From contig CABHOK010000011.1 of assembly GCA_902168205.1 (NCBI GenBank), forward strand, positions 372,001 to 436,000: 64,000 nt of DNA, written 5' to 3'. A model generated the notes under the pieces. That model had not been told where the DNA came from. It did no database searches and saw only the letters and a program-made list of their open reading frames with translations. This document shows, one piece after another, positions 1 through 64,000 of the stretch. The DNA comes from an uncultured Chitinophaga sp. Lineage in GTDB: Bacteria > Bacteroidota > Bacteroidia > Cytophagales > Cyclobacteriaceae. The translations under genes and the position numbers were made by a program. Numbering within the stretch: the stretch's first letter is position 1; the number at the start of each line of letters is the position of its first letter.

Positions 1-716
1 GCGATATACAGCAACTGACAACAACCGAAGTATCACTGGAATTGCGCTGGGCACCGGGTGAGCAATTCTACCAGGGTAAATCGTATCGCATACCAATCCC
101 GAATCGCTATCCTATTTTTACTTTGCGTGGTATCGGGGGTGTTAAAGGTTTATTCAACAGCCAGTATAATTATCAGAACGTAGCGTTGAATATATACAAA
201 CGTGTATACCTGTCTCAGTTCGGCTATACCGACATCGTAGCAGAAGGCGGGTATATATTTGGGAAGGTACCATTCCCGCTGCTCGGTATACACCGTGCCA
301 ACCAAACGTATTCATACCAGTTACAATCGTATAACCTCATGAACTTCCTCGAGTTTGTGAGCGATAAGTATGTAAGTGTTAATTTCGATCACTATTTCAA
401 CGGTTTTATTTTTAACAAGATACCGTTGCTGAAAAAGCTGAAATGGCGCGAGGTGGCAACCTTTAAAGTATTGTACGGAAGTATACGCAATGAAAATAAC
501 CCGCAATACAATACATCGCAATTCCTGTTTCCTGTTAATGATGAGGGGGTGGCAACAACATACTCCCTGCGCAGAGAGCCCTATATGGAAGCGAGTGTGG
601 GTATAGCAAACATTTTCAAACTGCTGCGCTTCGACCTGGTGAAACGATTATCATATTACGATCATCCTGAAGTGGCTAAGTGGGGAATACGCGGAAGATT
701 TAAATTTGATTTTTAG
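1..716 (+). CDS. DUF5686 family protein, C-terminal part (5' end outside window)
   Basis: The reading frame is open from base 3 to the stop at 716, so the gene starts before the window; an internal TTG near base 42 is not the real start. What is visible is about 237 residues of beta-rich sequence with alternating aromatic residues, typical of an outer-membrane barrel end. The last block, with a VKRLSY-like segment followed by KWGIRGRFKFDF at the very end, matches my memory of the C-terminus of DUF5686 proteins, large Bacteroidota outer-membrane proteins that usually carry an N-terminal carboxypeptidase-like regulatory domain. Function is unknown. Only 3 bases separate it from the next gene, so it may share that transcript. 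Confidence 0.7.
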   Translation, partial: DIQQLTTTEVSLELRWAPGEQFYQGKSYRIPIPNRYPIFTLRGIGGVKGLFNSQYNYQNVALNIYKRVYLSQFGYTDIVAEGGYIFGKVPFPLLGIHRANQTYSYQLQSYNLMNFLEFVSDKYVSVNFDHYFNGFIFNKIPLLKKLKWREVATFKVLYGSIRNENNPQYNTSQFLFPVNDEGVATTYSLRREPYMEASVGIANIFKLLRFDLVKRLSYYDHPEVAKWGIRGRFKFDF

Positions 717-719
717 TTT

Positions 720-1472
720 ATGGAGGATATAGCACAGAAGTCTATCAAGAATACAGGTATGGAATCAAAACCGATCCGGATTGTTTTACAACAACTCATT
801 TACAAGGTCATCAATCCGTTTGTAAAGTTTCTGATCAAGATAGGTTTTACACCAAATGCAGTAACTACTACAGGGCTTATCCTGAATATAGGTGTTGCAG
901 TTATTTTCATAATAGGCGCGGAAGAAGGGAACCGCGGAGACTTATCGTATGTTGGCTGGGCAGGGGGACTGATCTTGTTTGCAGGATTGTTTGATATGCT
1001 GGATGGACAGGTAGCACGCCTGGGGAATATGAGCTCTACATTCGGAGCGTTGTACGACTCGGTGCTCGATCGTTACAGCGAGCTTATCATGTTCCTGGGT
1101 ATTTGCTACTACCTGATCGGCCACCACTACTTTCTGAGTTCATTGTTTGCCTTTATAGCACTGATCGGGTCCATGATGGTAAGTTATGTGCGCGCCCGTG
1201 CGGAAGGTTTGGGCATTGAATGTAAGGGAGGATTGATGCAGCGTCCGGAACGCGTTGTAACGGTAGGTGTAACTGCCATTGCATGCGGTATAACTGCGAG
1301 TATACTGGGAGGAAACTACAAACTATATATACCGGGTATTCCGTTCCAGGTATTCGAAACGATATCAATTTTTACAATACCGCTAACGGTGATGGCGATT
1401 CTGACAAACATTACTGCGATCAACAGGTTGCGTGATGCGAAGCGCTCACTCGAATTGAAAGAAAATAAATAA
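720..1472 (+). CDS. CDP-alcohol phosphatidyltransferase, likely phosphatidylinositol-phosphate synthase type
   Basis: A 250-residue membrane enzyme of the CDP-alcohol phosphatidyltransferase family. It transfers a phosphatidyl group from CDP-diacylglycerol to an alcohol at the inner membrane. The full family motif is present: D92, D95-G96, A99-R100, then G109, D113 and D117 with the expected spacing. Several hydrophobic segments flank it. The substrate cannot be read from the motif. The neighbours, an FA2H-like hydroxylase and an Aur1-like PAP2 protein, are reminiscent of the inositol-lipid clusters described in Bacteroides, where this family makes phosphatidylinositol phosphate. Inositol is therefore the favoured alcohol, by inference; phosphatidylglycerophosphate or another alcohol remains possible. 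It is first in a tightly packed four-gene operon. Confidence 0.85.
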
Positions 1473-1478
1473 GACACG

Positions 1479-2033
1479 ATGAATTTTTTGATCAGTCTGT
1501 TTTTTGTCGGTGCCATGTCGTTCACACCGGCAGCACCGGAAGAAGCATGCATCTGCAAGGGACAGGAAAAATTTCCGACTCCTCCAGCCGATCAGAATAC
1601 TCTCTTCTATATACAGCGCACGCCCAATACCAATACAATCATTTACGCGCTTAACTTCGAAAAGAAGGATCAGCTTGATGCCGACAACCCGGTACATCCA
1701 TACTGGATACGCTACCAGGAAGAAGGACAAAAAGAAGAGTTGTCATTCATACAACGCAATTACGCGTACGGATTAAAAACCGAAGATCTTGGAAACGGTA
1801 AATATGAATTGCGCTTTGTATCCTATAAGAAACTTCCGTTTTACCTCACCAAGTCTTCTCGCGATAACCAGTATCACATTCATGCCGTGATCAACAAAAA
1901 GAAAATCGAAGTGTCGCGCGTTTTTTTACAGATAGAAGGCGGATCTTTCTGGTTGCCCAATGTAGTTTGTGCAGAAGTAAAAGGTGTAGATCCTGATACA
2001 GGTGTTGAAATTGTTGAACGGTTTAAACCATGA
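1479..2033 (+). CDS. DUF4833-like secreted protein of lipid operon
   Basis: A 184-residue protein that begins with a short hydrophobic stretch ending near an ACIC segment, so it is probably exported, though the signal is weak. The body is beta-rich, with an LFYIQRTPNTNT segment near residue 47 and a conserved-looking HPYWIRY segment. I associate this pattern with DUF4833, a domain of unknown function seen beside sphingolipid/inositol-lipid genes. It starts 6 bases after the phosphatidyltransferase, and its stop overlaps the start of the next gene by 4 bases (ATGA), which indicates translational coupling. A role in handling or transporting the lipid product is inference only. Confidence 0.65.
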   Translation: MNFLISLFFVGAMSFTPAAPEEACICKGQEKFPTPPADQNTLFYIQRTPNTNTIIYALNFEKKDQLDADNPVHPYWIRYQEEGQKEELSFIQRNYAYGLKTEDLGNGKYELRFVSYKKLPFYLTKSSRDNQYHIHAVINKKKIEVSRVFLQIEGGSFWLPNVVCAEVKGVDPDTGVEIVERFKP

Positions 2034-2656
2034 GTGCTATGAAAAAGAATTTTGTTTCCAACTCGCAGGAGTCAACACGCATGTTTAAAAAAGATTGGAT
2101 GGAGGCTTTGTCCAAAGTACATTTCTCTGTGCCCATCTTCATATTTACTCCGGTCGTTCTCTATTTCTCATGGCGCGCGTTTACAGTAGCGCATAACAAC
2201 ATATTAACCTTTATCGCGAGCTTTGCAGGTGGTCTGTTCATCTGGACACTGACTGAATACGTATTGCATCGCTTTATATTTCACTTCGTGCCCAAGTCTC
2301 CGTGGGGACTGCGCCTGCATTTTATATTTCACGGAGTACATCACGATTATCCCAACGACCGGTTGCGCCTGGTAATGCCTCCTTCAGTAAGTATACCCTT
2401 GGCTACCGGTTTCTATTTTCTCTTTCAATGGCTTTTGCCGTTTGAATACCTGAACGGATTTTTCGCAGCCTTTATACTCGGATATCTGGTATATGATATA
2501 TCGCATTATGCCATGCATCACCTGAATTTCAAGAACCCCATCATGAAGAAAATAAAGCAGCACCACATGCAGCATCACTATTCGGATCCGGATCGTGGCT
2601 ATGGTGTAAGCTCAGCACTATGGGACAAAATATTCAGATCTGACTTTGAGAAATAA
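2030..2656 (+). CDS. FA2H/Scs7-like fatty acid hydroxylase (sterol desaturase superfamily)
   Basis: A 208-residue integral membrane di-iron hydroxylase. Its histidine boxes are H80/H85, H97, H101, H104-H105 (HGVHHDYP), then an AMHH box and a QHHMQHH box near the C-terminus. The block HGVHHDYPNDRLRLVMPP closely resembles eukaryotic ceramide fatty acid 2-hydroxylases (FA2H, Scs7) and differs from generic sterol desaturases. This supports 2-hydroxylation of the N-acyl chain of a ceramide. There is no cytochrome b5 domain, so an external electron donor would be needed. The gene overlaps its upstream neighbour by 4 bases and its downstream neighbour by about 11, marking it as part of the lipid operon. 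Substrate assignment is inference from family and context. Confidence 0.85.
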   Translation: MSAMKKNFVSNSQESTRMFKKDWMEALSKVHFSVPIFIFTPVVLYFSWRAFTVAHNNILTFIASFAGGLFIWTLTEYVLHRFIFHFVPKSPWGLRLHFIFHGVHHDYPNDRLRLVMPPSVSIPLATGFYFLFQWLLPFEYLNGFFAAFILGYLVYDISHYAMHHLNFKNPIMKKIKQHHMQHHYSDPDRGYGVSSALWDKIFRSDFEK

Positions 2657-3593
2657 CACCAAATACCTCGACCTGCCTGTGTTTAATTTTACGTTAAGGC
2701 ACGTGCTTGTAGCCAGCGTGGTGTCTGCTATATATATCTTGTTATCATGGCTGCTGATCGGTTTTAAAACAGATCAACTCGTGCTGGCAGTTATATTCAG
2801 TGCGTGTTACCTGGCATCGTCCTTCACACGCAAATTCATTCTTGGCTTCTCGATCTTTATAGTTTATTGGATCATTTACGATTACATGAAAGCATTTCCG
2901 AACTATGCTTTCAACCCGGTACACATCAAGAGCTTATACGACCTGGAGAAAAGTATATTTGGTATTGCGCAGGGAGCCTCTATACTTACACCCAATGAAT
3001 TCTGGCTGCAACACAGCTATACTTTTATTGATGTAATGACCGGTATATTTTATTTGTGCTGGATTCCCGTGCCACTGGCCTTTGCCGGGTATTTGTTCTT
3101 TAAAGACAAAGGCAGGTTCCTGGAGTTTTCGCTCACGTTTTTGTTTGTTAACCTGTTGGGCTTCGTGGTATACTATCTTTACCCGGCAGCACCACCCTGG
3201 TATGTACAGAAATTTGGTTTCGATTTTATAGCCTCAACACCGGGCAATACCGCGGGCCTTGTTCGCTTTGATCAGTTCTTCGGTATAAATCTGTTTACAT
3301 CGCTTTATGCAAAAGGCTCCAATGTATTTGCTGCGATGCCTTCACTGCATTCCGCCTATCCGCTTATTGTAACGTACATCGGATTCAAGAGCCGGTTAGG
3401 TTGGGTAAATATCATCTTCGTTACCATTACGATCGGAATCTGGTTTGCAGCCGTATACACCAGTCACCATTACGTGCTGGATGTACTGGCCGGCATATTT
3501 ACAGCAGCTGTAGGCATAGGCGGTTATCATTTGTTGATGAAGAACAAACGGTATATAGCATTGATTGATCGCTATAAGAAAACGATATCCTGA
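2646..3593 (+). CDS. PAP2-superfamily Aur1-like inositol phosphorylceramide synthase candidate
   Basis: A 315-residue polytopic membrane protein of the PAP2/Aur1 type. The three family motifs are visible: AAPPWY (residues 181-186), AMPSLHS with H235, and SHHYVLD with H274-H275 and D279. The PPWY and SLHS forms are those of Aur1/Ipt1 inositol phosphorylceramide synthases, which move a phosphoinositol headgroup from phosphatidylinositol to ceramide. The best start is a TTG at 2646, overlapping the hydroxylase gene; no ATG lies near the N-terminus. It closes the lipid operon, 18 bases before a convergent gene. A plain lipid phosphatase is the main alternative. Confidence 0.8.
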   Translation: MRNNTKYLDLPVFNFTLRHVLVASVVSAIYILLSWLLIGFKTDQLVLAVIFSACYLASSFTRKFILGFSIFIVYWIIYDYMKAFPNYAFNPVHIKSLYDLEKSIFGIAQGASILTPNEFWLQHSYTFIDVMTGIFYLCWIPVPLAFAGYLFFKDKGRFLEFSLTFLFVNLLGFVVYYLYPAAPPWYVQKFGFDFIASTPGNTAGLVRFDQFFGINLFTSLYAKGSNVFAAMPSLHSAYPLIVTYIGFKSRLGWVNIIFVTITIGIWFAAVYTSHHYVLDVLAGIFTAAVGIGGYHLLMKNKRYIALIDRYKKTIS

Positions 3594-3611
3594 TTTATAT
3601 CGGGGAGTACA

Positions 3612-4211
3612 TTACGGGTTGAGGTAGAACCGCACACCAACACCGGCATGAAGTATATCCCAAACGGTAAGATACCCGGTATTCTGCGCATAGCTCACCA
3701 GTTTTAATTCGTTCGTTCCAATTTCATAATATCCTTCCCAAACGGAATCGCGAACCTTGTGTCGTACTTTGCCTCCTATAAAGATATTGGCGCGTACAGC
3801 TTCACTCCACCAGTAATATCCATCCGGATACCAGGAGGGTAGATCAGAACTATACCTTCCACCCATCGTATAGGTAAAATATGTCCCCGTTGAAAAAGGA
3901 TAAATCGTAGTGGCTTTGCCGGCCCGGATTTTCCAGGGCGATGCGGTAAACTTGAGCGTTAACGTCTGGAGATCATGACCACCGATGGTGCCGGGTAAAT
4001 AGCCAAATAGTATATCTACACTGGCTTTCTTATGAAAGATATCATAGCCACCACCTGCCGACAGAAAGCCTATACTCCCTGCATATTGCAAAACAAAGGA
4101 GTCTGGTATATACCACTTGTAGTGGCGCTTAAATGAGACACTGTCTTGAGCGGTAAGTGTGGCAGGGAGCGTATAGAGTATTACCAGGAGTGCAAAAGTA
4201 AAACGAATCAT
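3612..4211 (-). CDS. Secreted beta-rich protein, probably outer membrane
   Basis: A 199-residue protein with a clear signal peptide (MIRFTFALLV onward, probable cleavage after LTAQ). The mature part has alternating aromatic residues and ends in GVRFYLNP, as outer-membrane beta-barrels often do. I do not recognise a family. The frame can be extended to 4235, but the ATG at 4211 gives a proper signal peptide and lies one base after the stop of the upstream phosphoesterase gene, so 4211 is preferred. The coupling with that gene suggests a shared envelope function, which is unknown. Confidence 0.65.
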   Translation of the reverse strand: MIRFTFALLVILYTLPATLTAQDSVSFKRHYKWYIPDSFVLQYAGSIGFLSAGGGYDIFHKKASVDILFGYLPGTIGGHDLQTLTLKFTASPWKIRAGKATTIYPFSTGTYFTYTMGGRYSSDLPSWYPDGYYWWSEAVRANIFIGGKVRHKVRDSVWEGYYEIGTNELKLVSYAQNTGYLTVWDILHAGVGVRFYLNP

Positions 4212-4212
4212 G

Positions 4213-5022
4213 TCAGTAGTATATCTCTTCCACATTGTACTTATCTCCCCACAGTTTCAGAATCAGGTACATGCGCTCGTTCATGCTGGTAGATACAATG
4301 TACTGTATACCATCTTCGTAAGGCTGCGTGTTTGAATACTTGTGTGTATGGCCATGCAACGATACGGCTACCTTGGTTGACTTTTTCAGGATCCGCGCAT
4401 AGGCGAGTTCCATGGCCGGATCAAAGTCATTATCGAATGGAGGTACATGCGATGAGACAACGGCATGTTTAAAGCTATCTCCTGCCAGTTCATTCTTAAG
4501 CCAGGTTGTATCCGGCACGTGACCATTAAAATTATACTCACGCGAATTCGTATTGAGGAAAATGAATTTGAAATCATTGGTAATGAACGAGTAGTTCAGT
4601 GGTCCGTACATTTTTTCAAACACCAGTTCTCCGTTACCAGACAGATCATGATTGCCGATTACCGCGAGGTAAGGCTTGTTCAGTTTTTTCATGATGCTGT
4701 GTATCCAATGAAACTCATCATTTATACCGAAGTCCGTAATATCGCCATTCAGTATAACAAAGTCAGCAGTGTGCTGATTGGCGCTTGAGACAAAAGCTTC
4801 AACATCGTCATAGAAGCGTTGCGTGTCGCCCATGAGTATAAGTGTCATGGTATCTTTACCTGCGACACGCGCTTGTATAGTCTGGATGGAGGTTGCATTC
4901 AGATTTTGTTCATCATCCGGTACAATCACTTCGTAAGGATGATATTCGAATAAGGAGCAACCACTGAGTATAAAAATGATGATAGTATGAATACTTTTTC
5001 TTCTCACAAATCTCCGCCACAT
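4213..5022 (-). CDS. Calcineurin-like metallophosphoesterase lipoprotein
   Basis: A 269-residue lipoprotein (lipobox ILSGC, lipidated Cys22) with the metallophosphoesterase motif series: D66 in MGDTQ, NGDITD (D94), GNHD (123-126), SSHVPP, and a C-terminal HGHTH. These residues bind a two-metal centre that hydrolyses phosphomono- or diesters. The lipobox places the enzyme on the periplasmic side of an envelope membrane. The substrate is unknown. Its stop is one base from the start of the downstream barrel-like gene, so the two form an operon. The family assignment is firm; nothing in the sequence defines specificity. Confidence 0.88.
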   Translation of the reverse strand: MWRRFVRRKSIHTIIIFILSGCSLFEYHPYEVIVPDDEQNLNATSIQTIQARVAGKDTMTLILMGDTQRFYDDVEAFVSSANQHTADFVILNGDITDFGINDEFHWIHSIMKKLNKPYLAVIGNHDLSGNGELVFEKMYGPLNYSFITNDFKFIFLNTNSREYNFNGHVPDTTWLKNELAGDSFKHAVVSSHVPPFDNDFDPAMELAYARILKKSTKVAVSLHGHTHKYSNTQPYEDGIQYIVSTSMNERMYLILKLWGDKYNVEEIYY

Positions 5023-5071
5023 AATGTAATTTGGGTGATAGTATCCGTCTACGAAATTCTGCCTATTAGGT

Positions 5072-6052
5072 TTACAATATTAAGGTTAAAGATATATTAC
5101 CAATAGCATGAGGAGATTCTCCTTTGATATCAGGCGATGAAAGCTTGTAGGTAAACGAGGCACTTACGACTTCAAAGGATACAACCCACCCGATATCCGC
5201 AGAAGTAAGAAAGCGGTTTACTACCGGGGCAGGAGCAGGTGAATGTTGCTCATTACTGTCACTGGTAAATATACCACGCTTAAAAACATTTCCTTCGATC
5301 AATGTATTGTGTAACACAATGTCAAAAGCAGGACGTATTATCAGATACGATTTCAGCCGCGGTGTATTGTTATAGGCAGCGTGTTGTTCTATGAATCCTG
5401 AAAAGTAAGGAGCCATTTTGCCTAGCCGTAACGTTGTGTAAAATTTAATGCCATCCCGCATCGTGCCCAACGCCACACTGGTTCCATACACGGCTTCCAT
5501 GTGTTTTCGCTGGAGCAGTGACTTCTCAAAACTAACATTCAGATTTACCAACAGGGCAGGAGACAGTTGATGATCCCATCCCATTGGTTCAGGACTTTTC
5601 GTAATCTTATGGACGTAGGTCTGCAATTGTTCGCCATACGCATATTTACCCATTACCCCGATGATCCATTCGGTCTGGATAAGATACTTGCGTTTTGGAT
5701 TGGATGAATGTATGGCATGTGAGACAAACAGCGATCCTGAGTATGGGTAATCGAAAGGATCAGGTCGTGTAGCCTCTATATTTGCAGGAGTATACATCAT
5801 GTGCATGGCACCCCAGCTATAGGTGTTAATACTGCTGTCGCCAGCCTTTGGCAATAAGTTATTAAAAATGGATTTAACCGGTTTTTGTCTTCGGTAAAAA
5901 ACATCGATGCGGGTTCCGTTTGTATAGCCCCGGTCGGAGCCGCGAAGTGTAAACAGATCGTTATCCTCATATAGCCTGAGCATGTGCACAGGCTGCGTCT
6001 GTGCCAGAGCGTTCATCGAGAGCGCCATGAGCATAAGTAAAAGTATACGCAT
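5072..6052 (-). CDS. LpxR-like lipid A deacylase (DUF2219 family)
   Basis: A 326-residue protein with a signal peptide ending at ALAQ. It then carries the LpxR signature LRLYEDNDLFTLRGSDRGYTNG, with the adjacent Asn-Asp pair and the Tyr-Thr-Asn-Gly block. LpxR is an outer-membrane 12-strand barrel whose external active site removes the 3'-acyloxyacyl group of lipid A. The rest is aromatic-rich and barrel-like. It starts 5 bases after a small acyl-carrier-like gene and is co-transcribed with it. Whether the protein is an active lipid A deacylase in this organism is inference; Bacteroidota homologues are mostly uncharacterised. Confidence 0.82.
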   Translation of the reverse strand: MRILLLMLMALSMNALAQTQPVHMLRLYEDNDLFTLRGSDRGYTNGTRIDVFYRRQKPVKSIFNNLLPKAGDSSINTYSWGAMHMMYTPANIEATRPDPFDYPYSGSLFVSHAIHSSNPKRKYLIQTEWIIGVMGKYAYGEQLQTYVHKITKSPEPMGWDHQLSPALLVNLNVSFEKSLLQRKHMEAVYGTSVALGTMRDGIKFYTTLRLGKMAPYFSGFIEQHAAYNNTPRLKSYLIIRPAFDIVLHNTLIEGNVFKRGIFTSDSNEQHSPAPAPVVNRFLTSADIGWVVSFEVVSASFTYKLSSPDIKGESPHAIGNISLTLIL

Positions 6053-6057
6053 GGCAG

Positions 6058-6321
6058 TTACGACTCAGCCCATACAGTCTGTTTAAGTTCAAGATTGTAT
6101 AGTATATCGTGAATGGTTTTCAAGCCATCCGGATCATCGAATAGAATATCAGAATGCAGGGCATCTTCAATGTCAAGGATAAGCGATAGTTTCTCAGGAT
6201 TACGCAGTCCTAAATCGTGTGCAAGGTCAGCTTGCGGCTTAACGCGCGTAGCGGGAATGCCGTATTGGTATAGGATACTTTTGATCCTGTGCAGATTTTG
6301 ATAGTAGTACAAATTTCTCAT
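6058..6321 (-). CDS. Acyl-carrier-protein-like small protein lacking the carrier serine
   Basis: An 87-residue protein with an acyl-carrier-like helical pattern: ADLAHDLGL (residues 31-39), a second helix LSLILDIEDAL, and a third helix GLKTIHDILYNLE. In ordinary carriers the motif after DLGL is D-S-L, the serine carrying phosphopantetheine. Here the aligned residues are R40-N41-P42, so no prosthetic group could be attached. It sits 5 bases upstream of the LpxR-like gene in one operon. It may be a structural or regulatory pseudo-carrier. The fold assignment rests on pattern recognition only. Confidence 0.6.
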   Translation of the reverse strand: MRNLYYYQNLHRIKSILYQYGIPATRVKPQADLAHDLGLRNPEKLSLILDIEDALHSDILFDDPDGLKTIHDILYNLELKQTVWAES

Positions 6322-6852
6322 AGAGTTTTATCATGCTTAGACGTATATATAGCATTGTTTATTTTAGGGATTTCTCTTGTTTCGATTCAAGTATCACCGG
6401 CTGCAGTGACATACCCCACATCAGCTGCAACCGGTATACCGCTAATCAACTTCACGAACCATTTTCAGATATATAGTTTAATTTATTGTTTACAGGCACT
6501 TACCTTTTCGTAACGTACTATACAAGAGTATAGCAGCGTTGAAGAAACGGCAACCGATTAAGACGCCTTCTGCCTCGGTGTCGTATCCTAACCCCAGTCT
6601 TGAAAAAAAAGTGTCATGTATAGCAAATATTTTTTTATTCAATTGTCCTATCGCTTTTCGCAGGCAGTCCTGCTTTAATTATAGCGCATGCATGCGCCAT
6701 AGCCAATACAGACTTCTGTCCAAGGTACGGGCTCCGGATGCTCGAGCGATCGATACTTATTTTATAAATGCATGAGCGTATCAGTAAAGCTGTGTATAGC
6801 TTACTTTTGCTCAGGCTTTGCTGAGTGACTATTGGGGTGTTTGCATTCAGCA

Positions 6853-6884
6853 CTTAATAGCGTTATACTATAACTTCTATTAAG
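6853..6884. repeat. 32-nt near-perfect palindrome (hairpin)
   Basis: CTTAATAG (6853-6860) pairs with CTATTAAG (6877-6884), and inside it GTTATA pairs with TATAAC around a single base. A T-rich stretch follows on the plus strand, so it could act as an AT-rich terminator or as part of a structured RNA. Confidence 0.6.
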
Positions 6885-6909
6885 TATATATTTTTAAAAA
6901 CAGGGTCAG

Positions 6910-7013
6910 CTGTAAACATTTTACAGAGAGCAACACTGATTGACCGCGCACATTTTTTAAGTATATATACTTCATCGCTTCTGCGATAAACACGTGCGGC
7001 TTTTTGGTCAGTG
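6910..7013. repeat. Nested inverted-repeat block, possible structured RNA or mobile-element remnant
   Basis: Visible elements: CTGTAAA/TTTACAG (6910-6926, 3-base loop); CACTGA (6934-6939) pairing with TCAGTG (7008-7013), extended imperfectly inwards by the GCGCAC and GTGCG words; a perfect 14-bp palindrome AAGTATATATACTT (6959-6972); and ATCGC/GCGAT (6974-6987). Together the outer arms enclose two inner stems in a branched layout. Confidence 0.5.
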
Positions 7014-7077
7014 ATCTTTCGCTAACGCAATATTCGACTAAAATCGTTTTATAGTCTAAATACGGATAAAAAAAATA

Positions 7078-7683
7078 TTAGTTTTTAAATCCGTTCGCTA
7101 AAAGATCAAGTATAATTTCCAGGCGGTCGCCTATCTTCTTAATGCGGTTATCCTCAAACAATCCCATTTCAATTCCTCTGAAAGCACAGAGCATTACGTA
7201 TGCGAGATCGTCCAGGTCACCATCTTCAATTTTCTTGAACTCTTTTGTTTCAATGCCATACGAAAGTATAGCTTTCAATCCTTCGAGCTCGCGGGCTTCG
7301 TACGACTTTTTTAATTTCTTTATCAAGTTTGGATTCTCGGAGATCTCACCGAACACAATACTATAGAGTGCTGCTTTCTGCGTGAGTAACTTAATTCGAT
7401 GAGAAGTAAATGCTTTCAGTTTTTCCTCCGCTGAATTTGCCTTTTCCACCGCAAGATTTACCACAGTCATAACTTCTTCCATATCTTCGCTTATTACGGC
7501 GTCAAAGATCTCGTCTTTGCTGGCATAGTAATAGTAGAGTGTGCTCTTACCCTTACCCGCAGCTTTGGCTATGTCTTCCATCGTGGTTTTGAACAAGCCA
7601 AAACGTTGAAAGAGCGCACGGGCAGCCTTCAATACTTCCGTACGAATGGCCTCGTCCTTTGTCATATGGAGGGTCTGACTCAT
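7078..7683 (-). CDS. TetR/AcrR family transcriptional regulator
   Basis: A 201-residue regulator. Residues about 12-60 form the TetR DNA-binding domain: an ARALFQRFGLFKTTMEDIAKAAGKGKST run followed by the typical LYYYYASKDEIFDAV helix 4 region. The C-terminal part is all-helical and would bind an unknown ligand. No obvious target is adjacent; the divergent neighbours are separated by long gaps. TetR proteins mostly repress themselves or a nearby transporter, but no efflux gene is in the window. The family call is firm; the ligand and regulon are unknown. Confidence 0.92.
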   Translation of the reverse strand: MSQTLHMTKDEAIRTEVLKAARALFQRFGLFKTTMEDIAKAAGKGKSTLYYYYASKDEIFDAVISEDMEEVMTVVNLAVEKANSAEEKLKAFTSHRIKLLTQKAALYSIVFGEISENPNLIKKLKKSYEARELEGLKAILSYGIETKEFKKIEDGDLDDLAYVMLCAFRGIEMGLFEDNRIKKIGDRLEIILDLLANGFKN

Positions 7684-7940
7684 TGAAATTTTAGACTCTA
7701 TCCGTTTTCAAGTCCAAAAATACATCAAATATTTTAAAATCAACTACCAGAACCCAATTCTTTCGTAGAATCTGTTCAAAAAACTGATGTTTTAATGTAT
7801 TTCTAACACATTGAACGAATAAAAAGAATGCCAGCGTGATGCTATAGTACCCAACGACACGTTACCTGCGCATACGACAGTCGTTGTGAGAAATCATTGT
7901 AAGAACAGAACAAGATGTGAAGTCTATATAAATAGAAAGC

Positions 7941-7963
7941 CACGATCTCGTGATGAGACCGTG
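7941..7963 (-). terminator. Hairpin downstream of the metalloprotease gene
   Basis: CACGATCTC (7941-7949) and GAGACCGTG (7955-7963) form a 9-bp stem with one mismatch and a 5-base loop, just past the stop of the minus-strand protease gene. The T content after the stem is modest, so termination is likely but not certain. Confidence 0.55.
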
Positions 7964-7983
7964 ACCATCTAAACATTATTAAC

Positions 7984-8784
7984 CTAGTATAAAGTCGTTA
8001 AAGCTGTCTGGTCAGCAGACGTAAACGGACGATCCGTTCCGTTTGAGCACGCCAGCATCCAGGAGTTTGCAGACGGACCAGTAGGAGTTCCGCTGATGTA
8101 GATAGCGCCAACGCCAGCAGAGCCTTCGGTGCCGCCAGTTCCGCAGCTATATCTGCGTCTCATATAGTCAGTGTGACGGAAACCGATCGCGTGACCAATC
8201 TCGTGTGCTATTACCGTAGCAGCATCTGCACGTTGTGAGGAGTTGTTATAGTAATAGGTATTCAATTGGATAGGACTTGCCGGATCACCGCTGCTGGAAG
8301 GGAACCCTGCACTGAAACCAAGCGTGTTGCTTGCTTCGTAGAAAGACAGAATCTGAATGTCGGCAGCAGAAGCATTTGTTGTTGCTTGGAACGTTAGTGT
8401 AAGTCCCAACGCGTTATAGCGGCTCAACGCTGTGTTGAACGCACTCTGCATATAGGAACCAAAACCCGGATCCATATATACATATATAGTGCGTGGTGTG
8501 CTGGTAACAATGTTCGTGGTGCGATAGTGTTCGTCTTCAGCTACTGCTGATACACTTACAGGTGAAGAGAGTTCTTCAATGTCGTGATCCGTGAGGAATA
8601 CATCGTACTCTACCATGTAACCGTTTTTGTAGCGCGACAGTCCTTCGCTGGTGTCGAAACCTGCAGCGGTTAACTTCGCTACAACATCAGATGAGACTTC
8701 GTTTGATTTCGCTGCTTCCTGTTCATTACAGGAAAATGCGGCAAAGAGCATTGCCACGCAGCATGATGCGTACATCTTTTTCAT
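7984..8784 (-). CDS. Secreted zinc metalloprotease, M57-like (HEIGH type)
   Basis: A 266-residue lipoprotein (FAAFSC, Cys19) with the zinc-binding motif HEIGHAIGFRH (H194, E195, H198, H204). The motif and the surrounding sequence match the dual-action HEIGH metallopeptidase group (M57-like). The N-terminal 90 residues would be a propeptide or linker. The C-terminal part, rich in Gly and Ser, ends in a FTSADQTALTTLY helix. It is transcribed divergently from a subtilisin-like protease, and a perfect palindrome lies between them, so the two extracellular proteases may be co-regulated. Substrate unknown. Confidence 0.85.
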   Translation of the reverse strand: MKKMYASCCVAMLFAAFSCNEQEAAKSNEVSSDVVAKLTAAGFDTSEGLSRYKNGYMVEYDVFLTDHDIEELSSPVSVSAVAEDEHYRTTNIVTSTPRTIYVYMDPGFGSYMQSAFNTALSRYNALGLTLTFQATTNASAADIQILSFYEASNTLGFSAGFPSSSGDPASPIQLNTYYYNNSSQRADAATVIAHEIGHAIGFRHTDYMRRRYSCGTGGTEGSAGVGAIYISGTPTGPSANSWMLACSNGTDRPFTSADQTALTTLY

Positions 8785-8876
8785 AAGTTTTTAAATTTAG
8801 GTAATGGTTAATTTTATGTGAACAAGTAAGTTATTTAGAATTAACTTCACAAGTTTTTAAATGGATTTATAGCCTA

Positions 8877-8896
8877 ATACCGGATTAATCCGGTAT
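8877..8896. promoter_or_regulatory. Perfect 20-bp palindrome in a divergent promoter region
   Basis: ATACCGGATT followed by AATCCGGTAT is an uninterrupted 20-bp inverted repeat, 18 bases before the start of the subtilisin-like gene and 93 bases from the start of the metalloprotease gene. Position and perfect symmetry suggest a dimeric regulator site. Also seen here: the word AAGTTTTTAAAT occurs twice (about 8784 and 8850). Confidence 0.55.
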
Positions 8897-8913
8897 ATAT
8901 ATAGTATATAATT

Positions 8914-11658
8914 ATGCGAATTTACCTTGGTATACTCTTTCTTTTAATTTCACTCAATATATATAGTCAGGCTCCGAAGTATATAATTGTCTCATCGCGC
9001 CAGGAAGTTAACGAGTTGTTGCGCAACCATGTTATTCAGTATGCAAAGGCGTTATCCTCAGGTAATTACCTGTGTATAGTTCAGGCGGATCAGAAAGTAC
9101 AAAAACGATTGCAGCCTTCAGATTCATTGGACAATCGCTGGAAAATAGCGCCAGCATTGCTGCAGAGCAGATTCAATAACTCTATATATACTGTGCAGGT
9201 TACAGATATATATGCGTTTAAACAGTGGTTGAGTAAACATCGTGAATCATTTGGGGTACCATTTGAACATGCATCATCGCAAACATTTGTTGTCAATGTT
9301 TTAAAAGATATACATGCGCTGGATACATTGATTAATTGCAAATCTGTAACATTTGTGGATAAATATACTCACGTGATTGCGGATGAGACATCAAACAGTT
9401 TTCAGGATTTGAGCGTGAGTAAGGTAAATATAGTTCATGATGTATACCCTGAATTGAGTGGTGAAGGAATGAGTGTTTGTGTAAAGGAGCGATCATTTGA
9501 TACTACCGATATAGACCTCGCAGGCCGGTATATTTATTCACCGCTGGCGGATGCCGAGCAATCCCTTCACGCAGGTCAAATGGCAACCATTATAGCCGGT
9601 GGCGGTAACACGACACCAAAATCAAAAGGAGCGGCCTGGAAAAGTAAGGTGATGTCATCCAGCTATAATAATTTATTTCCGGATGATCTTGCCATGTTGA
9701 CATCGAGAAACGTCTGGCTACAAAATCATTCATACGGAGTGAGCGTCAATAATGTATACGGTGCAGAAGCCCGTGCGTATGATGTTAACGCAAACACAGA
9801 TCCCAGCATGCTATATATATTTTCAGCCGGCAACTCAGGCACCACCGTAAGTACATCCGGCACCTATGCCGGTATAGCAGGCTATGCCAACCTGAGCGGC
9901 AATATGAAAATGGCCAAGAATATACTTACCGTAACGGCTGTCGATAAAGAAGGAGTTATTAACACACTGAACTCCAGCGGCCCGGCATACGATGGTCGCG
10001 TAAAGCCGGAGCTCACAGCATTTGGATCAGAAGGTACCTCCGATGCAGCCGCGATGGTATCGGGAATTTCGTTGTTGGTACAACAAGTATATAAGGAACA
10101 CTATCAACAGTTGCCGGATGCAGCACTCGTCAAAGCTATACTCATTGCATCATCGCAGGATATAGGTAAAGCAGGCATCGATTTCATTTCCGGGTATGGA
10201 GCGGTTGATGCGTATAAGGCTTTGCAACTGGTAAAGGCATCGTGGTTTATGAATGGATCGATAAGCAGTGATGAAGAGAAGCAAATCACGATCGATGTAC
10301 CTGTTGGTATAAAAACATTGAAAGTAGCATTGACATGGAATGACCCCGCTGCGGCTGCCGGAGATGCTATCGCCCTCGTAAATGATTTGAACAGCACACT
10401 TATATATAAGAGTAACCAGTGGAGACCCTGGGTGTTGAACCACTATCCTCACCTTGATTCGCTAGCGTTGCCGGCCGTACGAAGGGAGGATCATCTGAAT
10501 ACTGTAGAGTATATCACGGTTGACAATCCCGCGGCAGGCTCGTACCAGCTTACGGTAACGGCTGGATCGCTCGCCACCGACTTGCAGAATTTTAACGTAG
10601 CCTATTGGTTGGACTCAGCCGATATATTTCAGTGGACCTATCCAACGAAGTCCGATCCGTTGGAGGCGGCACAACCGGTGTACTTGCGTTGGAACAACAC
10701 CTTCAATCATACCGGCATGCTGGAGATAAGTCTCGATGGCGGTGCGTATCAATCCGTAGCCGAAGATGTTACTCTGACCAATGGCTTTTATGCCTGGACA
10801 ACACCTGCCGGAGTGCATACGGCTGTAGCACGCATGCAGGTTAATGGTATATATATAGTGTCTGATACTTTTACTATCGCCCCCGCGATGCAGGTGCAGG
10901 TTGGGTATAATTGTACAGACGAGGTGATGTTGCAATGGAATAAAGTACCAGGCGCACAGCGCTATCGTCTGTTCACCATGCAAGGCAATTATATGACTCC
11001 CGTTATGGATGCTGCCGATACAGCGTTTATCTTCCGGAAAGATCAGTATACATCTTCCTATTTTGCAGTTCAGCCGGTGGTTGATGGTAAATCAGCGTTG
11101 CGAAGCGAGTCTTACCATTATGGTGATCAGGGGGTGCATTGCTATTATCGTAATTTTATAGCCACGCTTACTTCAGATAATGCAGCACAGCTCGCGCTGA
11201 CGCTGAGCACCCTGTATACCGTTGAGACTGTAACTTTTGAAAAGGAGGAGAGCGGGATATTTGCTCCACTGCATACAACGGGAGCCGATGACAATTTTTT
11301 ATATGCGTATACCGATGAAACCCTGCAGGGCGGTGTAACACGATACAGGGCCGCGATTACTTTGCAGAACGGAAACATAGTTTACTCCGATACGGCTGCG
11401 TTGTACTATGGAGATGATCGCACCTATATTGTTTATCCGAATCCTATCCATGCATCGCTACAGTCCCTGGAGGTGCTGACGGATGGAGACAATCTCACGA
11501 TGGTGTTTTACGATGCCACCGGCAAAATTGTAAAAACACAAGGCCTGTACAATTCACTCTTTCGATTCTCAATGACCGATGTCAATCGCGGCTTCTACAT
11601 CTATCGCATCTTCCGCAACGGGCAAGCAGTGGCCAGCGGGCGATTGATGGTAGAGTGA
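8914..11658 (+). CDS. Subtilisin-like S8 serine protease with T9SS sorting domain
   Basis: A 914-residue secreted protease. After a signal peptide (ending near NIYSQ) comes a prodomain-like region, then the S8 catalytic domain: probable Asp196 (in SFDTTDIDL), His219 (LHAGQMATII), the oxyanion Asn in SAGNSGT, and Ser376 (GTSDAAA). A jelly-roll-like domain and a fibronectin-like region follow. The last roughly 75 residues start with YPNP and end in GRLMVE, typical of a type IX secretion sorting signal, so the enzyme should be exported by T9SS and attached to the cell surface. It is divergent from a zinc metalloprotease. Proteolysis of external proteins is the likely role. Confidence 0.9.
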   Translation: MRIYLGILFLLISLNIYSQAPKYIIVSSRQEVNELLRNHVIQYAKALSSGNYLCIVQADQKVQKRLQPSDSLDNRWKIAPALLQSRFNNSIYTVQVTDIYAFKQWLSKHRESFGVPFEHASSQTFVVNVLKDIHALDTLINCKSVTFVDKYTHVIADETSNSFQDLSVSKVNIVHDVYPELSGEGMSVCVKERSFDTTDIDLAGRYIYSPLADAEQSLHAGQMATIIAGGGNTTPKSKGAAWKSKVMSSSYNNLFPDDLAMLTSRNVWLQNHSYGVSVNNVYGAEARAYDVNANTDPSMLYIFSAGNSGTTVSTSGTYAGIAGYANLSGNMKMAKNILTVTAVDKEGVINTLNSSGPAYDGRVKPELTAFGSEGTSDAAAMVSGISLLVQQVYKEHYQQLPDAALVKAILIASSQDIGKAGIDFISGYGAVDAYKALQLVKASWFMNGSISSDEEKQITIDVPVGIKTLKVALTWNDPAAAAGDAIALVNDLNSTLIYKSNQWRPWVLNHYPHLDSLALPAVRREDHLNTVEYITVDNPAAGSYQLTVTAGSLATDLQNFNVAYWLDSADIFQWTYPTKSDPLEAAQPVYLRWNNTFNHTGMLEISLDGGAYQSVAEDVTLTNGFYAWTTPAGVHTAVARMQVNGIYIVSDTFTIAPAMQVQVGYNCTDEVMLQWNKVPGAQRYRLFTMQGNYMTPVMDAADTAFIFRKDQYTSSYFAVQPVVDGKSALRSESYHYGDQGVHCYYRNFIATLTSDNAAQLALTLSTLYTVETVTFEKEESGIFAPLHTTGADDNFLYAYTDETLQGGVTRYRAAITLQNGNIVYSDTAALYYGDDRTYIVYPNPIHASLQSLEVLTDGDNLTMVFYDATGKIVKTQGLYNSLFRFSMTDVNRGFYIYRIFRNGQAVASGRLMVE

Positions 11659-11723
11659 TGGTGCATCTATAGGTTTTATGAACGATACTAATTTTTGACA
11701 GTGTCGTCCTGCCTGATCATTTC

Positions 11724-11731
11724 TATATTTG
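11724..11731 (+). promoter_or_regulatory. Bacteroidota-type -7 box upstream of the VIT gene
   Basis: TATATTTG matches the Bacteroidota -7 consensus TAnnTTTG exactly and lies 20 bases before the ATG at 11752. A TTTG -33 element at the usual spacing is not evident, so support is partial. Confidence 0.4.
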
Positions 11732-11751
11732 GTTAAACGAATATACCAACT

Positions 11752-12483
11752 ATGGAAATTGAACTCAATGATTCAAAGCACACCCGCAATAGCTGGATGG
11801 AACGTTTTGAAAAATATCTGCCGGAAGTTGTATACGGATCGATCGATGGTATTGTCACAACCTTTGCGGTGGTAGCAGGCGCTGCCGGTGCAGAACTGCA
11901 GATCAATATTATACTCATTCTTGGTATGGCGAATCTTTTTGCCGATGGACTCTCCATGTCGATCGGAAGTTACCTGTCCAATAAATCCGAAAGAGACAAC
12001 TATCAAAAACATTTGCGCATTGAAGAATGGGAGATTGAAAACATGCCGGATGACGAACGTAAGGAGATCGAAATGATCTACAGGCAAAAAGGCTTTGAAG
12101 GAAAAGAGCTGGAGATGGTGGTGAACCGCATAACATCCAACAAAAAAGTATGGCTCGACACCATGATGAAAGATGAGCTCGGACTGTCGGAGCAAAAGAA
12201 GTCACCGCTTAAAGCCGGGCTATCTACACTGGTGGCGTTTATTACTGCCGGTGCTATACCATTGGCAGCGTATATACTGGCGTATGCCGGCAAGTACCAG
12301 ATAGACCCGTTTATACTCTCTTCACTCGTAACGGTGTTTGCGTTCATACTCATAGGCTATATCAAAACCTATGTAACACAAATAGGCTTGTTGCGAAGTA
12401 TACTTGAAACATTATTGCTGGGTGCAGCAGCAGCCATGGCCGCATACTTTCTGGGAGATTATCTCGAGAAATTACTGGTATAG
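11752..12483 (+). CDS. VIT1/CCC1 family iron/manganese transporter
   Basis: A 243-residue membrane protein of the vacuolar iron transporter family. The N-terminal VVYGSIDGIVTTFAVVAGAAGA segment and the NLFADGLSMSIGSYLS segment are diagnostic. A charged cytoplasmic region (about residues 80-150, rich in Glu/Asp/Lys) corresponds to the metal-binding domain, followed by three C-terminal hydrophobic helices. Family members export Fe2+ or Mn2+ from the cytosol, usually by proton antiport. It stands alone with its own candidate promoter. The metal cannot be read from the sequence. Confidence 0.9.
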   Translation: MEIELNDSKHTRNSWMERFEKYLPEVVYGSIDGIVTTFAVVAGAAGAELQINIILILGMANLFADGLSMSIGSYLSNKSERDNYQKHLRIEEWEIENMPDDERKEIEMIYRQKGFEGKELEMVVNRITSNKKVWLDTMMKDELGLSEQKKSPLKAGLSTLVAFITAGAIPLAAYILAYAGKYQIDPFILSSLVTVFAFILIGYIKTYVTQIGLLRSILETLLLGAAAAMAAYFLGDYLEKLLV

Positions 12484-12669
12484 TAAAAATTATTCCACAC
12501 CTCTGATAGTATTAGAATTTGATTAAATCACCATGCTATCCATACTACATTTTACAGTTTCCGGAGCAGCGATAACATGCATGTTTAAGCAAACAAATAA
12601 ATGCTCACATCGTGATATATAGCGCGGTGTAAAGCTGTAACTTCGTCAGACTAACAACAACGCAGACGG

Positions 12670-13326
12670 ATGGTACGGGAGGAAGTAACTACTATACAGG
12701 ACCGCGAGCAAGCGGGGTACCTGCTCAGTAAAAAACTGACGGTACATAAAAATACAGATGCACTGGTAGTGGGTATTGCGCATGGCGGGGCCGTTGTAGC
12801 CTATCACCTGGCGCGTGCACTTCATCTTTCTTTTGCCGTGGTTCCCTGCCGTAAGATCAAACATCCGGCAAATGATATGCAAACAATCGGGTCGGTGAGT
12901 ATAGATGATGTATTGATCCACGAGGATATACATGATATACCGCAGGACTATATATACCACCAGATACTGATGGCGCGCATCGGCATCGAACGTGAGTATA
13001 ATTATTATTACGCCAACAAGCCACGCCCGGTATTTTCAGACAGAACAATCATTATTGTGGATGACATGCTGCAGGAGAACGATGCCGTGCTTGCGTGTCT
13101 GCGCAGTGTGCGCAAACAAAAGCCCACAAGCCTGATTGTGGCTGTGCCGGTTATTGCATTCTCAGCACTGCGTACAATACATGAAGAAGCGGATGACGTT
13201 GTATTTTCGCGAATGGCCTCCGGGTTTGATTCCGTGCGAAATATATATAGCGCGCTACCATCCGTTAAAGAAGAAGAAGTCCGAGACCTATTGTCTCATT
13301 CGCTGGAAGCTGTTATCCACGGCTGA
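12670..13326 (+). CDS. Phosphoribosyltransferase-fold protein with degenerate PRPP loop
   Basis: A 218-residue protein of the type I phosphoribosyltransferase fold. The N-terminal half shows VVGIAHGGAVVAYHLARALH and the PCRKIKHPANDMQTIGSVS block seen in the subgroup often annotated as putative phosphoribosyl transferases. The PRPP-binding loop, normally VDDGLATGAT in that subgroup, reads VDDMLQENDAV here (D131-D132 kept, the Thr-Gly-Ala-Thr part lost). PRPP binding is therefore doubtful, and the protein may have a regulatory or altered catalytic role. It stands alone, upstream of the ECF sigma locus. The fold assignment is good; the activity is unknown. Confidence 0.75.
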   Translation: MVREEVTTIQDREQAGYLLSKKLTVHKNTDALVVGIAHGGAVVAYHLARALHLSFAVVPCRKIKHPANDMQTIGSVSIDDVLIHEDIHDIPQDYIYHQILMARIGIEREYNYYYANKPRPVFSDRTIIIVDDMLQENDAVLACLRSVRKQKPTSLIVAVPVIAFSALRTIHEEADDVVFSRMASGFDSVRNIYSALPSVKEEEVRDLLSHSLEAVIHG

Positions 13327-13350
13327 TTTCCTTACTTTATTTTTTTGTCT

Positions 13351-13404
13351 CGTAAACGTTATAGCATCTCCATGTCGATGTATAGCGGCCTGAAAACGTT
13401 TACA
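13351..13404. promoter_or_regulatory. Two LacI-type operator-like palindromes
   Basis: TGAAAACGTTTACA (13391-13404) fits the cre-like pattern of LacI-family operators, with a central CG. A second copy of the core, GTAAACGTT, lies at 13352-13360. The centres are 40 bp apart, close to four helical turns. GTAAACGTT and AACGTTTAC are exact reverse complements. They lie 86 bases upstream of the ECF sigma gene. Confidence 0.5.
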
Positions 13405-13440
13405 GGGCAATACAAAAAAACACTGTCTCAAAAAAATATT

Positions 13441-13472
13441 TTTTTCATCTGGATCTTTTTTCTATAACTTTA
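13441..13472 (+). promoter_or_regulatory. Candidate promoter of the ECF sigma gene
   Basis: TAACTTTA (13465-13472) matches seven of eight positions of the Bacteroidota -7 box, with a TTTT element 20 bases upstream in place of the TTTG -33 box, 17 bases before the ATG. This is a weak match. Confidence 0.3.
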
Positions 13473-13489
13473 AAGGCAGTGTTACGCAG

Positions 13490-14077
13490 ATGAACTACAC
13501 GTTATTACCGGATGAAGAGCTCCTGAACCTTGTGAAGCAACACGAGGACGAATCTGCTTTTCGCGAAGTATATAACCGCTACTGGCGTGAAGTTTTCATG
13601 GTGGCGTATCGCAAAGTAAAGAATAAAGAGATTGCGGAAGAGCTTACGCAGAACTTGTTCCTGAGCATTTGGGAAAAGCGCAAGGACGTTGTAATCCTGA
13701 ATCTGCACCCGTGGTTGCTGGGCGCTGTTAAATATAGCGTTATCAATTACTATAAGTCGCAGATCGTACACGAAAAGTATGTCCGACATATACATAGCAC
13801 AGCGCAGGGATCTGTTTCCACTACCGAGCAGATGACGCTGCAGGCCGATCTAACTGATGCCATTGAAAAAGGCGTATCGCTACTTCCTCAAAAAACACAA
13901 CAGGTATTCAAGCTCAGCCGTTTCGAAAATCGTTCGGTAAAAGAAATATCGCGCGATCTGAATATATCCGAGAAAGCTGTTGAGTATCACATAACACAAT
14001 CGCTCAAGTGGATGAAAGTATATCTGAAAGACTATCTCATCACACTTCTACTGGCCTCATCGTGGCTTGATCTGTAA
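13490..14077 (+). CDS. ECF-type RNA polymerase sigma factor
   Basis: A 195-residue sigma-70 family factor of the ECF class. Region 2 is seen at residues about 20-90 (FREVYNRYWREVFMVAYRKVKN, then EIAEELTQNLFLSIWEKR). Region 4 is at about 125-180 with the helix-turn-helix VKEISRDLNISEKAVEYHITQSLK. In Bacteroidota such factors are held by a FecR-type membrane anti-sigma factor and released when an STN-domain SusC takes up its ligand. Exactly that set follows: FecR at 14203 and an STN SusC at 15400. The factor thus should activate the utilization locus downstream. Confidence 0.93.
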   Translation: MNYTLLPDEELLNLVKQHEDESAFREVYNRYWREVFMVAYRKVKNKEIAEELTQNLFLSIWEKRKDVVILNLHPWLLGAVKYSVINYYKSQIVHEKYVRHIHSTAQGSVSTTEQMTLQADLTDAIEKGVSLLPQKTQQVFKLSRFENRSVKEISRDLNISEKAVEYHITQSLKWMKVYLKDYLITLLLASSWLDL

Positions 14078-14202
14078 TACAAACAGAACGTCCGTTCGCC
14101 ATACATCACAACTGTTAAAAAAATGTTAAAAAATTTCCGGTGATCGTTTAGGGATCATCGTGAGCTTCTTTACATATAGAGTACACCAACTTAAACCGTT
14201 GC

Positions 14203-15237
14203 ATGAGCAAAGATGCTTTTTATAGTTTGCTGGAGCGCTACCAGCAAGGTACTTGTACTGAAGAGGAAAAGCGCATCGTTGAACAATGGTATGGCATCCT
14301 GGACGATCATGAATTGCCCGCCATCAGTGAAACCGAACTATCCGCTATTGATAAGCGGCAGTGGGATGTTATTGAAGAAAAAATTCGCGAACGCAAGTCT
14401 CAAAAGAAAGTCCGTAAGGTTTGGACAACGCTGGCATGGGCCGCATCGCTTATCGGTATATTGGCTATAGCTGGCTATCTCATCACGCTTCCTTCCGAGG
14501 AGCCGGCATTTATATCTGAAAATAAAATATCCATTATCCGGAAAGAAAATCCCGGTAAAGAGGCAGTCACGTTGTTGTTGCCGGATAGTAGCAGTGTGGT
14601 GCTGCAACCCGGAGCAACGCTGTCTTATCCGTCCGAGTTTACACCGGTATCACGCGAAGTGGTGCTTACCGGTGAAGCCTTTTTCGAAGTAACAAAAGAT
14701 AAGACAAGACCCTTCTTTGTGTTCAGTAACAACCTGGTAACACGCGTGGTGGGTACGAGCTTCGTAGTAAAAACAGGCAACGGAACAGAAAGTGAAGTGT
14801 CGGTGCTTACCGGTAAAGTAATTGTAACACAGAACGAAGATCGTAAGCGATTGCTCCCGGCTATATTCAGCAAATCACAATCCGTAACGCTTACTCCCAA
14901 TCACCGCGCTATATATCAATCAACCACAGGGAGGCTAATGGTTACGCTGGTAGAGAAGCCAATTGAAGTAAAACCGGAAGAAGTAGTGCCGGCCACACGC
15001 TATATACTCGACTTCAATGAAGCGCCCATGGCAGATGTATTGAAAGCACTGGAAAATACCTATGGCATTTCGATCCAAACCGGAAATACAACAACACCGG
15101 CAGCATGCAAATTTACCGGAGACCTGCGCGGGCAGGATCTGTACGCCATGCTTGAACTGGTGTGCCGTTCAGTCGGTGCAACCTATACTATAAAAGATAC
15201 AACTATACTTATCTCTGGCGGAGATTGTATACCCTGA
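14203..15237 (+). CDS. FecR family anti-sigma factor
   Basis: A 344-residue inner-membrane protein. The cytoplasmic N-terminus (about 1-70) would bind the sigma factor, a single transmembrane helix follows (WTTLAWAASLIGILAIAGYLI), and the periplasmic part contains the FecR domain with LPDSSSVVLQPGATLSYP and VLTGEAFFEVTKDKTRPFFV. The C-terminal roughly 70 residues (DFNEAPMADVLKALENTYGI) match the DUF4974 domain that contacts the STN domain of the receptor. It carries the signal from SusC to the ECF sigma factor. The 125-bp gap upstream contains AT-rich sequence and a GATC-bearing hairpin-like segment that could hold a sigma-dependent promoter. Confidence 0.93.
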   Translation: MSKDAFYSLLERYQQGTCTEEEKRIVEQWYGILDDHELPAISETELSAIDKRQWDVIEEKIRERKSQKKVRKVWTTLAWAASLIGILAIAGYLITLPSEEPAFISENKISIIRKENPGKEAVTLLLPDSSSVVLQPGATLSYPSEFTPVSREVVLTGEAFFEVTKDKTRPFFVFSNNLVTRVVGTSFVVKTGNGTESEVSVLTGKVIVTQNEDRKRLLPAIFSKSQSVTLTPNHRAIYQSTTGRLMVTLVEKPIEVKPEEVVPATRYILDFNEAPMADVLKALENTYGISIQTGNTTTPAACKFTGDLRGQDLYAMLELVCRSVGATYTIKDTTILISGGDCIP

Positions 15238-15265
15238 TACCACCTAATACTTGAACCTAAACCCC

Positions 15266-15360
15266 ATGTACTATGCAGAAGAATTTTTACCAGGATACCT
15301 GATTTAAAAGTGAAAGCTGACAATGTAGGAGCATTGCCAGCTTCGGCTACCCGCGGGTAG
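15266..15360 (+). promoter_or_regulatory. Leader of susC with short ORFs, two tandem hairpins and a terminator-like palindrome
   Basis: Two overlapping short frames (15266-15307, 13 codons; 15273-15302, 9 codons) precede hairpin 1 (AAGCTG-a-CAATG / CATTG-c-CAGCTT, 15314-15343) and a perfect 14-bp palindrome CTACCCGCGGGTAG (15347-15360). The palindrome is followed by TTGTTTTGTT. The GC-rich stem plus T-rich tail looks like an intrinsic terminator inside the fecR-susC gap, so the leader may work as an attenuator. Confidence 0.5.
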
Positions 15361-15399
15361 TTGTTTTGTTCGAATTCTCAATACAAAACTTTTAAAGGT

Positions 15400-18300
15400 A
15401 TGAAAAAACAGCGACTTGTTGCTTCGTTGAAAGCAACAATGCGGACCGTTATTGTGCCATTGGTAACAACATTTATACTGGGTGTTACCATCGTAAACCC
15501 GTTGGCTGCTCAAGTACTTGATCAGAGAATTTCAGTTTCAGCGAATGAAACCGAAGTCCGCGAAATTCTCAACATCATTCACGAAAAGACCGGTGTGAAG
15601 TTCGTATACAGTTCCACTGCTGTACCGGTCAATCAGAAAGCATCTGTTGATGTAAACAACGAGACAGTTCAAAAGATACTGGCCGATTTACTGCATGCGT
15701 TGGAAATTCATTTCAAAGTTATCAACGGGCAGGTGTTGCTATATGCTGCTGATAAAGATGCGAGTCCTAAAGATAAACCGAATCCTGTAGGCGGTAACGC
15801 TGAGCGATGGGTGTCCTTCACCGTAAAAGGTAAAGTTACCGACCAGCGCGGTGAAGGTATGCCAGGGGTAAATGTTATCCTCAAAGGTACTACCATCGGT
15901 ACAACTACGGATCGTGATGGCTCGTTCGCCCTTTCACTTCCCGATGAACATAAAGAAGGAAGTCTCATTTTTTCATTTGTAGGATATCAGCCGCAGGAAG
16001 TTGCTATAGGCAGTCAGACCGATATAGTAGTAAAACTTGCCGAAGACCTGAAGGCTCTGAATGAAGTTGTTATCAACGGGTATACCGAAATACGGAAAGA
16101 AAGTTTTACAGGTACTGCCATTACTGTGAGTGGAGAAGATCTGAAAAAAGTAAACCCGATCAATCTTTTTAAAAGTATACAAGCCTTCGATCCTTCCTTT
16201 CGTGTGGAAGTAGACAACCAGTTTGGCTCCGACCCGAATAAACTTCCGGATATTACCGTGCGCGGTGAAACCGGCTTGCCATCCACCAATACAACCGCGG
16301 GTAATGACAATCTGGTAAGCAGAAGAAATCTGAACAACCCGAACAATCCTACCTTTATACTCAATGGATTTGAAGTCGGCATTCAAAGTATATATGACCT
16401 CGATATCAACCGCGTTGCTTCCATCACCATTCTGAAAGATGCTGCGGCTACCGCTATATATGGATCGCGTGCTGCAAACGGAGTCGTGATCATTACACTC
16501 AAAAAACCGGAAGAAGGTAAATTGCAGTTCTCGTTCAACTACGAGCTGACAACAAACAACCCTGACCTAAATGTATACGATGTACTGAACGCAGAGCAAA
16601 AACTTGACTATGAATTGCTGGCCGGTGTATACGATGCTACACGCGACTATAACAACACTTATACACAAGATCAGCATGATCAACGCTATTACCTGCGCAA
16701 GAAAAATGTAGTGAGCGGTGTTAACTCCTACTGGTTGTCTGAACCCGTTGAGACTTCCATCGGGCACCAGGCTTCGCTCGGTGTGGAGGGGGGCTCGGAT
16801 GTGCTGCTATACAATGTTACGGCACGTTATCAAACCATGAAGGGTGTAATGAAAGGCTCCGAACGGAATCGTGTAGGCCTTGACGTTATGCTTGGATATA
16901 ACCTGAATAGATTTCATTTCAACAATACACTTTCTGTAGCACAGGTAAATGCGCAGGAGTCTAAGTATGGAAGCTTCTCGGATTACGTGCGCATGAATCC
17001 ATACTATCCCAAACACGATGCGAATGGTAACATCATTCAGGAGATCGATTCCTGGAACAGGCGCGAGACCGAACCTGGTAAAGAAGGAAACAGCAAGATC
17101 GTTCCGGAGATTGTATTAAACCCAGCGTACAATGCTACGCTTCACGGCTTCAATAAGAATGACTATACGCAGATCATCAATTCATTTTCTGTGTCCTGGA
17201 ACATTACAAATGCACTTGATCTTCGCGGACAACTGAGTATCAACAAAACATTAAACAGCGAAGACCTGTTTGTGTCACCGTTCAGCAATCAGTATTTCAC
17301 CTGGACGAGTGGTGATGATCTGAAGAAGCGTGGCGAATACCAGTACAAGACCAACGATGAAATGACATACGATGGTAACATGATGCTGTCGTTTCACAAA
17401 GCGATTAGTAAACATTTTATAAATGCTACACTCGGAACAAACATCCGCGACTATAGCTCTGACTTCAGTGGCTTTCGTGCCATTGGTTTTGCCAACGACC
17501 GTTTCGATAATGTAGGCTTTGCCAATGCTTATAAAGATGAAGATCACCCGGTGGGTTGGTATTCACAGGAAAAATTACTCGGCTACTTCCTGAGTGGTAA
17601 TTACTCGTGGTCGGATAAATACCTGGCGGATATATCGGTGCGTGTAGATGGCTCTTCAAAATTTGGTGCTGATAATAAATATGCACCGTTCTGGTCAGTA
17701 GGTATAGGATGGAACCTGCACAAGGAGAAATTTCTGGCCGGATCAAAAGTTATCAACCAGTTGAAAGTGCGTGCCAGCACCGGACTAACTGGAGAGGTAT
17801 CGTTTGATTCTTATCTCGCGAGCACCACGTACGAGTATTATCAGGACTGGTACTCCAGTGGAGTAGGGGCTGTTGTAAAAGCGTACGGTAATGAAGATCT
17901 GCGCTGGCAGCGTACACAGAACTATGATATAGGTATTGAAGCAAACCTGTTTCAGAACCGTATATACTTTTCACCACGGTACTACTACCGGCTAACAGAC
18001 GATCTTGTGGCGGATATTATTGTTCCTCCATCACTTGGCTTTGTGTCCTATAAATCAAACTTAGGACAGATGGAGAACCGTGGTTTTGAATTCAACATGC
18101 GTGCGAATGTACTCCGCGGCAACAAATGGTTTGTCGATATATTCGCAAATGGCTCACGCAATATCAACACCATTAAAAAGATATCGGAATCGCTGAAGAA
18201 GTATAACGATGAGATTGATAAACAGCAGGACGATAAAGATAACAAGTCTGTGCCGCTGCTTCGTTACCGTGAAGGCGAATCGCTTACCACTATATATGCT

Positions 18301-18864
18301 GTTCCGTCAAGAGGTATAGATCCGGAGAACGGTAAAGAAATCTTTATACGCAAGGACGGATCACTAACCTATAACTACAGCGTGCGCGACATTGTGCCGG
18401 TAGGAAACGCTGCACCGGACCTTGAAGGAAACTTCGGGACAGATATAGGCTACGGTAATTTTATAGTAAGCTTTTACTTCTTTACCAAGTTTGGTGGCGA
18501 CATGTTTAACCAGACACTCATTGATCGTGTAGAGAATGCAGACCCGCACTACAACGTTGATGTACGTGTCTTGAACGACCGCTGGAAACAACCGGGAGAT
18601 CATGCTATGTATAAGGATATCACCGACTGGGAGCAGACGCGTGCTTCATCACGATTTGTACAGCAGGAAAATACCGTAGAACTGCGCACGGTAAACCTGT
18701 CGTATGAAGTGCCCGGTGCTATTGCAAACAAGTGGCGCATGCGTACGCTTCGCTTCTCGGTTACAGCAAACGATCTGTGGCGCAAGTCCAGCATTAAAAT
18801 GGAACGTGGTATCGATTATCCATTTGCACGCACGGTGACCTTTACCATTCAATCCCGATTCTGA
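15400..18864 (+). CDS. SusC/RagA-type TonB-dependent receptor with STN domain
   Basis: A 1154-residue outer-membrane receptor. Order of domains: signal region (cleavage near PLAAQ), STN domain (about 35-100, EVREILNIIHEKTGVKFVYSS), carboxypeptidase-like regulatory domain (about 135-215, GKVTDQRGEGMPGVNVILKGTTIGTTTDRDGSF), TonB plug (about 220-370, with the VVINGYTEIRKESFTG and TILKDAAATAIYGSRAANGVV blocks) and a C-terminal beta-barrel. The STN domain signals to FecR. The frame opens at a TTG at 15361, but the ATG at 15400 preceded by AAAGGT is the better start. The SusD gene follows 7 bases downstream. Ligand unknown; the downstream enzymes suggest glycopeptides or glycans. Confidence 0.95.
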   Translation: MKKQRLVASLKATMRTVIVPLVTTFILGVTIVNPLAAQVLDQRISVSANETEVREILNIIHEKTGVKFVYSSTAVPVNQKASVDVNNETVQKILADLLHALEIHFKVINGQVLLYAADKDASPKDKPNPVGGNAERWVSFTVKGKVTDQRGEGMPGVNVILKGTTIGTTTDRDGSFALSLPDEHKEGSLIFSFVGYQPQEVAIGSQTDIVVKLAEDLKALNEVVINGYTEIRKESFTGTAITVSGEDLKKVNPINLFKSIQAFDPSFRVEVDNQFGSDPNKLPDITVRGETGLPSTNTTAGNDNLVSRRNLNNPNNPTFILNGFEVGIQSIYDLDINRVASITILKDAAATAIYGSRAANGVVIITLKKPEEGKLQFSFNYELTTNNPDLNVYDVLNAEQKLDYELLAGVYDATRDYNNTYTQDQHDQRYYLRKKNVVSGVNSYWLSEPVETSIGHQASLGVEGGSDVLLYNVTARYQTMKGVMKGSERNRVGLDVMLGYNLNRFHFNNTLSVAQVNAQESKYGSFSDYVRMNPYYPKHDANGNIIQEIDSWNRRETEPGKEGNSKIVPEIVLNPAYNATLHGFNKNDYTQIINSFSVSWNITNALDLRGQLSINKTLNSEDLFVSPFSNQYFTWTSGDDLKKRGEYQYKTNDEMTYDGNMMLSFHKAISKHFINATLGTNIRDYSSDFSGFRAIGFANDRFDNVGFANAYKDEDHPVGWYSQEKLLGYFLSGNYSWSDKYLADISVRVDGSSKFGADNKYAPFWSVGIGWNLHKEKFLAGSKVINQLKVRASTGLTGEVSFDSYLASTTYEYYQDWYSSGVGAVVKAYGNEDLRWQRTQNYDIGIEANLFQNRIYFSPRYYYRLTDDLVADIIVPPSLGFVSYKSNLGQMENRGFEFNMRANVLRGNKWFVDIFANGSRNINTIKKISESLKKYNDEIDKQQDDKDNKSVPLLRYREGESLTTIYAVPSRGIDPENGKEIFIRKDGSLTYNYSVRDIVPVGNAAPDLEGNFGTDIGYGNFIVSFYFFTKFGGDMFNQTLIDRVENADPHYNVDVRVLNDRWKQPGDHAMYKDITDWEQTRASSRFVQQENTVELRTVNLSYEVPGAIANKWRMRTLRFSVTANDLWRKSSIKMERGIDYPFARTVTFTIQSRF

Positions 18865-18871
18865 TTTTGCC

Positions 18872-20359
18872 ATGATAAAGAAAATTATACTCTGGACAGC
18901 GATCGTTGCATTGGTAACATCCTGCTCCGATTACCTGGAAGTACAACCGAAATCGCAGGTTGACCGCGATGTACTCTTTAGTACACAGGAAGGCTTCATG
19001 GAAGCGCTCATCGGTATATATGTGCGCTGTACGCAAACCGACAGTTATGGCAATGAAGTTACGTTCGGTTTCCCGGATGTACTCGCACAGAACTACGATG
19101 CCGTGGATTACAGTGATACGTATGATGCTGCCAAATATCAATACCAGCAAACGCTGAAATTCAATTATGGTGATCAATACTTCATCAACCGTAAAGATGC
19201 GATGTGGCTGGCGCTCTATAATGCTATCGCCAATTGTAATTTACTGTTGGAGAACATCGATGAAAAGAAAAACCTGTTTAACTACGAGAGCGATTACCTG
19301 TTGATAAAAGGTGAGGCGATAGCATTACGGGCATACTTGCATTTTGATATATACCGCATGTTTGCACCAGCCTATAGTGTTGACCCGGAAGCGAAAGTAA
19401 TTCCGTATGTAACAACGTATGGCAAGGAAGTAACAGCACAGGCTACTGGTACGGAAATATTGGACAAAGCTATAGCTGATTTACTGGCTGCAAAAGAACT
19501 GCTGCGCGATACCGATCCTATACGTACCGAAGGCTATAGCATCGGCTATCCCGGAGATGTAACCGAGACGGAAGAAGAAGGCCGCATCTTTCTGCACAAC
19601 CGCAGGCATCGCCTGAATTACTATGCGGTGTGTGGTGAACTTGCGCGTATATACCTCGCGAAGAATGACAAGCCGAAAGCGCTGGAGCAGGCATTGGAAG
19701 TAATCAATTCCAACAAGTTTCCCTGGACAAAGAAGGAAGATTTTAATGCGGATAAGGAAGAGGAGAAAGACCGCGTGATGTATAAAGAGTTGTTGTTTGC
19801 GTGGGATATAGCGAAACGCAGCGATGACCTGGGCGATCGTTTTCGCGAAGATAGAACACGCTTGCATTGCACCGTGCCCGAAGGTGGCGCCATCTTTGAA
19901 ACCGGCAGTGTGGGAGGGAATGACTATCGCTTCAAGCAATGGCTGCGCGAAACTTCTTCCGGAGGATCATCTGCACTCTATGTACGAAAGTACAAGCGTG
20001 AGTTGAACAATCGCCACCCGCTGGTAGCCCCTGCGTTGCGTCTCAGCGAAATATACTATATCGCTGCCGAAGCAACGTTTGATACTGATCCGGACGCTGC
20101 CTGGAATTATTTTAACAAAGTCCGCTATAACCGCGGCATAGGGCAGGAGATACACGGTGAGGCATCGCGCGATGTTTTCATTACCGAATTGCTCAAGGAA
20201 GCACGTAAAGAATTTTTTGCTGAAGGACAGATCTTCTATATGTATAAACGCCTCAACCGGAATCTCATTGGCATGGGCGGTATATCCATACCCGCCAGTA
20301 ACCAGATTTTTGTAGTACCGATGCCAAACGATGAGATTGCTTTTGGCCAGCGTGAATAA
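18872..20359 (+). CDS. SusD/RagB family nutrient-binding lipoprotein
   Basis: A 495-residue surface lipoprotein (lipobox VTSCSDYLE, Cys18). The typical SusD pattern is present: an N-terminal DYLEVQPKSQVDRDVLFSTQEGFMEALIGIY segment, TPR-like helices (DYLLIKGEAIALRAYLHFDIYRMFAPAY), and a C-terminal block with EARKEFFAEGQIFYMYKRLNR and VVPMPNDEIAFG. SusD forms a lid on its SusC partner and captures the ligand. The gene begins 7 bases after SusC. Ligand specificity cannot be inferred from the sequence. Confidence 0.95.
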   Translation: MIKKIILWTAIVALVTSCSDYLEVQPKSQVDRDVLFSTQEGFMEALIGIYVRCTQTDSYGNEVTFGFPDVLAQNYDAVDYSDTYDAAKYQYQQTLKFNYGDQYFINRKDAMWLALYNAIANCNLLLENIDEKKNLFNYESDYLLIKGEAIALRAYLHFDIYRMFAPAYSVDPEAKVIPYVTTYGKEVTAQATGTEILDKAIADLLAAKELLRDTDPIRTEGYSIGYPGDVTETEEEGRIFLHNRRHRLNYYAVCGELARIYLAKNDKPKALEQALEVINSNKFPWTKKEDFNADKEEEKDRVMYKELLFAWDIAKRSDDLGDRFREDRTRLHCTVPEGGAIFETGSVGGNDYRFKQWLRETSSGGSSALYVRKYKRELNNRHPLVAPALRLSEIYYIAAEATFDTDPDAAWNYFNKVRYNRGIGQEIHGEASRDVFITELLKEARKEFFAEGQIFYMYKRLNRNLIGMGGISIPASNQIFVVPMPNDEIAFGQRE

Positions 20360-20383
20360 TACAAACTGTAAATGCTTACAATC

Positions 20384-21220
20384 ATGAAACGAACAATACT
20401 CTTAGCATGGATAGCAGCCGCAGTTTGTGCAGGCTGCGCAGAAGATCATGCCAATGTATATACCGGCAGCGACAATATTTACTTTGACTTTGATCCGGAG
20501 ACAAAAGAACGGGACAGCATCATTTATACGTTTGCTTTTACACCCGGTGTGAAAGTGGACACGGTATATCTGCCGGTGCGTATTTCGGGAAGGCGAATTC
20601 CCGTGTCACGACAATTTACAATCTCGGTTGTGGAAGATGCCAAACGCACCACAGCACAAGCGGGTTTACATTATGAACCGTTGGAACCGTTCTATACCAT
20701 ACCGGCTGATTCCGGTACAGCACAGGTTTCGTTCATTATCTATAACGAAGATCCTGAACTGGAGAATCGCAGTGTCGGCATTACCATGGTGCTTACTCCT
20801 ACTGAAGATTTAGGTGTTGATCTGCCTGATCTCATCACAGCTAAGGTTGTGTTCTCAAACCGGCTGGAGATGCCGGTGTGGTGGCCGATGTGGACCAGCG
20901 AACTGCGTGACTATACGCGCACCAAGCATGCGTTGTATCTCATCGCAGTCGGAAATATCGACTTGATCTCTTCGTATGAAGGTAATAATCATTTGATACC
21001 GTATAACCTGTTCCTCATCGACAAACTGAGACGTTTTCTGCGCGAGCCTTTTACATGGGTAGAGCAAAACCCGGATTATATACTCGAAGAGAAAAACACA
21101 GGTATATATGAATTTTACCGGAATGATTTGCCGGATATACGCTATACACTGTCGAAGTATGCAGCCGATGGTAAATATTATTTCATTGACGAGTTTGACG
21201 AGCGCGTCATTATAAACTAA
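20384..21220 (+). CDS. DUF4843 domain lipoprotein
   Basis: A 278-residue lipoprotein (lipobox VCAGC near residue 18). After the lipid anchor it has the NIYFDFDPETKERDSIIYTFAF start and a beta-sandwich pattern with VYLPVRISGRR, which I associate with DUF4843 (Calx-beta-like) proteins. These regularly follow SusD and precede a PKD-like lipoprotein, as here. A surface glycan/peptide-binding role is presumed. The ATG at 20384 is chosen over 20372 because it starts the signal peptide directly. Confidence 0.8.
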   Translation: MKRTILLAWIAAAVCAGCAEDHANVYTGSDNIYFDFDPETKERDSIIYTFAFTPGVKVDTVYLPVRISGRRIPVSRQFTISVVEDAKRTTAQAGLHYEPLEPFYTIPADSGTAQVSFIIYNEDPELENRSVGITMVLTPTEDLGVDLPDLITAKVVFSNRLEMPVWWPMWTSELRDYTRTKHALYLIAVGNIDLISSYEGNNHLIPYNLFLIDKLRRFLREPFTWVEQNPDYILEEKNTGIYEFYRNDLPDIRYTLSKYAADGKYYFIDEFDERVIIN

Positions 21221-21235
21221 CCTCTCCTGGAAGCT

Positions 21236-22657
21236 ATGAAAATAAAGATATCAATACTGTGCAGTGTGCTGGCGTGTCTGTTGCTGGCAACGGCCTGCTA
21301 TAAAGATCTGGGTAACTATGACTATACGGCACCGGAAGAACCTGTTGTTACCGGGTTGGAAGATACGATCTATACAGCGTTTATCGGTGATACACTCCGC
21401 ATCAAACCCGAAGTGAAACACAGCCTGACGGGAACGGAGGAGCTTACCTATCAGTGGAAGATTGGATTTCCATATCCGCCTTTTGAAATTATATACGAAG
21501 GCCCTGAACTTGAAGAAGTGTTTGCCCTCAACCCCGGTATATATAATGGTTTGTTTACCATTTTCGATAAGACAAACGGCATGAAATACTATTACCCGTT
21601 TCAGGTAGAAGGTAAAACGGAATTTACAAAAGGTACTGTTATACTCAGCGAGGAAGCCGGTGGTTCGGAAATTTCATTCATCAAACCGGACAATACATTG
21701 CTGACTCGTTTGTATGAGACAATCAATAATGAAAAACTTCCGGGTAAACCGTTGCAGATATTACCCGTAAACCGCGGTTGGCAACCAGGTAATGCCAACC
21801 TGAAAAACTTCTGGTTGTTGTTTGGTGAAGGAGAGGACCCGGGTATAATCGTAGATGTTAACACGTTTATCCGTTCATCCTATATCAGCGAAAACTTTTA
21901 CGACAGGCCAACCTCGATTTCGATTGGAGCGCTTCGTACCGGTATATCCGGAGTTACATCCGGTGTGATCAATGGTAAATTTTACCGTGGTTCCACCAAC
22001 AGTGACCCATCCGGAAGCGCCTATGGTAAATATGGAAATGCATCGGCCGGTGACTATACATTGTCACCCAGCTTTATCTTCGTAGAGTTTCAGTACTATA
22101 TCGGGTACGATACAAGTAAGAAAAGATTTGTACGCTTTACCAACGATGGTGTTTACTTTGGAACAGACTATACTGTTATACCGATCGGTACGGGTTTCGA
22201 TCCTACCAACGTAGGACTCGACCTGGTACACATGCAATATCTGAACAGCGCTTCAAGTATGGCTTACCTGAAAGACAATACCGGCAAAGTATACGAGTAT
22301 AATTTCTTTAATTCTCCGGATACATTCTTCCCCAACTACAGGCGTGCATTTAAAGGAAGCGACCTCGTAACGGCCAATACCAAATGGGCAGGCTCTCTCC
22401 TCCAGGTTATTTACTTCTCGTCTGGTGATAAAATATATAAGTATAACCCGGTGAACGAAGAACTGTTGCCACTCGAAGCTGACTTCGAAGGTCGTGATGT
22501 TTCGCTGGTAAAACTCACAACTTCGGGCGATACATTAGTGACTGGCACCGAGGGAAATCTATATTATCTGGATGTAAGTACGGGTAAAAACGGAAACGTC
22601 ATTACCCGCTATGAAGGTATACCGGGCAAACCGGTCGATGTGGTGATCAGACGTTAA
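21236..22657 (+). CDS. PKD-like family surface lipoprotein
   Basis: A 473-residue lipoprotein (lipobox LLATACYKDLGNYDYT, the Cys-Tyr-Lys-Asp-x-Gly start characteristic of this family). An Ig/PKD-like domain at about 35-125 is followed by a repeat region resembling a beta-propeller (TGKVYEYN, GDKIYKYN, EGNLYYLD motifs). It lies 15 bases after the DUF4843 gene. The set SusC-SusD-DUF4843-PKD-like is common in Bacteroidota, and this member probably binds ligand at the cell surface. No catalytic motif is seen. Confidence 0.8.
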   Translation: MKIKISILCSVLACLLLATACYKDLGNYDYTAPEEPVVTGLEDTIYTAFIGDTLRIKPEVKHSLTGTEELTYQWKIGFPYPPFEIIYEGPELEEVFALNPGIYNGLFTIFDKTNGMKYYYPFQVEGKTEFTKGTVILSEEAGGSEISFIKPDNTLLTRLYETINNEKLPGKPLQILPVNRGWQPGNANLKNFWLLFGEGEDPGIIVDVNTFIRSSYISENFYDRPTSISIGALRTGISGVTSGVINGKFYRGSTNSDPSGSAYGKYGNASAGDYTLSPSFIFVEFQYYIGYDTSKKRFVRFTNDGVYFGTDYTVIPIGTGFDPTNVGLDLVHMQYLNSASSMAYLKDNTGKVYEYNFFNSPDTFFPNYRRAFKGSDLVTANTKWAGSLLQVIYFSSGDKIYKYNPVNEELLPLEADFEGRDVSLVKLTTSGDTLVTGTEGNLYYLDVSTGKNGNVITRYEGIPGKPVDVVIRR

Positions 22658-22665
22658 GTTTAGGG

Positions 22666-22711
22666 CAAACTGTTCCCGGGTTTATGACGATCGTAAGCCC
22701 GGGACAGTTTG
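22666..22711 (+). terminator. Strong hairpin between PKD-like and protease genes
   Basis: CAAACTG then TCCCGGG pairs with CCCGGGA then CAGTTTG, giving a 14-bp stem with one bulge; a further inner stem lies around CGATCG. No T run follows directly, so it may be a processing or stabilising hairpin as well as a terminator. Confidence 0.5.
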
Positions 22712-22803
22712 ATATACAGCCGCATAAAAAAATAATGTATATACTCCTTAGGGATACATCGTTGTTGTGCTACATCTAATCGTTGACCGAAATTTAACAA
22801 AAC

Positions 22804-23670
22804 GTGATAAAGCAAATCAGGAAAATAGTATACATCGCTGTTGCTGCAATAGCCATGTGCAGCACTGCGGTACGGGCTCAGAGTTCGTATACCTTTACCG
22901 AAGGCGTTATCGAAGATGAAGCGATCTATACCCGGCTGGAAACCGAAGGACGCAAACTCATCGATAATCAGCAGATCGTACCGATGTCCAAACTGGCATT
23001 ACAACTTACCAATACACAATGCCAGGCAGCACTGGTAAAACCATCCGGTAAAAGTATAACCGATGCAGATCTCTATGCCCGATGCAAAAGCGGTGTGCTG
23101 GTAGTGGGTACGTTGTATAAATGTTCGCATTGTCCAAACGATCACCTGCGTGCCGCTACGGGTTTTGTAATAGATGAAAGCGGCATAGCCATAACGAGCT
23201 ATCATATATTTCGCGGACAGGCAACAGACGAAGCCACTGACATCACGGTAGTCGTGATGGATATAGCCGGAAATGTATACCCCATCACCGAAGTACTGGC
23301 AGCAAGTTTAAAAGATGATGTTGCCATTTTCCGCATCAATACAAACCGGAAAAAAATGTATGCACTACCGTTGGCAACAGCAGCGCGTGCAGGCGATGAT
23401 GCCAACGTGATCGGCCATCCGCACAATATGTATTATTCCTTTACAACCGGAACGGTCTCCAGACTATATAAGCGTGAGGGCGGAGATAAAATGTCGGTCA
23501 CGGCTGATTTCTCACAAGGCTCCAGCGGTGGTCCCGTGTTGGATGACAAGGGTAATGTTATTGGTATAGTATCTGCCACGCGATCGCTCTATAACACTGC
23601 GCAGCACCTGCAAATGGTTTCGCGTGAGGCCATTCCCGTAAGTGCCATCTATACACTTCTTAAAAAGTAG
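22804..23670 (+). CDS. Trypsin-like serine protease (S1C-like), secreted
   Basis: A 288-residue protein with a signal peptide (cleavage near TAVRAQ) and a chymotrypsin-fold protease domain. The triad is readable: His134 (TSYHIF), Asp171 or Asp172 (KDDVAIFRI) and Ser241 (GSSGGPVLDDKG). There is no PDZ domain, so it is shorter than DegP. The start is GTG at 22804. A CxxC pair (CSHC) sits shortly before the protease core. The position after the lipoproteins suggests it cleaves protein substrates in the periplasm or at the surface. Confidence 0.85.
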   Translation: MIKQIRKIVYIAVAAIAMCSTAVRAQSSYTFTEGVIEDEAIYTRLETEGRKLIDNQQIVPMSKLALQLTNTQCQAALVKPSGKSITDADLYARCKSGVLVVGTLYKCSHCPNDHLRAATGFVIDESGIAITSYHIFRGQATDEATDITVVVMDIAGNVYPITEVLAASLKDDVAIFRINTNRKKMYALPLATAARAGDDANVIGHPHNMYYSFTTGTVSRLYKREGGDKMSVTADFSQGSSGGPVLDDKGNVIGIVSATRSLYNTAQHLQMVSREAIPVSAIYTLLKK

Positions 23671-23699
23671 TTTTTATTCATTCATGTAATTCATAAAAA

Positions 23700-24794
23700 A
23701 TGAAATCAATAATTCTGACGCTGGTCGCTTTTTTTCTGTGTTTAAATTTAGCAAGCGCGCAAGAGCGGGGCTTTGTGGTTACCGGTAAACTTGAAGGACT
23801 CAAGCCTTCCTATTTGTTTATGTATCATTCCTATAAAGGAGTGGAACATCGTGACTCGCTGATGGTGAAGGATGGTACTTTTTCATTTAAAGGTAAAGTA
23901 CACGAGCCGTCCATGTGCATCATCTTTTCCAAGGAAATTCGTTTTCAAAAGGTATTCTATGTTCAGAATGCCGATATGAAATTTACCGGAAGTGTTGAGG
24001 CTCCGGATAAAATTGTTATCACCGGGTCGCCTGTACAAGATGAGTATAGTGTATTAGAGAAACGTATAGCCGAGCATCGCAGCAAGGCCATGGCTATTTA
24101 CGAAAGGGCAGAAGCTGTGCGCAAGGACGGTAAGACAGAAGAGGCGAACCAATTAATGGCAGAGTTTGATAAACTATACCGGGGCGAGGGTGCTATACGC
24201 AAGCAGTTTATTATCGATTTCCCCAAGAGCTATGCAGCGCTGGGAGAGTTGCTATACTGGACTACCGAATCAAACTATAAAGAAGCTGCGGAGCTATATG
24301 CTGCTATAGCCACCGAACTGAAAACAACCGATAAAGCCAAAGAAATAGAAGCGCATATCAAAAACCTGGATGTTACCCAGGTGGGGAAACCGTTTGTAGA
24401 TTTTACCATGAACGATGCTCAGGGTAAAACTGTACAACTTTCGTCATACAAGGGTAAATATGTATTGCTCGAATTCTGGGCAAGCTGGTGCGGTCCGTGT
24501 CGTGCCGAGAACCCAAACCTGCGCGAGCAGTATGCGAAGTTCAAGGACAAGGGTTTCAATATACTGGGTGTATCACTCGATGATAAAGAAGATCGCTGGA
24601 AGAAGGCACTTGAAAAGGACAACCTTCCCTGGACACAAGTTTCTGATCTGAAGGGCTGGCACAATGCAGCCGCTATACAATATGGCGTGCGTGCAATACC
24701 GGCTAATTTTCTGATCAGCCCGGAAGGTAAAATTATAGCACGCGATCTACGTGGCGAAGCACTTAACGCCAAGCTTTCCGAGATATTTCCTTAA
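23700..24794 (+). CDS. TlpA-like thioredoxin-fold protein with DUF4369 domain
   Basis: A 364-residue exported protein (signal ending LASAQ). Residues about 25-125 match the DUF4369 beta-domain (FVVTGKLEGLKPSYLFMYH), followed by a helical linker. The thioredoxin-like domain (about 225-364) has the active site W263-C264-G265-P266-C267. Such proteins reduce or oxidise disulfides in the periplasm. A disulfide reductase beside proteases would help open disulfide-bonded proteins; that role is inference. It ends the main operon before the GH29 gene. Confidence 0.88.
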   Translation: MKSIILTLVAFFLCLNLASAQERGFVVTGKLEGLKPSYLFMYHSYKGVEHRDSLMVKDGTFSFKGKVHEPSMCIIFSKEIRFQKVFYVQNADMKFTGSVEAPDKIVITGSPVQDEYSVLEKRIAEHRSKAMAIYERAEAVRKDGKTEEANQLMAEFDKLYRGEGAIRKQFIIDFPKSYAALGELLYWTTESNYKEAAELYAAIATELKTTDKAKEIEAHIKNLDVTQVGKPFVDFTMNDAQGKTVQLSSYKGKYVLLEFWASWCGPCRAENPNLREQYAKFKDKGFNILGVSLDDKEDRWKKALEKDNLPWTQVSDLKGWHNAAAIQYGVRAIPANFLISPEGKIIARDLRGEALNAKLSEIFP

Positions 24795-24828
24795 CCAGCA
24801 CGGCACACGGAAAAAATTTACTTTCAGG

Positions 24829-24847
24829 TTAAGAACGCTATTCTTAA
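24829..24847 (+). terminator. Short hairpin after the TlpA gene
   Basis: TTAAGAA (24829-24835) and TTCTTAA (24841-24847) form a perfect 7-bp stem with a 5-base loop followed by TTT. It is AT-rich, hence weak. Confidence 0.35.
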
Positions 24848-24881
24848 TTTGAACGGCTAAGCTTTAAACTTTTAATCCACC

Positions 24882-26306
24882 ATGAATAACATACGCATTA
24901 GAGTATCGCTGCTGGTATATATAGCAACGCTGAGTATACTTTCGTATCCGGTAGCAATGGCGCAGAAGACTTCCGGTCAAAATACTGCAAAGTCTCTCGC
25001 ACAACTCCAGCAGGAATTTGTAGACCTGCGGTTTGGTATGTTCATTCATTTCAACATACCAACCTATATGGATCATGATTGGGCGGACCCCGATGCATCA
25101 CCAGTTATTTTCAACCCGACCAAATTAAACTGTGACCAATGGGCTAAAGCTGCGAAGACAGCCAGCATGTCGTACGGTTGTCTTACCACCAAGCATCACA
25201 GCGGATTTGCTATATGGAATACAAAAACAACAGACTATAATGTGATGAACAGTCCGTTGAAGCGCGATGTGGTAAAAGAATATACCGATGCGTTTCGAGC
25301 GAACGGATTAAAGGTAATGCTCTACTATTCTATACTGGACACGCATCATAAACTTCGTCCGGGCCATATCAGCAAACAGCATATTGATATGATCAAGGCG
25401 CAGCTTACCGAGTTACTTACGAACTACGGTGAAGTTACCGCGCTGATCATTGACGGATGGGATGCTCCGTGGTCGCGCATATCGTACGATGATGTGCCCT
25501 TTGAGGAAATATACTCTTTGATAAAGTCCATTCAGCCGAACTGTCTTGTGATGGATCTTAATGCAGCCAAGTATCCGGCAGAAGCTTTATACTATACCGA
25601 TATCAAATCATACGAGCAGGGAGCCGGTCAGCATATATCCAAAGAGACAAACCGTTTACCGGCATTATCGTGTTTACCGATCAACGCCAACTGGTTCTGG
25701 AAAACGTGGTTTCCGCGCGAGCCGGTGAAAGATCCTGCTAAGATGGTTAACGAAAATATTATACCCTTCAACAATGCATATTGTAATTTCATTCTGAACG
25801 TGGCGCCCAATCGCGATGGACTATTGGATGATAATGCAATTGCTGCATTGAAAGAGATCGGTAAACAATGGAAACACCAGGGGCCGGTAGCCAAACTGCC
25901 GGTAGCCGATGCTCCGATCATATCATCAAATATAGCAAAGCGTCAGCCTGCCAATAGCAGTTGGAGTGATGATATGTGGATTATGGACTTTGCCAACGAT
26001 GATGACTTTACTACTTCGTGGGCGTCTAACCCTACCGTTAAGCGCCCGTGGCATGAAATTGATTTTGGTCGCGAGAAACCGTTCAATGCTATTACTATAT
26101 ATGAGCACGACAGCCGCATTCGTAAATATCATATCGAGTATTATGAGAACGGTGTATGGAAGACACTTCTATCCGGAAGCCAGACCGGTAAAATAAAAAT
26201 TCATCGGTTCGATCGCCTGTGGGGCGGTAAGATTAAAATAGTAATTGACGAGTTCAGCGATACACCTTCCATTGCTGAAATAGGTGTGTATAACGAAAGG
26301 CGATGA
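24882..26306 (+). CDS. GH29 alpha-L-fucosidase with C-terminal carbohydrate-binding-like domain
   Basis: A 474-residue secreted glycosidase (signal ending MAQ). The GH29 barrel shows RFGMFIHFNIPTY near residue 48, the TTKHHSGFAIWNT block, and the probable nucleophile aspartate in ALIIDGWDAPW. The C-terminal roughly 130 residues (from about AKRQPANSSW) look like a discoidin/F5-8C-type beta-sandwich that often binds sugars. GH29 enzymes release alpha-linked L-fucose from glycans. With the two GH92 mannosidases downstream it suggests N-glycan breakdown. The start is at the ATG preceded by CACC. Confidence 0.9.
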   Translation: MNNIRIRVSLLVYIATLSILSYPVAMAQKTSGQNTAKSLAQLQQEFVDLRFGMFIHFNIPTYMDHDWADPDASPVIFNPTKLNCDQWAKAAKTASMSYGCLTTKHHSGFAIWNTKTTDYNVMNSPLKRDVVKEYTDAFRANGLKVMLYYSILDTHHKLRPGHISKQHIDMIKAQLTELLTNYGEVTALIIDGWDAPWSRISYDDVPFEEIYSLIKSIQPNCLVMDLNAAKYPAEALYYTDIKSYEQGAGQHISKETNRLPALSCLPINANWFWKTWFPREPVKDPAKMVNENIIPFNNAYCNFILNVAPNRDGLLDDNAIAALKEIGKQWKHQGPVAKLPVADAPIISSNIAKRQPANSSWSDDMWIMDFANDDDFTTSWASNPTVKRPWHEIDFGREKPFNAITIYEHDSRIRKYHIEYYENGVWKTLLSGSQTGKIKIHRFDRLWGGKIKIVIDEFSDTPSIAEIGVYNERR

Positions 26307-26404
26307 TGTAATTCGTTCCCGTTTTTTATCAGAATATATATAGCAGGCTCTTTGTAAAAGGAGCCCGCAGGAGATACTTTTTTATAAATTTTAACCGATA
26401 CTAC

Positions 26405-27088
26405 ATGAAACGTAAAATTATTTTGTGCTTCCTGCTGATCATGAGCAGTGCGACTTCATACCTGTTTTCACAACATACCGAAACGATCCGGAAGCGCGGG
26501 TATATATTAACCGTTATCAACCACGACAAAACGTTTGACCCGAAAGTGCGCGAGCGTATGATCAAAACTTTTTTTGATGTATATCCGGTACTGATGAAAG
26601 CCTATAATGCGAAGGCTGCGAAAGAGATAACGTTCGAGATCGATACAGCTTATAACGGTGTAGCAGAAGCATCCGGTACACATGTGCGCTATAATCCGAA
26701 ATGGTTTCATACCAATCCCGGAGATATAGATGTCGTGACACATGAGATCATGCACATTGTACAGAATTATCCTGGAGATGCCGGACCGTGGTGGATTACC
26801 GAAGGCGTTGCTGACTATGTGCGCTATGTGTACGGTGTTGACAATGCCGGTGGTGGCTGGGCATTGCCACCTTATATAAATGGACAACACTATAGCAACG
26901 GGTATCGTGTAACGGCACGCTTCCTGGTGTGGATGGAGAAGCAGGTAAAGCCGGGTATAGTGAAGACACTCGACCGTGCGATGCGCACGGCAACGTATAC
27001 CGATGCGATCTGGCAACAAGAGACTGGTAAAAATATTGACCAGCTGTGGACTTCTTATACGGAGAATCCGATAGTTGCTAGGAATTAA
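26405..27088 (+). CDS. Basic secretory protein family peptidase
   Basis: A 227-residue secreted protein (signal ending LFSQ). It contains the metalloprotease motif HEIMH (113-117) and the following QNYPGDAGPWWITEGVADYVRYVYG block, which are features of the plant-type basic secretory protein family (PF04450), predicted zinc peptidases. Downstream are the conserved-looking YSNGYRVTARFLVWMEK and LDRAMRTATYTDAIWQQETGKN segments. Its place between a fucosidase and two mannosidases supports a glycoprotein-degrading locus. Proteolytic activity of this family is presumed from the motif. Confidence 0.85.
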   Translation: MKRKIILCFLLIMSSATSYLFSQHTETIRKRGYILTVINHDKTFDPKVRERMIKTFFDVYPVLMKAYNAKAAKEITFEIDTAYNGVAEASGTHVRYNPKWFHTNPGDIDVVTHEIMHIVQNYPGDAGPWWITEGVADYVRYVYGVDNAGGGWALPPYINGQHYSNGYRVTARFLVWMEKQVKPGIVKTLDRAMRTATYTDAIWQQETGKNIDQLWTSYTENPIVARN

Positions 27089-27111
27089 TTTAGGGTTTGA
27101 TATTTTCGTGC

Positions 27112-29442
27112 ATGATTCTCAGAACTATCCTATGCTGCACGATCATCACGTGCATTTCAATTTCTGTGCGTGCACAGGAAATTGCCAAACCTTATGCTGA
27201 TCTTTCCGAGTATGTAAACCCGTTGATCGGCACTGCTTCTACACATGCAATGTCCAATGGTAACACATATCCTGCTATAGCATTGCCATGGGCTATGAAC
27301 TTCTGGATGCCACAAACCGGACCGATGGGCGATGGCTGGGCGTATACCTATACGGCCAACAAGATAAAGGGCTTCAAGCAAACGCATCAGCCTTCACCGT
27401 GGATGAATGACTATGGTCAGTTTTCCATTATGCCAGTAACCGGTAAATTGAGACTTAAGGAAGAAGAACGCGCCAGCTGGTTCTCGCATAAAGCTGAAGT
27501 TGCCAAACCCTATTATTATAGTGTATACCTCGCAGATCATAATGTTACGACTGAATTAACACCCACCGAGCGTGCTGCATTTTTCCGGTTTACATTTCCG
27601 AAATCAGATTCGTCCTATATCGTGGTGGATGCGTTTGACAAGGGCTCCTATATCAAAATTATACCGGATCAAAAGAAGATCATTGGTTATACTACACGCA
27701 ACAGTGGGGGTGTGCCGCAGAATTTCAAAAATTACTTTGTTATATACTTCGACAAACCCTTTGCATCCGCGAAGACCTGGAATAAATATCAGCTTCAGCA
27801 AGGTGTGGAATTTACCGGTGATCATGCCGGTGCTGTTATTGGTTTCAAGACTTCGGTTGGTGAACAGGTGCATGTGCGTGTAGCCTCATCGTTTATCAGC
27901 TTCGAACAGGCCGAGCTTAACCTGAAAGAGATCGGCAACGACAACTTTGAGACCGTAAAACAAAAAGGACAAGCTGCCTGGAATAAAGAGCTTAGCCGTA
28001 TCGTTGTAGAAGGCGGCACAGAAGATCAGTTGCGTACATTCTATTCGTGCCTGTATCGTTCATTACTTTTCCCGCGCAAGTTTTATGAGCTTGATGCTTC
28101 CGGTAAAGTAGTACACTATAGTCCGTATAACGGGCAAGTATTGCCAGGCTATATGTTTACCGATACTGGTTTCTGGGATACATTCCGTTCATTGTTCCCG
28201 TTCCTCAACCTGATGTACCCGGAGCTGAGTGCACACATGCAGGAAGGATTGGTAAACGCCTATAAAGAAGGAGGATGGTTGCCGGAGTGGGCAAGCCCGG
28301 GCTATCGCAATGTTATGATCGGATCGAACTCTGCATCGATCGTATCGGATGCCTATATAAAAGGAATGCGTGGTTATGATATCAATGCACTCTATGAAGC
28401 TGCATTGAAGAATGCAAACAACGAAGGACCGCTTACTGCTGTAGGTCGCGCAGGTGTAAAAGACTATAATACGCTAGGCTATGTTCCGTATGATGGTGGT
28501 GTGAATGAAAATGCAGCGCGTACGCTTGAGTATGCGTATGATGACTTCGCAATCTATCAATTAGCAAAAGCATTGAACAAGCCTAAAAAAGAAATTGACT
28601 TGTTTGCCAAGCGTTGCCAGAATTACCGTAATCTCTTTGATAAGCAAACCGGCTTGATGCGTGGCAAGAATAAGAATGGTACATTTCAATCGCCATTCAA
28701 TCCGTTCAAATGGGGCGATGCGTTTACAGAGGGTAACAGCTGGCATTATACCTGGTCAGTGTTTCATGATGTACAGGGATTGATTGACCTGATGGGAGGC
28801 AAAGAAAAGTTTGCTATGAAACTTGATTCCGTATTCACGCTGGCTCCTGTATTTGATGACAGCTACTATGGAGCCGTAATCCATGAGATACGTGAGATGC
28901 AGATTGCAGATATGGGGCAGTACGCACATGGCAATCAACCGATACAACACATGATATACCTGTATAATTATGCAGGTCAGCCGTGGAAAGCGCAACAGTG
29001 GGTACGCGAAACCATGAACAAACTATATTTACCGACACCGGATGGTTATTGTGGCGATGAGGATAACGGACAAACTTCTGCCTGGTATGTTTTCTCAGCG
29101 CTGGGATTTTACCCGGTGTGTCCTGCCACGGATCAATATATACTGGGGACACCATTCTTCAAGAAAGCTACATTACATTTAGAGAACGGCAAGCAGGTGG
29201 TAATCAATGCACCGGCCAACAGTAAAGAGAATTACTATATAGCTTCGTCATCAATCAACGGACAGACCTTTACACGAAGCTGGATAACCCACCAGGAATT
29301 AACCAATGGTGCTACCCTTGACTTCACGATGGCGGCACAGCCGAACAAACAGCGCGGTATAGCAGCAGAAGATGTTCCGTATTCGTTCTCGCTTGAGAAG
29401 AAGGCGGAGGAAGTGAAAGGTGGAAAGAAAAGTAAGAAGTAA
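27112..29442 (+). CDS. GH92 alpha-mannosidase, GDEDNG subgroup
   Basis: A 776-residue secreted glycosidase (signal ending SVRAQ). GH92 enzymes are calcium-dependent exo-alpha-mannosidases. The N-terminal block YVNPLIGTASTHAMSNGNTYPAI and the catalytic-side block TEGNSWHYTW are present. The base region reads GDEDNGQTSAWYVF and the upstream block is GNQP, where the neighbouring paralogue has GNDDCGQMSA and GNEP. This marks a distinct GH92 subgroup, so linkage specificity may differ. The frame opens at TTG 27097, but ATG 27112 gives a cleaner signal peptide. The gene starts soon after the BSP gene and 31 bases before the second GH92. Confidence 0.9.
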   Translation: MILRTILCCTIITCISISVRAQEIAKPYADLSEYVNPLIGTASTHAMSNGNTYPAIALPWAMNFWMPQTGPMGDGWAYTYTANKIKGFKQTHQPSPWMNDYGQFSIMPVTGKLRLKEEERASWFSHKAEVAKPYYYSVYLADHNVTTELTPTERAAFFRFTFPKSDSSYIVVDAFDKGSYIKIIPDQKKIIGYTTRNSGGVPQNFKNYFVIYFDKPFASAKTWNKYQLQQGVEFTGDHAGAVIGFKTSVGEQVHVRVASSFISFEQAELNLKEIGNDNFETVKQKGQAAWNKELSRIVVEGGTEDQLRTFYSCLYRSLLFPRKFYELDASGKVVHYSPYNGQVLPGYMFTDTGFWDTFRSLFPFLNLMYPELSAHMQEGLVNAYKEGGWLPEWASPGYRNVMIGSNSASIVSDAYIKGMRGYDINALYEAALKNANNEGPLTAVGRAGVKDYNTLGYVPYDGGVNENAARTLEYAYDDFAIYQLAKALNKPKKEIDLFAKRCQNYRNLFDKQTGLMRGKNKNGTFQSPFNPFKWGDAFTEGNSWHYTWSVFHDVQGLIDLMGGKEKFAMKLDSVFTLAPVFDDSYYGAVIHEIREMQIADMGQYAHGNQPIQHMIYLYNYAGQPWKAQQWVRETMNKLYLPTPDGYCGDEDNGQTSAWYVFSALGFYPVCPATDQYILGTPFFKKATLHLENGKQVVINAPANSKENYYIASSSINGQTFTRSWITHQELTNGATLDFTMAAQPNKQRGIAAEDVPYSFSLEKKAEEVKGGKKSKK

Positions 29443-29473
29443 GTCTATTTAAATGCCTCAAGTTAGTTTTGTG

Positions 29474-31768
29474 ATGATGATTCGAAAATTGGTTTTTGTG
29501 TTCTTTGTGTTTGTGGCGTGCAGCCGTACCGTTGCACAGGACAACCTGATCCAGCATGTGAATCCGTTAATCGGTACGCATAAGATGGGGCACACCTATC
29601 CCGGAGCTACTGTTCCGTTTGGAATGGTGCAATTGAGTCCGGAGACGGATACGATACCGTATGAAGTGGACGATCATTACAACCCGCTGGTATATAAATA
29701 TTGCGCGGGGTATCAGTATGATGATCCTACCATTGTCGGTTTTAGTCACACGCACTTTAGCGGTACCGGGCATTCTGATCTGGGCGATTTTCTGATCATG
29801 CCTGCTGCGGGTAAACTTCAGTTGAATCCAGGCACCGAACAAAATCCGAAAAGTGGTTTTCGTTCTGCTTTCTCACATAGCAACGAGCAGGCTGCTCCAA
29901 ATTACTATAAAGTAAAACTGGATGATGATAACATTGTAGCGGAGCTCACCACCACTAATCGTGTAGGCTTTCATCAATATACTTTTCCGCAGAGTGATGA
30001 AGCTCATATTATACTCGACCTGATGTATGGCATCTACAACCATGCTGATAAAAATGTATGGACGTTTGTTCGAGTTGAAAATGATACGCTGATAACGGGC
30101 TATCGCCAGACCAATGGCTGGGCTCGTACACGCACGGTATATTTTGCCATGACGTTTTCGAAACCGATAAAGCAATACGGTATGAAAGATTTTTCGAAGC
30201 CGGATGTATATAAAGGTTTCTGGCGGAAATTCGATCAGACAAAAAATTTTCCAGATATAGCAGGCGAGCAGATCAGGATGTACTTCGATTTTCAAACCAA
30301 AGAAGGAGAGAAGATCAAAATCAAATTTGCATTGTCACCAGTGAATATGAAAGGCGCGTTGGCGAATCTGCAATCTGAACTCCCGCATTGGGATTTTGAA
30401 AGAGCAAAACGCGAAGGACAACAACAATGGGAACGTGAACTGCAACGTGTAAAAGTAAAAGCACTGAACCGAAATGACTTGGTGAATTTTTACACCGCGA
30501 TGTACCACACGTTTCTTGGCCCGACAACCTATATGGATATTGACGGCTTGTATCGCGGACTCGATCAGAGCAATCACGAAGCGAAAGGATTTATAAACTA
30601 TACTACATTTTCATTGTGGGATACGTATCGCGCGCTGCATCCGCTGTTCAATGTTATACAGCCAAAGCGTAACAGCGATATGGTAAGTTCCATGATGGTG
30701 CATTATGATCAGAGCGTTCATAAAATGTTGCCGGTGTGGTCGCATCATGCCAACGAGAACTGGTGTATGATCGGCTACCACAGTGTTTCTGTAATTGCCG
30801 ATGCCGTGATCAAAGGAAATTACCAGGGCGATGCTCACCAGGCGTTGGAAGCATGTGTTGCTACGGCCCGCCACAAATCATACGATGGTATAGAATACTA
30901 TATGCAGCTTGGCTATGTTCCGGAAGACAAAAACAGTTCGTCAGTTTCAAAAACATTGGAGTATGCTTATGACGACTGGTGTATTGCACAAATGGCGAAG
31001 AAGCTCGATCGTCCTGCTATATATGAAGAGTTTATGAAGCGCTCACAGAACTGGAAAAATGTATACGATGTATCAACAGGCTACATGCGTCCGAAGTTGA
31101 GCGATGGTAAATTCAGGAAGGAGTTTGATGTATTGAGCACACATGGACAGGGATTCATTGAAGGCAACGCGTGGAATTATAGCTTGTATGTGCCACATGA
31201 TCCGGAGCAGATGATTGCTGCGATGGGGGGGAAGAAACGTTTTGTACAACATCTCGATTCTCTCTTTACCATGAATCTGCCGGATGAATTCTTCGCGCAC
31301 ACGGAAGACATAACACGTGAGGGCATCATTGGTAATTATGTACATGGCAATGAACCTGCACATCATGCGGCGTATCTCTATAATTGGACCGATCAGCCAT
31401 GGAAAACGCAAGAGCGTGTGCGTATGATTCTCAAGAAACAATATCAACCAACACCCGATGGTTTGGGTGGTAATGATGACTGCGGCCAGATGAGTGCCTG
31501 GTATATATTTACTTCACTGGGCTTTTACCCGGTAGCGCCCGGCTCTGATCAATACGCACTGGGAAGTCCTGCAGTACAATCAGCTACCATTGCCTTGGAG
31601 AATGGAAAGACATTCGAGATTGAAGCGGTTAATCAAAGCGACAAGAATGTATATGTACAGAAGGTGCTGCTGAACGATAAACCCCTTACGCGGCTTTACC
31701 TGACGCACGATGACATCGTGAAAGGCGGCAAGCTTACATTCTATATGAGTGCAAAGCCGAAGAAGTAA
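29474..31768 (+). CDS. GH92 alpha-mannosidase, GNEP/GNDD subgroup
   Basis: A 764-residue secreted GH92 glycosidase (signal ending TVAQ). It shows HVNPLIGTHKMGHTYPGATVPFGMVQLSP, IEGNAWNYSLYVPHD (probable acid Glu), GNEPAHHAAYLYN and GNDDCGQMSAWYIF (probable base Asp), all as in classic GH92 alpha-mannosidases. A second GH92 of a different subgroup lies directly upstream. ATG codons at 29453, 29474 and 29477 are all possible; 29474 places the charged residues at the start of the signal peptide. The enzyme likely removes terminal alpha-mannose from N-glycan-type chains. Confidence 0.9.
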   Translation: MMIRKLVFVFFVFVACSRTVAQDNLIQHVNPLIGTHKMGHTYPGATVPFGMVQLSPETDTIPYEVDDHYNPLVYKYCAGYQYDDPTIVGFSHTHFSGTGHSDLGDFLIMPAAGKLQLNPGTEQNPKSGFRSAFSHSNEQAAPNYYKVKLDDDNIVAELTTTNRVGFHQYTFPQSDEAHIILDLMYGIYNHADKNVWTFVRVENDTLITGYRQTNGWARTRTVYFAMTFSKPIKQYGMKDFSKPDVYKGFWRKFDQTKNFPDIAGEQIRMYFDFQTKEGEKIKIKFALSPVNMKGALANLQSELPHWDFERAKREGQQQWERELQRVKVKALNRNDLVNFYTAMYHTFLGPTTYMDIDGLYRGLDQSNHEAKGFINYTTFSLWDTYRALHPLFNVIQPKRNSDMVSSMMVHYDQSVHKMLPVWSHHANENWCMIGYHSVSVIADAVIKGNYQGDAHQALEACVATARHKSYDGIEYYMQLGYVPEDKNSSSVSKTLEYAYDDWCIAQMAKKLDRPAIYEEFMKRSQNWKNVYDVSTGYMRPKLSDGKFRKEFDVLSTHGQGFIEGNAWNYSLYVPHDPEQMIAAMGGKKRFVQHLDSLFTMNLPDEFFAHTEDITREGIIGNYVHGNEPAHHAAYLYNWTDQPWKTQERVRMILKKQYQPTPDGLGGNDDCGQMSAWYIFTSLGFYPVAPGSDQYALGSPAVQSATIALENGKTFEIEAVNQSDKNVYVQKVLLNDKPLTRLYLTHDDIVKGGKLTFYMSAKPKK

Positions 31769-32027
31769 TTAATTGCAGATTGATTTAGGGATTCGCCCGG
31801 CTTTCTTTACATCTATAGGGAGGCTCCTATAAAAAGCAAGGCCGGGGCCCATAATACGTTGAGTATACTTCATACTTCATGTAGCAGTTTAGAGAAAAGG
31901 TTAATTCGTTAGGGTCCCGGTCCTTGTTTTCTTAAACTGCATTTGTCATAGCTTCACTGTATCGAATTGAAATAAAAAATCCCCTGCGGTTCTCACAGGG
32001 GATTTTTACTTTTAAAGTATATATCAG
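31769..32027. other. Convergent intergenic region with three stem-forming elements
   Basis: No gene is seen. TATAGG/CCTATA (31814-31831) forms a short hairpin. AAGGCCGGGGCCC (31838-31850) is imperfectly complementary to a GGGTCCCGG-TCCTT arm (31912-31925), followed by T-rich sequence. A strong bidirectional terminator (separate entry) lies next to the GMC gene. Confidence 0.6.
31975..32007. terminator. Bidirectional rho-independent terminator
   Basis: AAAAATCCCCTG and CAGGGGATTTTT form a 12-bp perfect stem around a 9-base loop, with A and T runs on both sides. It serves the minus-strand GMC operon and probably also the plus-strand GH92 transcript. Confidence 0.85.
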
Positions 32028-33734
32028 TTATGCCTTCACATTCTTCACAGCATAGTCAACCGCACGTGCTGACAACGCCATATAGGTGAGTGACGGATTT
32101 TGTGTTGATGTCGAAGTCATGCAGGCGCCATCCGTTACAAAAACATTTTTGCAGGCGTGAAGCTGATTCCATTCATTTAACAAGGATGTCTTCGGATCGC
32201 GTCCCATGCGTACACCACCCATCTCGTGAATATCAAGCCCCGGAGCCTGCTTCGAATCGAATGTCTGTATATTCTTGAAACCCGCTTTGGTATACATCTC
32301 CGTAAGCTGCTCATGGAAGTCTTTGATCATTTTCTCATCGTTGTCATCATACGCGATGGAAATTTTCAGTTGAGGCATTCCCCATTCATCTTTCGCAGTC
32401 GGATCGAGTGCAACGTAGTTGGTTTCTTTCGGAATGGTTTCGCCCATCATGTGCGAGCCTACACGCCACGGACCTAATTTAGTCTGCGCCAGTTTCTCTT
32501 TCAGTGAAACGCCCAGGCCGTCATTGTCCATTTCGTTATAACGACTTGAATCGAAGCCGGCAGCATATCCACGAAGAAAATCAGTTTCCTGTTTGAATAC
32601 ATTCCGGAAGCGAGGTATATATCCGCTGGTTGGTCTACGGCCCTTCGTAGTCGAATCCATGAATTCTCCATCATACTCAGCAGAGATTCGTGCACGATAA
32701 TTATGGAACGCTACATATTTACCCAGCAAGCCGTTATCGTTACCTAAACCATTCTGGAAACGGTTTGACTTGGAATTTAAAAGTATAAGATTGGTATTGA
32801 GTGCAGCAGCATTTACAAAGATGATTGGTGCATAGTATTCAACCGAGTCTTTCGTCAGGGTATCAATAACCTGTACACCTATAGCTTTACCTTTTGCTTC
32901 ATCGTAAATGATCGAATGTACGATGGAGTTAGGACGCAGCGTAAGTTTACCGGTACGTGCTGCCCATGGTAATGTAGAAGCATTGCTGCTGAAGTATCCG
33001 CCAAAAGGACAACCTCGCTGACAAAGTACACGATGCTGACATTGCGTACGACCCTGCTCAAGATGTATTGGTTGCGGATCAGTAATGTGCGCACAACGCG
33101 CAATGATCACGTGGCGATTGCCATAGTGTTTTGCTAACTGTTCCTTGAAATGTTTTTCAACACAGGTAAGTTCTATAGGAGGAAGGAATTCTCCATCCGG
33201 TAATTCTGCCAGGCCATCTCTGTTACCAGATATACCCGCGAACTTCTCTACGTGGCTATACCAGGATGCCAGATCTTTATAGCGTATCGGCCAGTCAACA
33301 GCAAAGCCATCGCGCTTCGGTCCTTCAAAATCAAATTCGCTCCAGCGTTGTGTTTGTCTTGCCCAGAGTAAAGATTTACCACCCACCTGGTATCCGCGGA
33401 TCCAGTCGAACGGTTTATCCTGTACATACGGATGCTCTTTATCCTTCACAAAGAAATGCATGGCATCTTCACGGAACGCATAGCATTTACTTACCACCGG
33501 GTTCTCTTGTTGTATCTCAAACGGAATTTGTCCGCGGTGTTTAAACTCCCACGGCATCATGTTGGTGGTCGGGTAGTCAACGTTATGTTTTACATCACGG
33601 CCGCGTTCCAGCACGAGTGTCTTCAATCCACGTTCGGTAAGTTCTTTTGCAGACCAGCCACCACTTATACCAGAGCCGATCACGATCGCATCGTAACTGC
33701 GTTCTTTCTTGCTGTCAATATTCAGATTCGCCAT
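32028..33734 (-). CDS. GMC family oxidoreductase, large subunit
   Basis: A 568-residue flavoprotein of the glucose-methanol-choline family. It has the FAD-binding GSGISGG motif (about residues 20-26), the GGKSLLWARQTQRW block, a cysteine cluster (CQHRVLCQRGCPFGG) and the C-terminal TSTSTQNPSLTYMALSARA segment with an upstream HEMGG histidine. With the following gene it forms the two-subunit arrangement used by gluconate-2-dehydrogenase-like sugar dehydrogenases, which oxidise sugar hydroxyls and pass electrons to the respiratory chain. It has no signal of its own and may travel with the small subunit. Substrate unknown; 3-keto-sugar formation is possible. Confidence 0.9.
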   Translation of the reverse strand: MANLNIDSKKERSYDAIVIGSGISGGWSAKELTERGLKTLVLERGRDVKHNVDYPTTNMMPWEFKHRGQIPFEIQQENPVVSKCYAFREDAMHFFVKDKEHPYVQDKPFDWIRGYQVGGKSLLWARQTQRWSEFDFEGPKRDGFAVDWPIRYKDLASWYSHVEKFAGISGNRDGLAELPDGEFLPPIELTCVEKHFKEQLAKHYGNRHVIIARCAHITDPQPIHLEQGRTQCQHRVLCQRGCPFGGYFSSNASTLPWAARTGKLTLRPNSIVHSIIYDEAKGKAIGVQVIDTLTKDSVEYYAPIIFVNAAALNTNLILLNSKSNRFQNGLGNDNGLLGKYVAFHNYRARISAEYDGEFMDSTTKGRRPTSGYIPRFRNVFKQETDFLRGYAAGFDSSRYNEMDNDGLGVSLKEKLAQTKLGPWRVGSHMMGETIPKETNYVALDPTAKDEWGMPQLKISIAYDDNDEKMIKDFHEQLTEMYTKAGFKNIQTFDSKQAPGLDIHEMGGVRMGRDPKTSLLNEWNQLHACKNVFVTDGACMTSTSTQNPSLTYMALSARAVDYAVKNVKA

Positions 33735-33739
33735 GAGTG

Positions 33740-34285
33740 TTATGCAGGTTTTGTTTCAGCTACCGGTATACATCCTTTAAAGTTGGGACCCGGAATTAAC
33801 TGATAAGGTTTTATGTCGGTTAAGAAATGTTGTGAGGCTGTATAGCCCTGCACGGTATATTGCCGCGTACGGGAGTAGAATGTTTTGACCTCTTCAGGAA
33901 GATTGTCTTTATCTTTTTCGATTGCAGTAAGAATCTGCAGGCGTTCTTCCGGAGAAGCTTTGAGGAAAGATTTACCTCCTATTTTTTTTGCTGTGTCGTT
34001 GAAGGAGCGCAGACCCTTCATGTATTTATCCTGCTCGGCTTTATCGAGGCAGTCATCGACCATTACAAATGTAAACAGATGAGCACCGACAGCTTTGGCG
34101 CCCGGTGTATCCGTTGCAGGGATGATCGTTTCAGCAATTTCTGCGAGCAGTTCTTCATCATCTCCATTTACATCAAGATGACCTAGTGCGATGGATACTT
34201 TTTTTGGATCCACACCACACGCGGGTAAAAGTATGGCGCCCGCAGTGGCCATGGCAAGTTGTTTTAAAACCAGACGTCTGTTCAT
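33740..34285 (-). CDS. Gluconate 2-dehydrogenase subunit 3 family protein
   Basis: A 181-residue small subunit. The N-terminus MNRRLVLKQLAMATAGAILLPAC is a signal with a lipobox-like cysteine and an RR-containing start, resembling a Tat-type export signal. The middle (AEIAETIIPATDTPGAKAVGAHLF) is the family hallmark. It usually chaperones export and assembly of the GMC subunit, whose start is only 5 bases downstream. The two are co-transcribed. Confidence 0.9.
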   Translation of the reverse strand: MNRRLVLKQLAMATAGAILLPACGVDPKKVSIALGHLDVNGDDEELLAEIAETIIPATDTPGAKAVGAHLFTFVMVDDCLDKAEQDKYMKGLRSFNDTAKKIGGKSFLKASPEERLQILTAIEKDKDNLPEEVKTFYSRTRQYTVQGYTASQHFLTDIKPYQLIPGPNFKGCIPVAETKPA

Positions 34286-34372
34286 GTTTTTGAATGCGGT
34301 TAGGTGCGGTTCAAGTGATTCGAAAGATATAACTTCTTGTCGAAATTAATCGTTCCGCGTACCATTTTACTC

Positions 34373-35968
34373 TTAATAGGTACCGTGGTATAGATGGTCG
34401 TTCTTGCGGCCTTTGATTCGCTTCAGTGGAATTTGCTCCCCGTTCGTTTCCTCCAGCCACGTCCACATATCGTTACGCAGTCCGGAGGCAATGGAATCAT
34501 AATCGTGATTGCGAATGAGATTGTTTACTTCAAGCGGATCGTTTTGAAGATCGTACAGTTCATTGATGCCCCATACACCGTGATTGAAAATGTATTTATA
34601 GCGGTCGGTGCGAACGCCAAATATAGTGGGCGTCTGCGGAAAGGCATCTTCCCAGTAATATTCGTAAAAGACTTTGTCGCGCCACGCAACCTGTTTTTGT
34701 TGCAACAAGTTTGTGAACGACATGCCCTGCATCTGTTCCGGCTTTTCAACACCGGCCAGTTCCAGAATGGTAGGCGCTATATCAATGTTCTGAACGAGCT
34801 GGGTAATTTTTGTTTCCGGCTCAATCATCTCCGGGCACCACACGAGCAGTGGCACGCGCATGGATTCTTCATACATGTGGCGTTTGTCGATCAAGCCATG
34901 TTCACCAAATGAAAAACCATTGTCGCCCATATAGATCACCATCGTAGATTTATCCAGTCCTGTTTCTTTCAGATAGGCAAGCATGCGCCCTATATTTTCA
35001 TCGATGCCGAGCAGCACTTCGAGGTACTGTCTGTAAAAATCATCGAACTCAATTTGGCCGTTATACATGTGGTCGACACCGTGCCAGCTATACCGCTGCC
35101 TGCGTACCCACTCGGGTATATCGCGCAGATTTACCTGGAGTGGTTTTTCTGTCGGTAATTGTTTCTTTCCTAAAGCGTATGTTTTGCTTGTGTCGGTTGC
35201 CGTAAGAAACATAGACGGAGGATAGTCGATCTTCTGATCTTTATATTTACCCTGATGGCGTTTGGCCGGCATGAACTCAGCATGAACGGCTTTGTTGGAC
35301 AGGTATAGGAAGAACGGTTTCTGCTGTTCGCGATTCTTCAACCACTCCAGCGCATGATCTGTGAGAACATCCGTTATATAGCTGCTGTCACTATAGGTTA
35401 CCTGCTTTCCATTTACATTCAATACGGGATTATAATATACACCTTGTCCTTTGAAACTTACCCAGTGATCAAATCCTTTTTGAGGTTTGTCATCCTGATC
35501 ACCCATGTGCCATTTGCCGAAGAAGCTCGTCTGGTAGCCCGCCAGTTGTAAATACTGAGGGAACATCTTGAGTCCTTCCGGCATGGGAGCCTGGTTATCG
35601 ACAATGGTATGCGTGTGTGCATATTGCCCGGTAAGAATAGAAGCACGACTTGGTGAGCACAGTGCAGTACTTACAAACGCATTCACACAGTGTGCTCCCT
35701 CATGTGCAAGTCTGTCGAGATTCGGAGTTTGAAGGCCCGGCACTTTACCGGTGAAGCCCATGAAATCATGCCGGTGATCGTCTGACAAAATGAAAATTAC
35801 ATTTCTTGGTTTTACGCCATTTACCTTTTTAACAGCAATCTCTTCCGCCGGCGGTGTTGCATATTTTTTTTCTTCGCATCCGCTGATACCAAGAAGTATA
35901 CTACCCAGAAGAATGATCAGCGTTGCTGTGTAAGCGCTGCTATTTCGTATATTCACTCGGTGTGTCAT
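34373..35968 (-). CDS. Sulfatase lipoprotein (arylsulfatase A type)
   Basis: A 531-residue S1-family sulfatase. The metal-binding DD (63-64 in VIFILSDDHRHD) and the signature C104-S-P-S-R, whose cysteine becomes formylglycine, are present, as is the YMGDNGFSFGEHGL block. A lipobox (LLGISGC) shows surface or periplasmic anchoring. The frame extends to 36034, but the ATG at 35968 places the signal peptide at the N-terminus. It removes sulfate esters, probably from a glycan. The divergent neighbour is RhaT, so a sulfated, rhamnose-containing substrate is conceivable but unproven. Confidence 0.9.
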   Translation of the reverse strand: MTHRVNIRNSSAYTATLIILLGSILLGISGCEEKKYATPPAEEIAVKKVNGVKPRNVIFILSDDHRHDFMGFTGKVPGLQTPNLDRLAHEGAHCVNAFVSTALCSPSRASILTGQYAHTHTIVDNQAPMPEGLKMFPQYLQLAGYQTSFFGKWHMGDQDDKPQKGFDHWVSFKGQGVYYNPVLNVNGKQVTYSDSSYITDVLTDHALEWLKNREQQKPFFLYLSNKAVHAEFMPAKRHQGKYKDQKIDYPPSMFLTATDTSKTYALGKKQLPTEKPLQVNLRDIPEWVRRQRYSWHGVDHMYNGQIEFDDFYRQYLEVLLGIDENIGRMLAYLKETGLDKSTMVIYMGDNGFSFGEHGLIDKRHMYEESMRVPLLVWCPEMIEPETKITQLVQNIDIAPTILELAGVEKPEQMQGMSFTNLLQQKQVAWRDKVFYEYYWEDAFPQTPTIFGVRTDRYKYIFNHGVWGINELYDLQNDPLEVNNLIRNHDYDSIASGLRNDMWTWLEETNGEQIPLKRIKGRKNDHLYHGTY

Positions 35969-36143
35969 CCGAAAGTCGGTTGTAAGTTGTAAAGCAAAAT
36001 ACTTTTTCATGCACCCAATACCTAATGCTTTCATGCAGGTGGTATAAAGCCTGATGCTTGTGGCCGAATGCTATGCCGGCAGGATAGTTCAGGACAGTTT
36101 CCCACAATAGAAATGAATCTTTCGGTAAAATAAAATAGTAAGT

Positions 36144-37199
36144 ATGCAGGTTATCGCAGGTATTATTTATCACTTCATTGGTGGATTCGCTTCGGGAAGT
36201 TTCTATATCCCCTATAAGAAAGTAAAGGGTTGGTCGTGGGAAAGTTACTGGATTGTAGGTGGCTTGTTCTCATGGTTATTCATTCCTACACTGGCTGCAT
36301 ATCTTACCGTGCCGAACTTCACACAGATCATCAGCAACACCGATGGCTCCATTATATTCTGGACGTTCTTCATGGGATTGTTGTGGGGCATAGGTGGCTT
36401 AACGTTTGGTTTAGGCATGCGCTACCTGGGACTTTCATTGGGGATGTCCGTTATACTTGGATTGACTTCTGCGTTCGGTTCACTCGTGCCTCCGATCTAT
36501 CGCGATCTGTTTACCAATAGTACCGAACATACATTCAGTGCGATGCTCAATAGTACTGGTGGACAAGTGGTGCTGGCCGGTGTCGTAGTTTGTCTCACGG
36601 GAATTTTCATCTGTGGTCGTGCCGGTATACTAAAGGAAAGAGAACTAACCGATGAACAAAAGAAAAACAGTATACAGGAATTTAATCTTTCAAAAGGATT
36701 AGTTGTCGCAATTATCTCCGGTATACTTAGTGCCTGTTTTAATTTTGGTATAGAAGCCGGTAAACCTATGGCAGAAGCGGCTGTAGCGGAAGGCAGTAAT
36801 CCGCTGTTTCAAAATAATGTAATCTTTGTTGTGTTACTCTGGGGCGGACTAACAACCAATTTCGTATGGTGCATGTTGCTGAATATGCGCAACAAAACAT
36901 TTGGTGACTATACCAATCCATCAACGCCACTACTCAACAACTATATATTTGCTGCACTTGCAGGCACCACCTGGTTCCTGCAATTCTTTTTCTATGGCAT
37001 GGGCGAAAGTAAATTAGGGAACGGTGCCAGCTCGTGGATATTGCACATGGCCTTTATTATTCTTATCTCCAGCATGTGGGGCCTCGTGTTAAAAGAATGG
37101 CGAGGTGTTAGCAAAAAAACTTTTTCAACCATACTGCTGGGAATTTTTGTGATCATTCTTTCTGTTATGATCGTTGGATATGGCAACTCGATAGAATAA
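36144..37199 (+). CDS. rhaT: L-rhamnose/proton symporter
   Basis: A 351-residue polytopic membrane protein with about ten hydrophobic segments. The N-terminus IIYHFIGGFASGSFYIPYKKVKGWSWESYWIVGGLFSWL is characteristic of RhaT, the L-rhamnose-proton symporter of the inner membrane. It is transcribed divergently from the sulfatase with about 175 bp between the starts. L-rhamnose is released from rhamnogalacturonan, and the pectin locus at the end of the window would supply it, but no rhamnose catabolic genes are in view. Confidence 0.9.
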   Translation: MQVIAGIIYHFIGGFASGSFYIPYKKVKGWSWESYWIVGGLFSWLFIPTLAAYLTVPNFTQIISNTDGSIIFWTFFMGLLWGIGGLTFGLGMRYLGLSLGMSVILGLTSAFGSLVPPIYRDLFTNSTEHTFSAMLNSTGGQVVLAGVVVCLTGIFICGRAGILKERELTDEQKKNSIQEFNLSKGLVVAIISGILSACFNFGIEAGKPMAEAAVAEGSNPLFQNNVIFVVLLWGGLTTNFVWCMLLNMRNKTFGDYTNPSTPLLNNYIFAALAGTTWFLQFFFYGMGESKLGNGASSWILHMAFIILISSMWGLVLKEWRGVSKKTFSTILLGIFVIILSVMIVGYGNSIE

Positions 37200-37278
37200 A
37201 AAGCTACGAGCTTCTAGCTGCCAGACGATTTCTTTTTAATGATATGATTTCTGCTGGTGGCTGCGTTTTGTCGAAGAT

Positions 37279-37379
37279 TTGCCTTTTTCCAGAGACGGGT
37301 AGCCTGAAGCCGGTAGCTATTATTACATTTGCACGAGCCTGCCTTTTTCTAGCAGCTAGTAGCTGGAAGCCAGCAGCTC
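37279..37379. repeat. Tandem intergenic repeat, two imperfect copies
   Basis: Copy 1 (37279-37321) and copy 2 (37340-37379) share GCCTTTTTC, AG, TAGC, GAAGCC and AGCT words in the same order. A third, weaker set (AGCTTCTAGCTGCCAG) lies at about 37209. No gene is present. Confidence 0.5.
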
Positions 37380-37391
37380 TTTTCAATCTTT

Positions 37392-39338
37392 ATGAACGTA
37401 AACACGTGCACACGTAAACACCTAAACACGTTTCTTCTCCTCGCGTGGTTGTTGCTACTGTATGGCGGCAGTGTTCGTGCGCAGGAAATTTTCGAGGTGG
37501 ACGATAGTTATATCGAACGCAACTTCATGCCGTATGAGTTGGAGTACTACCTGGATACAACCAATACGCTTTCATTTTTTCAGATTTCTTCGAACAATTT
37601 TTCGAACCGGTTTCAACAGCATCCGGATTATCATAATCAGGACTTTAAACCGAACGCTTCGTATTGGATACGCTTACCCATTCACCATAAAAAAAGTAGT
37701 AAGGTTTGGTTGCTTGAATTTTACGATCAGACTATAGATTACATCGAAGCGTATGTGCCGCAGGAGAATGGTTCGTACCGAAATGTACTCATGGGCGATA
37801 ATCAGCCCTTTACACAGCGTAACATACGACATAAGAATTTTGAGATTGTATTGGATATAAAGTCTGATACGGTCATGTACTATTACTTTAATGTTCGCTC
37901 GCATGAGTTTGCTGATATACGTATTGCCTTCCGCTCGGTAGACCGGTTTATATACTATGCGCTCAACGAGTATTTTCTCTTCGGTACATTCTACGGAATG
38001 ATCCTCATCATTAGTCTGTATAATCTACTGGTATTCCTCGCGATCCGTGAGATCAAGAATATATACTATATTATTTATATTCTAAGTGTAGCTGCGTATG
38101 CGATGAGCTATGATGGCATCGGGTTTCAATATCTCTGGCCCCGGCATCCCGAGTGGAATAATTATGCCGTTGGTGTAACGTTGTTTTCAGTTATCGTGTG
38201 GGGATTGATCTTTACCAGACGTTTCCTGCGCACCCATGCCAATGCACCACGACTGGATATAGCGTTGAAGTGGATGATCGTGATTCGTTCTGTGTGGTTC
38301 CTGGTGGAGTTGTTTTTCCTGCCGCAGTTACTAACCTATCGCAACATTGAGATCATTCCGCTTTCGCTGATTTTTTATACCGGTATAAAAGTATGGAAGC
38401 GGGGTTACAGACCTGCGCGATTCTTTGTAATTGCCTATGGTATATTGTTTACCGGATTCTTTATCCGTACCCTGGTATATTTCAATGTGCTGCCGTTCAC
38501 AACGCCTTTGCATTATAGTCTGCACTTCAGCTTTGTATTGGAGATGTTGTTCCTGACGTTTGCATTGGGCGACAGGATCAGGATTCTGAAAGACATGCGC
38601 GATCGTGCCTTGAAGAGAATCATTCACCAGCATGAAGTAAACATGCAGTTGAAAGACAAGGTAAACCGCGAGCTCGAACAAAAAGTACACGAGCGTACGC
38701 TGGAGTTGAATGAAAAGAATCAGGAGTTGGAAGAGACGAACGCCAAGCTCGAGCGGCAGTCTTTCGAGATCAATCAGATTAACTCCATGCTCGATCTTGA
38801 TAACTGGAAGCTGAAGAACAGTATCAAGGAAGTATTGAACGAACGTCTCATGGAAAAGACGATGGACTATAGCCAGTTTAAGACACTATATCCGGATACC
38901 CTGGCCTGTTACCGCTTCCTGGAAAATCTGAAATGGACCAAAGGCTTCCATTGCCGTAAGTGCGATAACGAAAAGTATTTTGATGGGGCCCAGAAGTTTT
39001 CCAGGCGATGCACCCGTTGTGGGTACAATGAGTCTATCACTGCCTATACTATATTTCACAGTCTCAAGTTTCCGATCGAAAAGGCTTTTTACATCGCCTA
39101 CCTTACCGTTGTCGGTCATAAAGATTACACGCTGGAGAACCTGGCCGAGCAACTCGACCTGCGGGTAAATACGCTCTGGGGTTTCCGGCACAAAGTTGCC
39201 GATCGCATCAGCGAACTCGAAAAGAAAGGTCACAAGCCAAACGCTTCACGATGGGAGGAGGTAATTCTGTTGCCGGAGTCCAACGGCAAGGCATCCGGCA
39301 AATCTAGTTCCGGCAAAGTGGCAAAGCCGGTGGCCTGA
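37392..39338 (+). CDS. 7TM-DISM receptor fused to IS1595-type zinc ribbon/HTH DNA-binding module
   Basis: A 648-residue membrane protein. Domains in order: signal peptide (1-31, ending SVRAQ), periplasmic 7TMR-DISMED2-like beta domain (about 35-180), seven-transmembrane DISM core (about 195-400), a coiled coil (about 405-500, LEQKVHERTLELNEKNQELEE), a zinc ribbon with C521-x2-C524 and C540-x2-C543, and a helical segment (about 545-615, TIFHSLKFPIEKAFYIAYLT then a LAEQLDLRVNTLW helix-turn-helix). The last two parts match the N-terminal region of IS1595/ISXO2 transposases, but no transposase catalytic domain follows. This suggests a membrane-bound one-component regulator whose sensor faces the periplasm. 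It lies directly upstream of a glucan utilization locus. DNA binding and target are inference. Confidence 0.8.
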   Translation: MNVNTCTRKHLNTFLLLAWLLLLYGGSVRAQEIFEVDDSYIERNFMPYELEYYLDTTNTLSFFQISSNNFSNRFQQHPDYHNQDFKPNASYWIRLPIHHKKSSKVWLLEFYDQTIDYIEAYVPQENGSYRNVLMGDNQPFTQRNIRHKNFEIVLDIKSDTVMYYYFNVRSHEFADIRIAFRSVDRFIYYALNEYFLFGTFYGMILIISLYNLLVFLAIREIKNIYYIIYILSVAAYAMSYDGIGFQYLWPRHPEWNNYAVGVTLFSVIVWGLIFTRRFLRTHANAPRLDIALKWMIVIRSVWFLVELFFLPQLLTYRNIEIIPLSLIFYTGIKVWKRGYRPARFFVIAYGILFTGFFIRTLVYFNVLPFTTPLHYSLHFSFVLEMLFLTFALGDRIRILKDMRDRALKRIIHQHEVNMQLKDKVNRELEQKVHERTLELNEKNQELEETNAKLERQSFEINQINSMLDLDNWKLKNSIKEVLNERLMEKTMDYSQFKTLYPDTLACYRFLENLKWTKGFHCRKCDNEKYFDGAQKFSRRCTRCGYNESITAYTIFHSLKFPIEKAFYIAYLTVVGHKDYTLENLAEQLDLRVNTLWGFRHKVADRISELEKKGHKPNASRWEEVILLPESNGKASGKSSSGKVAKPVA

Positions 39339-39482
39339 CAGTGACAAAAGTTTATTGGTAATCGCTATACTAACGCAAAACAGCTCCCGGACTTCTCAGC
39401 TTCCCGACTTTTTCACCGTCCACCAAGGATCTGCTCTCTTTATTGTATAACTCCCATCTCAAATTCTGGGTAGAGACGAGGC

Positions 39483-39504
39483 GAACCTTCGGGTTCACTT
39501 TTTT
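39483..39504 (+). terminator. Rho-independent terminator after the 7TM receptor gene
   Basis: GAACC (39483-39487), a TTCG loop and GGTTC (39492-39496) are followed by a six-T run. It ends the receptor transcript 145 bases past its stop, before the susC promoter region. Confidence 0.7.
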
Positions 39505-39574
39505 ATGAATTCGGTAGTCAACTTCTCACCCATAAAATGGGAGTATCCATTCCGTTGTTTTTATTCTGGAAAAG

Positions 39575-39610
39575 ACGATTCATTATTCTACAAATAATGC
39601 ATGGAATCGT
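39575..39610. promoter_or_regulatory. Two-part inverted repeat upstream of susC
   Basis: ACGATTC (39575-39581) pairs with GAATCGT (39604-39610), and ATTATT pairs with AATAAT inside. It is a possible regulator site or leader hairpin. Confidence 0.4.
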
Positions 39611-39758
39611 TTGAAATCAATGTTTTTTATCTGGAAAAAACAACACGCGAAAACATTCCTGTAACGATTGCAATTGGTCTCATTTTTTAGAAAATCTTCT
39701 GGCAAGAGCTTGACATGTATAAAATTCGGCTCTGCGAAACCAACTAAAACGCAAGTCT

Positions 39759-42700
39759 ATGATCAGAAAATTACTATTTACGGTGCTGTTGCACAGTTTG
39801 TTGCTAACAACAGTCTGGGCCCAAGACAGACAAGTAAGCGGAAAGGTGACAGCCGCTGAAGATGGCACATCGTTACCGGGAGTAAATATTGTTGTTCAGG
39901 GAACAACAAAGGGTACGACTACAGATGCTGAAGGTAATTACACCATTCAGCTTGGTCCCTCAGAGAATACATTGGTTTTTACGTTTGTAGGTTTTACAAC
40001 CATCACGGAAACGGTTGGCGACAGAACGGTGATCGATGTAGTGATGGGCTCTGATATAACTTCACTTGGTGAGGTCGTTGTGATTGGTTATGGTGTTGCG
40101 AAGAAATCGGATGTTACCGGTGCTGTGGCTACAGTAAAGGCGGAAGATCTCAACAAGATCCCTTCGTCAACAGCGGCAGAAGCATTGCAAGGTAAAGTTG
40201 CCGGTGTACAGGTAACGACCAACGGTACCCCTGGAAGCGCACCGACTATACGCGTACGCGGATTGGGTTCGGTAAGCTCCCGCGTTGAACCGCTCTATGT
40301 AGTGGACGGAGTATTGGTAGATGACATCAGCTTCCTGGGAAGCAACGACATCGAGTCCATGAACATTCTTAAAGATGCATCGGCATCCGCTATATATGGT
40401 ATACGTGCATCCAACGGTGTAGTAATTATTCAGACCAAGCGCGGCAAGAACGAGCAACCGCGCATAGCATATTCCGGCTATGGAGGTGTACAAACGCCAA
40501 TCAACATGGTTGATATGGCCAACGGTTCACAGTATATAGAATTGTTGAATGAGAAGGATGCTATAGCAGCAAGCCGCAACGGAACAACGTTCACACCACG
40601 TGATGCTTCCGCATATCCTTACTCAACAGATTGGTATGACGAAATTTTAAGAAGCGGTGCTTCGATTCAAAGCCACGACCTGAGCGTAACTGGTGGAACT
40701 GAGAAGAGCGTATATGCCATGGGTGGTAGCTTCTTTAAACAAGAAGGTTTAGCGGGCGGTACAGATTACAGACGTCTTAACCTCAGGACAAATGTAGAAT
40801 CGAACGTTACTAAATTTTTGAAAATTGGTGTAAACGCAAACCTTTCAAATTTCAAATCGAATAATGCTCCCGCATCTTTGTTTACCGGAGCTTATATAGC
40901 ACCTCCGGCCATACCCGTTCGTATAGATGAAAATACATTCGCCAGTCCACAGGCGTTTGGTGATTTTGCAAACCCTGCTGCGTCACAATACTATAACAAT
41001 GATAAAACGAAAGGTATACGTTTAGTAGGCGCTGTGTTTGCAGACGTTACCCTGATGAAAGGCCTGACTTTCAAAACGGCTTATGGCGTTGATGGAAGCT
41101 ATAGTCAGAATACAAAATACGTTCCTCCGTACTTTGTCTCTTCAACACAACGTGATACAACCAAAACGTTGACACGCAAAATAGATAACTACTTCAGTTA
41201 CTATTGGGACAATACACTTACCTACGATTTCACGGTGAATTCAGATCACCACTTTACATTGCTCGCAGGTATGAACGCACAGCAGCAACAGTACTACTAT
41301 ATGGAAGGTAAACGCCAGGGTGTTGATAACTTTGGAGAGAATACATGGTACTTCAAATTAAGTGAGAGCGGTAACGATGGATCTATAACCGATGATGGCT
41401 ATAGAATCAGAGCTTTCTCATACTTTGGTAGATTAAGCTATGCTTTCAGAGAGAAGTATCTCTTAACGGCAACCTTGCGCAGAGATGGTACTTCTGTATT
41501 TGAAGAAGGAAACCGTTACGATTACTTTCCGTCAGTAGGTTTGGGTTGGGTAATTTCCAACGAATCATTCATGGACAACCAGGAAATATTCCAGTTCCTA
41601 AAAGTACGTGCAAGCTGGGGTAAGATGGGTAACAACCGTATACCTGCATCTACAGTTGTAAATTATACTTCAACGGGTGGAGCGTATAGTCCTGTATTCG
41701 GTGGAACAATTCAACCAGGTGAAAGTATTACTATCATAGCACCTGATAATTTACTTTGGGAGTATACCAAAGAAGTTGATTTGGCTGTTGAAGGTTACGT
41801 GTTAAAGAACCGCCTCAACTTTGAGATCGACTACTACAATCGTAAAACATCCAATGCTATTTTCCCGGTTACGGTTAACGGTGTGTTCGGAACATCGAAC
41901 AGAGATTACCTCGATAATAATGCAGATGTTGTTAACCGCGGTGTAGAAGTTGCCCTGAACTGGAAAGATGAAGTGGGTGATTTCAAATATGGTATCGGTG
42001 GCGTTTTTGCTTACAACCAAAACAAGGTTGACGCACTGAAGCCCGGAACTGTAGGTATATATGGCGGTTATGTAAACGTAACACCAACAACCTATACTGT
42101 TGTAGGACACAGCGTAGGTGAATTCTATGGACGCAAAGTGATTGGCATTTTCCAGAATACATCTGAAATTGAAAGCTATACTTCTTCTAACGGAACTGTA
42201 ATTCAGCCCAATGCAAAACCTGGTGATTTTAAATACCAGGATAGTAATGATGATGGACAGATCAGCGATAAAGATCGTGTTTTCCTGGGATCAGCTATTC
42301 CAAAGTATAACTTTGGTATAAATCTGTATGGTGCCTATAAAGGCTTCGACATCACGATAGACCTGTACGCACAAGGCGGAAATAAAATTTACAACGCGAA
42401 ACGCTATCGCCAGATTGGTAACGAAAACTATGACCTCGATTTCTATGAGAATCGTTGGCATGGAGAAGGTACTTCCAACAGCTATCCGTCAGCAGATCTT
42501 TCTGCAGATGCTAACAAGCAAGCTAACTCATGGTACCTGGAATCTGGTAACTTCTTCAAAGTCCGCAACATTCAAATCGGCTATACAATACCGGCAGAAA
42601 CAACTTCGCGCATCGGTATATCCAAGATTAGAATATATGCGAACGCAGCGAACCCATTGGTATCATTCAAATACAATGGTTTCTCTCCTGAGATACCAAC

Positions 42701-42815
42701 CGCAGTTCCTGGTGTAAATCAACAGAATACTACAAACATCACCAGTCAGGGTATAGATAACAATGTATATCCGATGGCTGCTACGTACAACTTTGGTGTT
42801 AATATCAGTTTATAG
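39759..42815 (+). CDS. SusC/RagA-type TonB-dependent receptor (glucan locus)
   Basis: A 1018-residue outer-membrane receptor without STN domain. Signal ending VWAQ, then the regulatory domain (about 24-105, SGKVTAAEDGTSLPGVNIVVQGTTKGTTTDAEG), the plug (about 110-230, VVVIGYGVAKKSDVTGAVATV and LKDASASAIYGIRASNGVV) and a barrel ending in NFGVNISL. Lack of STN fits regulation by something other than an ECF sigma factor. SusD follows 14 bases downstream, then a PF10091 enzyme and a GH3, so the cargo is probably a beta-linked gluco-oligosaccharide. Confidence 0.95.
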   Translation: MIRKLLFTVLLHSLLLTTVWAQDRQVSGKVTAAEDGTSLPGVNIVVQGTTKGTTTDAEGNYTIQLGPSENTLVFTFVGFTTITETVGDRTVIDVVMGSDITSLGEVVVIGYGVAKKSDVTGAVATVKAEDLNKIPSSTAAEALQGKVAGVQVTTNGTPGSAPTIRVRGLGSVSSRVEPLYVVDGVLVDDISFLGSNDIESMNILKDASASAIYGIRASNGVVIIQTKRGKNEQPRIAYSGYGGVQTPINMVDMANGSQYIELLNEKDAIAASRNGTTFTPRDASAYPYSTDWYDEILRSGASIQSHDLSVTGGTEKSVYAMGGSFFKQEGLAGGTDYRRLNLRTNVESNVTKFLKIGVNANLSNFKSNNAPASLFTGAYIAPPAIPVRIDENTFASPQAFGDFANPAASQYYNNDKTKGIRLVGAVFADVTLMKGLTFKTAYGVDGSYSQNTKYVPPYFVSSTQRDTTKTLTRKIDNYFSYYWDNTLTYDFTVNSDHHFTLLAGMNAQQQQYYYMEGKRQGVDNFGENTWYFKLSESGNDGSITDDGYRIRAFSYFGRLSYAFREKYLLTATLRRDGTSVFEEGNRYDYFPSVGLGWVISNESFMDNQEIFQFLKVRASWGKMGNNRIPASTVVNYTSTGGAYSPVFGGTIQPGESITIIAPDNLLWEYTKEVDLAVEGYVLKNRLNFEIDYYNRKTSNAIFPVTVNGVFGTSNRDYLDNNADVVNRGVEVALNWKDEVGDFKYGIGGVFAYNQNKVDALKPGTVGIYGGYVNVTPTTYTVVGHSVGEFYGRKVIGIFQNTSEIESYTSSNGTVIQPNAKPGDFKYQDSNDDGQISDKDRVFLGSAIPKYNFGINLYGAYKGFDITIDLYAQGGNKIYNAKRYRQIGNENYDLDFYENRWHGEGTSNSYPSADLSADANKQANSWYLESGNFFKVRNIQIGYTIPAETTSRIGISKIRIYANAANPLVSFKYNGFSPEIPTAVPGVNQQNTTNITSQGIDNNVYPMAATYNFGVNISL

Positions 42816-42829
42816 TAAAGAGTATAAAG

Positions 42830-44287
42830 ATGAAAAAGCATATAATTTTTTTAGTAGTAATACTAATACTGCTGACGCCATTTGGCTGCAGTGATTATCT
42901 GGATGTAGATGCAGAAGCTGTGAAGCCAAGCGATGAATTTTTCCAGACGGAAGAAGATGCAGTGTCTGCCGTGAACGCGATCTACGCACGTATGCGCACA
43001 TGGCCTATGGTGGCATTTGCGTATGTAATTATGCAGGAGATCACTTCTGATAATTCAATCAAGGGAAGTGCACAAGGTGATGCATCCTTCATCAACGACT
43101 TTGATAAGTTTACTTTCACATCGACACAAGGTACGATTACGGATTATTGGAACGGTCGTTATGAAGGTATAAATCTGAGCAACCAGGTGTTGAGTAACGT
43201 TCCGGACATCGAAATGAATGAGACACTCAAAGCACGCCTGTTGGCTGAGGCTAAATTTACCCGCGCTTTGTTTTACTTCGACTTGGTACGTGCGTTTGGA
43301 GATGTACCGATGCCAACGTCAGTTGATAACGTACTCGAAGCCTCTACCGTACGCACTCCGAAGGATGAAGTATACGCACAGATCATTCAGGATCTGACAG
43401 AAGCTATTGATGTACTGCCAGAGAGTTATGACGCTGCCAATCTGGGCCGTGCAACAAAAGGTGCTGCTCGCGGTATACTGGCAAAAGTATATCTGTACAG
43501 AGGCGAATGGGACAAAGTACTTGAACAAACATCAGCGATCATCAGCTCGAATCGTTATGGATTGGAAGACAACTTCTATAATGTATTCCGTATACCGTAT
43601 GAAAATGGTAAAGAATCATTGTTCGAAATTCAGGCTTCAGCGATAGCTGGTAATGCTGATATCAGCAACAGCCAGCACTCACAAGTACAAGGTGTACGCG
43701 GTACTAACGGATTTGGCTGGGGTTTCAATATACCTTCGGATGATCTGGCAGCAGCATTTGATGCAGCCGGAGATGATGTGCGTAAAAAAGTTACCATCCT
43801 GTTTAAAGGCGATGTTACACAAGACGGTGACCTGATTGAAGGCGTTAATGCAGGTGAACTCGAAGGAGTAAATATACCTCGCTACAATGGTAAGTCTTAT
43901 GTACCTCGTAACAGACAAATAAATGGTGTGAACGAAGGTTCCGAGCAAAACATCCGCGTGTTGCGTTATGCTGAAATATTGTTGATCGATGCGGAAGCGA
44001 AAGCACAAAAGGGAGATGTATCAGGTGCTGCTACATCCTTAAACCTGGTGAGAGAACGCGTAGAGCTTGATCCTATTGATGCGCCTACGGTACAGGATAT
44101 ATGGAACGAACGCAGACTTGAACTTGCTATGGAAGGCGACCGCTTTTATGATCTGGTGCGTACCGGTCAGGCAGCAACTGTGCTGGGGCCGCAGGGATTT
44201 GTAACAGGCAAGAATGAAGTGTTCCCGGTTCCGCAAGTAATGATTGACGTTACGAACGGAGCCATCCAACAGAATAACGGATATTAA
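42830..44287 (+). CDS. SusD/RagB family lipoprotein (glucan locus)
   Basis: A 485-residue surface lipoprotein (lipobox TPFGCSDYLD, Cys20). Typical SusD order: N-terminal FFQTEEDAVSAVNAIYARMR, the AEAKFTRALFYFDLVRAFGDVPMP helix pair, and the C-terminal block IWNERRLELAMEGDRFYDLVRTGQA and NEVFPVPQVMIDV. Partner of the SusC 14 bases upstream. It captures the glycan at the surface. A 12-bp hairpin lies between its stop and the next gene. Confidence 0.95.
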   Translation: MKKHIIFLVVILILLTPFGCSDYLDVDAEAVKPSDEFFQTEEDAVSAVNAIYARMRTWPMVAFAYVIMQEITSDNSIKGSAQGDASFINDFDKFTFTSTQGTITDYWNGRYEGINLSNQVLSNVPDIEMNETLKARLLAEAKFTRALFYFDLVRAFGDVPMPTSVDNVLEASTVRTPKDEVYAQIIQDLTEAIDVLPESYDAANLGRATKGAARGILAKVYLYRGEWDKVLEQTSAIISSNRYGLEDNFYNVFRIPYENGKESLFEIQASAIAGNADISNSQHSQVQGVRGTNGFGWGFNIPSDDLAAAFDAAGDDVRKKVTILFKGDVTQDGDLIEGVNAGELEGVNIPRYNGKSYVPRNRQINGVNEGSEQNIRVLRYAEILLIDAEAKAQKGDVSGAATSLNLVRERVELDPIDAPTVQDIWNERRLELAMEGDRFYDLVRTGQAATVLGPQGFVTGKNEVFPVPQVMIDVTNGAIQQNNGY

Positions 44288-44317
44288 TAATACTTAGGTT
44301 TAGAGGTTAGTTTGGTT

Positions 44318-44346
44318 AGAGGTTTCCGGCTTGTCCGGAAGCCTCT
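44318..44346 (+). terminator. Hairpin after SusD
   Basis: AGAGGTTTCCGG pairs over 12 bases with CCGGAAGCCTCT around a 5-base loop, followed by TTGG. A likely partial terminator or mRNA-stabilising stem. Confidence 0.6.
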
Positions 44347-44366
44347 TTGGTTATCGTGAATTGAAA

Positions 44367-46013
44367 ATGATAAAAAATGCAATTGGTCTGTTGTTAGTAG
44401 GTCTGCTCGTAATAGCATGTAGCGGTAGTGATGACAAGGATATAGATTTTCCGGATCCGCTTACCATCGAGTCGTGGACAATTGCAACGAAGGACGTTAC
44501 ACTTGCCAGTACAATTGCAGATATACCCTGCGATGATGTTGTAACCGAAATCACTTTCTCAGAAGCACTGAATCCATCCACGGTAAATACACAGAACTTT
44601 AAGATTACCGATGCAGCGGGAAATGCCATACCTGCCACAATTACGTTGCAGGAAAATAGAAAGGTTCTCATCACAGCGAGTAGTAAACTCAGCGATCTTT
44701 CCAAATATATGCTTACGGTTTCTACAGGTATTGCCGGAGTAAATGGGAGTACACTGAGTGAGCGAAGCCTTACATTTTATACCGCTATCGATGAGAGCCC
44801 TGATTTTCCTGTACTCTCCGATGATGAGCTTCTTACCCTCGTGCAGAAACAAACGTTTCGTTACTTCTGGGATTTAGCGGAGCCTTCCAGCGGCATGGCA
44901 CGTGAGCGTAGTACTTCCGGTAATGTTGTTACCAGTGGAGGCTCGGGCTTCGGCATCATGGCCATCATTGTAGGAGTTGAACGCGGCTTTATCACACGTA
45001 GCGAAGGTATACAACGCATGAACAAGATTGTAACCTTCCTGGAAAATGCAGATCGTTTTCATGGTGCATGGTCACACTGGATTAATGGAAGCAACGGTAC
45101 GGCTATACCTTTCAGTACGAAAGATGATGGTGGCGATCTGGTTGAAACATCATTCCTCGTACAGGGATTGCTTACGTTCCGTCAATATTTGCAGGCATCC
45201 GATACATCGGGGAACAACCTGATCAATCGTATCAACACATTATGGAAAGATGTAGAGTGGGATTGGTATCGGAAGAACAACGAAGAAGTTTTATACTGGC
45301 ACTGGTCGTCCAATTATAATTGGGACATGAATTTCCCGATGTATGGTTACTTTGAAGAACAGATTACATATTTTCTCGCGGCTGCATCTCCAACGCATAG
45401 TATACCGAAGAGTGTATATACCAACGGTTACGGTCGCAATGGTGCAATAAAGACAGGTGGAACACATTATGGATATACATTGCCATTGGGAACGCCAAGT
45501 CCGCTATTCTGGGTACATTATTCATATGTCGGCATGAATCCGAATTTCTCGGACGAGTTTGCAAACTACTGGCAACAGAATGTTAATGCTACGTTGATCA
45601 ATCATGCTTACTGTGTATCGAATCCTAAAAAATATATAGGCTATAGCGATGCTTGCTGGGGATTGACATCGAGCGATAATTCAACCGGGTACGATGCCCA
45701 TTCGCCTGCTAATGATAAAGGCGTAATTACACCCACCGCAGCTCTTTCTTCTTTTCCTTATACACCGGAAGAATCGATGAAGGCGTTGAAATTCTTTTAC
45801 TATACGGTTGGTGACAGGCTGTGGGGGGACTATGGATTTTACGATGCGTTTAATCTTACCGAGGGCTGGACGGCAGATTCATACCTGGCGATTGATCAGG
45901 GACCGATCATCATTATGATTGAAAATTACAGAAGCGGATTGCTGTGGGATTTGTTTGAGTCAGCTCCCGAAGTACAGGCTGCACGTACAAAGCTTGGATT
46001 TACAAATAATTGA
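44367..46013 (+). CDS. PF10091 glycoamylase-like hydrolase, probable GH144 endo-beta-1,2-glucanase
   Basis: A 548-residue lipoprotein (lipobox VIACSGSDD). An Ig-like/Big_5 domain (about 25-135) precedes the catalytic region: QTFRYFWDLAEPSSGMARERS, GFGIMAIIVGVERGFI, WSHWINGSNGTAIPF, DDGGDLVETSFLVQGLL, and a GAIKTGGTHYGYTLPLG stretch. This is the PF10091 family once called glucoamylase. Members beside SusCD and GH3 include the GH144 endo-beta-1,2-glucanases of Chitinophaga and Bacteroides. A GH144 role is therefore favoured but not proved. The frame opens at TTG 44331; ATG 44367 starts the signal peptide. Confidence 0.82.
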   Translation: MIKNAIGLLLVGLLVIACSGSDDKDIDFPDPLTIESWTIATKDVTLASTIADIPCDDVVTEITFSEALNPSTVNTQNFKITDAAGNAIPATITLQENRKVLITASSKLSDLSKYMLTVSTGIAGVNGSTLSERSLTFYTAIDESPDFPVLSDDELLTLVQKQTFRYFWDLAEPSSGMARERSTSGNVVTSGGSGFGIMAIIVGVERGFITRSEGIQRMNKIVTFLENADRFHGAWSHWINGSNGTAIPFSTKDDGGDLVETSFLVQGLLTFRQYLQASDTSGNNLINRINTLWKDVEWDWYRKNNEEVLYWHWSSNYNWDMNFPMYGYFEEQITYFLAAASPTHSIPKSVYTNGYGRNGAIKTGGTHYGYTLPLGTPSPLFWVHYSYVGMNPNFSDEFANYWQQNVNATLINHAYCVSNPKKYIGYSDACWGLTSSDNSTGYDAHSPANDKGVITPTAALSSFPYTPEESMKALKFFYYTVGDRLWGDYGFYDAFNLTEGWTADSYLAIDQGPIIIMIENYRSGLLWDLFESAPEVQAARTKLGFTNN

Positions 46014-46072
46014 AATATAGTTGACATGATGTGTGGAAATGGAACATCATGCGGTAACAATATACTCCTGAG

Positions 46073-46121
46073 GAGGAGCCCCACCTTTAGCATAGTCTCT
46101 CCTTGAGAGACTTGCTGAGGT
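46073..46121. repeat. REP-like long hairpin between GH144-like and GH3 genes
   Basis: CACCTTTAGCA pairs (one bulge) with TGCTGAGGTG, and inside it GTCTCTC pairs with GAGAGAC around CTT. Just upstream is the short palindrome CTCCTGAGGAG. The design resembles small palindromic repeats common in Bacteroidota intergenic DNA. Confidence 0.6.
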
Positions 46122-46161
46122 GTTACGAATGAATTTTGAAATGAAGGAATATTATAATGTT

Positions 46162-48393
46162 ATGAAACGAATATATATACTGATTCTGGCTGCTACACTG
46201 ATTTTTACCGGCTGCAAGAAGGGAGGTAATACATCGTCATCCGGCTCTGACCGATATGATGCCCGTGTTGATTCTCTTTTAAGCATCATGACGCTGGAAG
46301 AAAAAATAGGACAGCTTACCTTGTTTACCAGTGACTATGATGTAACAGGCCCTACGATACGCGAGGGGTACAAAGACGATATCAAGGCCGGAAAAGTAGG
46401 AGCAATTTTTAATGCTTTCGGTGCAGACTATACACGCAAGCTGCAGGAGATCGCTGTGAAAGAAACCAGGTTACATATACCGTTGCTTTTCGGGTATGAT
46501 GTAGTGCATGGACATCGTACAATATTTCCGATACCATTAGGGGAATCTTCGAGTTGGGATCTGGGTATTATGGAGCAGTCTGCGCGCATTGCTGCGGAAG
46601 AAGCATCAGCTGAAGGATTGCATTGGACTTTTGCCCCGATGTGTGATATAGCCCGTGATCCTCGCTGGGGACGCATGGCTGAAGGTGCCGGTGAAGATAC
46701 ATACCTCGGCTCACGTATAGCAGAAGCGCGTGTGAAAGGTTTTCAGGGAAAAGGTATAGGCGAGTTGAACTCTGTACTAGCCTGCGTAAAACACTTTGCT
46801 GCTTATGGCGCTGCACAAGCAGGAAGAGATTATCACACGACCGATATGTCTGATCGTGTGTTGCGCGAAGTATATCTTCCTCCGTATAAAGCTGCCGTTG
46901 ACGCAGGTGCTGCTACGGTAATGACTTCATTCAACGAACTGGATGGTATACCGGCAACCGGTAACAAATACCTGATGACAGACATTCTTCGAAAAGAATG
47001 GAACTTCGCAGGTTTTGTAGTTACAGACTATACTTCCATTATGGAATTGATACCACATGGTATAGCAGAAGACACTGCGTCAGCAGCTGCGCTTGCATTG
47101 GAAGCAGGTGTTGATATGGATATGCAGGCTGGTTTTTACAACGATGCACTCGAAAAACTTGTGAAGGATGGCAAGTTGAAAGAGAGCCTCATTGATGATG
47201 CCGTGAGAAGAATTCTGAAAAAGAAATTTGAGTTGGGATTGTTCGAAGATCCATACCGCTATAGCAACGCAGAGCGTGAGAAGGCTACGGTGATGAAGAA
47301 AGAATTTCTGGATGCAGCACGCGATGGAGCACGTAAGTCAATTGTGTTGTTGAAGAACGAGCAGAATGTATTGCCGCTATCCAAAAATACGAAGCGGATT
47401 GCTGTGATAGGGCCGCTGGCGAATGCCCGCAAAGAGATGATCGGATCATGGTCTGCTGCCGGTGATTGGACAAAGGCAGTAACGCTACTGGAAGGTATCA
47501 AGGCGGCTGTTAGCCCTGCAACGCAGGTACTATATGCCAAGGGCTGCAACATCAATGATGACACCACGCAATATATAGCACAGGCCGTGCAGGTTGCCAA
47601 ACAAGCTGATGTAGTGGTGCTCTCTATTGGGGAAGCTGCGTTGATGACTGGCGAGGCTGCGAGCCGTACATCTCTGAATTTACCGGGTGTGCAGCAACAA
47701 CTGGTGGAGGCTATACAGAAAACAGGTAAACCTGTAGTAGTGGTATTGTCCAACGGAAGACCGTTGACAATTAATTGGATCGATAAAAATATACCCGCTA
47801 TCGTAGAGACTTGGTTCCTGGGTACACAAGCGGGTTATGCCATGGCCGATGTATTGTTTGGTGACTATAATCCTTCCGCCAAACTTACGGTAACATTCCC
47901 GCGTGCCATTGGACAAGTGCCAATATACTATAGTATGAAGAATACCGGTCGTCCGATGGATGCAAATAATAAGTATACATCCAAGTATCTGGACGAATCG
48001 AACGAAGCCCTGTATCCATTTGGTTACGGACTTAGCTATACTACATTTTCCTATGGCGATGTTATCTTGAGCAACAAACAAATTTCTCAACAAGACGAAT
48101 TAACCGTTACCTGCAAAGTGACCAATACTGGTAAACTGGCAGGTGAGGAGGTAGTGCAACTCTATATCCGGGATATGGTAGGAAGCGTAACGAGACCTGT
48201 GAAAGAACTGAAGAATTTCCAGAAGATTTTGCTACAGCCGGGCGAATCAAAAGATATATCATTCACGCTCACACAACACGATTTGTCATTCTTCCGAAAA
48301 GATATGTCGTTTGGCGTAGAGCCCGGTAAATTTGAAGTATATGTAGGCTGTAACTCGCGCGATGTGAAGACTGCGGGTTTCGTATTACAATAG
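46162..48393 (+). CDS. GH3 beta-glucosidase, lipoprotein
   Basis: A 743-residue glycosidase (lipobox LIFTGC). GH3 N-terminal barrel: VDSLLSIMTLEEKIGQLTLF, FGYDVVHGHRTIFPIPLG, HWTFAPMCDIARDPRWGRMAEGAGEDTYLG, CVKHFAAYGAAQAGRDYHTTDMS, and the nucleophile aspartate in GFVVTDYTS. The C-terminal GH3_C and fibronectin-like domains follow (LPLSKNTKRIAVIGPLA, YPFGYGLSYTTFSYGDV). It likely hydrolyses oligosaccharides made by the PF10091 enzyme to glucose. Upstream starts (GTG 46120, ATG 46141) are possible; 46162 begins the signal peptide. Confidence 0.92.
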   Translation: MKRIYILILAATLIFTGCKKGGNTSSSGSDRYDARVDSLLSIMTLEEKIGQLTLFTSDYDVTGPTIREGYKDDIKAGKVGAIFNAFGADYTRKLQEIAVKETRLHIPLLFGYDVVHGHRTIFPIPLGESSSWDLGIMEQSARIAAEEASAEGLHWTFAPMCDIARDPRWGRMAEGAGEDTYLGSRIAEARVKGFQGKGIGELNSVLACVKHFAAYGAAQAGRDYHTTDMSDRVLREVYLPPYKAAVDAGAATVMTSFNELDGIPATGNKYLMTDILRKEWNFAGFVVTDYTSIMELIPHGIAEDTASAAALALEAGVDMDMQAGFYNDALEKLVKDGKLKESLIDDAVRRILKKKFELGLFEDPYRYSNAEREKATVMKKEFLDAARDGARKSIVLLKNEQNVLPLSKNTKRIAVIGPLANARKEMIGSWSAAGDWTKAVTLLEGIKAAVSPATQVLYAKGCNINDDTTQYIAQAVQVAKQADVVVLSIGEAALMTGEAASRTSLNLPGVQQQLVEAIQKTGKPVVVVLSNGRPLTINWIDKNIPAIVETWFLGTQAGYAMADVLFGDYNPSAKLTVTFPRAIGQVPIYYSMKNTGRPMDANNKYTSKYLDESNEALYPFGYGLSYTTFSYGDVILSNKQISQQDELTVTCKVTNTGKLAGEEVVQLYIRDMVGSVTRPVKELKNFQKILLQPGESKDISFTLTQHDLSFFRKDMSFGVEPGKFEVYVGCNSRDVKTAGFVLQ

Positions 48394-48412
48394 ATCGTAG
48401 TTCTCTTAACCT

Positions 48413-48461
48413 TAACACTGCTATAACCTCTGTTATTGAAAGATGACAGAGGAGTGGCAGT
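48413..48461. terminator. Hairpin between GH3 and the PIN gene
   Basis: CCTCTGT (48427-48433) and ACAGAGG (48446-48452) pair perfectly, extended by ACTGC/GCAGT outer arms. It lies between two convergent genes and may serve both. Confidence 0.55.
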
Positions 48462-48466
48462 TATGT

Positions 48467-49051
48467 TTATTGATTCGATCTTTTTATCTTACTATATATT
48501 TCTCTTTTGGTAATTGTAATGCCGAGTTCGGTTGCAGATTCTTGATATGCGTTTATTAAAATTTCGCTGTTAATTGGACTCACTGAATGAAGTTTTTGCA
48601 GGAGTTCGTAACGATTATTTATAAACGTGTTCAGGTCTAGCATTGCTATGATGTGAAGTGAGGAAAAAACTTTTATGCGAGGAAATTTTCTGCTCAATGC
48701 AATTTTAAACAGTCTATCATCAGAGATGATATAGTGTGCTCCAAGCTTTTGATGTTGTGCCACGGCTTCTGCCTCTCCAGCATCTATATCTTTTATTGTT
48801 TTTAATATGACCAGACTTATAGAGTCATATTTAGTACACAATGAATAGAAGCCTTGATCGGGTCTGAGTTTTTCCAGAAACCAGATTCTGTCAGGCTCTT
48901 TTAATTTCATAACCTCATACTCTTTCAATACCTCCATAGGAATATGAATTTGAGAAAACAATAGTCTCAAGGAGTTGAAGATGTTGAATTTTTTAAGATG
49001 TGTAAAATTGATTAGAGCATCATTATCTACAACGGCTGTTCTTCTTAACAT
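48467..49051 (-). CDS. PIN-domain protein (DUF3368/VapC-like nuclease)
   Basis: A 194-residue protein. The N-terminal VVDNDALINF (D9, D11), E40 or E44, E93 in DAGEAEAVAQ, and D111-D112 in YIISDDRLFK give the acidic cluster of a PIN-fold nuclease, closest in layout to the DUF3368 group. PIN proteins cleave RNA and are usually toxins in VapC-type systems, but no small antitoxin-like gene is adjacent. Instead it abuts the stop of a TIR-like gene with no gap (TAA followed by ATG), indicating one transcript. The two genes are AT-rich (about 30-38% GC in lines sampled). Confidence 0.7.
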   Translation of the reverse strand: MLRRTAVVDNDALINFTHLKKFNIFNSLRLLFSQIHIPMEVLKEYEVMKLKEPDRIWFLEKLRPDQGFYSLCTKYDSISLVILKTIKDIDAGEAEAVAQHQKLGAHYIISDDRLFKIALSRKFPRIKVFSSLHIIAMLDLNTFINNRYELLQKLHSVSPINSEILINAYQESATELGITITKREIYSKIKRSNQ

Positions 49052-49687
49052 TTACTTCTTAACTTTTCTCACAGACCTTACGGCCTTCTTTTTAGCTAAC
49101 GTTTTCTTTGGGGGGATATTTTTTTTCCTTTTTCTTCCAGGTTCAATAATGCTGGCAAGCGCGAAAAGACCTAAGCCGGTTAGAATGATCCAACTCCAAT
49201 CAGGTGAATCATGCTTTCCGTTTTGGGTGAACTTTACTTGGTTCAATATCTCAGAAAGAATTTTAGGCACGTCAGCATTCAGATCTATATATACTTCGGT
49301 GCAGTTTTCCAGTCCGCTTACATTCTTGCCTATGCGTTTGTCGTAAACGACAAGTATTTTGGTTTTGTCTTGAAGTTTTGAGTATGCAACCTCTATTTCA
49401 CTTAGTACTTCTTTACTTAAAGCTGAGGTTGAAAACAGGATAAAATAATCTGCAAGCAATATACGGCTCTTTGTTTCGATTGATATACCTTTTTGAAGGG
49501 GAGACCTATCGGGTAATAGCATATTAAAGCCATGAACAGCGCCAATTGTATTAAGTCTGATGGCTAACGTTTGCTCTATATCAGAGTTTGGATTGAAAGA
49601 TATAAAAACGGATGGCATAGTCATATTTATGACCAATATACATAAAAACAAGAAAATCCATTTTACAGCGATATTAATCACATGCAA
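49052..49687 (-). CDS. TIR-like domain protein with C-terminal membrane segment
   Basis: The core PSVFISFNPNSDIEQTLAIRLNTIGAVHGFNM, the ILLADYFILFSTSALSKEVLSEIEVAYSKL block and KILVVYDK look like a TIR/Toll_2 fold. The glutamate in SEIEVA falls where TIR NADases have their catalytic Glu. A hydrophobic stretch (WSWIILTGLGLFALASII) near the C-terminus is followed by a very basic tail. With the start at 49687 (211 residues) there is also an N-terminal hydrophobic helix; the ATG at 49618 (188 residues) drops it. The start is unresolved. Its stop abuts the PIN gene. Confidence 0.6.
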   Translation of the reverse strand: MHVINIAVKWIFLFLCILVINMTMPSVFISFNPNSDIEQTLAIRLNTIGAVHGFNMLLPDRSPLQKGISIETKSRILLADYFILFSTSALSKEVLSEIEVAYSKLQDKTKILVVYDKRIGKNVSGLENCTEVYIDLNADVPKILSEILNQVKFTQNGKHDSPDWSWIILTGLGLFALASIIEPGRKRKKNIPPKKTLAKKKAVRSVRKVKK

Positions 49688-49742
49688 AATGGATCAATGA
49701 TTAGTATATGCTGCAGACTAATATTTTAGTTTGCTTAACGTT

Positions 49743-51164
49743 TTAAGCCAGCGACAGCTGCTCCTCATACTTCAACACAAAGTGAAGTACTTTATTCTCC
49801 AGTCCTTCTACGAGTGTAAGGTCTTGATCCCAGAATGCTTTGTTCGATAGTGTTGCCTTCACAACCTGTACAGGATTGTTAGTGGCCCAGACCTTCTTGA
49901 AGAAGTCGAGAATTTCGGGTGTATCGTTCAGTGGTATATTTTCTCCGCGTGCATCGCCTTTGTAGAAGCGGATCAATGCTGCTAAAGAATGCAATAATCG
50001 CTCAGGAAGTTTACCGGTGCGTTTATGATACTCCAATACAGAAGGAAGTACACGTACTTTATACTTGGATACCGAGTTGAGTGCAATACTAATGAGTTCG
50101 TGACGAATAAACGGATTCTGAAAACGCTCGATCACATCGTTGGCAAATTGCTGTAACTCTTCTTTAGACAAATCAAGTGTCGGGATGATCTCGTCAAATA
50201 TAGCTTTGCGGATAAAGTCACCGGCATATTGATCTTCTACGGATTCACGAACCGTTTTTAATCCACGCAAGTATGCAACCGGTACGAGAGCAGTATGGGC
50301 ACCGTTGAGGATTCTTACTTTGCGTGTACGATACGGTGTCAGGTCTTTCACAAACTTTACCTGCAGGCTTGTTTTCTCAGCAGGGAACGCAGCGCGTACT
50401 GCATCCGTTGCTTCAATAACCCATAGATGAAAAGGTTCTGCCGTTACTACAAGGTTATCTTCATAACCAACGGACTGTTGGATCTCTTGTATAGTATCTT
50501 TAGGGAATCCGGGAACGATACGATCTACCAGGGTATTACAAAATGTGTTCGCAGTGTTTACCCAATTCTTGAAATCGTCTGGTAAATTCCAGAGTGAAAT
50601 ATACTGTAGTATAGTTTGCTTCAGCGTATCACCATTCTTCTCGATGAGTTCGCAGGGTATAAGAATCAAGCTCTTGTCTGCCGCGCCTTTGTAATGTTGA
50701 AAGCGATGGTATAGTAACTGTGTAACTTTAGCAGGAAAGGTTTCTGCAAGTATTGTTATGTTGGTGTCGTTCGGATTGAATGCTATACCAGCCTCAGTCG
50801 TATTGGAGATGATAAATTTCAGTTCCGGGTTTTCGGCTGTTTTTAAGAAACGACTAAAATCTTCATACGGATTAAAAGCACCGGCTACACTCGTGATCAA
50901 ACGTGTTTCTGATATAGTTTTGCCTTGCTGCAGTCCGTTTAGCACCACATGGTACAGGCCATCCTGATCGTTCACCATCTTCGCCATGCCTTTGCTGATG
51001 GGCTGCACGATTTCAACAGCACCATTGAAGTCAGCCTTCTCATTGAGAATATCAATGATCCAGTCCACAAACGCGCGAAGAAAATTACCTTCTCCGAATT
51101 GTAATACTTTAACGGGTCTTGTTTGTGGCGTATGGGCTGTCTGGCGATTTAATTTCTGTAGCAT
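49743..51164 (-). CDS. uxaB: Tagaturonate reductase (altronate oxidoreductase)
   Basis: A 473-residue NAD-dependent enzyme of the mannitol/altronate dehydrogenase family. The N-terminal FGEGNFLRAFVDWIIDILN and QPISKGMAKM blocks, SNTTEAGIAF, and KVRILNGAHTALVPVAYLRGLKTV match UxaB. It reduces D-tagaturonate to D-altronate in galacturonate breakdown. It is the last gene of the uronate operon, 74 bases after uxaC. The next step (altronate dehydratase) is not in the window. Confidence 0.92.
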   Translation of the reverse strand: MLQKLNRQTAHTPQTRPVKVLQFGEGNFLRAFVDWIIDILNEKADFNGAVEIVQPISKGMAKMVNDQDGLYHVVLNGLQQGKTISETRLITSVAGAFNPYEDFSRFLKTAENPELKFIISNTTEAGIAFNPNDTNITILAETFPAKVTQLLYHRFQHYKGAADKSLILIPCELIEKNGDTLKQTILQYISLWNLPDDFKNWVNTANTFCNTLVDRIVPGFPKDTIQEIQQSVGYEDNLVVTAEPFHLWVIEATDAVRAAFPAEKTSLQVKFVKDLTPYRTRKVRILNGAHTALVPVAYLRGLKTVRESVEDQYAGDFIRKAIFDEIIPTLDLSKEELQQFANDVIERFQNPFIRHELISIALNSVSKYKVRVLPSVLEYHKRTGKLPERLLHSLAALIRFYKGDARGENIPLNDTPEILDFFKKVWATNNPVQVVKATLSNKAFWDQDLTLVEGLENKVLHFVLKYEEQLSLA

Positions 51165-51190
51165 AAGCGTAATATTTTAGTCGTTTCATT

Positions 51191-51226
51191 TTATCAGCTG
51201 GGAGTATATATACTTACTGCTGATAA
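51191..51226. repeat. Inverted repeat between uxaC and uxaB
   Basis: TTATCAGC (51191-51198) and GCTGATAA (51219-51226) flank a perfect palindrome AGTATATATACT (51203-51214). It could form a stem in the operon transcript. Confidence 0.5.
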
Positions 51227-51238
51227 ACTATAGTTCAA

Positions 51239-52642
51239 TCAGAATTTGAAATAAGCCTTGGCATTGTGATAACATATATCCGATACAATCTTGCCGAGCC
51301 ACTTCTCATCAGCAGGTAATTCTCCGTTGGCAACATCTTTACCAATCAGGTTACAAAGTATTCTGCGGAAGTATTCGTGGCGCGGGTAAGAAAGGAAGCT
51401 TCGTGAATCGGTAAGCATACCAATGAAGCAACTCAGTAATCCTAAATTGGACAATGCATTGATCTGTTTCTCCATGCCATCTTTCTGATCGAGGAACCAC
51501 CATGCTGAACCAAATTGTATTTTCCCTTTGGTAGAGCCATCGTTAAAGTTACCGATCATGGTACCCATCACTTCATTGTCAGCAGGGTTGAGATTATATA
51601 GTATCGTTTTTGCGAGTTGATCTGTACTATCAAGTTCATTCAGGAATTTCGAGAGTTCTACACTTTGTGTGAAGTCTCCAATCGAATCAAAACCGGTATC
51701 TGGTCCGAGTACCCGCAGCATACGTTCATTGGTATTGCGCAGTGCCCCAAGGTGATATTGTTGTGTCCAGCCTTTCTTATGATAAAGACGACCTAGTTCA
51801 ATCAACACAGCATACTTAAAGAAGTGTATTTCACCTCGCTCCAGAGTTTCTTTCTTCTGTAGTTTACTGAAAAGTGTGTTGATGTTATAGGCTTGCTTGT
51901 TATCAGGATAATAAAGCTGCTCAAGTCCGTGGTCTGATAATTTACATCCGAGTGAATGGAAAAACTCAATACGATTTTCAAGTGCTGCAATAAGCTTATC
52001 AAAGCTGTTGATAGCCATACCCGAAGCCGATGATAGCTTTTCAAGATAGGCTATATATGTTTCCGGATTCTCTACAGCAAACGCTTTATCCGGACGGAAT
52101 GTAGGAAGTATCGTAATGCTGAAATTATCCTTTTTAATTTTCTGATGATGTTCGAGTGAATCAGCAGGATCATCTGTTGTACAGATCACTTCTACCTTCA
52201 TACCGGTAAGCAGACTGCGGGTGTTATGGGAAGAAGACTTCAGTTGTTCGTTGCTGTTTTTATATACTTTGTCTGCCGTGTTTTCGGTCAACAGATCGTC
52301 TACGTTGAAGTATCGTTTCAGTTCCAGGTGTGTCCAGTGATACAGCGGGTTACGCAACGTATAGGGTACAGCGTATGCCCATTGTTTGAACTTGTCTTCA
52401 TCAGAGGCATTGCCGGTAATATATTTCTCGTTGATACCCAGCGTACGCATCGCCCGCCATTTATAGTGATCGCCCTCCAGCCATACTTTGGTAATGGTTT
52501 CGAACTGGCGGTTGTTGGCTATATCTTGCGGTGAGAGGTGACAGTGATAGTCAATGATGGGAAGATCTTTCGCATACTCATGATACAACTTCTGCGCAAA
52601 ATCATTGGTGAGCAGGAAGTCTTCAGTGACAAAATGTTTCAT
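51239..52642 (-). CDS. uxaC: Glucuronate isomerase (uronate isomerase)
   Basis: A 467-residue enzyme of the uronate isomerase family. Metal-binding IDYHCHLSPQDIANNR near residue 30, plus ETITKVWLEGDHYKWRAMRTLGI and the C-terminal FIGMLTDSRSFLSYPRHEYFRRILCNLIG block, are diagnostic. It converts D-galacturonate to D-tagaturonate and D-glucuronate to D-fructuronate. The frame extends to 52684, but ATG 52642 (MKHFVTEDF) is the family-typical start. Confidence 0.95.
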   Translation of the reverse strand: MKHFVTEDFLLTNDFAQKLYHEYAKDLPIIDYHCHLSPQDIANNRQFETITKVWLEGDHYKWRAMRTLGINEKYITGNASDEDKFKQWAYAVPYTLRNPLYHWTHLELKRYFNVDDLLTENTADKVYKNSNEQLKSSSHNTRSLLTGMKVEVICTTDDPADSLEHHQKIKKDNFSITILPTFRPDKAFAVENPETYIAYLEKLSSASGMAINSFDKLIAALENRIEFFHSLGCKLSDHGLEQLYYPDNKQAYNINTLFSKLQKKETLERGEIHFFKYAVLIELGRLYHKKGWTQQYHLGALRNTNERMLRVLGPDTGFDSIGDFTQSVELSKFLNELDSTDQLAKTILYNLNPADNEVMGTMIGNFNDGSTKGKIQFGSAWWFLDQKDGMEKQINALSNLGLLSCFIGMLTDSRSFLSYPRHEYFRRILCNLIGKDVANGELPADEKWLGKIVSDICYHNAKAYFKF

Positions 52643-52719
52643 ACGATGTGTATATACTTTATAGGCAAGACGTTTTTCACACACCTTTCCCCTGAAAAGG
52701 CACGGTATTCAGACAGCGA

Positions 52720-53751
52720 TTAATTCGGCTTTTTTCGAAGGGACGACTGGCGGATGATCAACTCCGGTTTTAAAACTATCTTTTGAGGTATAAATTTCTT
52801 GTCCTTAACAGCGATCTCTTCCAAAAAAATCTCGGCAGCAGCATTGCCCATGCGCATCGGATGCTGGTCGATGGTGGATAAAGGCGGCTCGGTAAAGGAT
52901 GTGAAAGGTTCGTTACTGAATCCCACCAGGGCTACATCTTCCGGCACTTTAAATCCTTTTTCCTTCAGCACCTGCATGGCACCCAGCACACCGTACGCAC
53001 TGGAAGAAAATACACCATCGGGTATATCTTTTCTCTTTAGTAATTGCTCCATGCTGTTACGACCATCTTCGAGTTGCAGGTTGCTGTCCACAACAAGCGA
53101 TTCATCGAACTTCAACCCGTTGTCGAGTAACGCTTCACGATATCCGCGCAGACGTTCCTTAAAGATGCTGATCTTGCGGGCATTGGTAAAATGAGCGATT
53201 CGTTTGCATCCCTGCTGAACCAGATGTTCCGTGGCTTTATAGGCTCCCAGAAAATCATCGATCACTACATTACTTACTTCGAGCTCATCATTCGAACGGT
53301 CGAAGAGTATAATGGGGATACCACGCTCTTTTACCTTTAGAAAGTGATCAAAGTTCTGCGTCTCTTTACCGTGTGAAACGATGATACCATCTACACGTGC
53401 ATTCAGCAATGCTTCAACAGTTGATACTTCTTTCTCATAGTTGTCGTACGTCTGGCAGATCATCACATTATACTTGTGAGTGTTGGCGATCTCTTCAATG
53501 CCACGCACAACCGAAGAGAAAAAAGTACGGTCTGCAGTCGGTACAATTATACCAATGATATTGCTCTTGCCATTCCGCAGCGCAGCAGCAATGTTATTGG
53601 GTTGATAGTTTAATTTCTGAGCCGCTTTCTGTACAGCCTTTTTGGTTTCAGCACTGATGCGCGGATGATCTTTCAACGCGCGCGAAACCGTTGATGCTGT
53701 AATGTTCAGCTTACGTGCTATATCATGTATGGTAGCTTTTTCTTTCTTCAT
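52720..53751 (-). CDS. LacI family transcriptional regulator (candidate pectin/uronate regulator)
   Basis: A 343-residue LacI-family protein. The DNA-binding domain (about 6-60) reads ATIHDIARKLNITASTVSRALKDHPRISAETKKAV, followed by the hinge-like YQPNNIAAALRNGKS and a periplasmic-binding-protein-like effector domain (NIIGIIVPTADRTFFSSVVRGIEE). It is embedded in the uronate operon between kduD and uxaC. Three similar LacI-type operators lie in the kduI/susC promoter gap, so it probably controls both directions, with a uronate intermediate as effector (inference). Confidence 0.92.
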   Translation of the reverse strand: MKKEKATIHDIARKLNITASTVSRALKDHPRISAETKKAVQKAAQKLNYQPNNIAAALRNGKSNIIGIIVPTADRTFFSSVVRGIEEIANTHKYNVMICQTYDNYEKEVSTVEALLNARVDGIIVSHGKETQNFDHFLKVKERGIPIILFDRSNDELEVSNVVIDDFLGAYKATEHLVQQGCKRIAHFTNARKISIFKERLRGYREALLDNGLKFDESLVVDSNLQLEDGRNSMEQLLKRKDIPDGVFSSSAYGVLGAMQVLKEKGFKVPEDVALVGFSNEPFTSFTEPPLSTIDQHPMRMGNAAAEIFLEEIAVKDKKFIPQKIVLKPELIIRQSSLRKKPN

Positions 53752-53783
53752 GTCGGCTCCGTGTTTACGTGCTGCCTCACATA

Positions 53784-54572
53784 CTATACTTCATTGGCCG
53801 GCTTTCCAATCGTGGCTAATATACCGCCATCTACATAAATAATTTGTCCATTGACAAAATCACTTGCAGCAGAGGAGAGAAATATAGCCGTGCCCGTTAA
53901 ATCCTCCGGATCACCCCAGCGTGCAGCCGGTGTCCGGTTTATAATGAAATCATTAAAGGGATGTCCGTTTACCCGTATAGGAGCAGTCTGCTCCGTAGCA
54001 AAATATCCCGGTCCAATTCCGTTTACCTGGATATTATACTTGGCCCATTCGGTAGCCATGTTCTTGGTTAACATCTTCAGGCCACCTTTCGCAGCAGCGT
54101 AAGCCGTAACGGTATTGCGACCGAGTTCGCTCATCATCGAACAGATGTTGATGATCTTGCCGGCCTTGCGCTGCACCATATACTTGCCTACATGCTTAGA
54201 TACGATAAAAGGCCCTACCAGGTCTACATCAATTACCTGTCGGAAGTCGGCTACATCCATTTCAAGAATTGGTATCCGCTTAATGATACCGGCATTGTTC
54301 ACCAGTATATCAATCGGTCCTGCTTCCTTTTCAATCTTGTCAATCGCTTCTCGTACCGATTGATCATTGGTAACATCGAAGAGATAACCGGTGGCATCTA
54401 TACCGTCTTTCCTATAGGCATCCAACGCATCTTTCATCTTGTCGGGCGAGTGCCCGTTGATGATAAGTTTAGCACCGGCAAGTCCAATACCTTTTGCCAT
54501 GGCCATACCAAGGCCATGTGTGCCGCCTGTTATAAGGGCACGTTTACCAGATAAATCAAAAAGTTTAATCAT
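53784..54572 (-). CDS. kduD: 2-deoxy-D-gluconate/KDG 3- or 5-dehydrogenase (KduD-type SDR)
   Basis: A 262-residue short-chain dehydrogenase. NAD(P)-binding TGGTHGLGMAMAKG (about 15-28), NNAG motif, and the catalytic Ser...Tyr-x3-Lys (CSMMSELGRNTVTAYAAAKGG) are present. By position directly after kduI (4-base overlap) it is most likely KduD, which reduces 2,5-diketo-3-deoxygluconate to KDG in the breakdown of unsaturated uronates. A gluconate 5-dehydrogenase is the main alternative in this family. Confidence 0.88.
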   Translation of the reverse strand: MIKLFDLSGKRALITGGTHGLGMAMAKGIGLAGAKLIINGHSPDKMKDALDAYRKDGIDATGYLFDVTNDQSVREAIDKIEKEAGPIDILVNNAGIIKRIPILEMDVADFRQVIDVDLVGPFIVSKHVGKYMVQRKAGKIINICSMMSELGRNTVTAYAAAKGGLKMLTKNMATEWAKYNIQVNGIGPGYFATEQTAPIRVNGHPFNDFIINRTPAARWGDPEDLTGTAIFLSSAASDFVNGQIIYVDGGILATIGKPANEV

Positions 54573-55402
54573 CGTAATTCCGTTGGCTTTACTCCGTCCA
54601 TATCACTGTAGTCCAGATTTTCACCGGCCATTCCCCAGATGAAAGCGTAGTTGCTTGTGCCGGCACCACTGTGTATAGACCAGGGAGGTGATATAACTGC
54701 CTGGTGATTTTGCATCCAGATGTGACGGGTTTCCTGTGGTTCACCCATGAAGTGACAGACCGTTTGATTTTCAGGAATGTTAAAATAGAAATAAGCTTCC
54801 ATTCTTCTGTCATGTGTATGCGGAGGCATGGTATTCCATACGCTGCCGGTTTTCAGTTCGGTAAGTCCCATCTGTACCTGGCATGTCTCCAGTACACTAT
54901 TCACAAGCAGTTTGCGTATGGTCCGCTGGTTGGATGTTTCCAGAGATCCAATCTCAACAGTCTCCGCCTGATCCAACGCTACTTTGCGTGTAGGGTACGT
55001 TGTATGCGCAGGAGCAGAGTTGAAATAGTATAGCGGCCTGGTAGCCTGATCGGGATTGAAGACTACATTTTTGGCGCCACGCCCTATATATAGGGCTTCC
55101 TTGTTCTCCAGTGTATAGCTGGTGCCATCTACTGTAATGGTTCCTTTACCACCCACGTTGATGATACCGATCTCTCTGCGCTGTAAAAAGAATTCAGCTT
55201 TGAGGGAATCAATTGTCTCAAGCGTTACGGGTTTTGAAACCGGGTTGGCACCGCCTACAATCAAACGATCATAGTGTGTATATACCAAAGAGATCTCATC
55301 CTTGACAAATATAGTTTCTATCAGGAAGTTCTCGCGCAGCTGACTCGTTGTAAAAGTCCTGTACTGCGAAGGGTGAATAGCGTATCGGGAAGTGTGCAAC
55401 AT
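54569..55402 (-). CDS. kduI: 5-dehydro-4-deoxy-D-glucuronate isomerase
   Basis: A 277-residue cupin-fold isomerase. The N-terminus YAIHPSQYRTFTTSQLRENFLIE, the RREIGIINVGGKGTITVDG block, the zinc ligands in MPPHTHDRRMEAYFYF and the C-terminal WSIHSGAGTSNYAFIWGMAGEN are typical of KduI. It converts 5-keto-4-deoxyuronate, released from unsaturated oligouronides, to the KduD substrate. The frame reaches 55423, but ATG 55402 (MLHTSRYAI) is preferred. It is the first gene of the minus-strand operon. Confidence 0.95.
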   Translation of the reverse strand: MLHTSRYAIHPSQYRTFTTSQLRENFLIETIFVKDEISLVYTHYDRLIVGGANPVSKPVTLETIDSLKAEFFLQRREIGIINVGGKGTITVDGTSYTLENKEALYIGRGAKNVVFNPDQATRPLYYFNSAPAHTTYPTRKVALDQAETVEIGSLETSNQRTIRKLLVNSVLETCQVQMGLTELKTGSVWNTMPPHTHDRRMEAYFYFNIPENQTVCHFMGEPQETRHIWMQNHQAVISPPWSIHSGAGTSNYAFIWGMAGENLDYSDMDGVKPTELR

Positions 55403-55407
55403 AATGT

Positions 55408-55419
55408 GTAATCGGTTGC
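55408..55419. promoter_or_regulatory. LacI-type operator B, at the kduI start
   Basis: GTAATCGGTTGC matches the perfect palindrome of operator A at 10 of 12 positions and ends 5 bases upstream of the kduI start codon. Next to it is the palindrome TTGCGCAA. Confidence 0.55.
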
Positions 55420-55423
55420 GCAA

Positions 55424-55698
55424 TATAAAAGAAAATTAATTTAATGTGCTATTTCCGGTAGTGAAGTATTTTTCAGGAATTTAGCAGGAATCGATGTCTA
55501 GCCATCTTTTATAATGCTACCTATTCATTAATTCAATCAAAAATCGGCTTTTTAAAAATATTTGAAATATCATTTGGTAGGTTAAATTTTCCTTCCTAAA
55601 ATGCAATCGATTGCGCATCGGAGTCGATTGCAGTCGCCTGAAAATTACCGTTTTGCATTCTCTATAGACTATATAAAACCCATTTCAACAAACCCAAT
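55424..55698. promoter_or_regulatory. Divergent promoter region kduI/susC with LacI-type operators A and C
   Basis: Operator A is a perfect palindrome GCAATCGATTGC (55603-55614). Operator C, GGAGTCGATTGC (55620-55631), shares 10 of 12 bases, and their centres are 17 bp apart. They lie about 70-95 bp before the susC start and about 200 bp from the kduI start. Elsewhere the gap is AT-rich and no gene is seen. Confidence 0.65.
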
Positions 55699-58600
55699 AT
55701 GATTCGTTTTTTACAAACCAAACTGCCGCCAGCACTTCGCGCGAAGCGATATACATGCTGGTGTGTTTGCTACCTGTTACTGGGAATGATTATATCTTTC
55801 CAGGCCTCAGCTCAAATTACTGTAACCGGAAAAGTTACATCTACAGATGACGGTGCTTCATTACCCGGAGTATCTGTTCTGGTAAAAGGAACTACTACCG
55901 GTACCACTACCGACACGGACGGTGGCTATAAATTAACGGTGCCCGACCAGAATGCTACGCTGGTGTTTTCATTTATAGGATACGCACCGCAGGAACAAGT
56001 TGTAGGCTCGCGCTCTACTATAGATGTAGGTCTTCACGCTGATCTTACGGAACTTTCAGAAGTTGTTGTAGTTGGCTATGGAACTGTTAAGAAAAATGAC
56101 TTGACAGGTTCAGTTGGTGTTATTGATCCTGAGCAGATCACCAAGCGTGGTGCACTTAACCCGATGGAGGCTGTACAAGGACAAGTAGCCGGTGTAGATA
56201 TATCTAATAGTACAGGTCGTGCAGGTTCAGGATTTAAAATTCAGATACGTGGTCAGCAATCATTAGCAGGTGGTGAACCGCTCTATGTAGTGGATGGTGT
56301 TATTACCGGAGGTATAGATTTCCTTAACCCGCAGGATATAGAGCGTATCGATATATTGAAGGATGCTTCGTCAACCGCTATATATGGTTCACGCGGTGCG
56401 TATGGTGTTGTGCTGGTAACAACCAAGCAAGGTGCTTCGGTAAGACAAAAAGCAGTAATATCCTATGATGGATACTATGGCGTTCGTAAATCAGTACGCA
56501 TGCCTGACTTTATGCCCGGTGATAAATGGTGGAATTTCAGACAAGACTCTTTCATCACGGATGCGATCGTAAAAGGTACACCTATACCAACAAACCCGGG
56601 CGATAACTCGAAGAACAGTACAGAGCTTGCCAGAAGAATTGCTGAAAAAGATTTTACCAACTGGCCTGATCTGCTCATTCAGGATGGTATACAACAGAAC
56701 CACTGGGTGTCTATCGCAGGTATGGGTGACAATAAACTCGGCTATAATTTCGGAGTAGGGTACCAGCAGGAATCCGGTAACATTGTACATGAAAATTACA
56801 AGCGCTATAATTTCAAGGCCAATATAAATCATACACTCAACGAACGCTGGAGTGCAGGTGCCAATATGAACTTTGCCGTAGTGAACAATGAACAAGGTAG
56901 TCCGAATGCTATGATCAATGCGTTCAGAATGTCGCCACTGGTTAAACCGTATGCTACGGATGGCGGTGCATTACTTGTGCAACCCGGAAAAGATATAGTA
57001 AATGTTGGTAAACCTGATCAGATCACGCATATAGACTTTACAAGTTCAGCAAACCCGTTGCTGGACATGGAACGTGCTTCACGCGAGACAAAGAGTTTCT
57101 ATGCTATTGGTAATGTATACCTGCAATATTCTCCGGTAAGCTGGATCAGTGTAAAGACAACTTTTGCGCCGCGCTATAAATATGAAAAGTATGGCGAGTT
57201 CCTCGGAGTTGATTCGGAGGGACGTGTAGGTGGTAAAGCAAAAGCGACTATATCCAACACAGAATCATTCTCCTACGTATGGGACAACCAGTTGTCTGTG
57301 AATAAAACGTTCAACGATCATAGCTTCAATTTTATGGGACTATATTCCCTGAACTTGTTTGAAGATGAAAGCAGTAAACTGATCGGTGATCAACTACCTT
57401 CCAATGCGAAGAGTTACTATAACGCAGGTCTTGCTCCTGCTGCCAATCGTACAACCGAAGCTGCCTATAGCAAGTCAACTATATTATCGTATGCATTACG
57501 TTTGAACTACTCGTTTAAAGATAAATACCTGTTAACTGTGTCCAATCGCTGGGATGGTGCTTCTGTTCTTTCAAAAGGAAATAAGTGGGCGTCATTTCCA
57601 TCAGCCGCTGTAGCGTGGAAAATTTCCGAAGAGAGTTTTCTTACCGATGTCAGCATGCTTGACATCTTGAAAGTGAGAGCCAGCTACGGTATGACCGGTA
57701 ACAACAAGAACGTTGGTCCGTATGATACACAACCTACAGCGAGTACTTCAACCTACTATGATTTTGGAAGTGTATCCGCGATGGGTGTAGCGCCCGATGG
57801 TATAGCCAACCGAAACCTCACATGGGAAAAAACAAAAGAGCTTGATCTTGGTTTAGACTTTTCATTCCTGCAGGGGAGAATTGCCGGTTCATTTGATTTC
57901 TATAATAAACTATCCGATGGCTTGATCATCGAGAGACCATTGCCACTCGAAGCAGGCTATGCGTCCATTGTTCAAAATATAGGAAGCGTGCGTAACCGCG
58001 GTATCGAAATTGGTTTAACGACTGTGAACGTTAGTACCGATAACCTGAGCTGGACAACTACTTTCAACTTTGCGAAGAACAATAATGAGATCGTTGACCT
58101 GATTGATGGTAAAGATCTTCCTCCAAAATGGTTTTATGGCGAACCGATCAACGTTAACTATAACTATGTATTTGATGGTATATGGCAAGAAAGTGAAAGA
58201 GAACTTGCAGTGTCTTACGGACAGTTGCCAGGACAAGCTCGCGTAGTAGATTTTGACGACAGCGGCTCGATAACTCCGAACGACAGAAGAATTATAGGTT
58301 CGCCAATGCCGGATTGGACAGGTGGTTTTACAACTACTGTTACCTATAAAAATTTCGATCTCACAGCTTCACTATATACGCGTCAGGGGGTACAGGTGTT
58401 GAGTCCGTTCCACCAGGAGTTCCTGAACTTTGAAGATCGCGGAAGAGCGAAGCTGAATGTAGATTGGTATATGCAGGAAAATGCGATCACCGGGACACGC
58501 GTTTCAAACGAGTATCCTCAACCTAAGAATGGCGGTCGTTTCTGGAATACAGAAAACGTGGGCTTCTATAAAGATGCAAGCTTTGTGAAGGTAAAGAACA

Positions 58601-58797
58601 TCACGCTGGGCTATAACCTGCCAGCCGATATTTTGAGCCGCGCAAAAATCAGTAGCCTGAGAATATATGCGAACGTGCTGAACCCGTTTGTATTTACCGA
58701 TTACGATGGCTTCGACCCGGAGTGGGCTGATGCATCGTACGCGAACGGAGGTATCAGTTCAGTTACCTATCAGTTAGGTGTTAACCTGAAATTTTAA
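55699..58797 (+). CDS. SusC/RagA-type TonB-dependent receptor (pectin locus)
   Basis: A 1032-residue outer-membrane receptor. A long N-terminal signal (MIRFLQTKLPPALRAKRYTC then hydrophobic, ending FQASAQ) precedes a regulatory domain (TGKVTSTDDGASLPGVSVLVKGTTTG), the plug (EVVVVGYGTVKKNDLTGSVG, ILKDASSTAIYGSRGAYGVVL) and a C-terminal barrel ending in YQLGVNLKF. No STN domain. Divergent from the uronate operon and followed by SusD 21 bases later. The downstream CE12-GH28 and GH105 enzymes point to pectic oligosaccharides as cargo. Confidence 0.95.
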   Translation: MIRFLQTKLPPALRAKRYTCWCVCYLLLGMIISFQASAQITVTGKVTSTDDGASLPGVSVLVKGTTTGTTTDTDGGYKLTVPDQNATLVFSFIGYAPQEQVVGSRSTIDVGLHADLTELSEVVVVGYGTVKKNDLTGSVGVIDPEQITKRGALNPMEAVQGQVAGVDISNSTGRAGSGFKIQIRGQQSLAGGEPLYVVDGVITGGIDFLNPQDIERIDILKDASSTAIYGSRGAYGVVLVTTKQGASVRQKAVISYDGYYGVRKSVRMPDFMPGDKWWNFRQDSFITDAIVKGTPIPTNPGDNSKNSTELARRIAEKDFTNWPDLLIQDGIQQNHWVSIAGMGDNKLGYNFGVGYQQESGNIVHENYKRYNFKANINHTLNERWSAGANMNFAVVNNEQGSPNAMINAFRMSPLVKPYATDGGALLVQPGKDIVNVGKPDQITHIDFTSSANPLLDMERASRETKSFYAIGNVYLQYSPVSWISVKTTFAPRYKYEKYGEFLGVDSEGRVGGKAKATISNTESFSYVWDNQLSVNKTFNDHSFNFMGLYSLNLFEDESSKLIGDQLPSNAKSYYNAGLAPAANRTTEAAYSKSTILSYALRLNYSFKDKYLLTVSNRWDGASVLSKGNKWASFPSAAVAWKISEESFLTDVSMLDILKVRASYGMTGNNKNVGPYDTQPTASTSTYYDFGSVSAMGVAPDGIANRNLTWEKTKELDLGLDFSFLQGRIAGSFDFYNKLSDGLIIERPLPLEAGYASIVQNIGSVRNRGIEIGLTTVNVSTDNLSWTTTFNFAKNNNEIVDLIDGKDLPPKWFYGEPINVNYNYVFDGIWQESERELAVSYGQLPGQARVVDFDDSGSITPNDRRIIGSPMPDWTGGFTTTVTYKNFDLTASLYTRQGVQVLSPFHQEFLNFEDRGRAKLNVDWYMQENAITGTRVSNEYPQPKNGGRFWNTENVGFYKDASFVKVKNITLGYNLPADILSRAKISSLRIYANVLNPFVFTDYDGFDPEWADASYANGGISSVTYQLGVNLKF

Positions 58798-58818
58798 GAC
58801 CCAAAAATCAGATCACTT

Positions 58819-60501
58819 ATGAAAATCAGAAATATACTCCTGGCAGCGTTGGTTTTGTTTACGCTGTCCAATTGTAACGACTATCTTGAAGAAGATAACA
58901 AGACCGATGCACTATCGGATGAAGTATATAGAACAGCCGATGGTTACGAAAATCTAGTAAAGAGTGTGTACGCAACACTCCGTGATATGTATCGTGAACC
59001 CTGGCTTTTTATGGCCGGTACGGATATGTATGTAGAAGGCCGTAACGCACAACCGGAAGGTATAAGTGAGTATAATACACTCGCACCGACAGAACCTTCA
59101 GTGCTTAACTTTTATACGGCTGCCTATAAAGCAATTCAGCGATGCAATGTAGCAGTACACTATAACAGTCTTACCGAGCAAACGGCAAAGACCTCTACGC
59201 GTATGGCAGAGGTTAAATTTATACGTGCCTACTATTACTTCCTGTTGGCGCAGTCTTTTGGTGGTGTGAGTCTTGTGACGGAAATGTTAACAACACCAAC
59301 GACATCTTTCGGAAGAAACTCGGCAGAAGAAGTATATGCATTCATCATTTCCGAAATGGAAGAATCCTTAAACCTGTTGTCAGCTGCTTCAGGTCAAGAG
59401 TTTGGTCGTGTTACTGCCAGAACGGTAAAACATTATCTCGCCAAAGTACATTTAACCAGAGGCTATGAAACCTTTGCCGCAGCGGATGATTTTACAAAGG
59501 CAGCAGAGTATGCAGATGACGCAATCAGCGGTTATAATTTGTCGTCCATATCGTATGAGAATCTCTTCTGGCCCGGAAAAGAAAACAATACCGAAGTGCT
59601 GTGGTCAGTTCAGTATGATAAGACATCTTTATCTGATGCAAGTAACGGAGGTAGTTTACAGAGCCTGTATTTTGGTCCATACCTCGGTGGTGAGGGTGCC
59701 AAATTCGGATATCCCTATCGCTCCTATACATTGCTGGCAACGACTTATGTATACAGGTTATTCAATGCCAATGATACACGTTGGGAAGGTTCTTTCATGA
59801 ACGTATTCTATGAGCGTTACTATGATTTCTATGACAAGGCAAAGTCAGAGCGTGCCAATATGAATATTCGTTTTTATTTTCCTCAGGCTTGGGAAGTAGG
59901 AGACACCGCTGCATGGCGCGCTGCTGATGTTACACATCGTGGTAAGACTAAAATTATACCTTACCAGGAAGCTACATCAGAGATTCTGACATGGGAACGT
60001 AACGTGAACGTGGACAACAACACGCCAGCACTACGCAAGTTCGATGATCCTACATCTGTGTTCTCCGGCAACGGCAGCAGTACACGTGATATATACCTGG
60101 CACGCCTGGCTGAGACTTATTTGATAGCAGCAGAAGCGTATGTAAAGCTTGGTAACACAGCTTCTGCGATGGAGCGTGTGAACGAAGTGAGAAAACGTGC
60201 TGAACGAACTCCAGGCAGTCTTGTGCTGACCGATGCCAGCCAGGTTACCATTGACTATATACTGGACGAACGCGCACGCGAATTGTTCGGAGAGTATGAG
60301 CGCTGGTTCGATCTGAAACGCACCGGTAAGTTGAAAGAGCGTACCGAACTATATAACAAAGAGATCCGCGATCAATATTTCAGAAAAGGAATCGATCCGT
60401 TTAAAGGTGCAGGTGGTGCTGATAAAATTTTGCGTCCTATACCACAGTCGGCTATCGATTTGAACCAGAATGACGATTTCACGCAAAATCCTGGTTATTG
60501 A
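58819..60501 (+). CDS. SusD/RagB family lipoprotein (pectin locus)
   Basis: A 560-residue surface lipoprotein (lipobox LFTLSNC, Cys19). It has the N-terminal NDYLEEDNKTDALSDEVYRTADGYENLVKSVYATLR segment, a KFIRAYYYFLLAQSFGGVSLVTE helix pair, and the C-terminal YLARLAETYLIAAEAYVKLG and ILDERARELFGEYERWFDLKRTGKL blocks. It pairs with the upstream SusC in capturing and importing pectic oligosaccharides. A terminator hairpin follows its stop. Confidence 0.95.
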   Translation: MKIRNILLAALVLFTLSNCNDYLEEDNKTDALSDEVYRTADGYENLVKSVYATLRDMYREPWLFMAGTDMYVEGRNAQPEGISEYNTLAPTEPSVLNFYTAAYKAIQRCNVAVHYNSLTEQTAKTSTRMAEVKFIRAYYYFLLAQSFGGVSLVTEMLTTPTTSFGRNSAEEVYAFIISEMEESLNLLSAASGQEFGRVTARTVKHYLAKVHLTRGYETFAAADDFTKAAEYADDAISGYNLSSISYENLFWPGKENNTEVLWSVQYDKTSLSDASNGGSLQSLYFGPYLGGEGAKFGYPYRSYTLLATTYVYRLFNANDTRWEGSFMNVFYERYYDFYDKAKSERANMNIRFYFPQAWEVGDTAAWRAADVTHRGKTKIIPYQEATSEILTWERNVNVDNNTPALRKFDDPTSVFSGNGSSTRDIYLARLAETYLIAAEAYVKLGNTASAMERVNEVRKRAERTPGSLVLTDASQVTIDYILDERARELFGEYERWFDLKRTGKLKERTELYNKEIRDQYFRKGIDPFKGAGGADKILRPIPQSAIDLNQNDDFTQNPGY

Positions 60502-60543
60502 TGTTAAATTAGAATTGCATTTGTATTTGGGTTAAAATAGAAT

Positions 60544-60578
60544 TCCCGCAAGAGTAGTCGCTGACTCTGCGGGATTTT
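60544..60578 (+). terminator. Terminator hairpin after SusD (pectin locus)
   Basis: TCCCGC, a bulged A, AGAGT, an 8-base loop, ACTCT and GCGGGA form a 10-11-bp stem followed by TTTT. It separates susCD from the enzyme genes. Confidence 0.7.
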
Positions 60579-60653
60579 CTTATTCTTCGCCAACACAACG
60601 AAATATAGCGATAGATATACTTGATGCACACGAAAGCCATAGACAACAGAATC

Positions 60654-62990
60654 ATGAACAGGATATTTTTGAAATTTTCTTTAGCACTTTCAGCATGTAT
60701 ACTTTTCTCGTTTGTACTGATCGAGAAAAAGCCTCGGATATTTCTGATCGGAGATTCCACGATGGCAAACAAGCCTGCTGAAGTAGCTCCGGAAACGGGA
60801 TGGGGAATGATTTTTCCGCAGTATATAAACCTCGAAGTGCAAAACCATGCAGTGAATGGAAGAAGTACAAAAAGCTTTCGCACGCTGGGCCATTGGAATA
60901 AGGTATACGAGCAACTGCAACCAGGCGATTGGGTATTTATCCAGTTCGGCCACAACGACTCCAAAGAATCCGATACAACACGCTATGCTCCCGCGAAGAC
61001 TGATTATCGTAAAAATCTCGTCCGCTATATCAACGAGATCAAATCAAAGGGAGCAAAGCCTCTGTTGATCACACCGGTGATGCGTAGAAAATTTGATGAT
61101 AAAGGTAATTTTATTGATCAGCACGGTGATTACCCCGGTGTAGTAAAAGAAGTTGGTAAAGAATTAAAAGTACCTGTACTCGACCTGCATGCACGCAGTA
61201 AAGATGCGATTATTCAACATGGTGTAGAAGAGTCGAAGAAACTTTTCCTGAACGTTGACAAAGGTGTATGGAAACATTACCAGGATGGCAAGGAAGACAA
61301 TACACACTTTACTGTATATGGTGCTTCAATCATGGCATCGCTTGTAGCCGAAGAAATTAAGACCTTGAATCTGGATATAGCGAAGGAATTGAAAGCATGG
61401 CCTGTAGGAGGTAAATATGTATATGAATTGCCCAAGGTTATGGAAGTGTCTTTTAAGAAAGATACATTCGACATTCGTAAGTATGGTGCAAAAGCAGATG
61501 GTATTACGCTGAACTCAAAAGCTATCCAGCAAGCCATTGATGCGTGTAGTCAGTCCGGTGGAGGAACGGTGTTGATACCAAATGGATTCTGGCTTACCGG
61601 ACCACTCGATCTCAAAAGCAATGTAAACCTGCACATAACGAAAGCTGCTGTTGTGCAGTTCAGCAACAACACGAATGATTACCCATTGGTAAAAACAAAC
61701 TGGGAAGGGCTTGACGCCATTCGCGCACACTCACCGATCTACGCGGCAGATGCAGAAAATATAGCGATAACTGGTGAAGGTATATTGGACGGTGCAGGCG
61801 AAGCATGGCGCCCGGTAAAGAAAAGTAAACTGACACCCCCTGAGTGGGAATATCTTACAAAGTCAGGCGGATTTCTGAATGAAAAGAAAGACACCTGGTA
61901 TCCAACGGAAAGGGCACTGGCCGGATCAAAAGAAAAACGTCCCGGTGTAGTGGCCGAAGGTTGGGACTTGCAGAAAGCTGAAGGTATAAAAGAGTTTCTG
62001 CGTCCGAACATGCTGAATATAGTACGCTGCAAGCGCGTATTGTTGCAAGGTGTAACGTTCCAGAATTCACCGGCATGGTGTCTTCATCCGTTGTTGACGC
62101 AACATCTGGTGTTACGCGATCTTACCGTGCGTAATCCCTGGAATGCACAGAATGGCGATGGTGTAGATGTAGAATCTTGTCGCTATGTCCTTATCGAGAA
62201 CAGTACATTTGACGTTGGCGATGATGGTATATGCATCAAGTCAGGTCGTGATGAAGAAGGGAGAAAGCGTGGCGTTGCAACCGAAGATGTGATCGTTCGC
62301 AACAGCACAGTACTTCATGGCCATGGAGGTTTTGTTATTGGCAGTGAAATGAGTGGAGGTGCCCGCAATATATATGTATACGATTGTAACTTTTTAGGAA
62401 CGGATGTTGGTCTTCGTTTTAAAACAACACGAGGTCGCGGTGGTGTTGTAGAAAAGATCTATGCCAACAACATCAGCATGGGTAATATTGGCGGAGCTGC
62501 TATATTATTCGATATGTACTATATGGCGAAAGATCCGCTGGCAATGTTTGCCGGTGAAGAGAAACCGTCTATTGAGTTTCAGCCGGTAACAGAAGCAACA
62601 CCGCAGTTCCGTGATTTCTACATTAAAGATATAGTTTGTAAAGGTGCTGAAACCGGCATATTCGTTCGTGGTCTTCCGGAAATGAATATCCGGAATATAT
62701 CCATGGAGAATATATCCATTCAAAGTAAAAAAGGTTTCGAATGTACAGAGGGCGATAACATCACACTTAAAAACGCAACGCTCTACTGTGATGATAAAAA
62801 CGTAGTGGAGATACACGACAGTAAAAACCTGCTACTCGAAAATATACAGTATAAACCAAACGATGTGTTGTTAAGTGTAAGCGGAAGTCGCTCGAAAGAC
62901 ATCCGATTGTTGAATACCGATCCTTCGCATGCGAAGAAAGAAGTTGCTTTCGGTGCAGGCGTTTCGGAGAAGGTGGTTAAGAAGAAGTAA
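60654..62990 (+). CDS. CE12 pectin acetylesterase fused to GH28 polygalacturonase
   Basis: A 778-residue two-domain pectinase. N-terminal SGNH/CE12 esterase (about 25-255): G33-D34-S35-T36 with the nucleophile serine, FGHNDS, and the catalytic D215/H218 pair in DNTHF. C-terminal GH28 beta-helix (about 275-775): NGD (500-502), DD (523-524), GHG (556-558 region) and RFK (588-590), the four GH28 motif sites in order. The esterase would strip acetyl groups and the GH28 domain would hydrolyse galacturonan or rhamnogalacturonan. The frame opens at 60621, but ATG 60654 starts the signal-like N-terminus. Confidence 0.9.
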   Translation: MNRIFLKFSLALSACILFSFVLIEKKPRIFLIGDSTMANKPAEVAPETGWGMIFPQYINLEVQNHAVNGRSTKSFRTLGHWNKVYEQLQPGDWVFIQFGHNDSKESDTTRYAPAKTDYRKNLVRYINEIKSKGAKPLLITPVMRRKFDDKGNFIDQHGDYPGVVKEVGKELKVPVLDLHARSKDAIIQHGVEESKKLFLNVDKGVWKHYQDGKEDNTHFTVYGASIMASLVAEEIKTLNLDIAKELKAWPVGGKYVYELPKVMEVSFKKDTFDIRKYGAKADGITLNSKAIQQAIDACSQSGGGTVLIPNGFWLTGPLDLKSNVNLHITKAAVVQFSNNTNDYPLVKTNWEGLDAIRAHSPIYAADAENIAITGEGILDGAGEAWRPVKKSKLTPPEWEYLTKSGGFLNEKKDTWYPTERALAGSKEKRPGVVAEGWDLQKAEGIKEFLRPNMLNIVRCKRVLLQGVTFQNSPAWCLHPLLTQHLVLRDLTVRNPWNAQNGDGVDVESCRYVLIENSTFDVGDDGICIKSGRDEEGRKRGVATEDVIVRNSTVLHGHGGFVIGSEMSGGARNIYVYDCNFLGTDVGLRFKTTRGRGGVVEKIYANNISMGNIGGAAILFDMYYMAKDPLAMFAGEEKPSIEFQPVTEATPQFRDFYIKDIVCKGAETGIFVRGLPEMNIRNISMENISIQSKKGFECTEGDNITLKNATLYCDDKNVVEIHDSKNLLLENIQYKPNDVLLSVSGSRSKDIRLLNTDPSHAKKEVAFGAGVSEKVVKKK

Positions 62991-63018
62991 GAAGTAGATA
63001 CTCCAAATATTATTATAC

Positions 63019-64000
63019 ATGAGGAAAGTAAAAATTTTGTTTGTCGGGGTGCTTTGTGGTTTTATGTTCTCGTGCGTGGCGCAGCAGAAGCCGTGGAGTG
63101 TTCGCATGGCAGAAACCATGATGAAGACATATCCTGATTCGATAGTTGTGAAACGCGCTGGAGAAACGGTTCCCAAACGTCCTACGCGTTGGGATTACGA
63201 ACAAGGCGTATTGTTGAAAAGCTTTGATGCATTGTTTCAGCATACAGGCGATAAAACCTATTTCAATTATTCCAAAAAGATCATCGATCATTTTGTACAA
63301 CCGGATGGTTCTATTCGAACGTACGATCTCCTGGAGTATAACATCGATCACATTACACCCGGACGTGTAGTGATGGCGTTGTATCGTGAAACCAAAGAGG
63401 AAAAATATAAAAAAGCTGCCGACTTGCTGCGCGAGCAACTCAACTGGCAACCGCGTACCAAAGAAGGTGGCTATTGGCACAAGCATCGCTATCCATACCA
63501 GATGTGGCTCGATGGACTATACATGGGCGAACCCTTCTCGGCAGAGTATGCACAGGTATTCAATCATCCGAAAGAGTTTGATGATGTGATCAACCAGTTT
63601 GTGTGGATGGAAAAACATTCCCGCGACAGCAACACCGGCTTGTTATACCATGCGTGGGATGAAAGCAGGAAGCAACGCTGGGCAGATCCGGAAACCGGTC
63701 GTGCGCCAGGTTTCTGGGGGCGCGGCATGGGCTGGTATGCTATAGCATTGGTAGATGTACTCGATTATATACCGAAAGATCATCCACGTAGAAAGGAGAT
63801 GATCGCTATATTACAACGTCTGGCTGCAGCACTTAAAAATTACCAGGACCCTGCATCCGGTGCATGGTGGCAGGTAGTGGATAAGGCTACCAAACAAGGT
63901 AATTATCTGGAAGCATCCGCTTCGTGTATGTTTGTTTATGCATTGGCAAAAGGATCAAGACTGGGGTATATTGATAAAAGTTTCAGTGCATTGGCCCGCA
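63019..64000 (+). CDS. GH105 unsaturated rhamnogalacturonyl hydrolase, 3' end outside window
   Basis: An open frame from ATG 63019 to the window end (327 codons, no stop). A lipoprotein-type signal (VLCGFMFSCVAQ) is followed by an alpha/alpha-barrel with QMWLDGLYMGEPF (probable catalytic Asp165) and FWGRGMGWYAIALVDVLDYIP, both typical of GH105/YteR-like enzymes. They remove the unsaturated uronate from the end of lyase products, feeding KduI. It begins 28 bases after the CE12-GH28 gene. The true length is unknown. Confidence 0.9.
   Translation, partial: MRKVKILFVGVLCGFMFSCVAQQKPWSVRMAETMMKTYPDSIVVKRAGETVPKRPTRWDYEQGVLLKSFDALFQHTGDKTYFNYSKKIIDHFVQPDGSIRTYDLLEYNIDHITPGRVVMALYRETKEEKYKKAADLLREQLNWQPRTKEGGYWHKHRYPYQMWLDGLYMGEPFSAEYAQVFNHPKEFDDVINQFVWMEKHSRDSNTGLLYHAWDESRKQRWADPETGRAPGFWGRGMGWYAIALVDVLDYIPKDHPRRKEMIAILQRLAAALKNYQDPASGAWWQVVDKATKQGNYLEASASCMFVYALAKGSRLGYIDKSFSALAR

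Follow-up and report, generated by a model that had tools for sequence, protein, structure and literature searches.

A 7TMR-DISM receptor with an IS1595-type zinc ribbon and helix-turn-helix: a probable membrane-anchored regulator of beta-glucan loci in Bacteroidota

Introduction

In the HTCS, SusR and ECF/FecR systems, a membrane-linked sensor controls a neighbouring susCD glycan locus. HTCS proteins contain a kinase, a receiver and an AraC-type helix-turn-helix (HTH), and ECF/FecR trans-envelope control involves an STN domain on SusC. A different input, made of a DISMED2 domain and a seven-transmembrane (7TM) core, is found in RetS and LadS of Pseudomonas, and RetS signals through histidine kinase parts. 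In a 64,000-nucleotide stretch of DNA from an uncultured Chitinophaga sp. (hereafter the window), a gene for a receptor with this DISMED2 and 7TM input stands directly upstream of a glucan operon, and its product ends in a zinc ribbon and HTH of the type found in IS1595 transposases. What does such a protein do beside a susCD operon? We put at roughly three chances in four the reading that it controls transcription of beta-glucan loci as a membrane-anchored one-component regulator, with a domesticated IS1595 head and paired operator sites.

Results

The receptor carries a DISM input and an IS1595-type head

The receptor gene and the segments of its product are as follows.

37392..39338, + strand: 7TMR-DISM receptor with IS1595-type zinc ribbon and HTH, candidate regulator (open reading frame, Pfam, NCBIfam, relatives)
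37539..37925, + strand: DISMED2 periplasmic sensor domain, residues 50-178 (PF07696, E 1.6e-25)
37968..38576, + strand: seven-transmembrane core, residues 193-395 (PF07695, E 4.1e-47; transmembrane-length helices in the model)
38589..38849, + strand: long helix/coiled coil continuing TM7, residues ~400-486 (AlphaFold2, conservation)
38904..39026, + strand: IS1595-type zinc ribbon, residues 505-545, C521/C524/C540/C543 (PF12760, invariant cysteines)
39066..39215, + strand: helix-turn-helix segment, residues 559-608 (NF033547 positions 3-53; predicted helices)

The reading frame opens with ATG and encodes 648 amino acids. A first-pass annotation of this DNA had described a DISMED2 domain, a 7TM core and a zinc ribbon in one protein, and this description is confirmed, with each domain scoring above its own Pfam cut-off. 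The N-terminal part matches both 7TMR-DISMED2 and 7TMR-DISM_7TM with the E-values listed above, and Zn_ribbon_IS1595 (PF12760) is matched at E 1.2e-6 and 28.8 bits (cut-off 25.4) when the whole protein is searched, and at 31.7 bits when the C-terminus is the sole query. The zinc ribbon that characterizes the N-terminus of IS1595 transposases is thus present here, placed C-terminally in the receptor, and it is the single PF12760 match in the window's genome. Residues 559-608 align with positions 3-53 of the 215 positions of NF033547, the NCBIfam model of IS1595 transposases (E 9.7e-6); the score of 25.6 bits lies far under the whole-protein cut-off of 75 because the receptor carries just part of the model. 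The catalytic domain DDE_Tnp_IS1595 (PF12762), which the annotation had called missing, is indeed absent among the receptor's Pfam matches at E <= 1, as are a kinase, a receiver and an AraC-type HTH. The annotation had also named the four cysteines C521, C524, C540 and C543, and each of them is unchanged in 81 of 81 aligned rows. Because 80 of the 81 rows were retrieved with a pattern that includes the second pair, this conservation is free of the search criterion for the first pair only. Its placing of the transposase likeness in the last 100 residues holds for the likeness to IS1595 and needs correction as to extent, since the conserved module spans residues ~485-626 and is followed by a short variable tail.

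An AlphaFold2 model of the full receptor (81 rows; mean pLDDT 85) contains, in order, an N-terminal helix, a beta domain, seven transmembrane-length helices, and the ribbon with a helical head. Residues 376-486 form a single predicted helix, with pLDDT <50 at 473-486, and L467, N471 and L474 within it are invariant across the 81-row alignment. The HTH helices are placed at 562-574, 581-588 and 592-611, and the isolated head, modelled separately, reaches a pLDDT of 84.5. What follows the 7TM core would be a signalling module, composed of the zinc ribbon and HTH past the long helix and presumably lying on the cytoplasmic side. The best Foldseek match of the full model is the RetS periplasmic domain (3jyb, E 6.2e-5); for the head alone, Foldseek returned nothing among solved structures at E <= 0.001, the best value being 0.46. 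The full model also resembles Wntless (8tzs, E 6.2e-5) and, weakly, TMEM87A (8htt, E 0.015), both of which are 7TM proteins with a luminal beta domain.

The adjacent operon probably degrades a beta-1,2-glucan

The following genes lie downstream of the receptor.

39759..42815, + strand: SusC-like TonB-dependent transporter (TIGR04056, E 6.5e-249)
42830..44287, + strand: SusD-like lipoprotein (PF14322, PF07980)
44331..46013, + strand: GH144-like endo-beta-1,2-glucanase (PF10091; structure matches)
46120..48393, + strand: GH3 beta-glucosidase, BglX-like (NF011678, E 5.9e-273; PF00933)

The GH144 protein has a putative glucoamylase (4gl3, E 6.6e-155) as its top structural match and matches the endo-beta-1,2-glucanase chain 5gzh at E 2.9e-149, while the GH3 protein matches the periplasmic beta-glucosidase 5xxl (E 3.9e-236) and Lin1840 (4zoa, E 5.9e-174). 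Because GH144 matches 5gzh and GH3 resembles BglX and Lin1840, a beta-1,2-glucan is the probable glycan of this locus. No STN domain was found on the window's SusC, for which Pfam at E <= 1e-5 gives only CarbopepD_reg_2, CarboxypepD_reg and Plug, and no other regulator was found among the open reading frames searched at 32-48 kb of the window; the nearest one found otherwise is a LacI protein at 52720-53751. Both results agree with the proposal that the receptor stands in for the usual control of such loci.

Further features of the window may be recorded here. Upstream of the receptor gene, 37280-37381 holds two 42-nt direct repeats (74%) that are 60 bp apart. An alpha-L-fucosidase, a BSP peptidase and two GH92 genes stand in a row at 24882-31768, perhaps as a mannan or N-glycan locus. 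The region 49743-60501 contains a uronate-type cluster (KduI, a short-chain dehydrogenase, a LacI regulator, the glucuronate isomerase UxaC and a mannitol dehydrogenase-type protein) and, after it and on the opposite strand, a second susCD pair (55699-60501, + strand).

The fusion is conserved and its heads form one clade

Orthologues of the receptor are present in 7 of 7 genomes of the genus, at 75-95% identity in the other six, and three of the seven carry further copies at 37-45% identity. A scan of a collection of species genomes found 221 relatives; since the best 80 of these 221 were analysed, the counts for relatives lean to close kin. Among these best 80, the four-cysteine ribbon is present in all 80, its second half being part of the search pattern, and the fusion of receptor and ribbon is kept down to 39% identity. 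A model of the C-terminus matches 45 of 395 genomes of the phylum, 11 of which have a receptor-length open frame (620-718 aa); the remaining matches lie in shorter frames, mostly of ~290-345 aa, as in transposases. The annotated relatives that were inspected carry nothing beyond a 7TM label. A relative from Flammeovirga (L006, 7746-9635) precedes genes for a ribokinase, a GRP sugar transporter and an ADP-ribosylglycohydrolase, which hints at another ligand.

The origin of the head was addressed with a midpoint-rooted tree of the module (105 rows, 127 columns), which is weakly resolved in places and carries long-branch warnings. All 90 receptor modules fall into one clade (98/80). The next branch is a 137-aa solo protein, L122 (97/83), followed by the transposases L120 (94/83) and L123 (86/26, weak); the PF12762 catalytic domain is present in L120, L123 and L128. 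IS1595/ISXO2 transposases, which share the zinc ribbon and adjacent HTH, are thus the nearest outside relatives bar one solo protein. Unlike them, the receptor lacks a DDE catalytic domain and has its head joined to a membrane receptor. The simplest reading of the tree would be a single capture of an IS1595 head by the receptor family, apparently a clear example of a transposase domesticated as part of a receptor. The solo protein, encoded at 1197-1607 on the - strand of L122 and found also in L170, consists of the zinc ribbon and HTH alone, without a receptor. To see whether the operator described below might descend from a transposon end, the six L120-type genes of genome G168 were compared; they are 69-83% identical and have only ~1 kb in common, and no element end could be defined.

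Within the receptors, a GH30-side and a GH144-side clade are each supported at 100/99 and occupy different loci, within the window's own genus too. Paralogues of the genus (L167-L169) are placed in the GH30-side clade (100/99). An exception is L069/L166, which belongs to the GH144-side clade yet adjoins a GH30-model gene.

Most relatives stand beside susCD and glucanase genes

Linkage was scored in the loci of the best 80 of 221 relatives, with models self-built from genes of the window and of these loci. A susC-like gene follows the receptor on the same strand within 1 kb in 59 of these 80 loci, after a gap of 135-536 bp (median 273 bp); L031 is counted as head-to-tail, its downstream gene encoding an 803-aa TonB-dependent receptor of uncertain kind. 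SusD is present in 64 of these best 80 loci versus 1 of 29 control stretches, all from the window's genus, with 0 of 12 among non-zinc DISM loci (one of them 14 kb long instead of 20) and 1 of 17 among other stretches, which were hand-picked at round coordinates and are not random. SusC-model matches also occur in the controls (4 of the 12 non-zinc DISM loci and 3 of the 17 other stretches), and GH3 in 2 of those 17.

GH144 was found in 38 and GH30 in 33 of the best 80 of 221 loci, and the two together in none. Of the 72 loci that extend 6 kb or more downstream, 68 contain at least one match to the GH144, GH30, GH3, GH5 or GH16 models. GH16 counts are used in this figure only, because the self-built GH16 model drifted onto GH30 proteins; GH16 proper rests on Pfam for one gene. 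The GH30 protein of L075 is closest to structure 5ngk, which we take to be a beta-1,6-glucanase.

Twelve of the 21 loci without a susC directly downstream belong to Mucilaginibacter and have GH5 and/or GH30 in the locus. In L067, L077 and L082, susC is farther away or divergent (divergent in L082); the contig of L036 is too short; and L059 and L061 show no glycan genes by the self-built models. The survey for susCD neighbours that the first-pass annotation had suggested therefore does find a link, in that 59 of the best 80 of 221 receptors stand directly upstream of a susC-like gene, and the link proves common rather than universal, given the Mucilaginibacter loci.

Two direct copies of an operator-like site precede the operon

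Two candidate operator sites lie between the receptor and susC in the window.

39550..39575, + strand: operator-like site 1, distal, 7.7 bits (joint weight matrix)
39615..39640, + strand: operator-like site 2, proximal, 22.0 bits, 65 bp from site 1 (joint weight matrix)

Word counts over the receptor-susC gaps gave strong shared words, CGTTTGAAATCAATGTTTTT-like in GH144-type loci and GGTAY-NN-AAGCGTATCA in GH30-type gaps. The joint matrix has a centre of roughly TGTTaTTnAAGCGtAwaA, and in most gaps this element is present as two direct copies. In the window, site 2 overlaps the CGTTTGAAATCAATGTTTTT core at 39608-39627, and another tool re-found the pair as direct repeat D3 (39556-39576 / 39621-39641, 86%).

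The two best sites are 64-66 bp apart in 31 of 43 GH144-type loci (a group that includes four loci without a GH144 match, L037, L049, L055 and L056) and 90-93 bp apart in 19 of 22 GH30-type loci, the spacing being fitted in neither group. The corresponding means are 0.77 and 0.39 in shuffles, and 0.84 and 0.55 in nulls that retain the best site, with 4 as the highest null value. The matrices were also tested on halves of the data kept out of training: for GH30, 109 of 110 test rows exceeded the 99% shuffle threshold, and for GH144, 10-16 of 22 did so in each half. The joint matrix places 60 of 65 gaps above threshold, on the same data as it was fitted to; low scores were obtained for L045, L055, L066 and L074. 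Two of 18 control susC upstreams exceed the threshold as well, at 12.7 and 11.4 bits. Recognition across groups is poor: when the matrix comes from the other locus type, just 1 of 43 in one group and none of 22 in the other exceed the 99% threshold. The joint matrix and the spacing counts do not include L030 and L031 (L030 is in the first GH144 matrix, of 44 rows), and L160, L161 and L165 were removed as duplicates of L030-L032; in L031, a motif copy lies 4.3 kb further on.

In L067, where an extra gene separates receptor and susC, the pair precedes this gene and stands at the head of the gene row. No pair was found in L077, and no site in the divergent locus L082. Among 22 further loci without head-to-tail order (13 of them Mucilaginibacter-type), pairs occur only in L106 and L108, at 63 bp, and single sites of at least 14 bits stand before GH30-model genes in L103, L106 and L108.

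The site is rare in genomes and often lies between receptor and susC

The 20-base core occurs once with <3 mismatches in the window's genome (7.3 Mb), at 39608-39627. Across 245 genomes of the family, matches with <=2 mismatches were found at 47 places in 44 genomes, compared with 15 for the reversed control. Thirty of these loci were fetched, a set without G443 (1 mismatch) and two contig-start copies in G006. In eight of the thirty the match is flanked by receptor and susC, and these eight include the two fetched loci that have 0 or 1 mismatch; the other 22 have no receptor and susC flanks. Exact core copies in G001 and G002 also lie between receptor and susC, judged by coordinates, and G006 has one exact copy 4.3 kb beyond the receptor and two at contig starts.

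In 16 whole genomes, the corrected Sphingobacteria pattern gave 18 matches in 10 genomes versus 1 for the reversed control, and no match in the other 6. Twelve of the 18 lie between receptor and susC, three precede Pfam-confirmed GH30 genes in three Mucilaginibacter genomes, with no susC between, and three lie elsewhere; five genomes have two copies 92-93 bp apart. The pattern GGTAYNNNAAGCGTATCA, with a spacing one base longer than the corrected one, matched in 0 of 14 genomes.

Discussion

The PF12760 match, the linkage to susC and the paired sites support the one-component regulator that the first-pass annotation had proposed, and the conserved site pairs ahead of the operon are indirect support for direct control at the DNA. 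Given the IS1595-type head and the adjacent operon with its paired sites, the receptor probably senses a beta-glucan outside the cell and switches on the genes for its digestion in one step. We infer contact with DNA, a dimeric head, the nature of the ligand, and activation rather than repression. With the domain anatomy, conservation, gene linkage, paired sites and tree position established by computation, the following mechanism may be proposed. The periplasmic DISMED2 domain would bind a product of degradation of the local glycan; in the window, beta-1,2-gluco-oligosaccharides freed by the GH144 enzyme are the likeliest such product. The 7TM core would relay the signal along the long helical extension of TM7. 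The zinc-ribbon/HTH head, probably dimeric and presumably derived from an IS1595 transposase that lost its catalytic domain, would bind the two direct-repeat sites upstream of susC and thereby activate susC-susD-GH144-GH3.

It is also conceivable that the receptor signals through partners while another regulator reads the sites, the zinc ribbon and HTH serving as a protein contact, for example to RNA polymerase. Zinc ribbons often mediate protein contacts, and the head has no significant structural match to a solved DNA-binding protein. The head, however, shares homology with the N-terminal region of IS1595 transposases; the type of site tracks the clade of the regulator, paralogues of the genus included (L167-L169 carry a GCGTATCA-type site, single and without a partner); and the open reading frames searched at 32-48 kb hold no other regulator, the nearest one found being the LacI protein at 52720-53751. 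We consider this explanation unlikely.

Alternatively, susC operons of this type might bring the paired element with them as part of their promoter or as an RNA feature, in which case it would have nothing to do with the neighbouring receptor. This would fit the position of the best sites, which in most loci precede the start of susC by ~60-300 bp, and also L162, in which the receptor lies 1.7 kb away and the site has kept its place near susC. It fits less well with the three GH30 genes in the 16 whole genomes that follow the Sphingobacteria pattern with no susC between, and the fixed two-copy spacing of 64-66 or 90-93 bp is better explained by paired protein sites than by one promoter. We regard a promoter or RNA feature as unlikely too. 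A chance or degraded receptor-transposon fusion without function, which the resemblance of the module to transposases and its place beside them in the tree might suggest, is refuted by conservation of the fusion in all of the best 80 of 221 relatives' loci, down to 39% identity, and in every genome of the genus, and its probability is negligible.

The preferred reading, a one-component regulator, can be compared with several known systems. With RetS and LadS the receptor shares the DISMED2 and 7TM input, and a LadS on a plasmid record, annotated as a hybrid sensor histidine kinase/response regulator, matches receptor residues 81-426 at 29.7%. Unlike these proteins, the receptor has no histidine kinase domain, and a head of presumed DNA-binding type takes its place. 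It likewise differs from HTCS, SusR and ECF/FecR control in its DNA-binding module, in the lack of kinase, receiver and AraC parts, and in the SusC without STN. The first-pass annotation had called this a candidate for an undescribed system. That would hold for the IS1595-type head, whereas a 7TMR-DISM with a DNA-binding domain is not wholly new: 7TMR-DISM is among the architectures listed for the ChiS-family DNA-binding domain in proteobacterial genomes (PMC8092284, Fig. 5 legend). As far as that legend and the main text go, ChiS-family proteins resemble the receptor as membrane sensors with their own DNA-binding domain and differ in which domain it is, the main text making no mention of zinc (PMC8092284). 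We found no description of a 7TMR-DISM combined with an IS1595 head in the open-licence literature searched. Judged from the sequences, a known input and a known DNA-binding ancestor appear to be joined in a new combination with its own operator pair.

A wider scenario is offered tentatively, and we would not expect all of it to hold: one capture of an IS1595 head may have given rise to dedicated beta-glucan regulators across Cytophagales, Sphingobacteria and Chitinophaga, which would make up a class of their own among glycan-sensing regulators. In these, two sites at a fixed distance would be read as the ancestral transposase read two transposon ends, a receptor dimer at the membrane connecting the sites by looping or bridging.

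The predicted operator pairs make the regulator idea testable. If it is true, a single protein would connect an outside glycan with a susCD promoter, in addition to the HTCS, SusR and ECF/FecR routes, and the receptor would become a candidate for the control of beta-1,2-glucan loci and GH30-type beta-glucan loci in Bacteroidota of soil and aquatic habitats.
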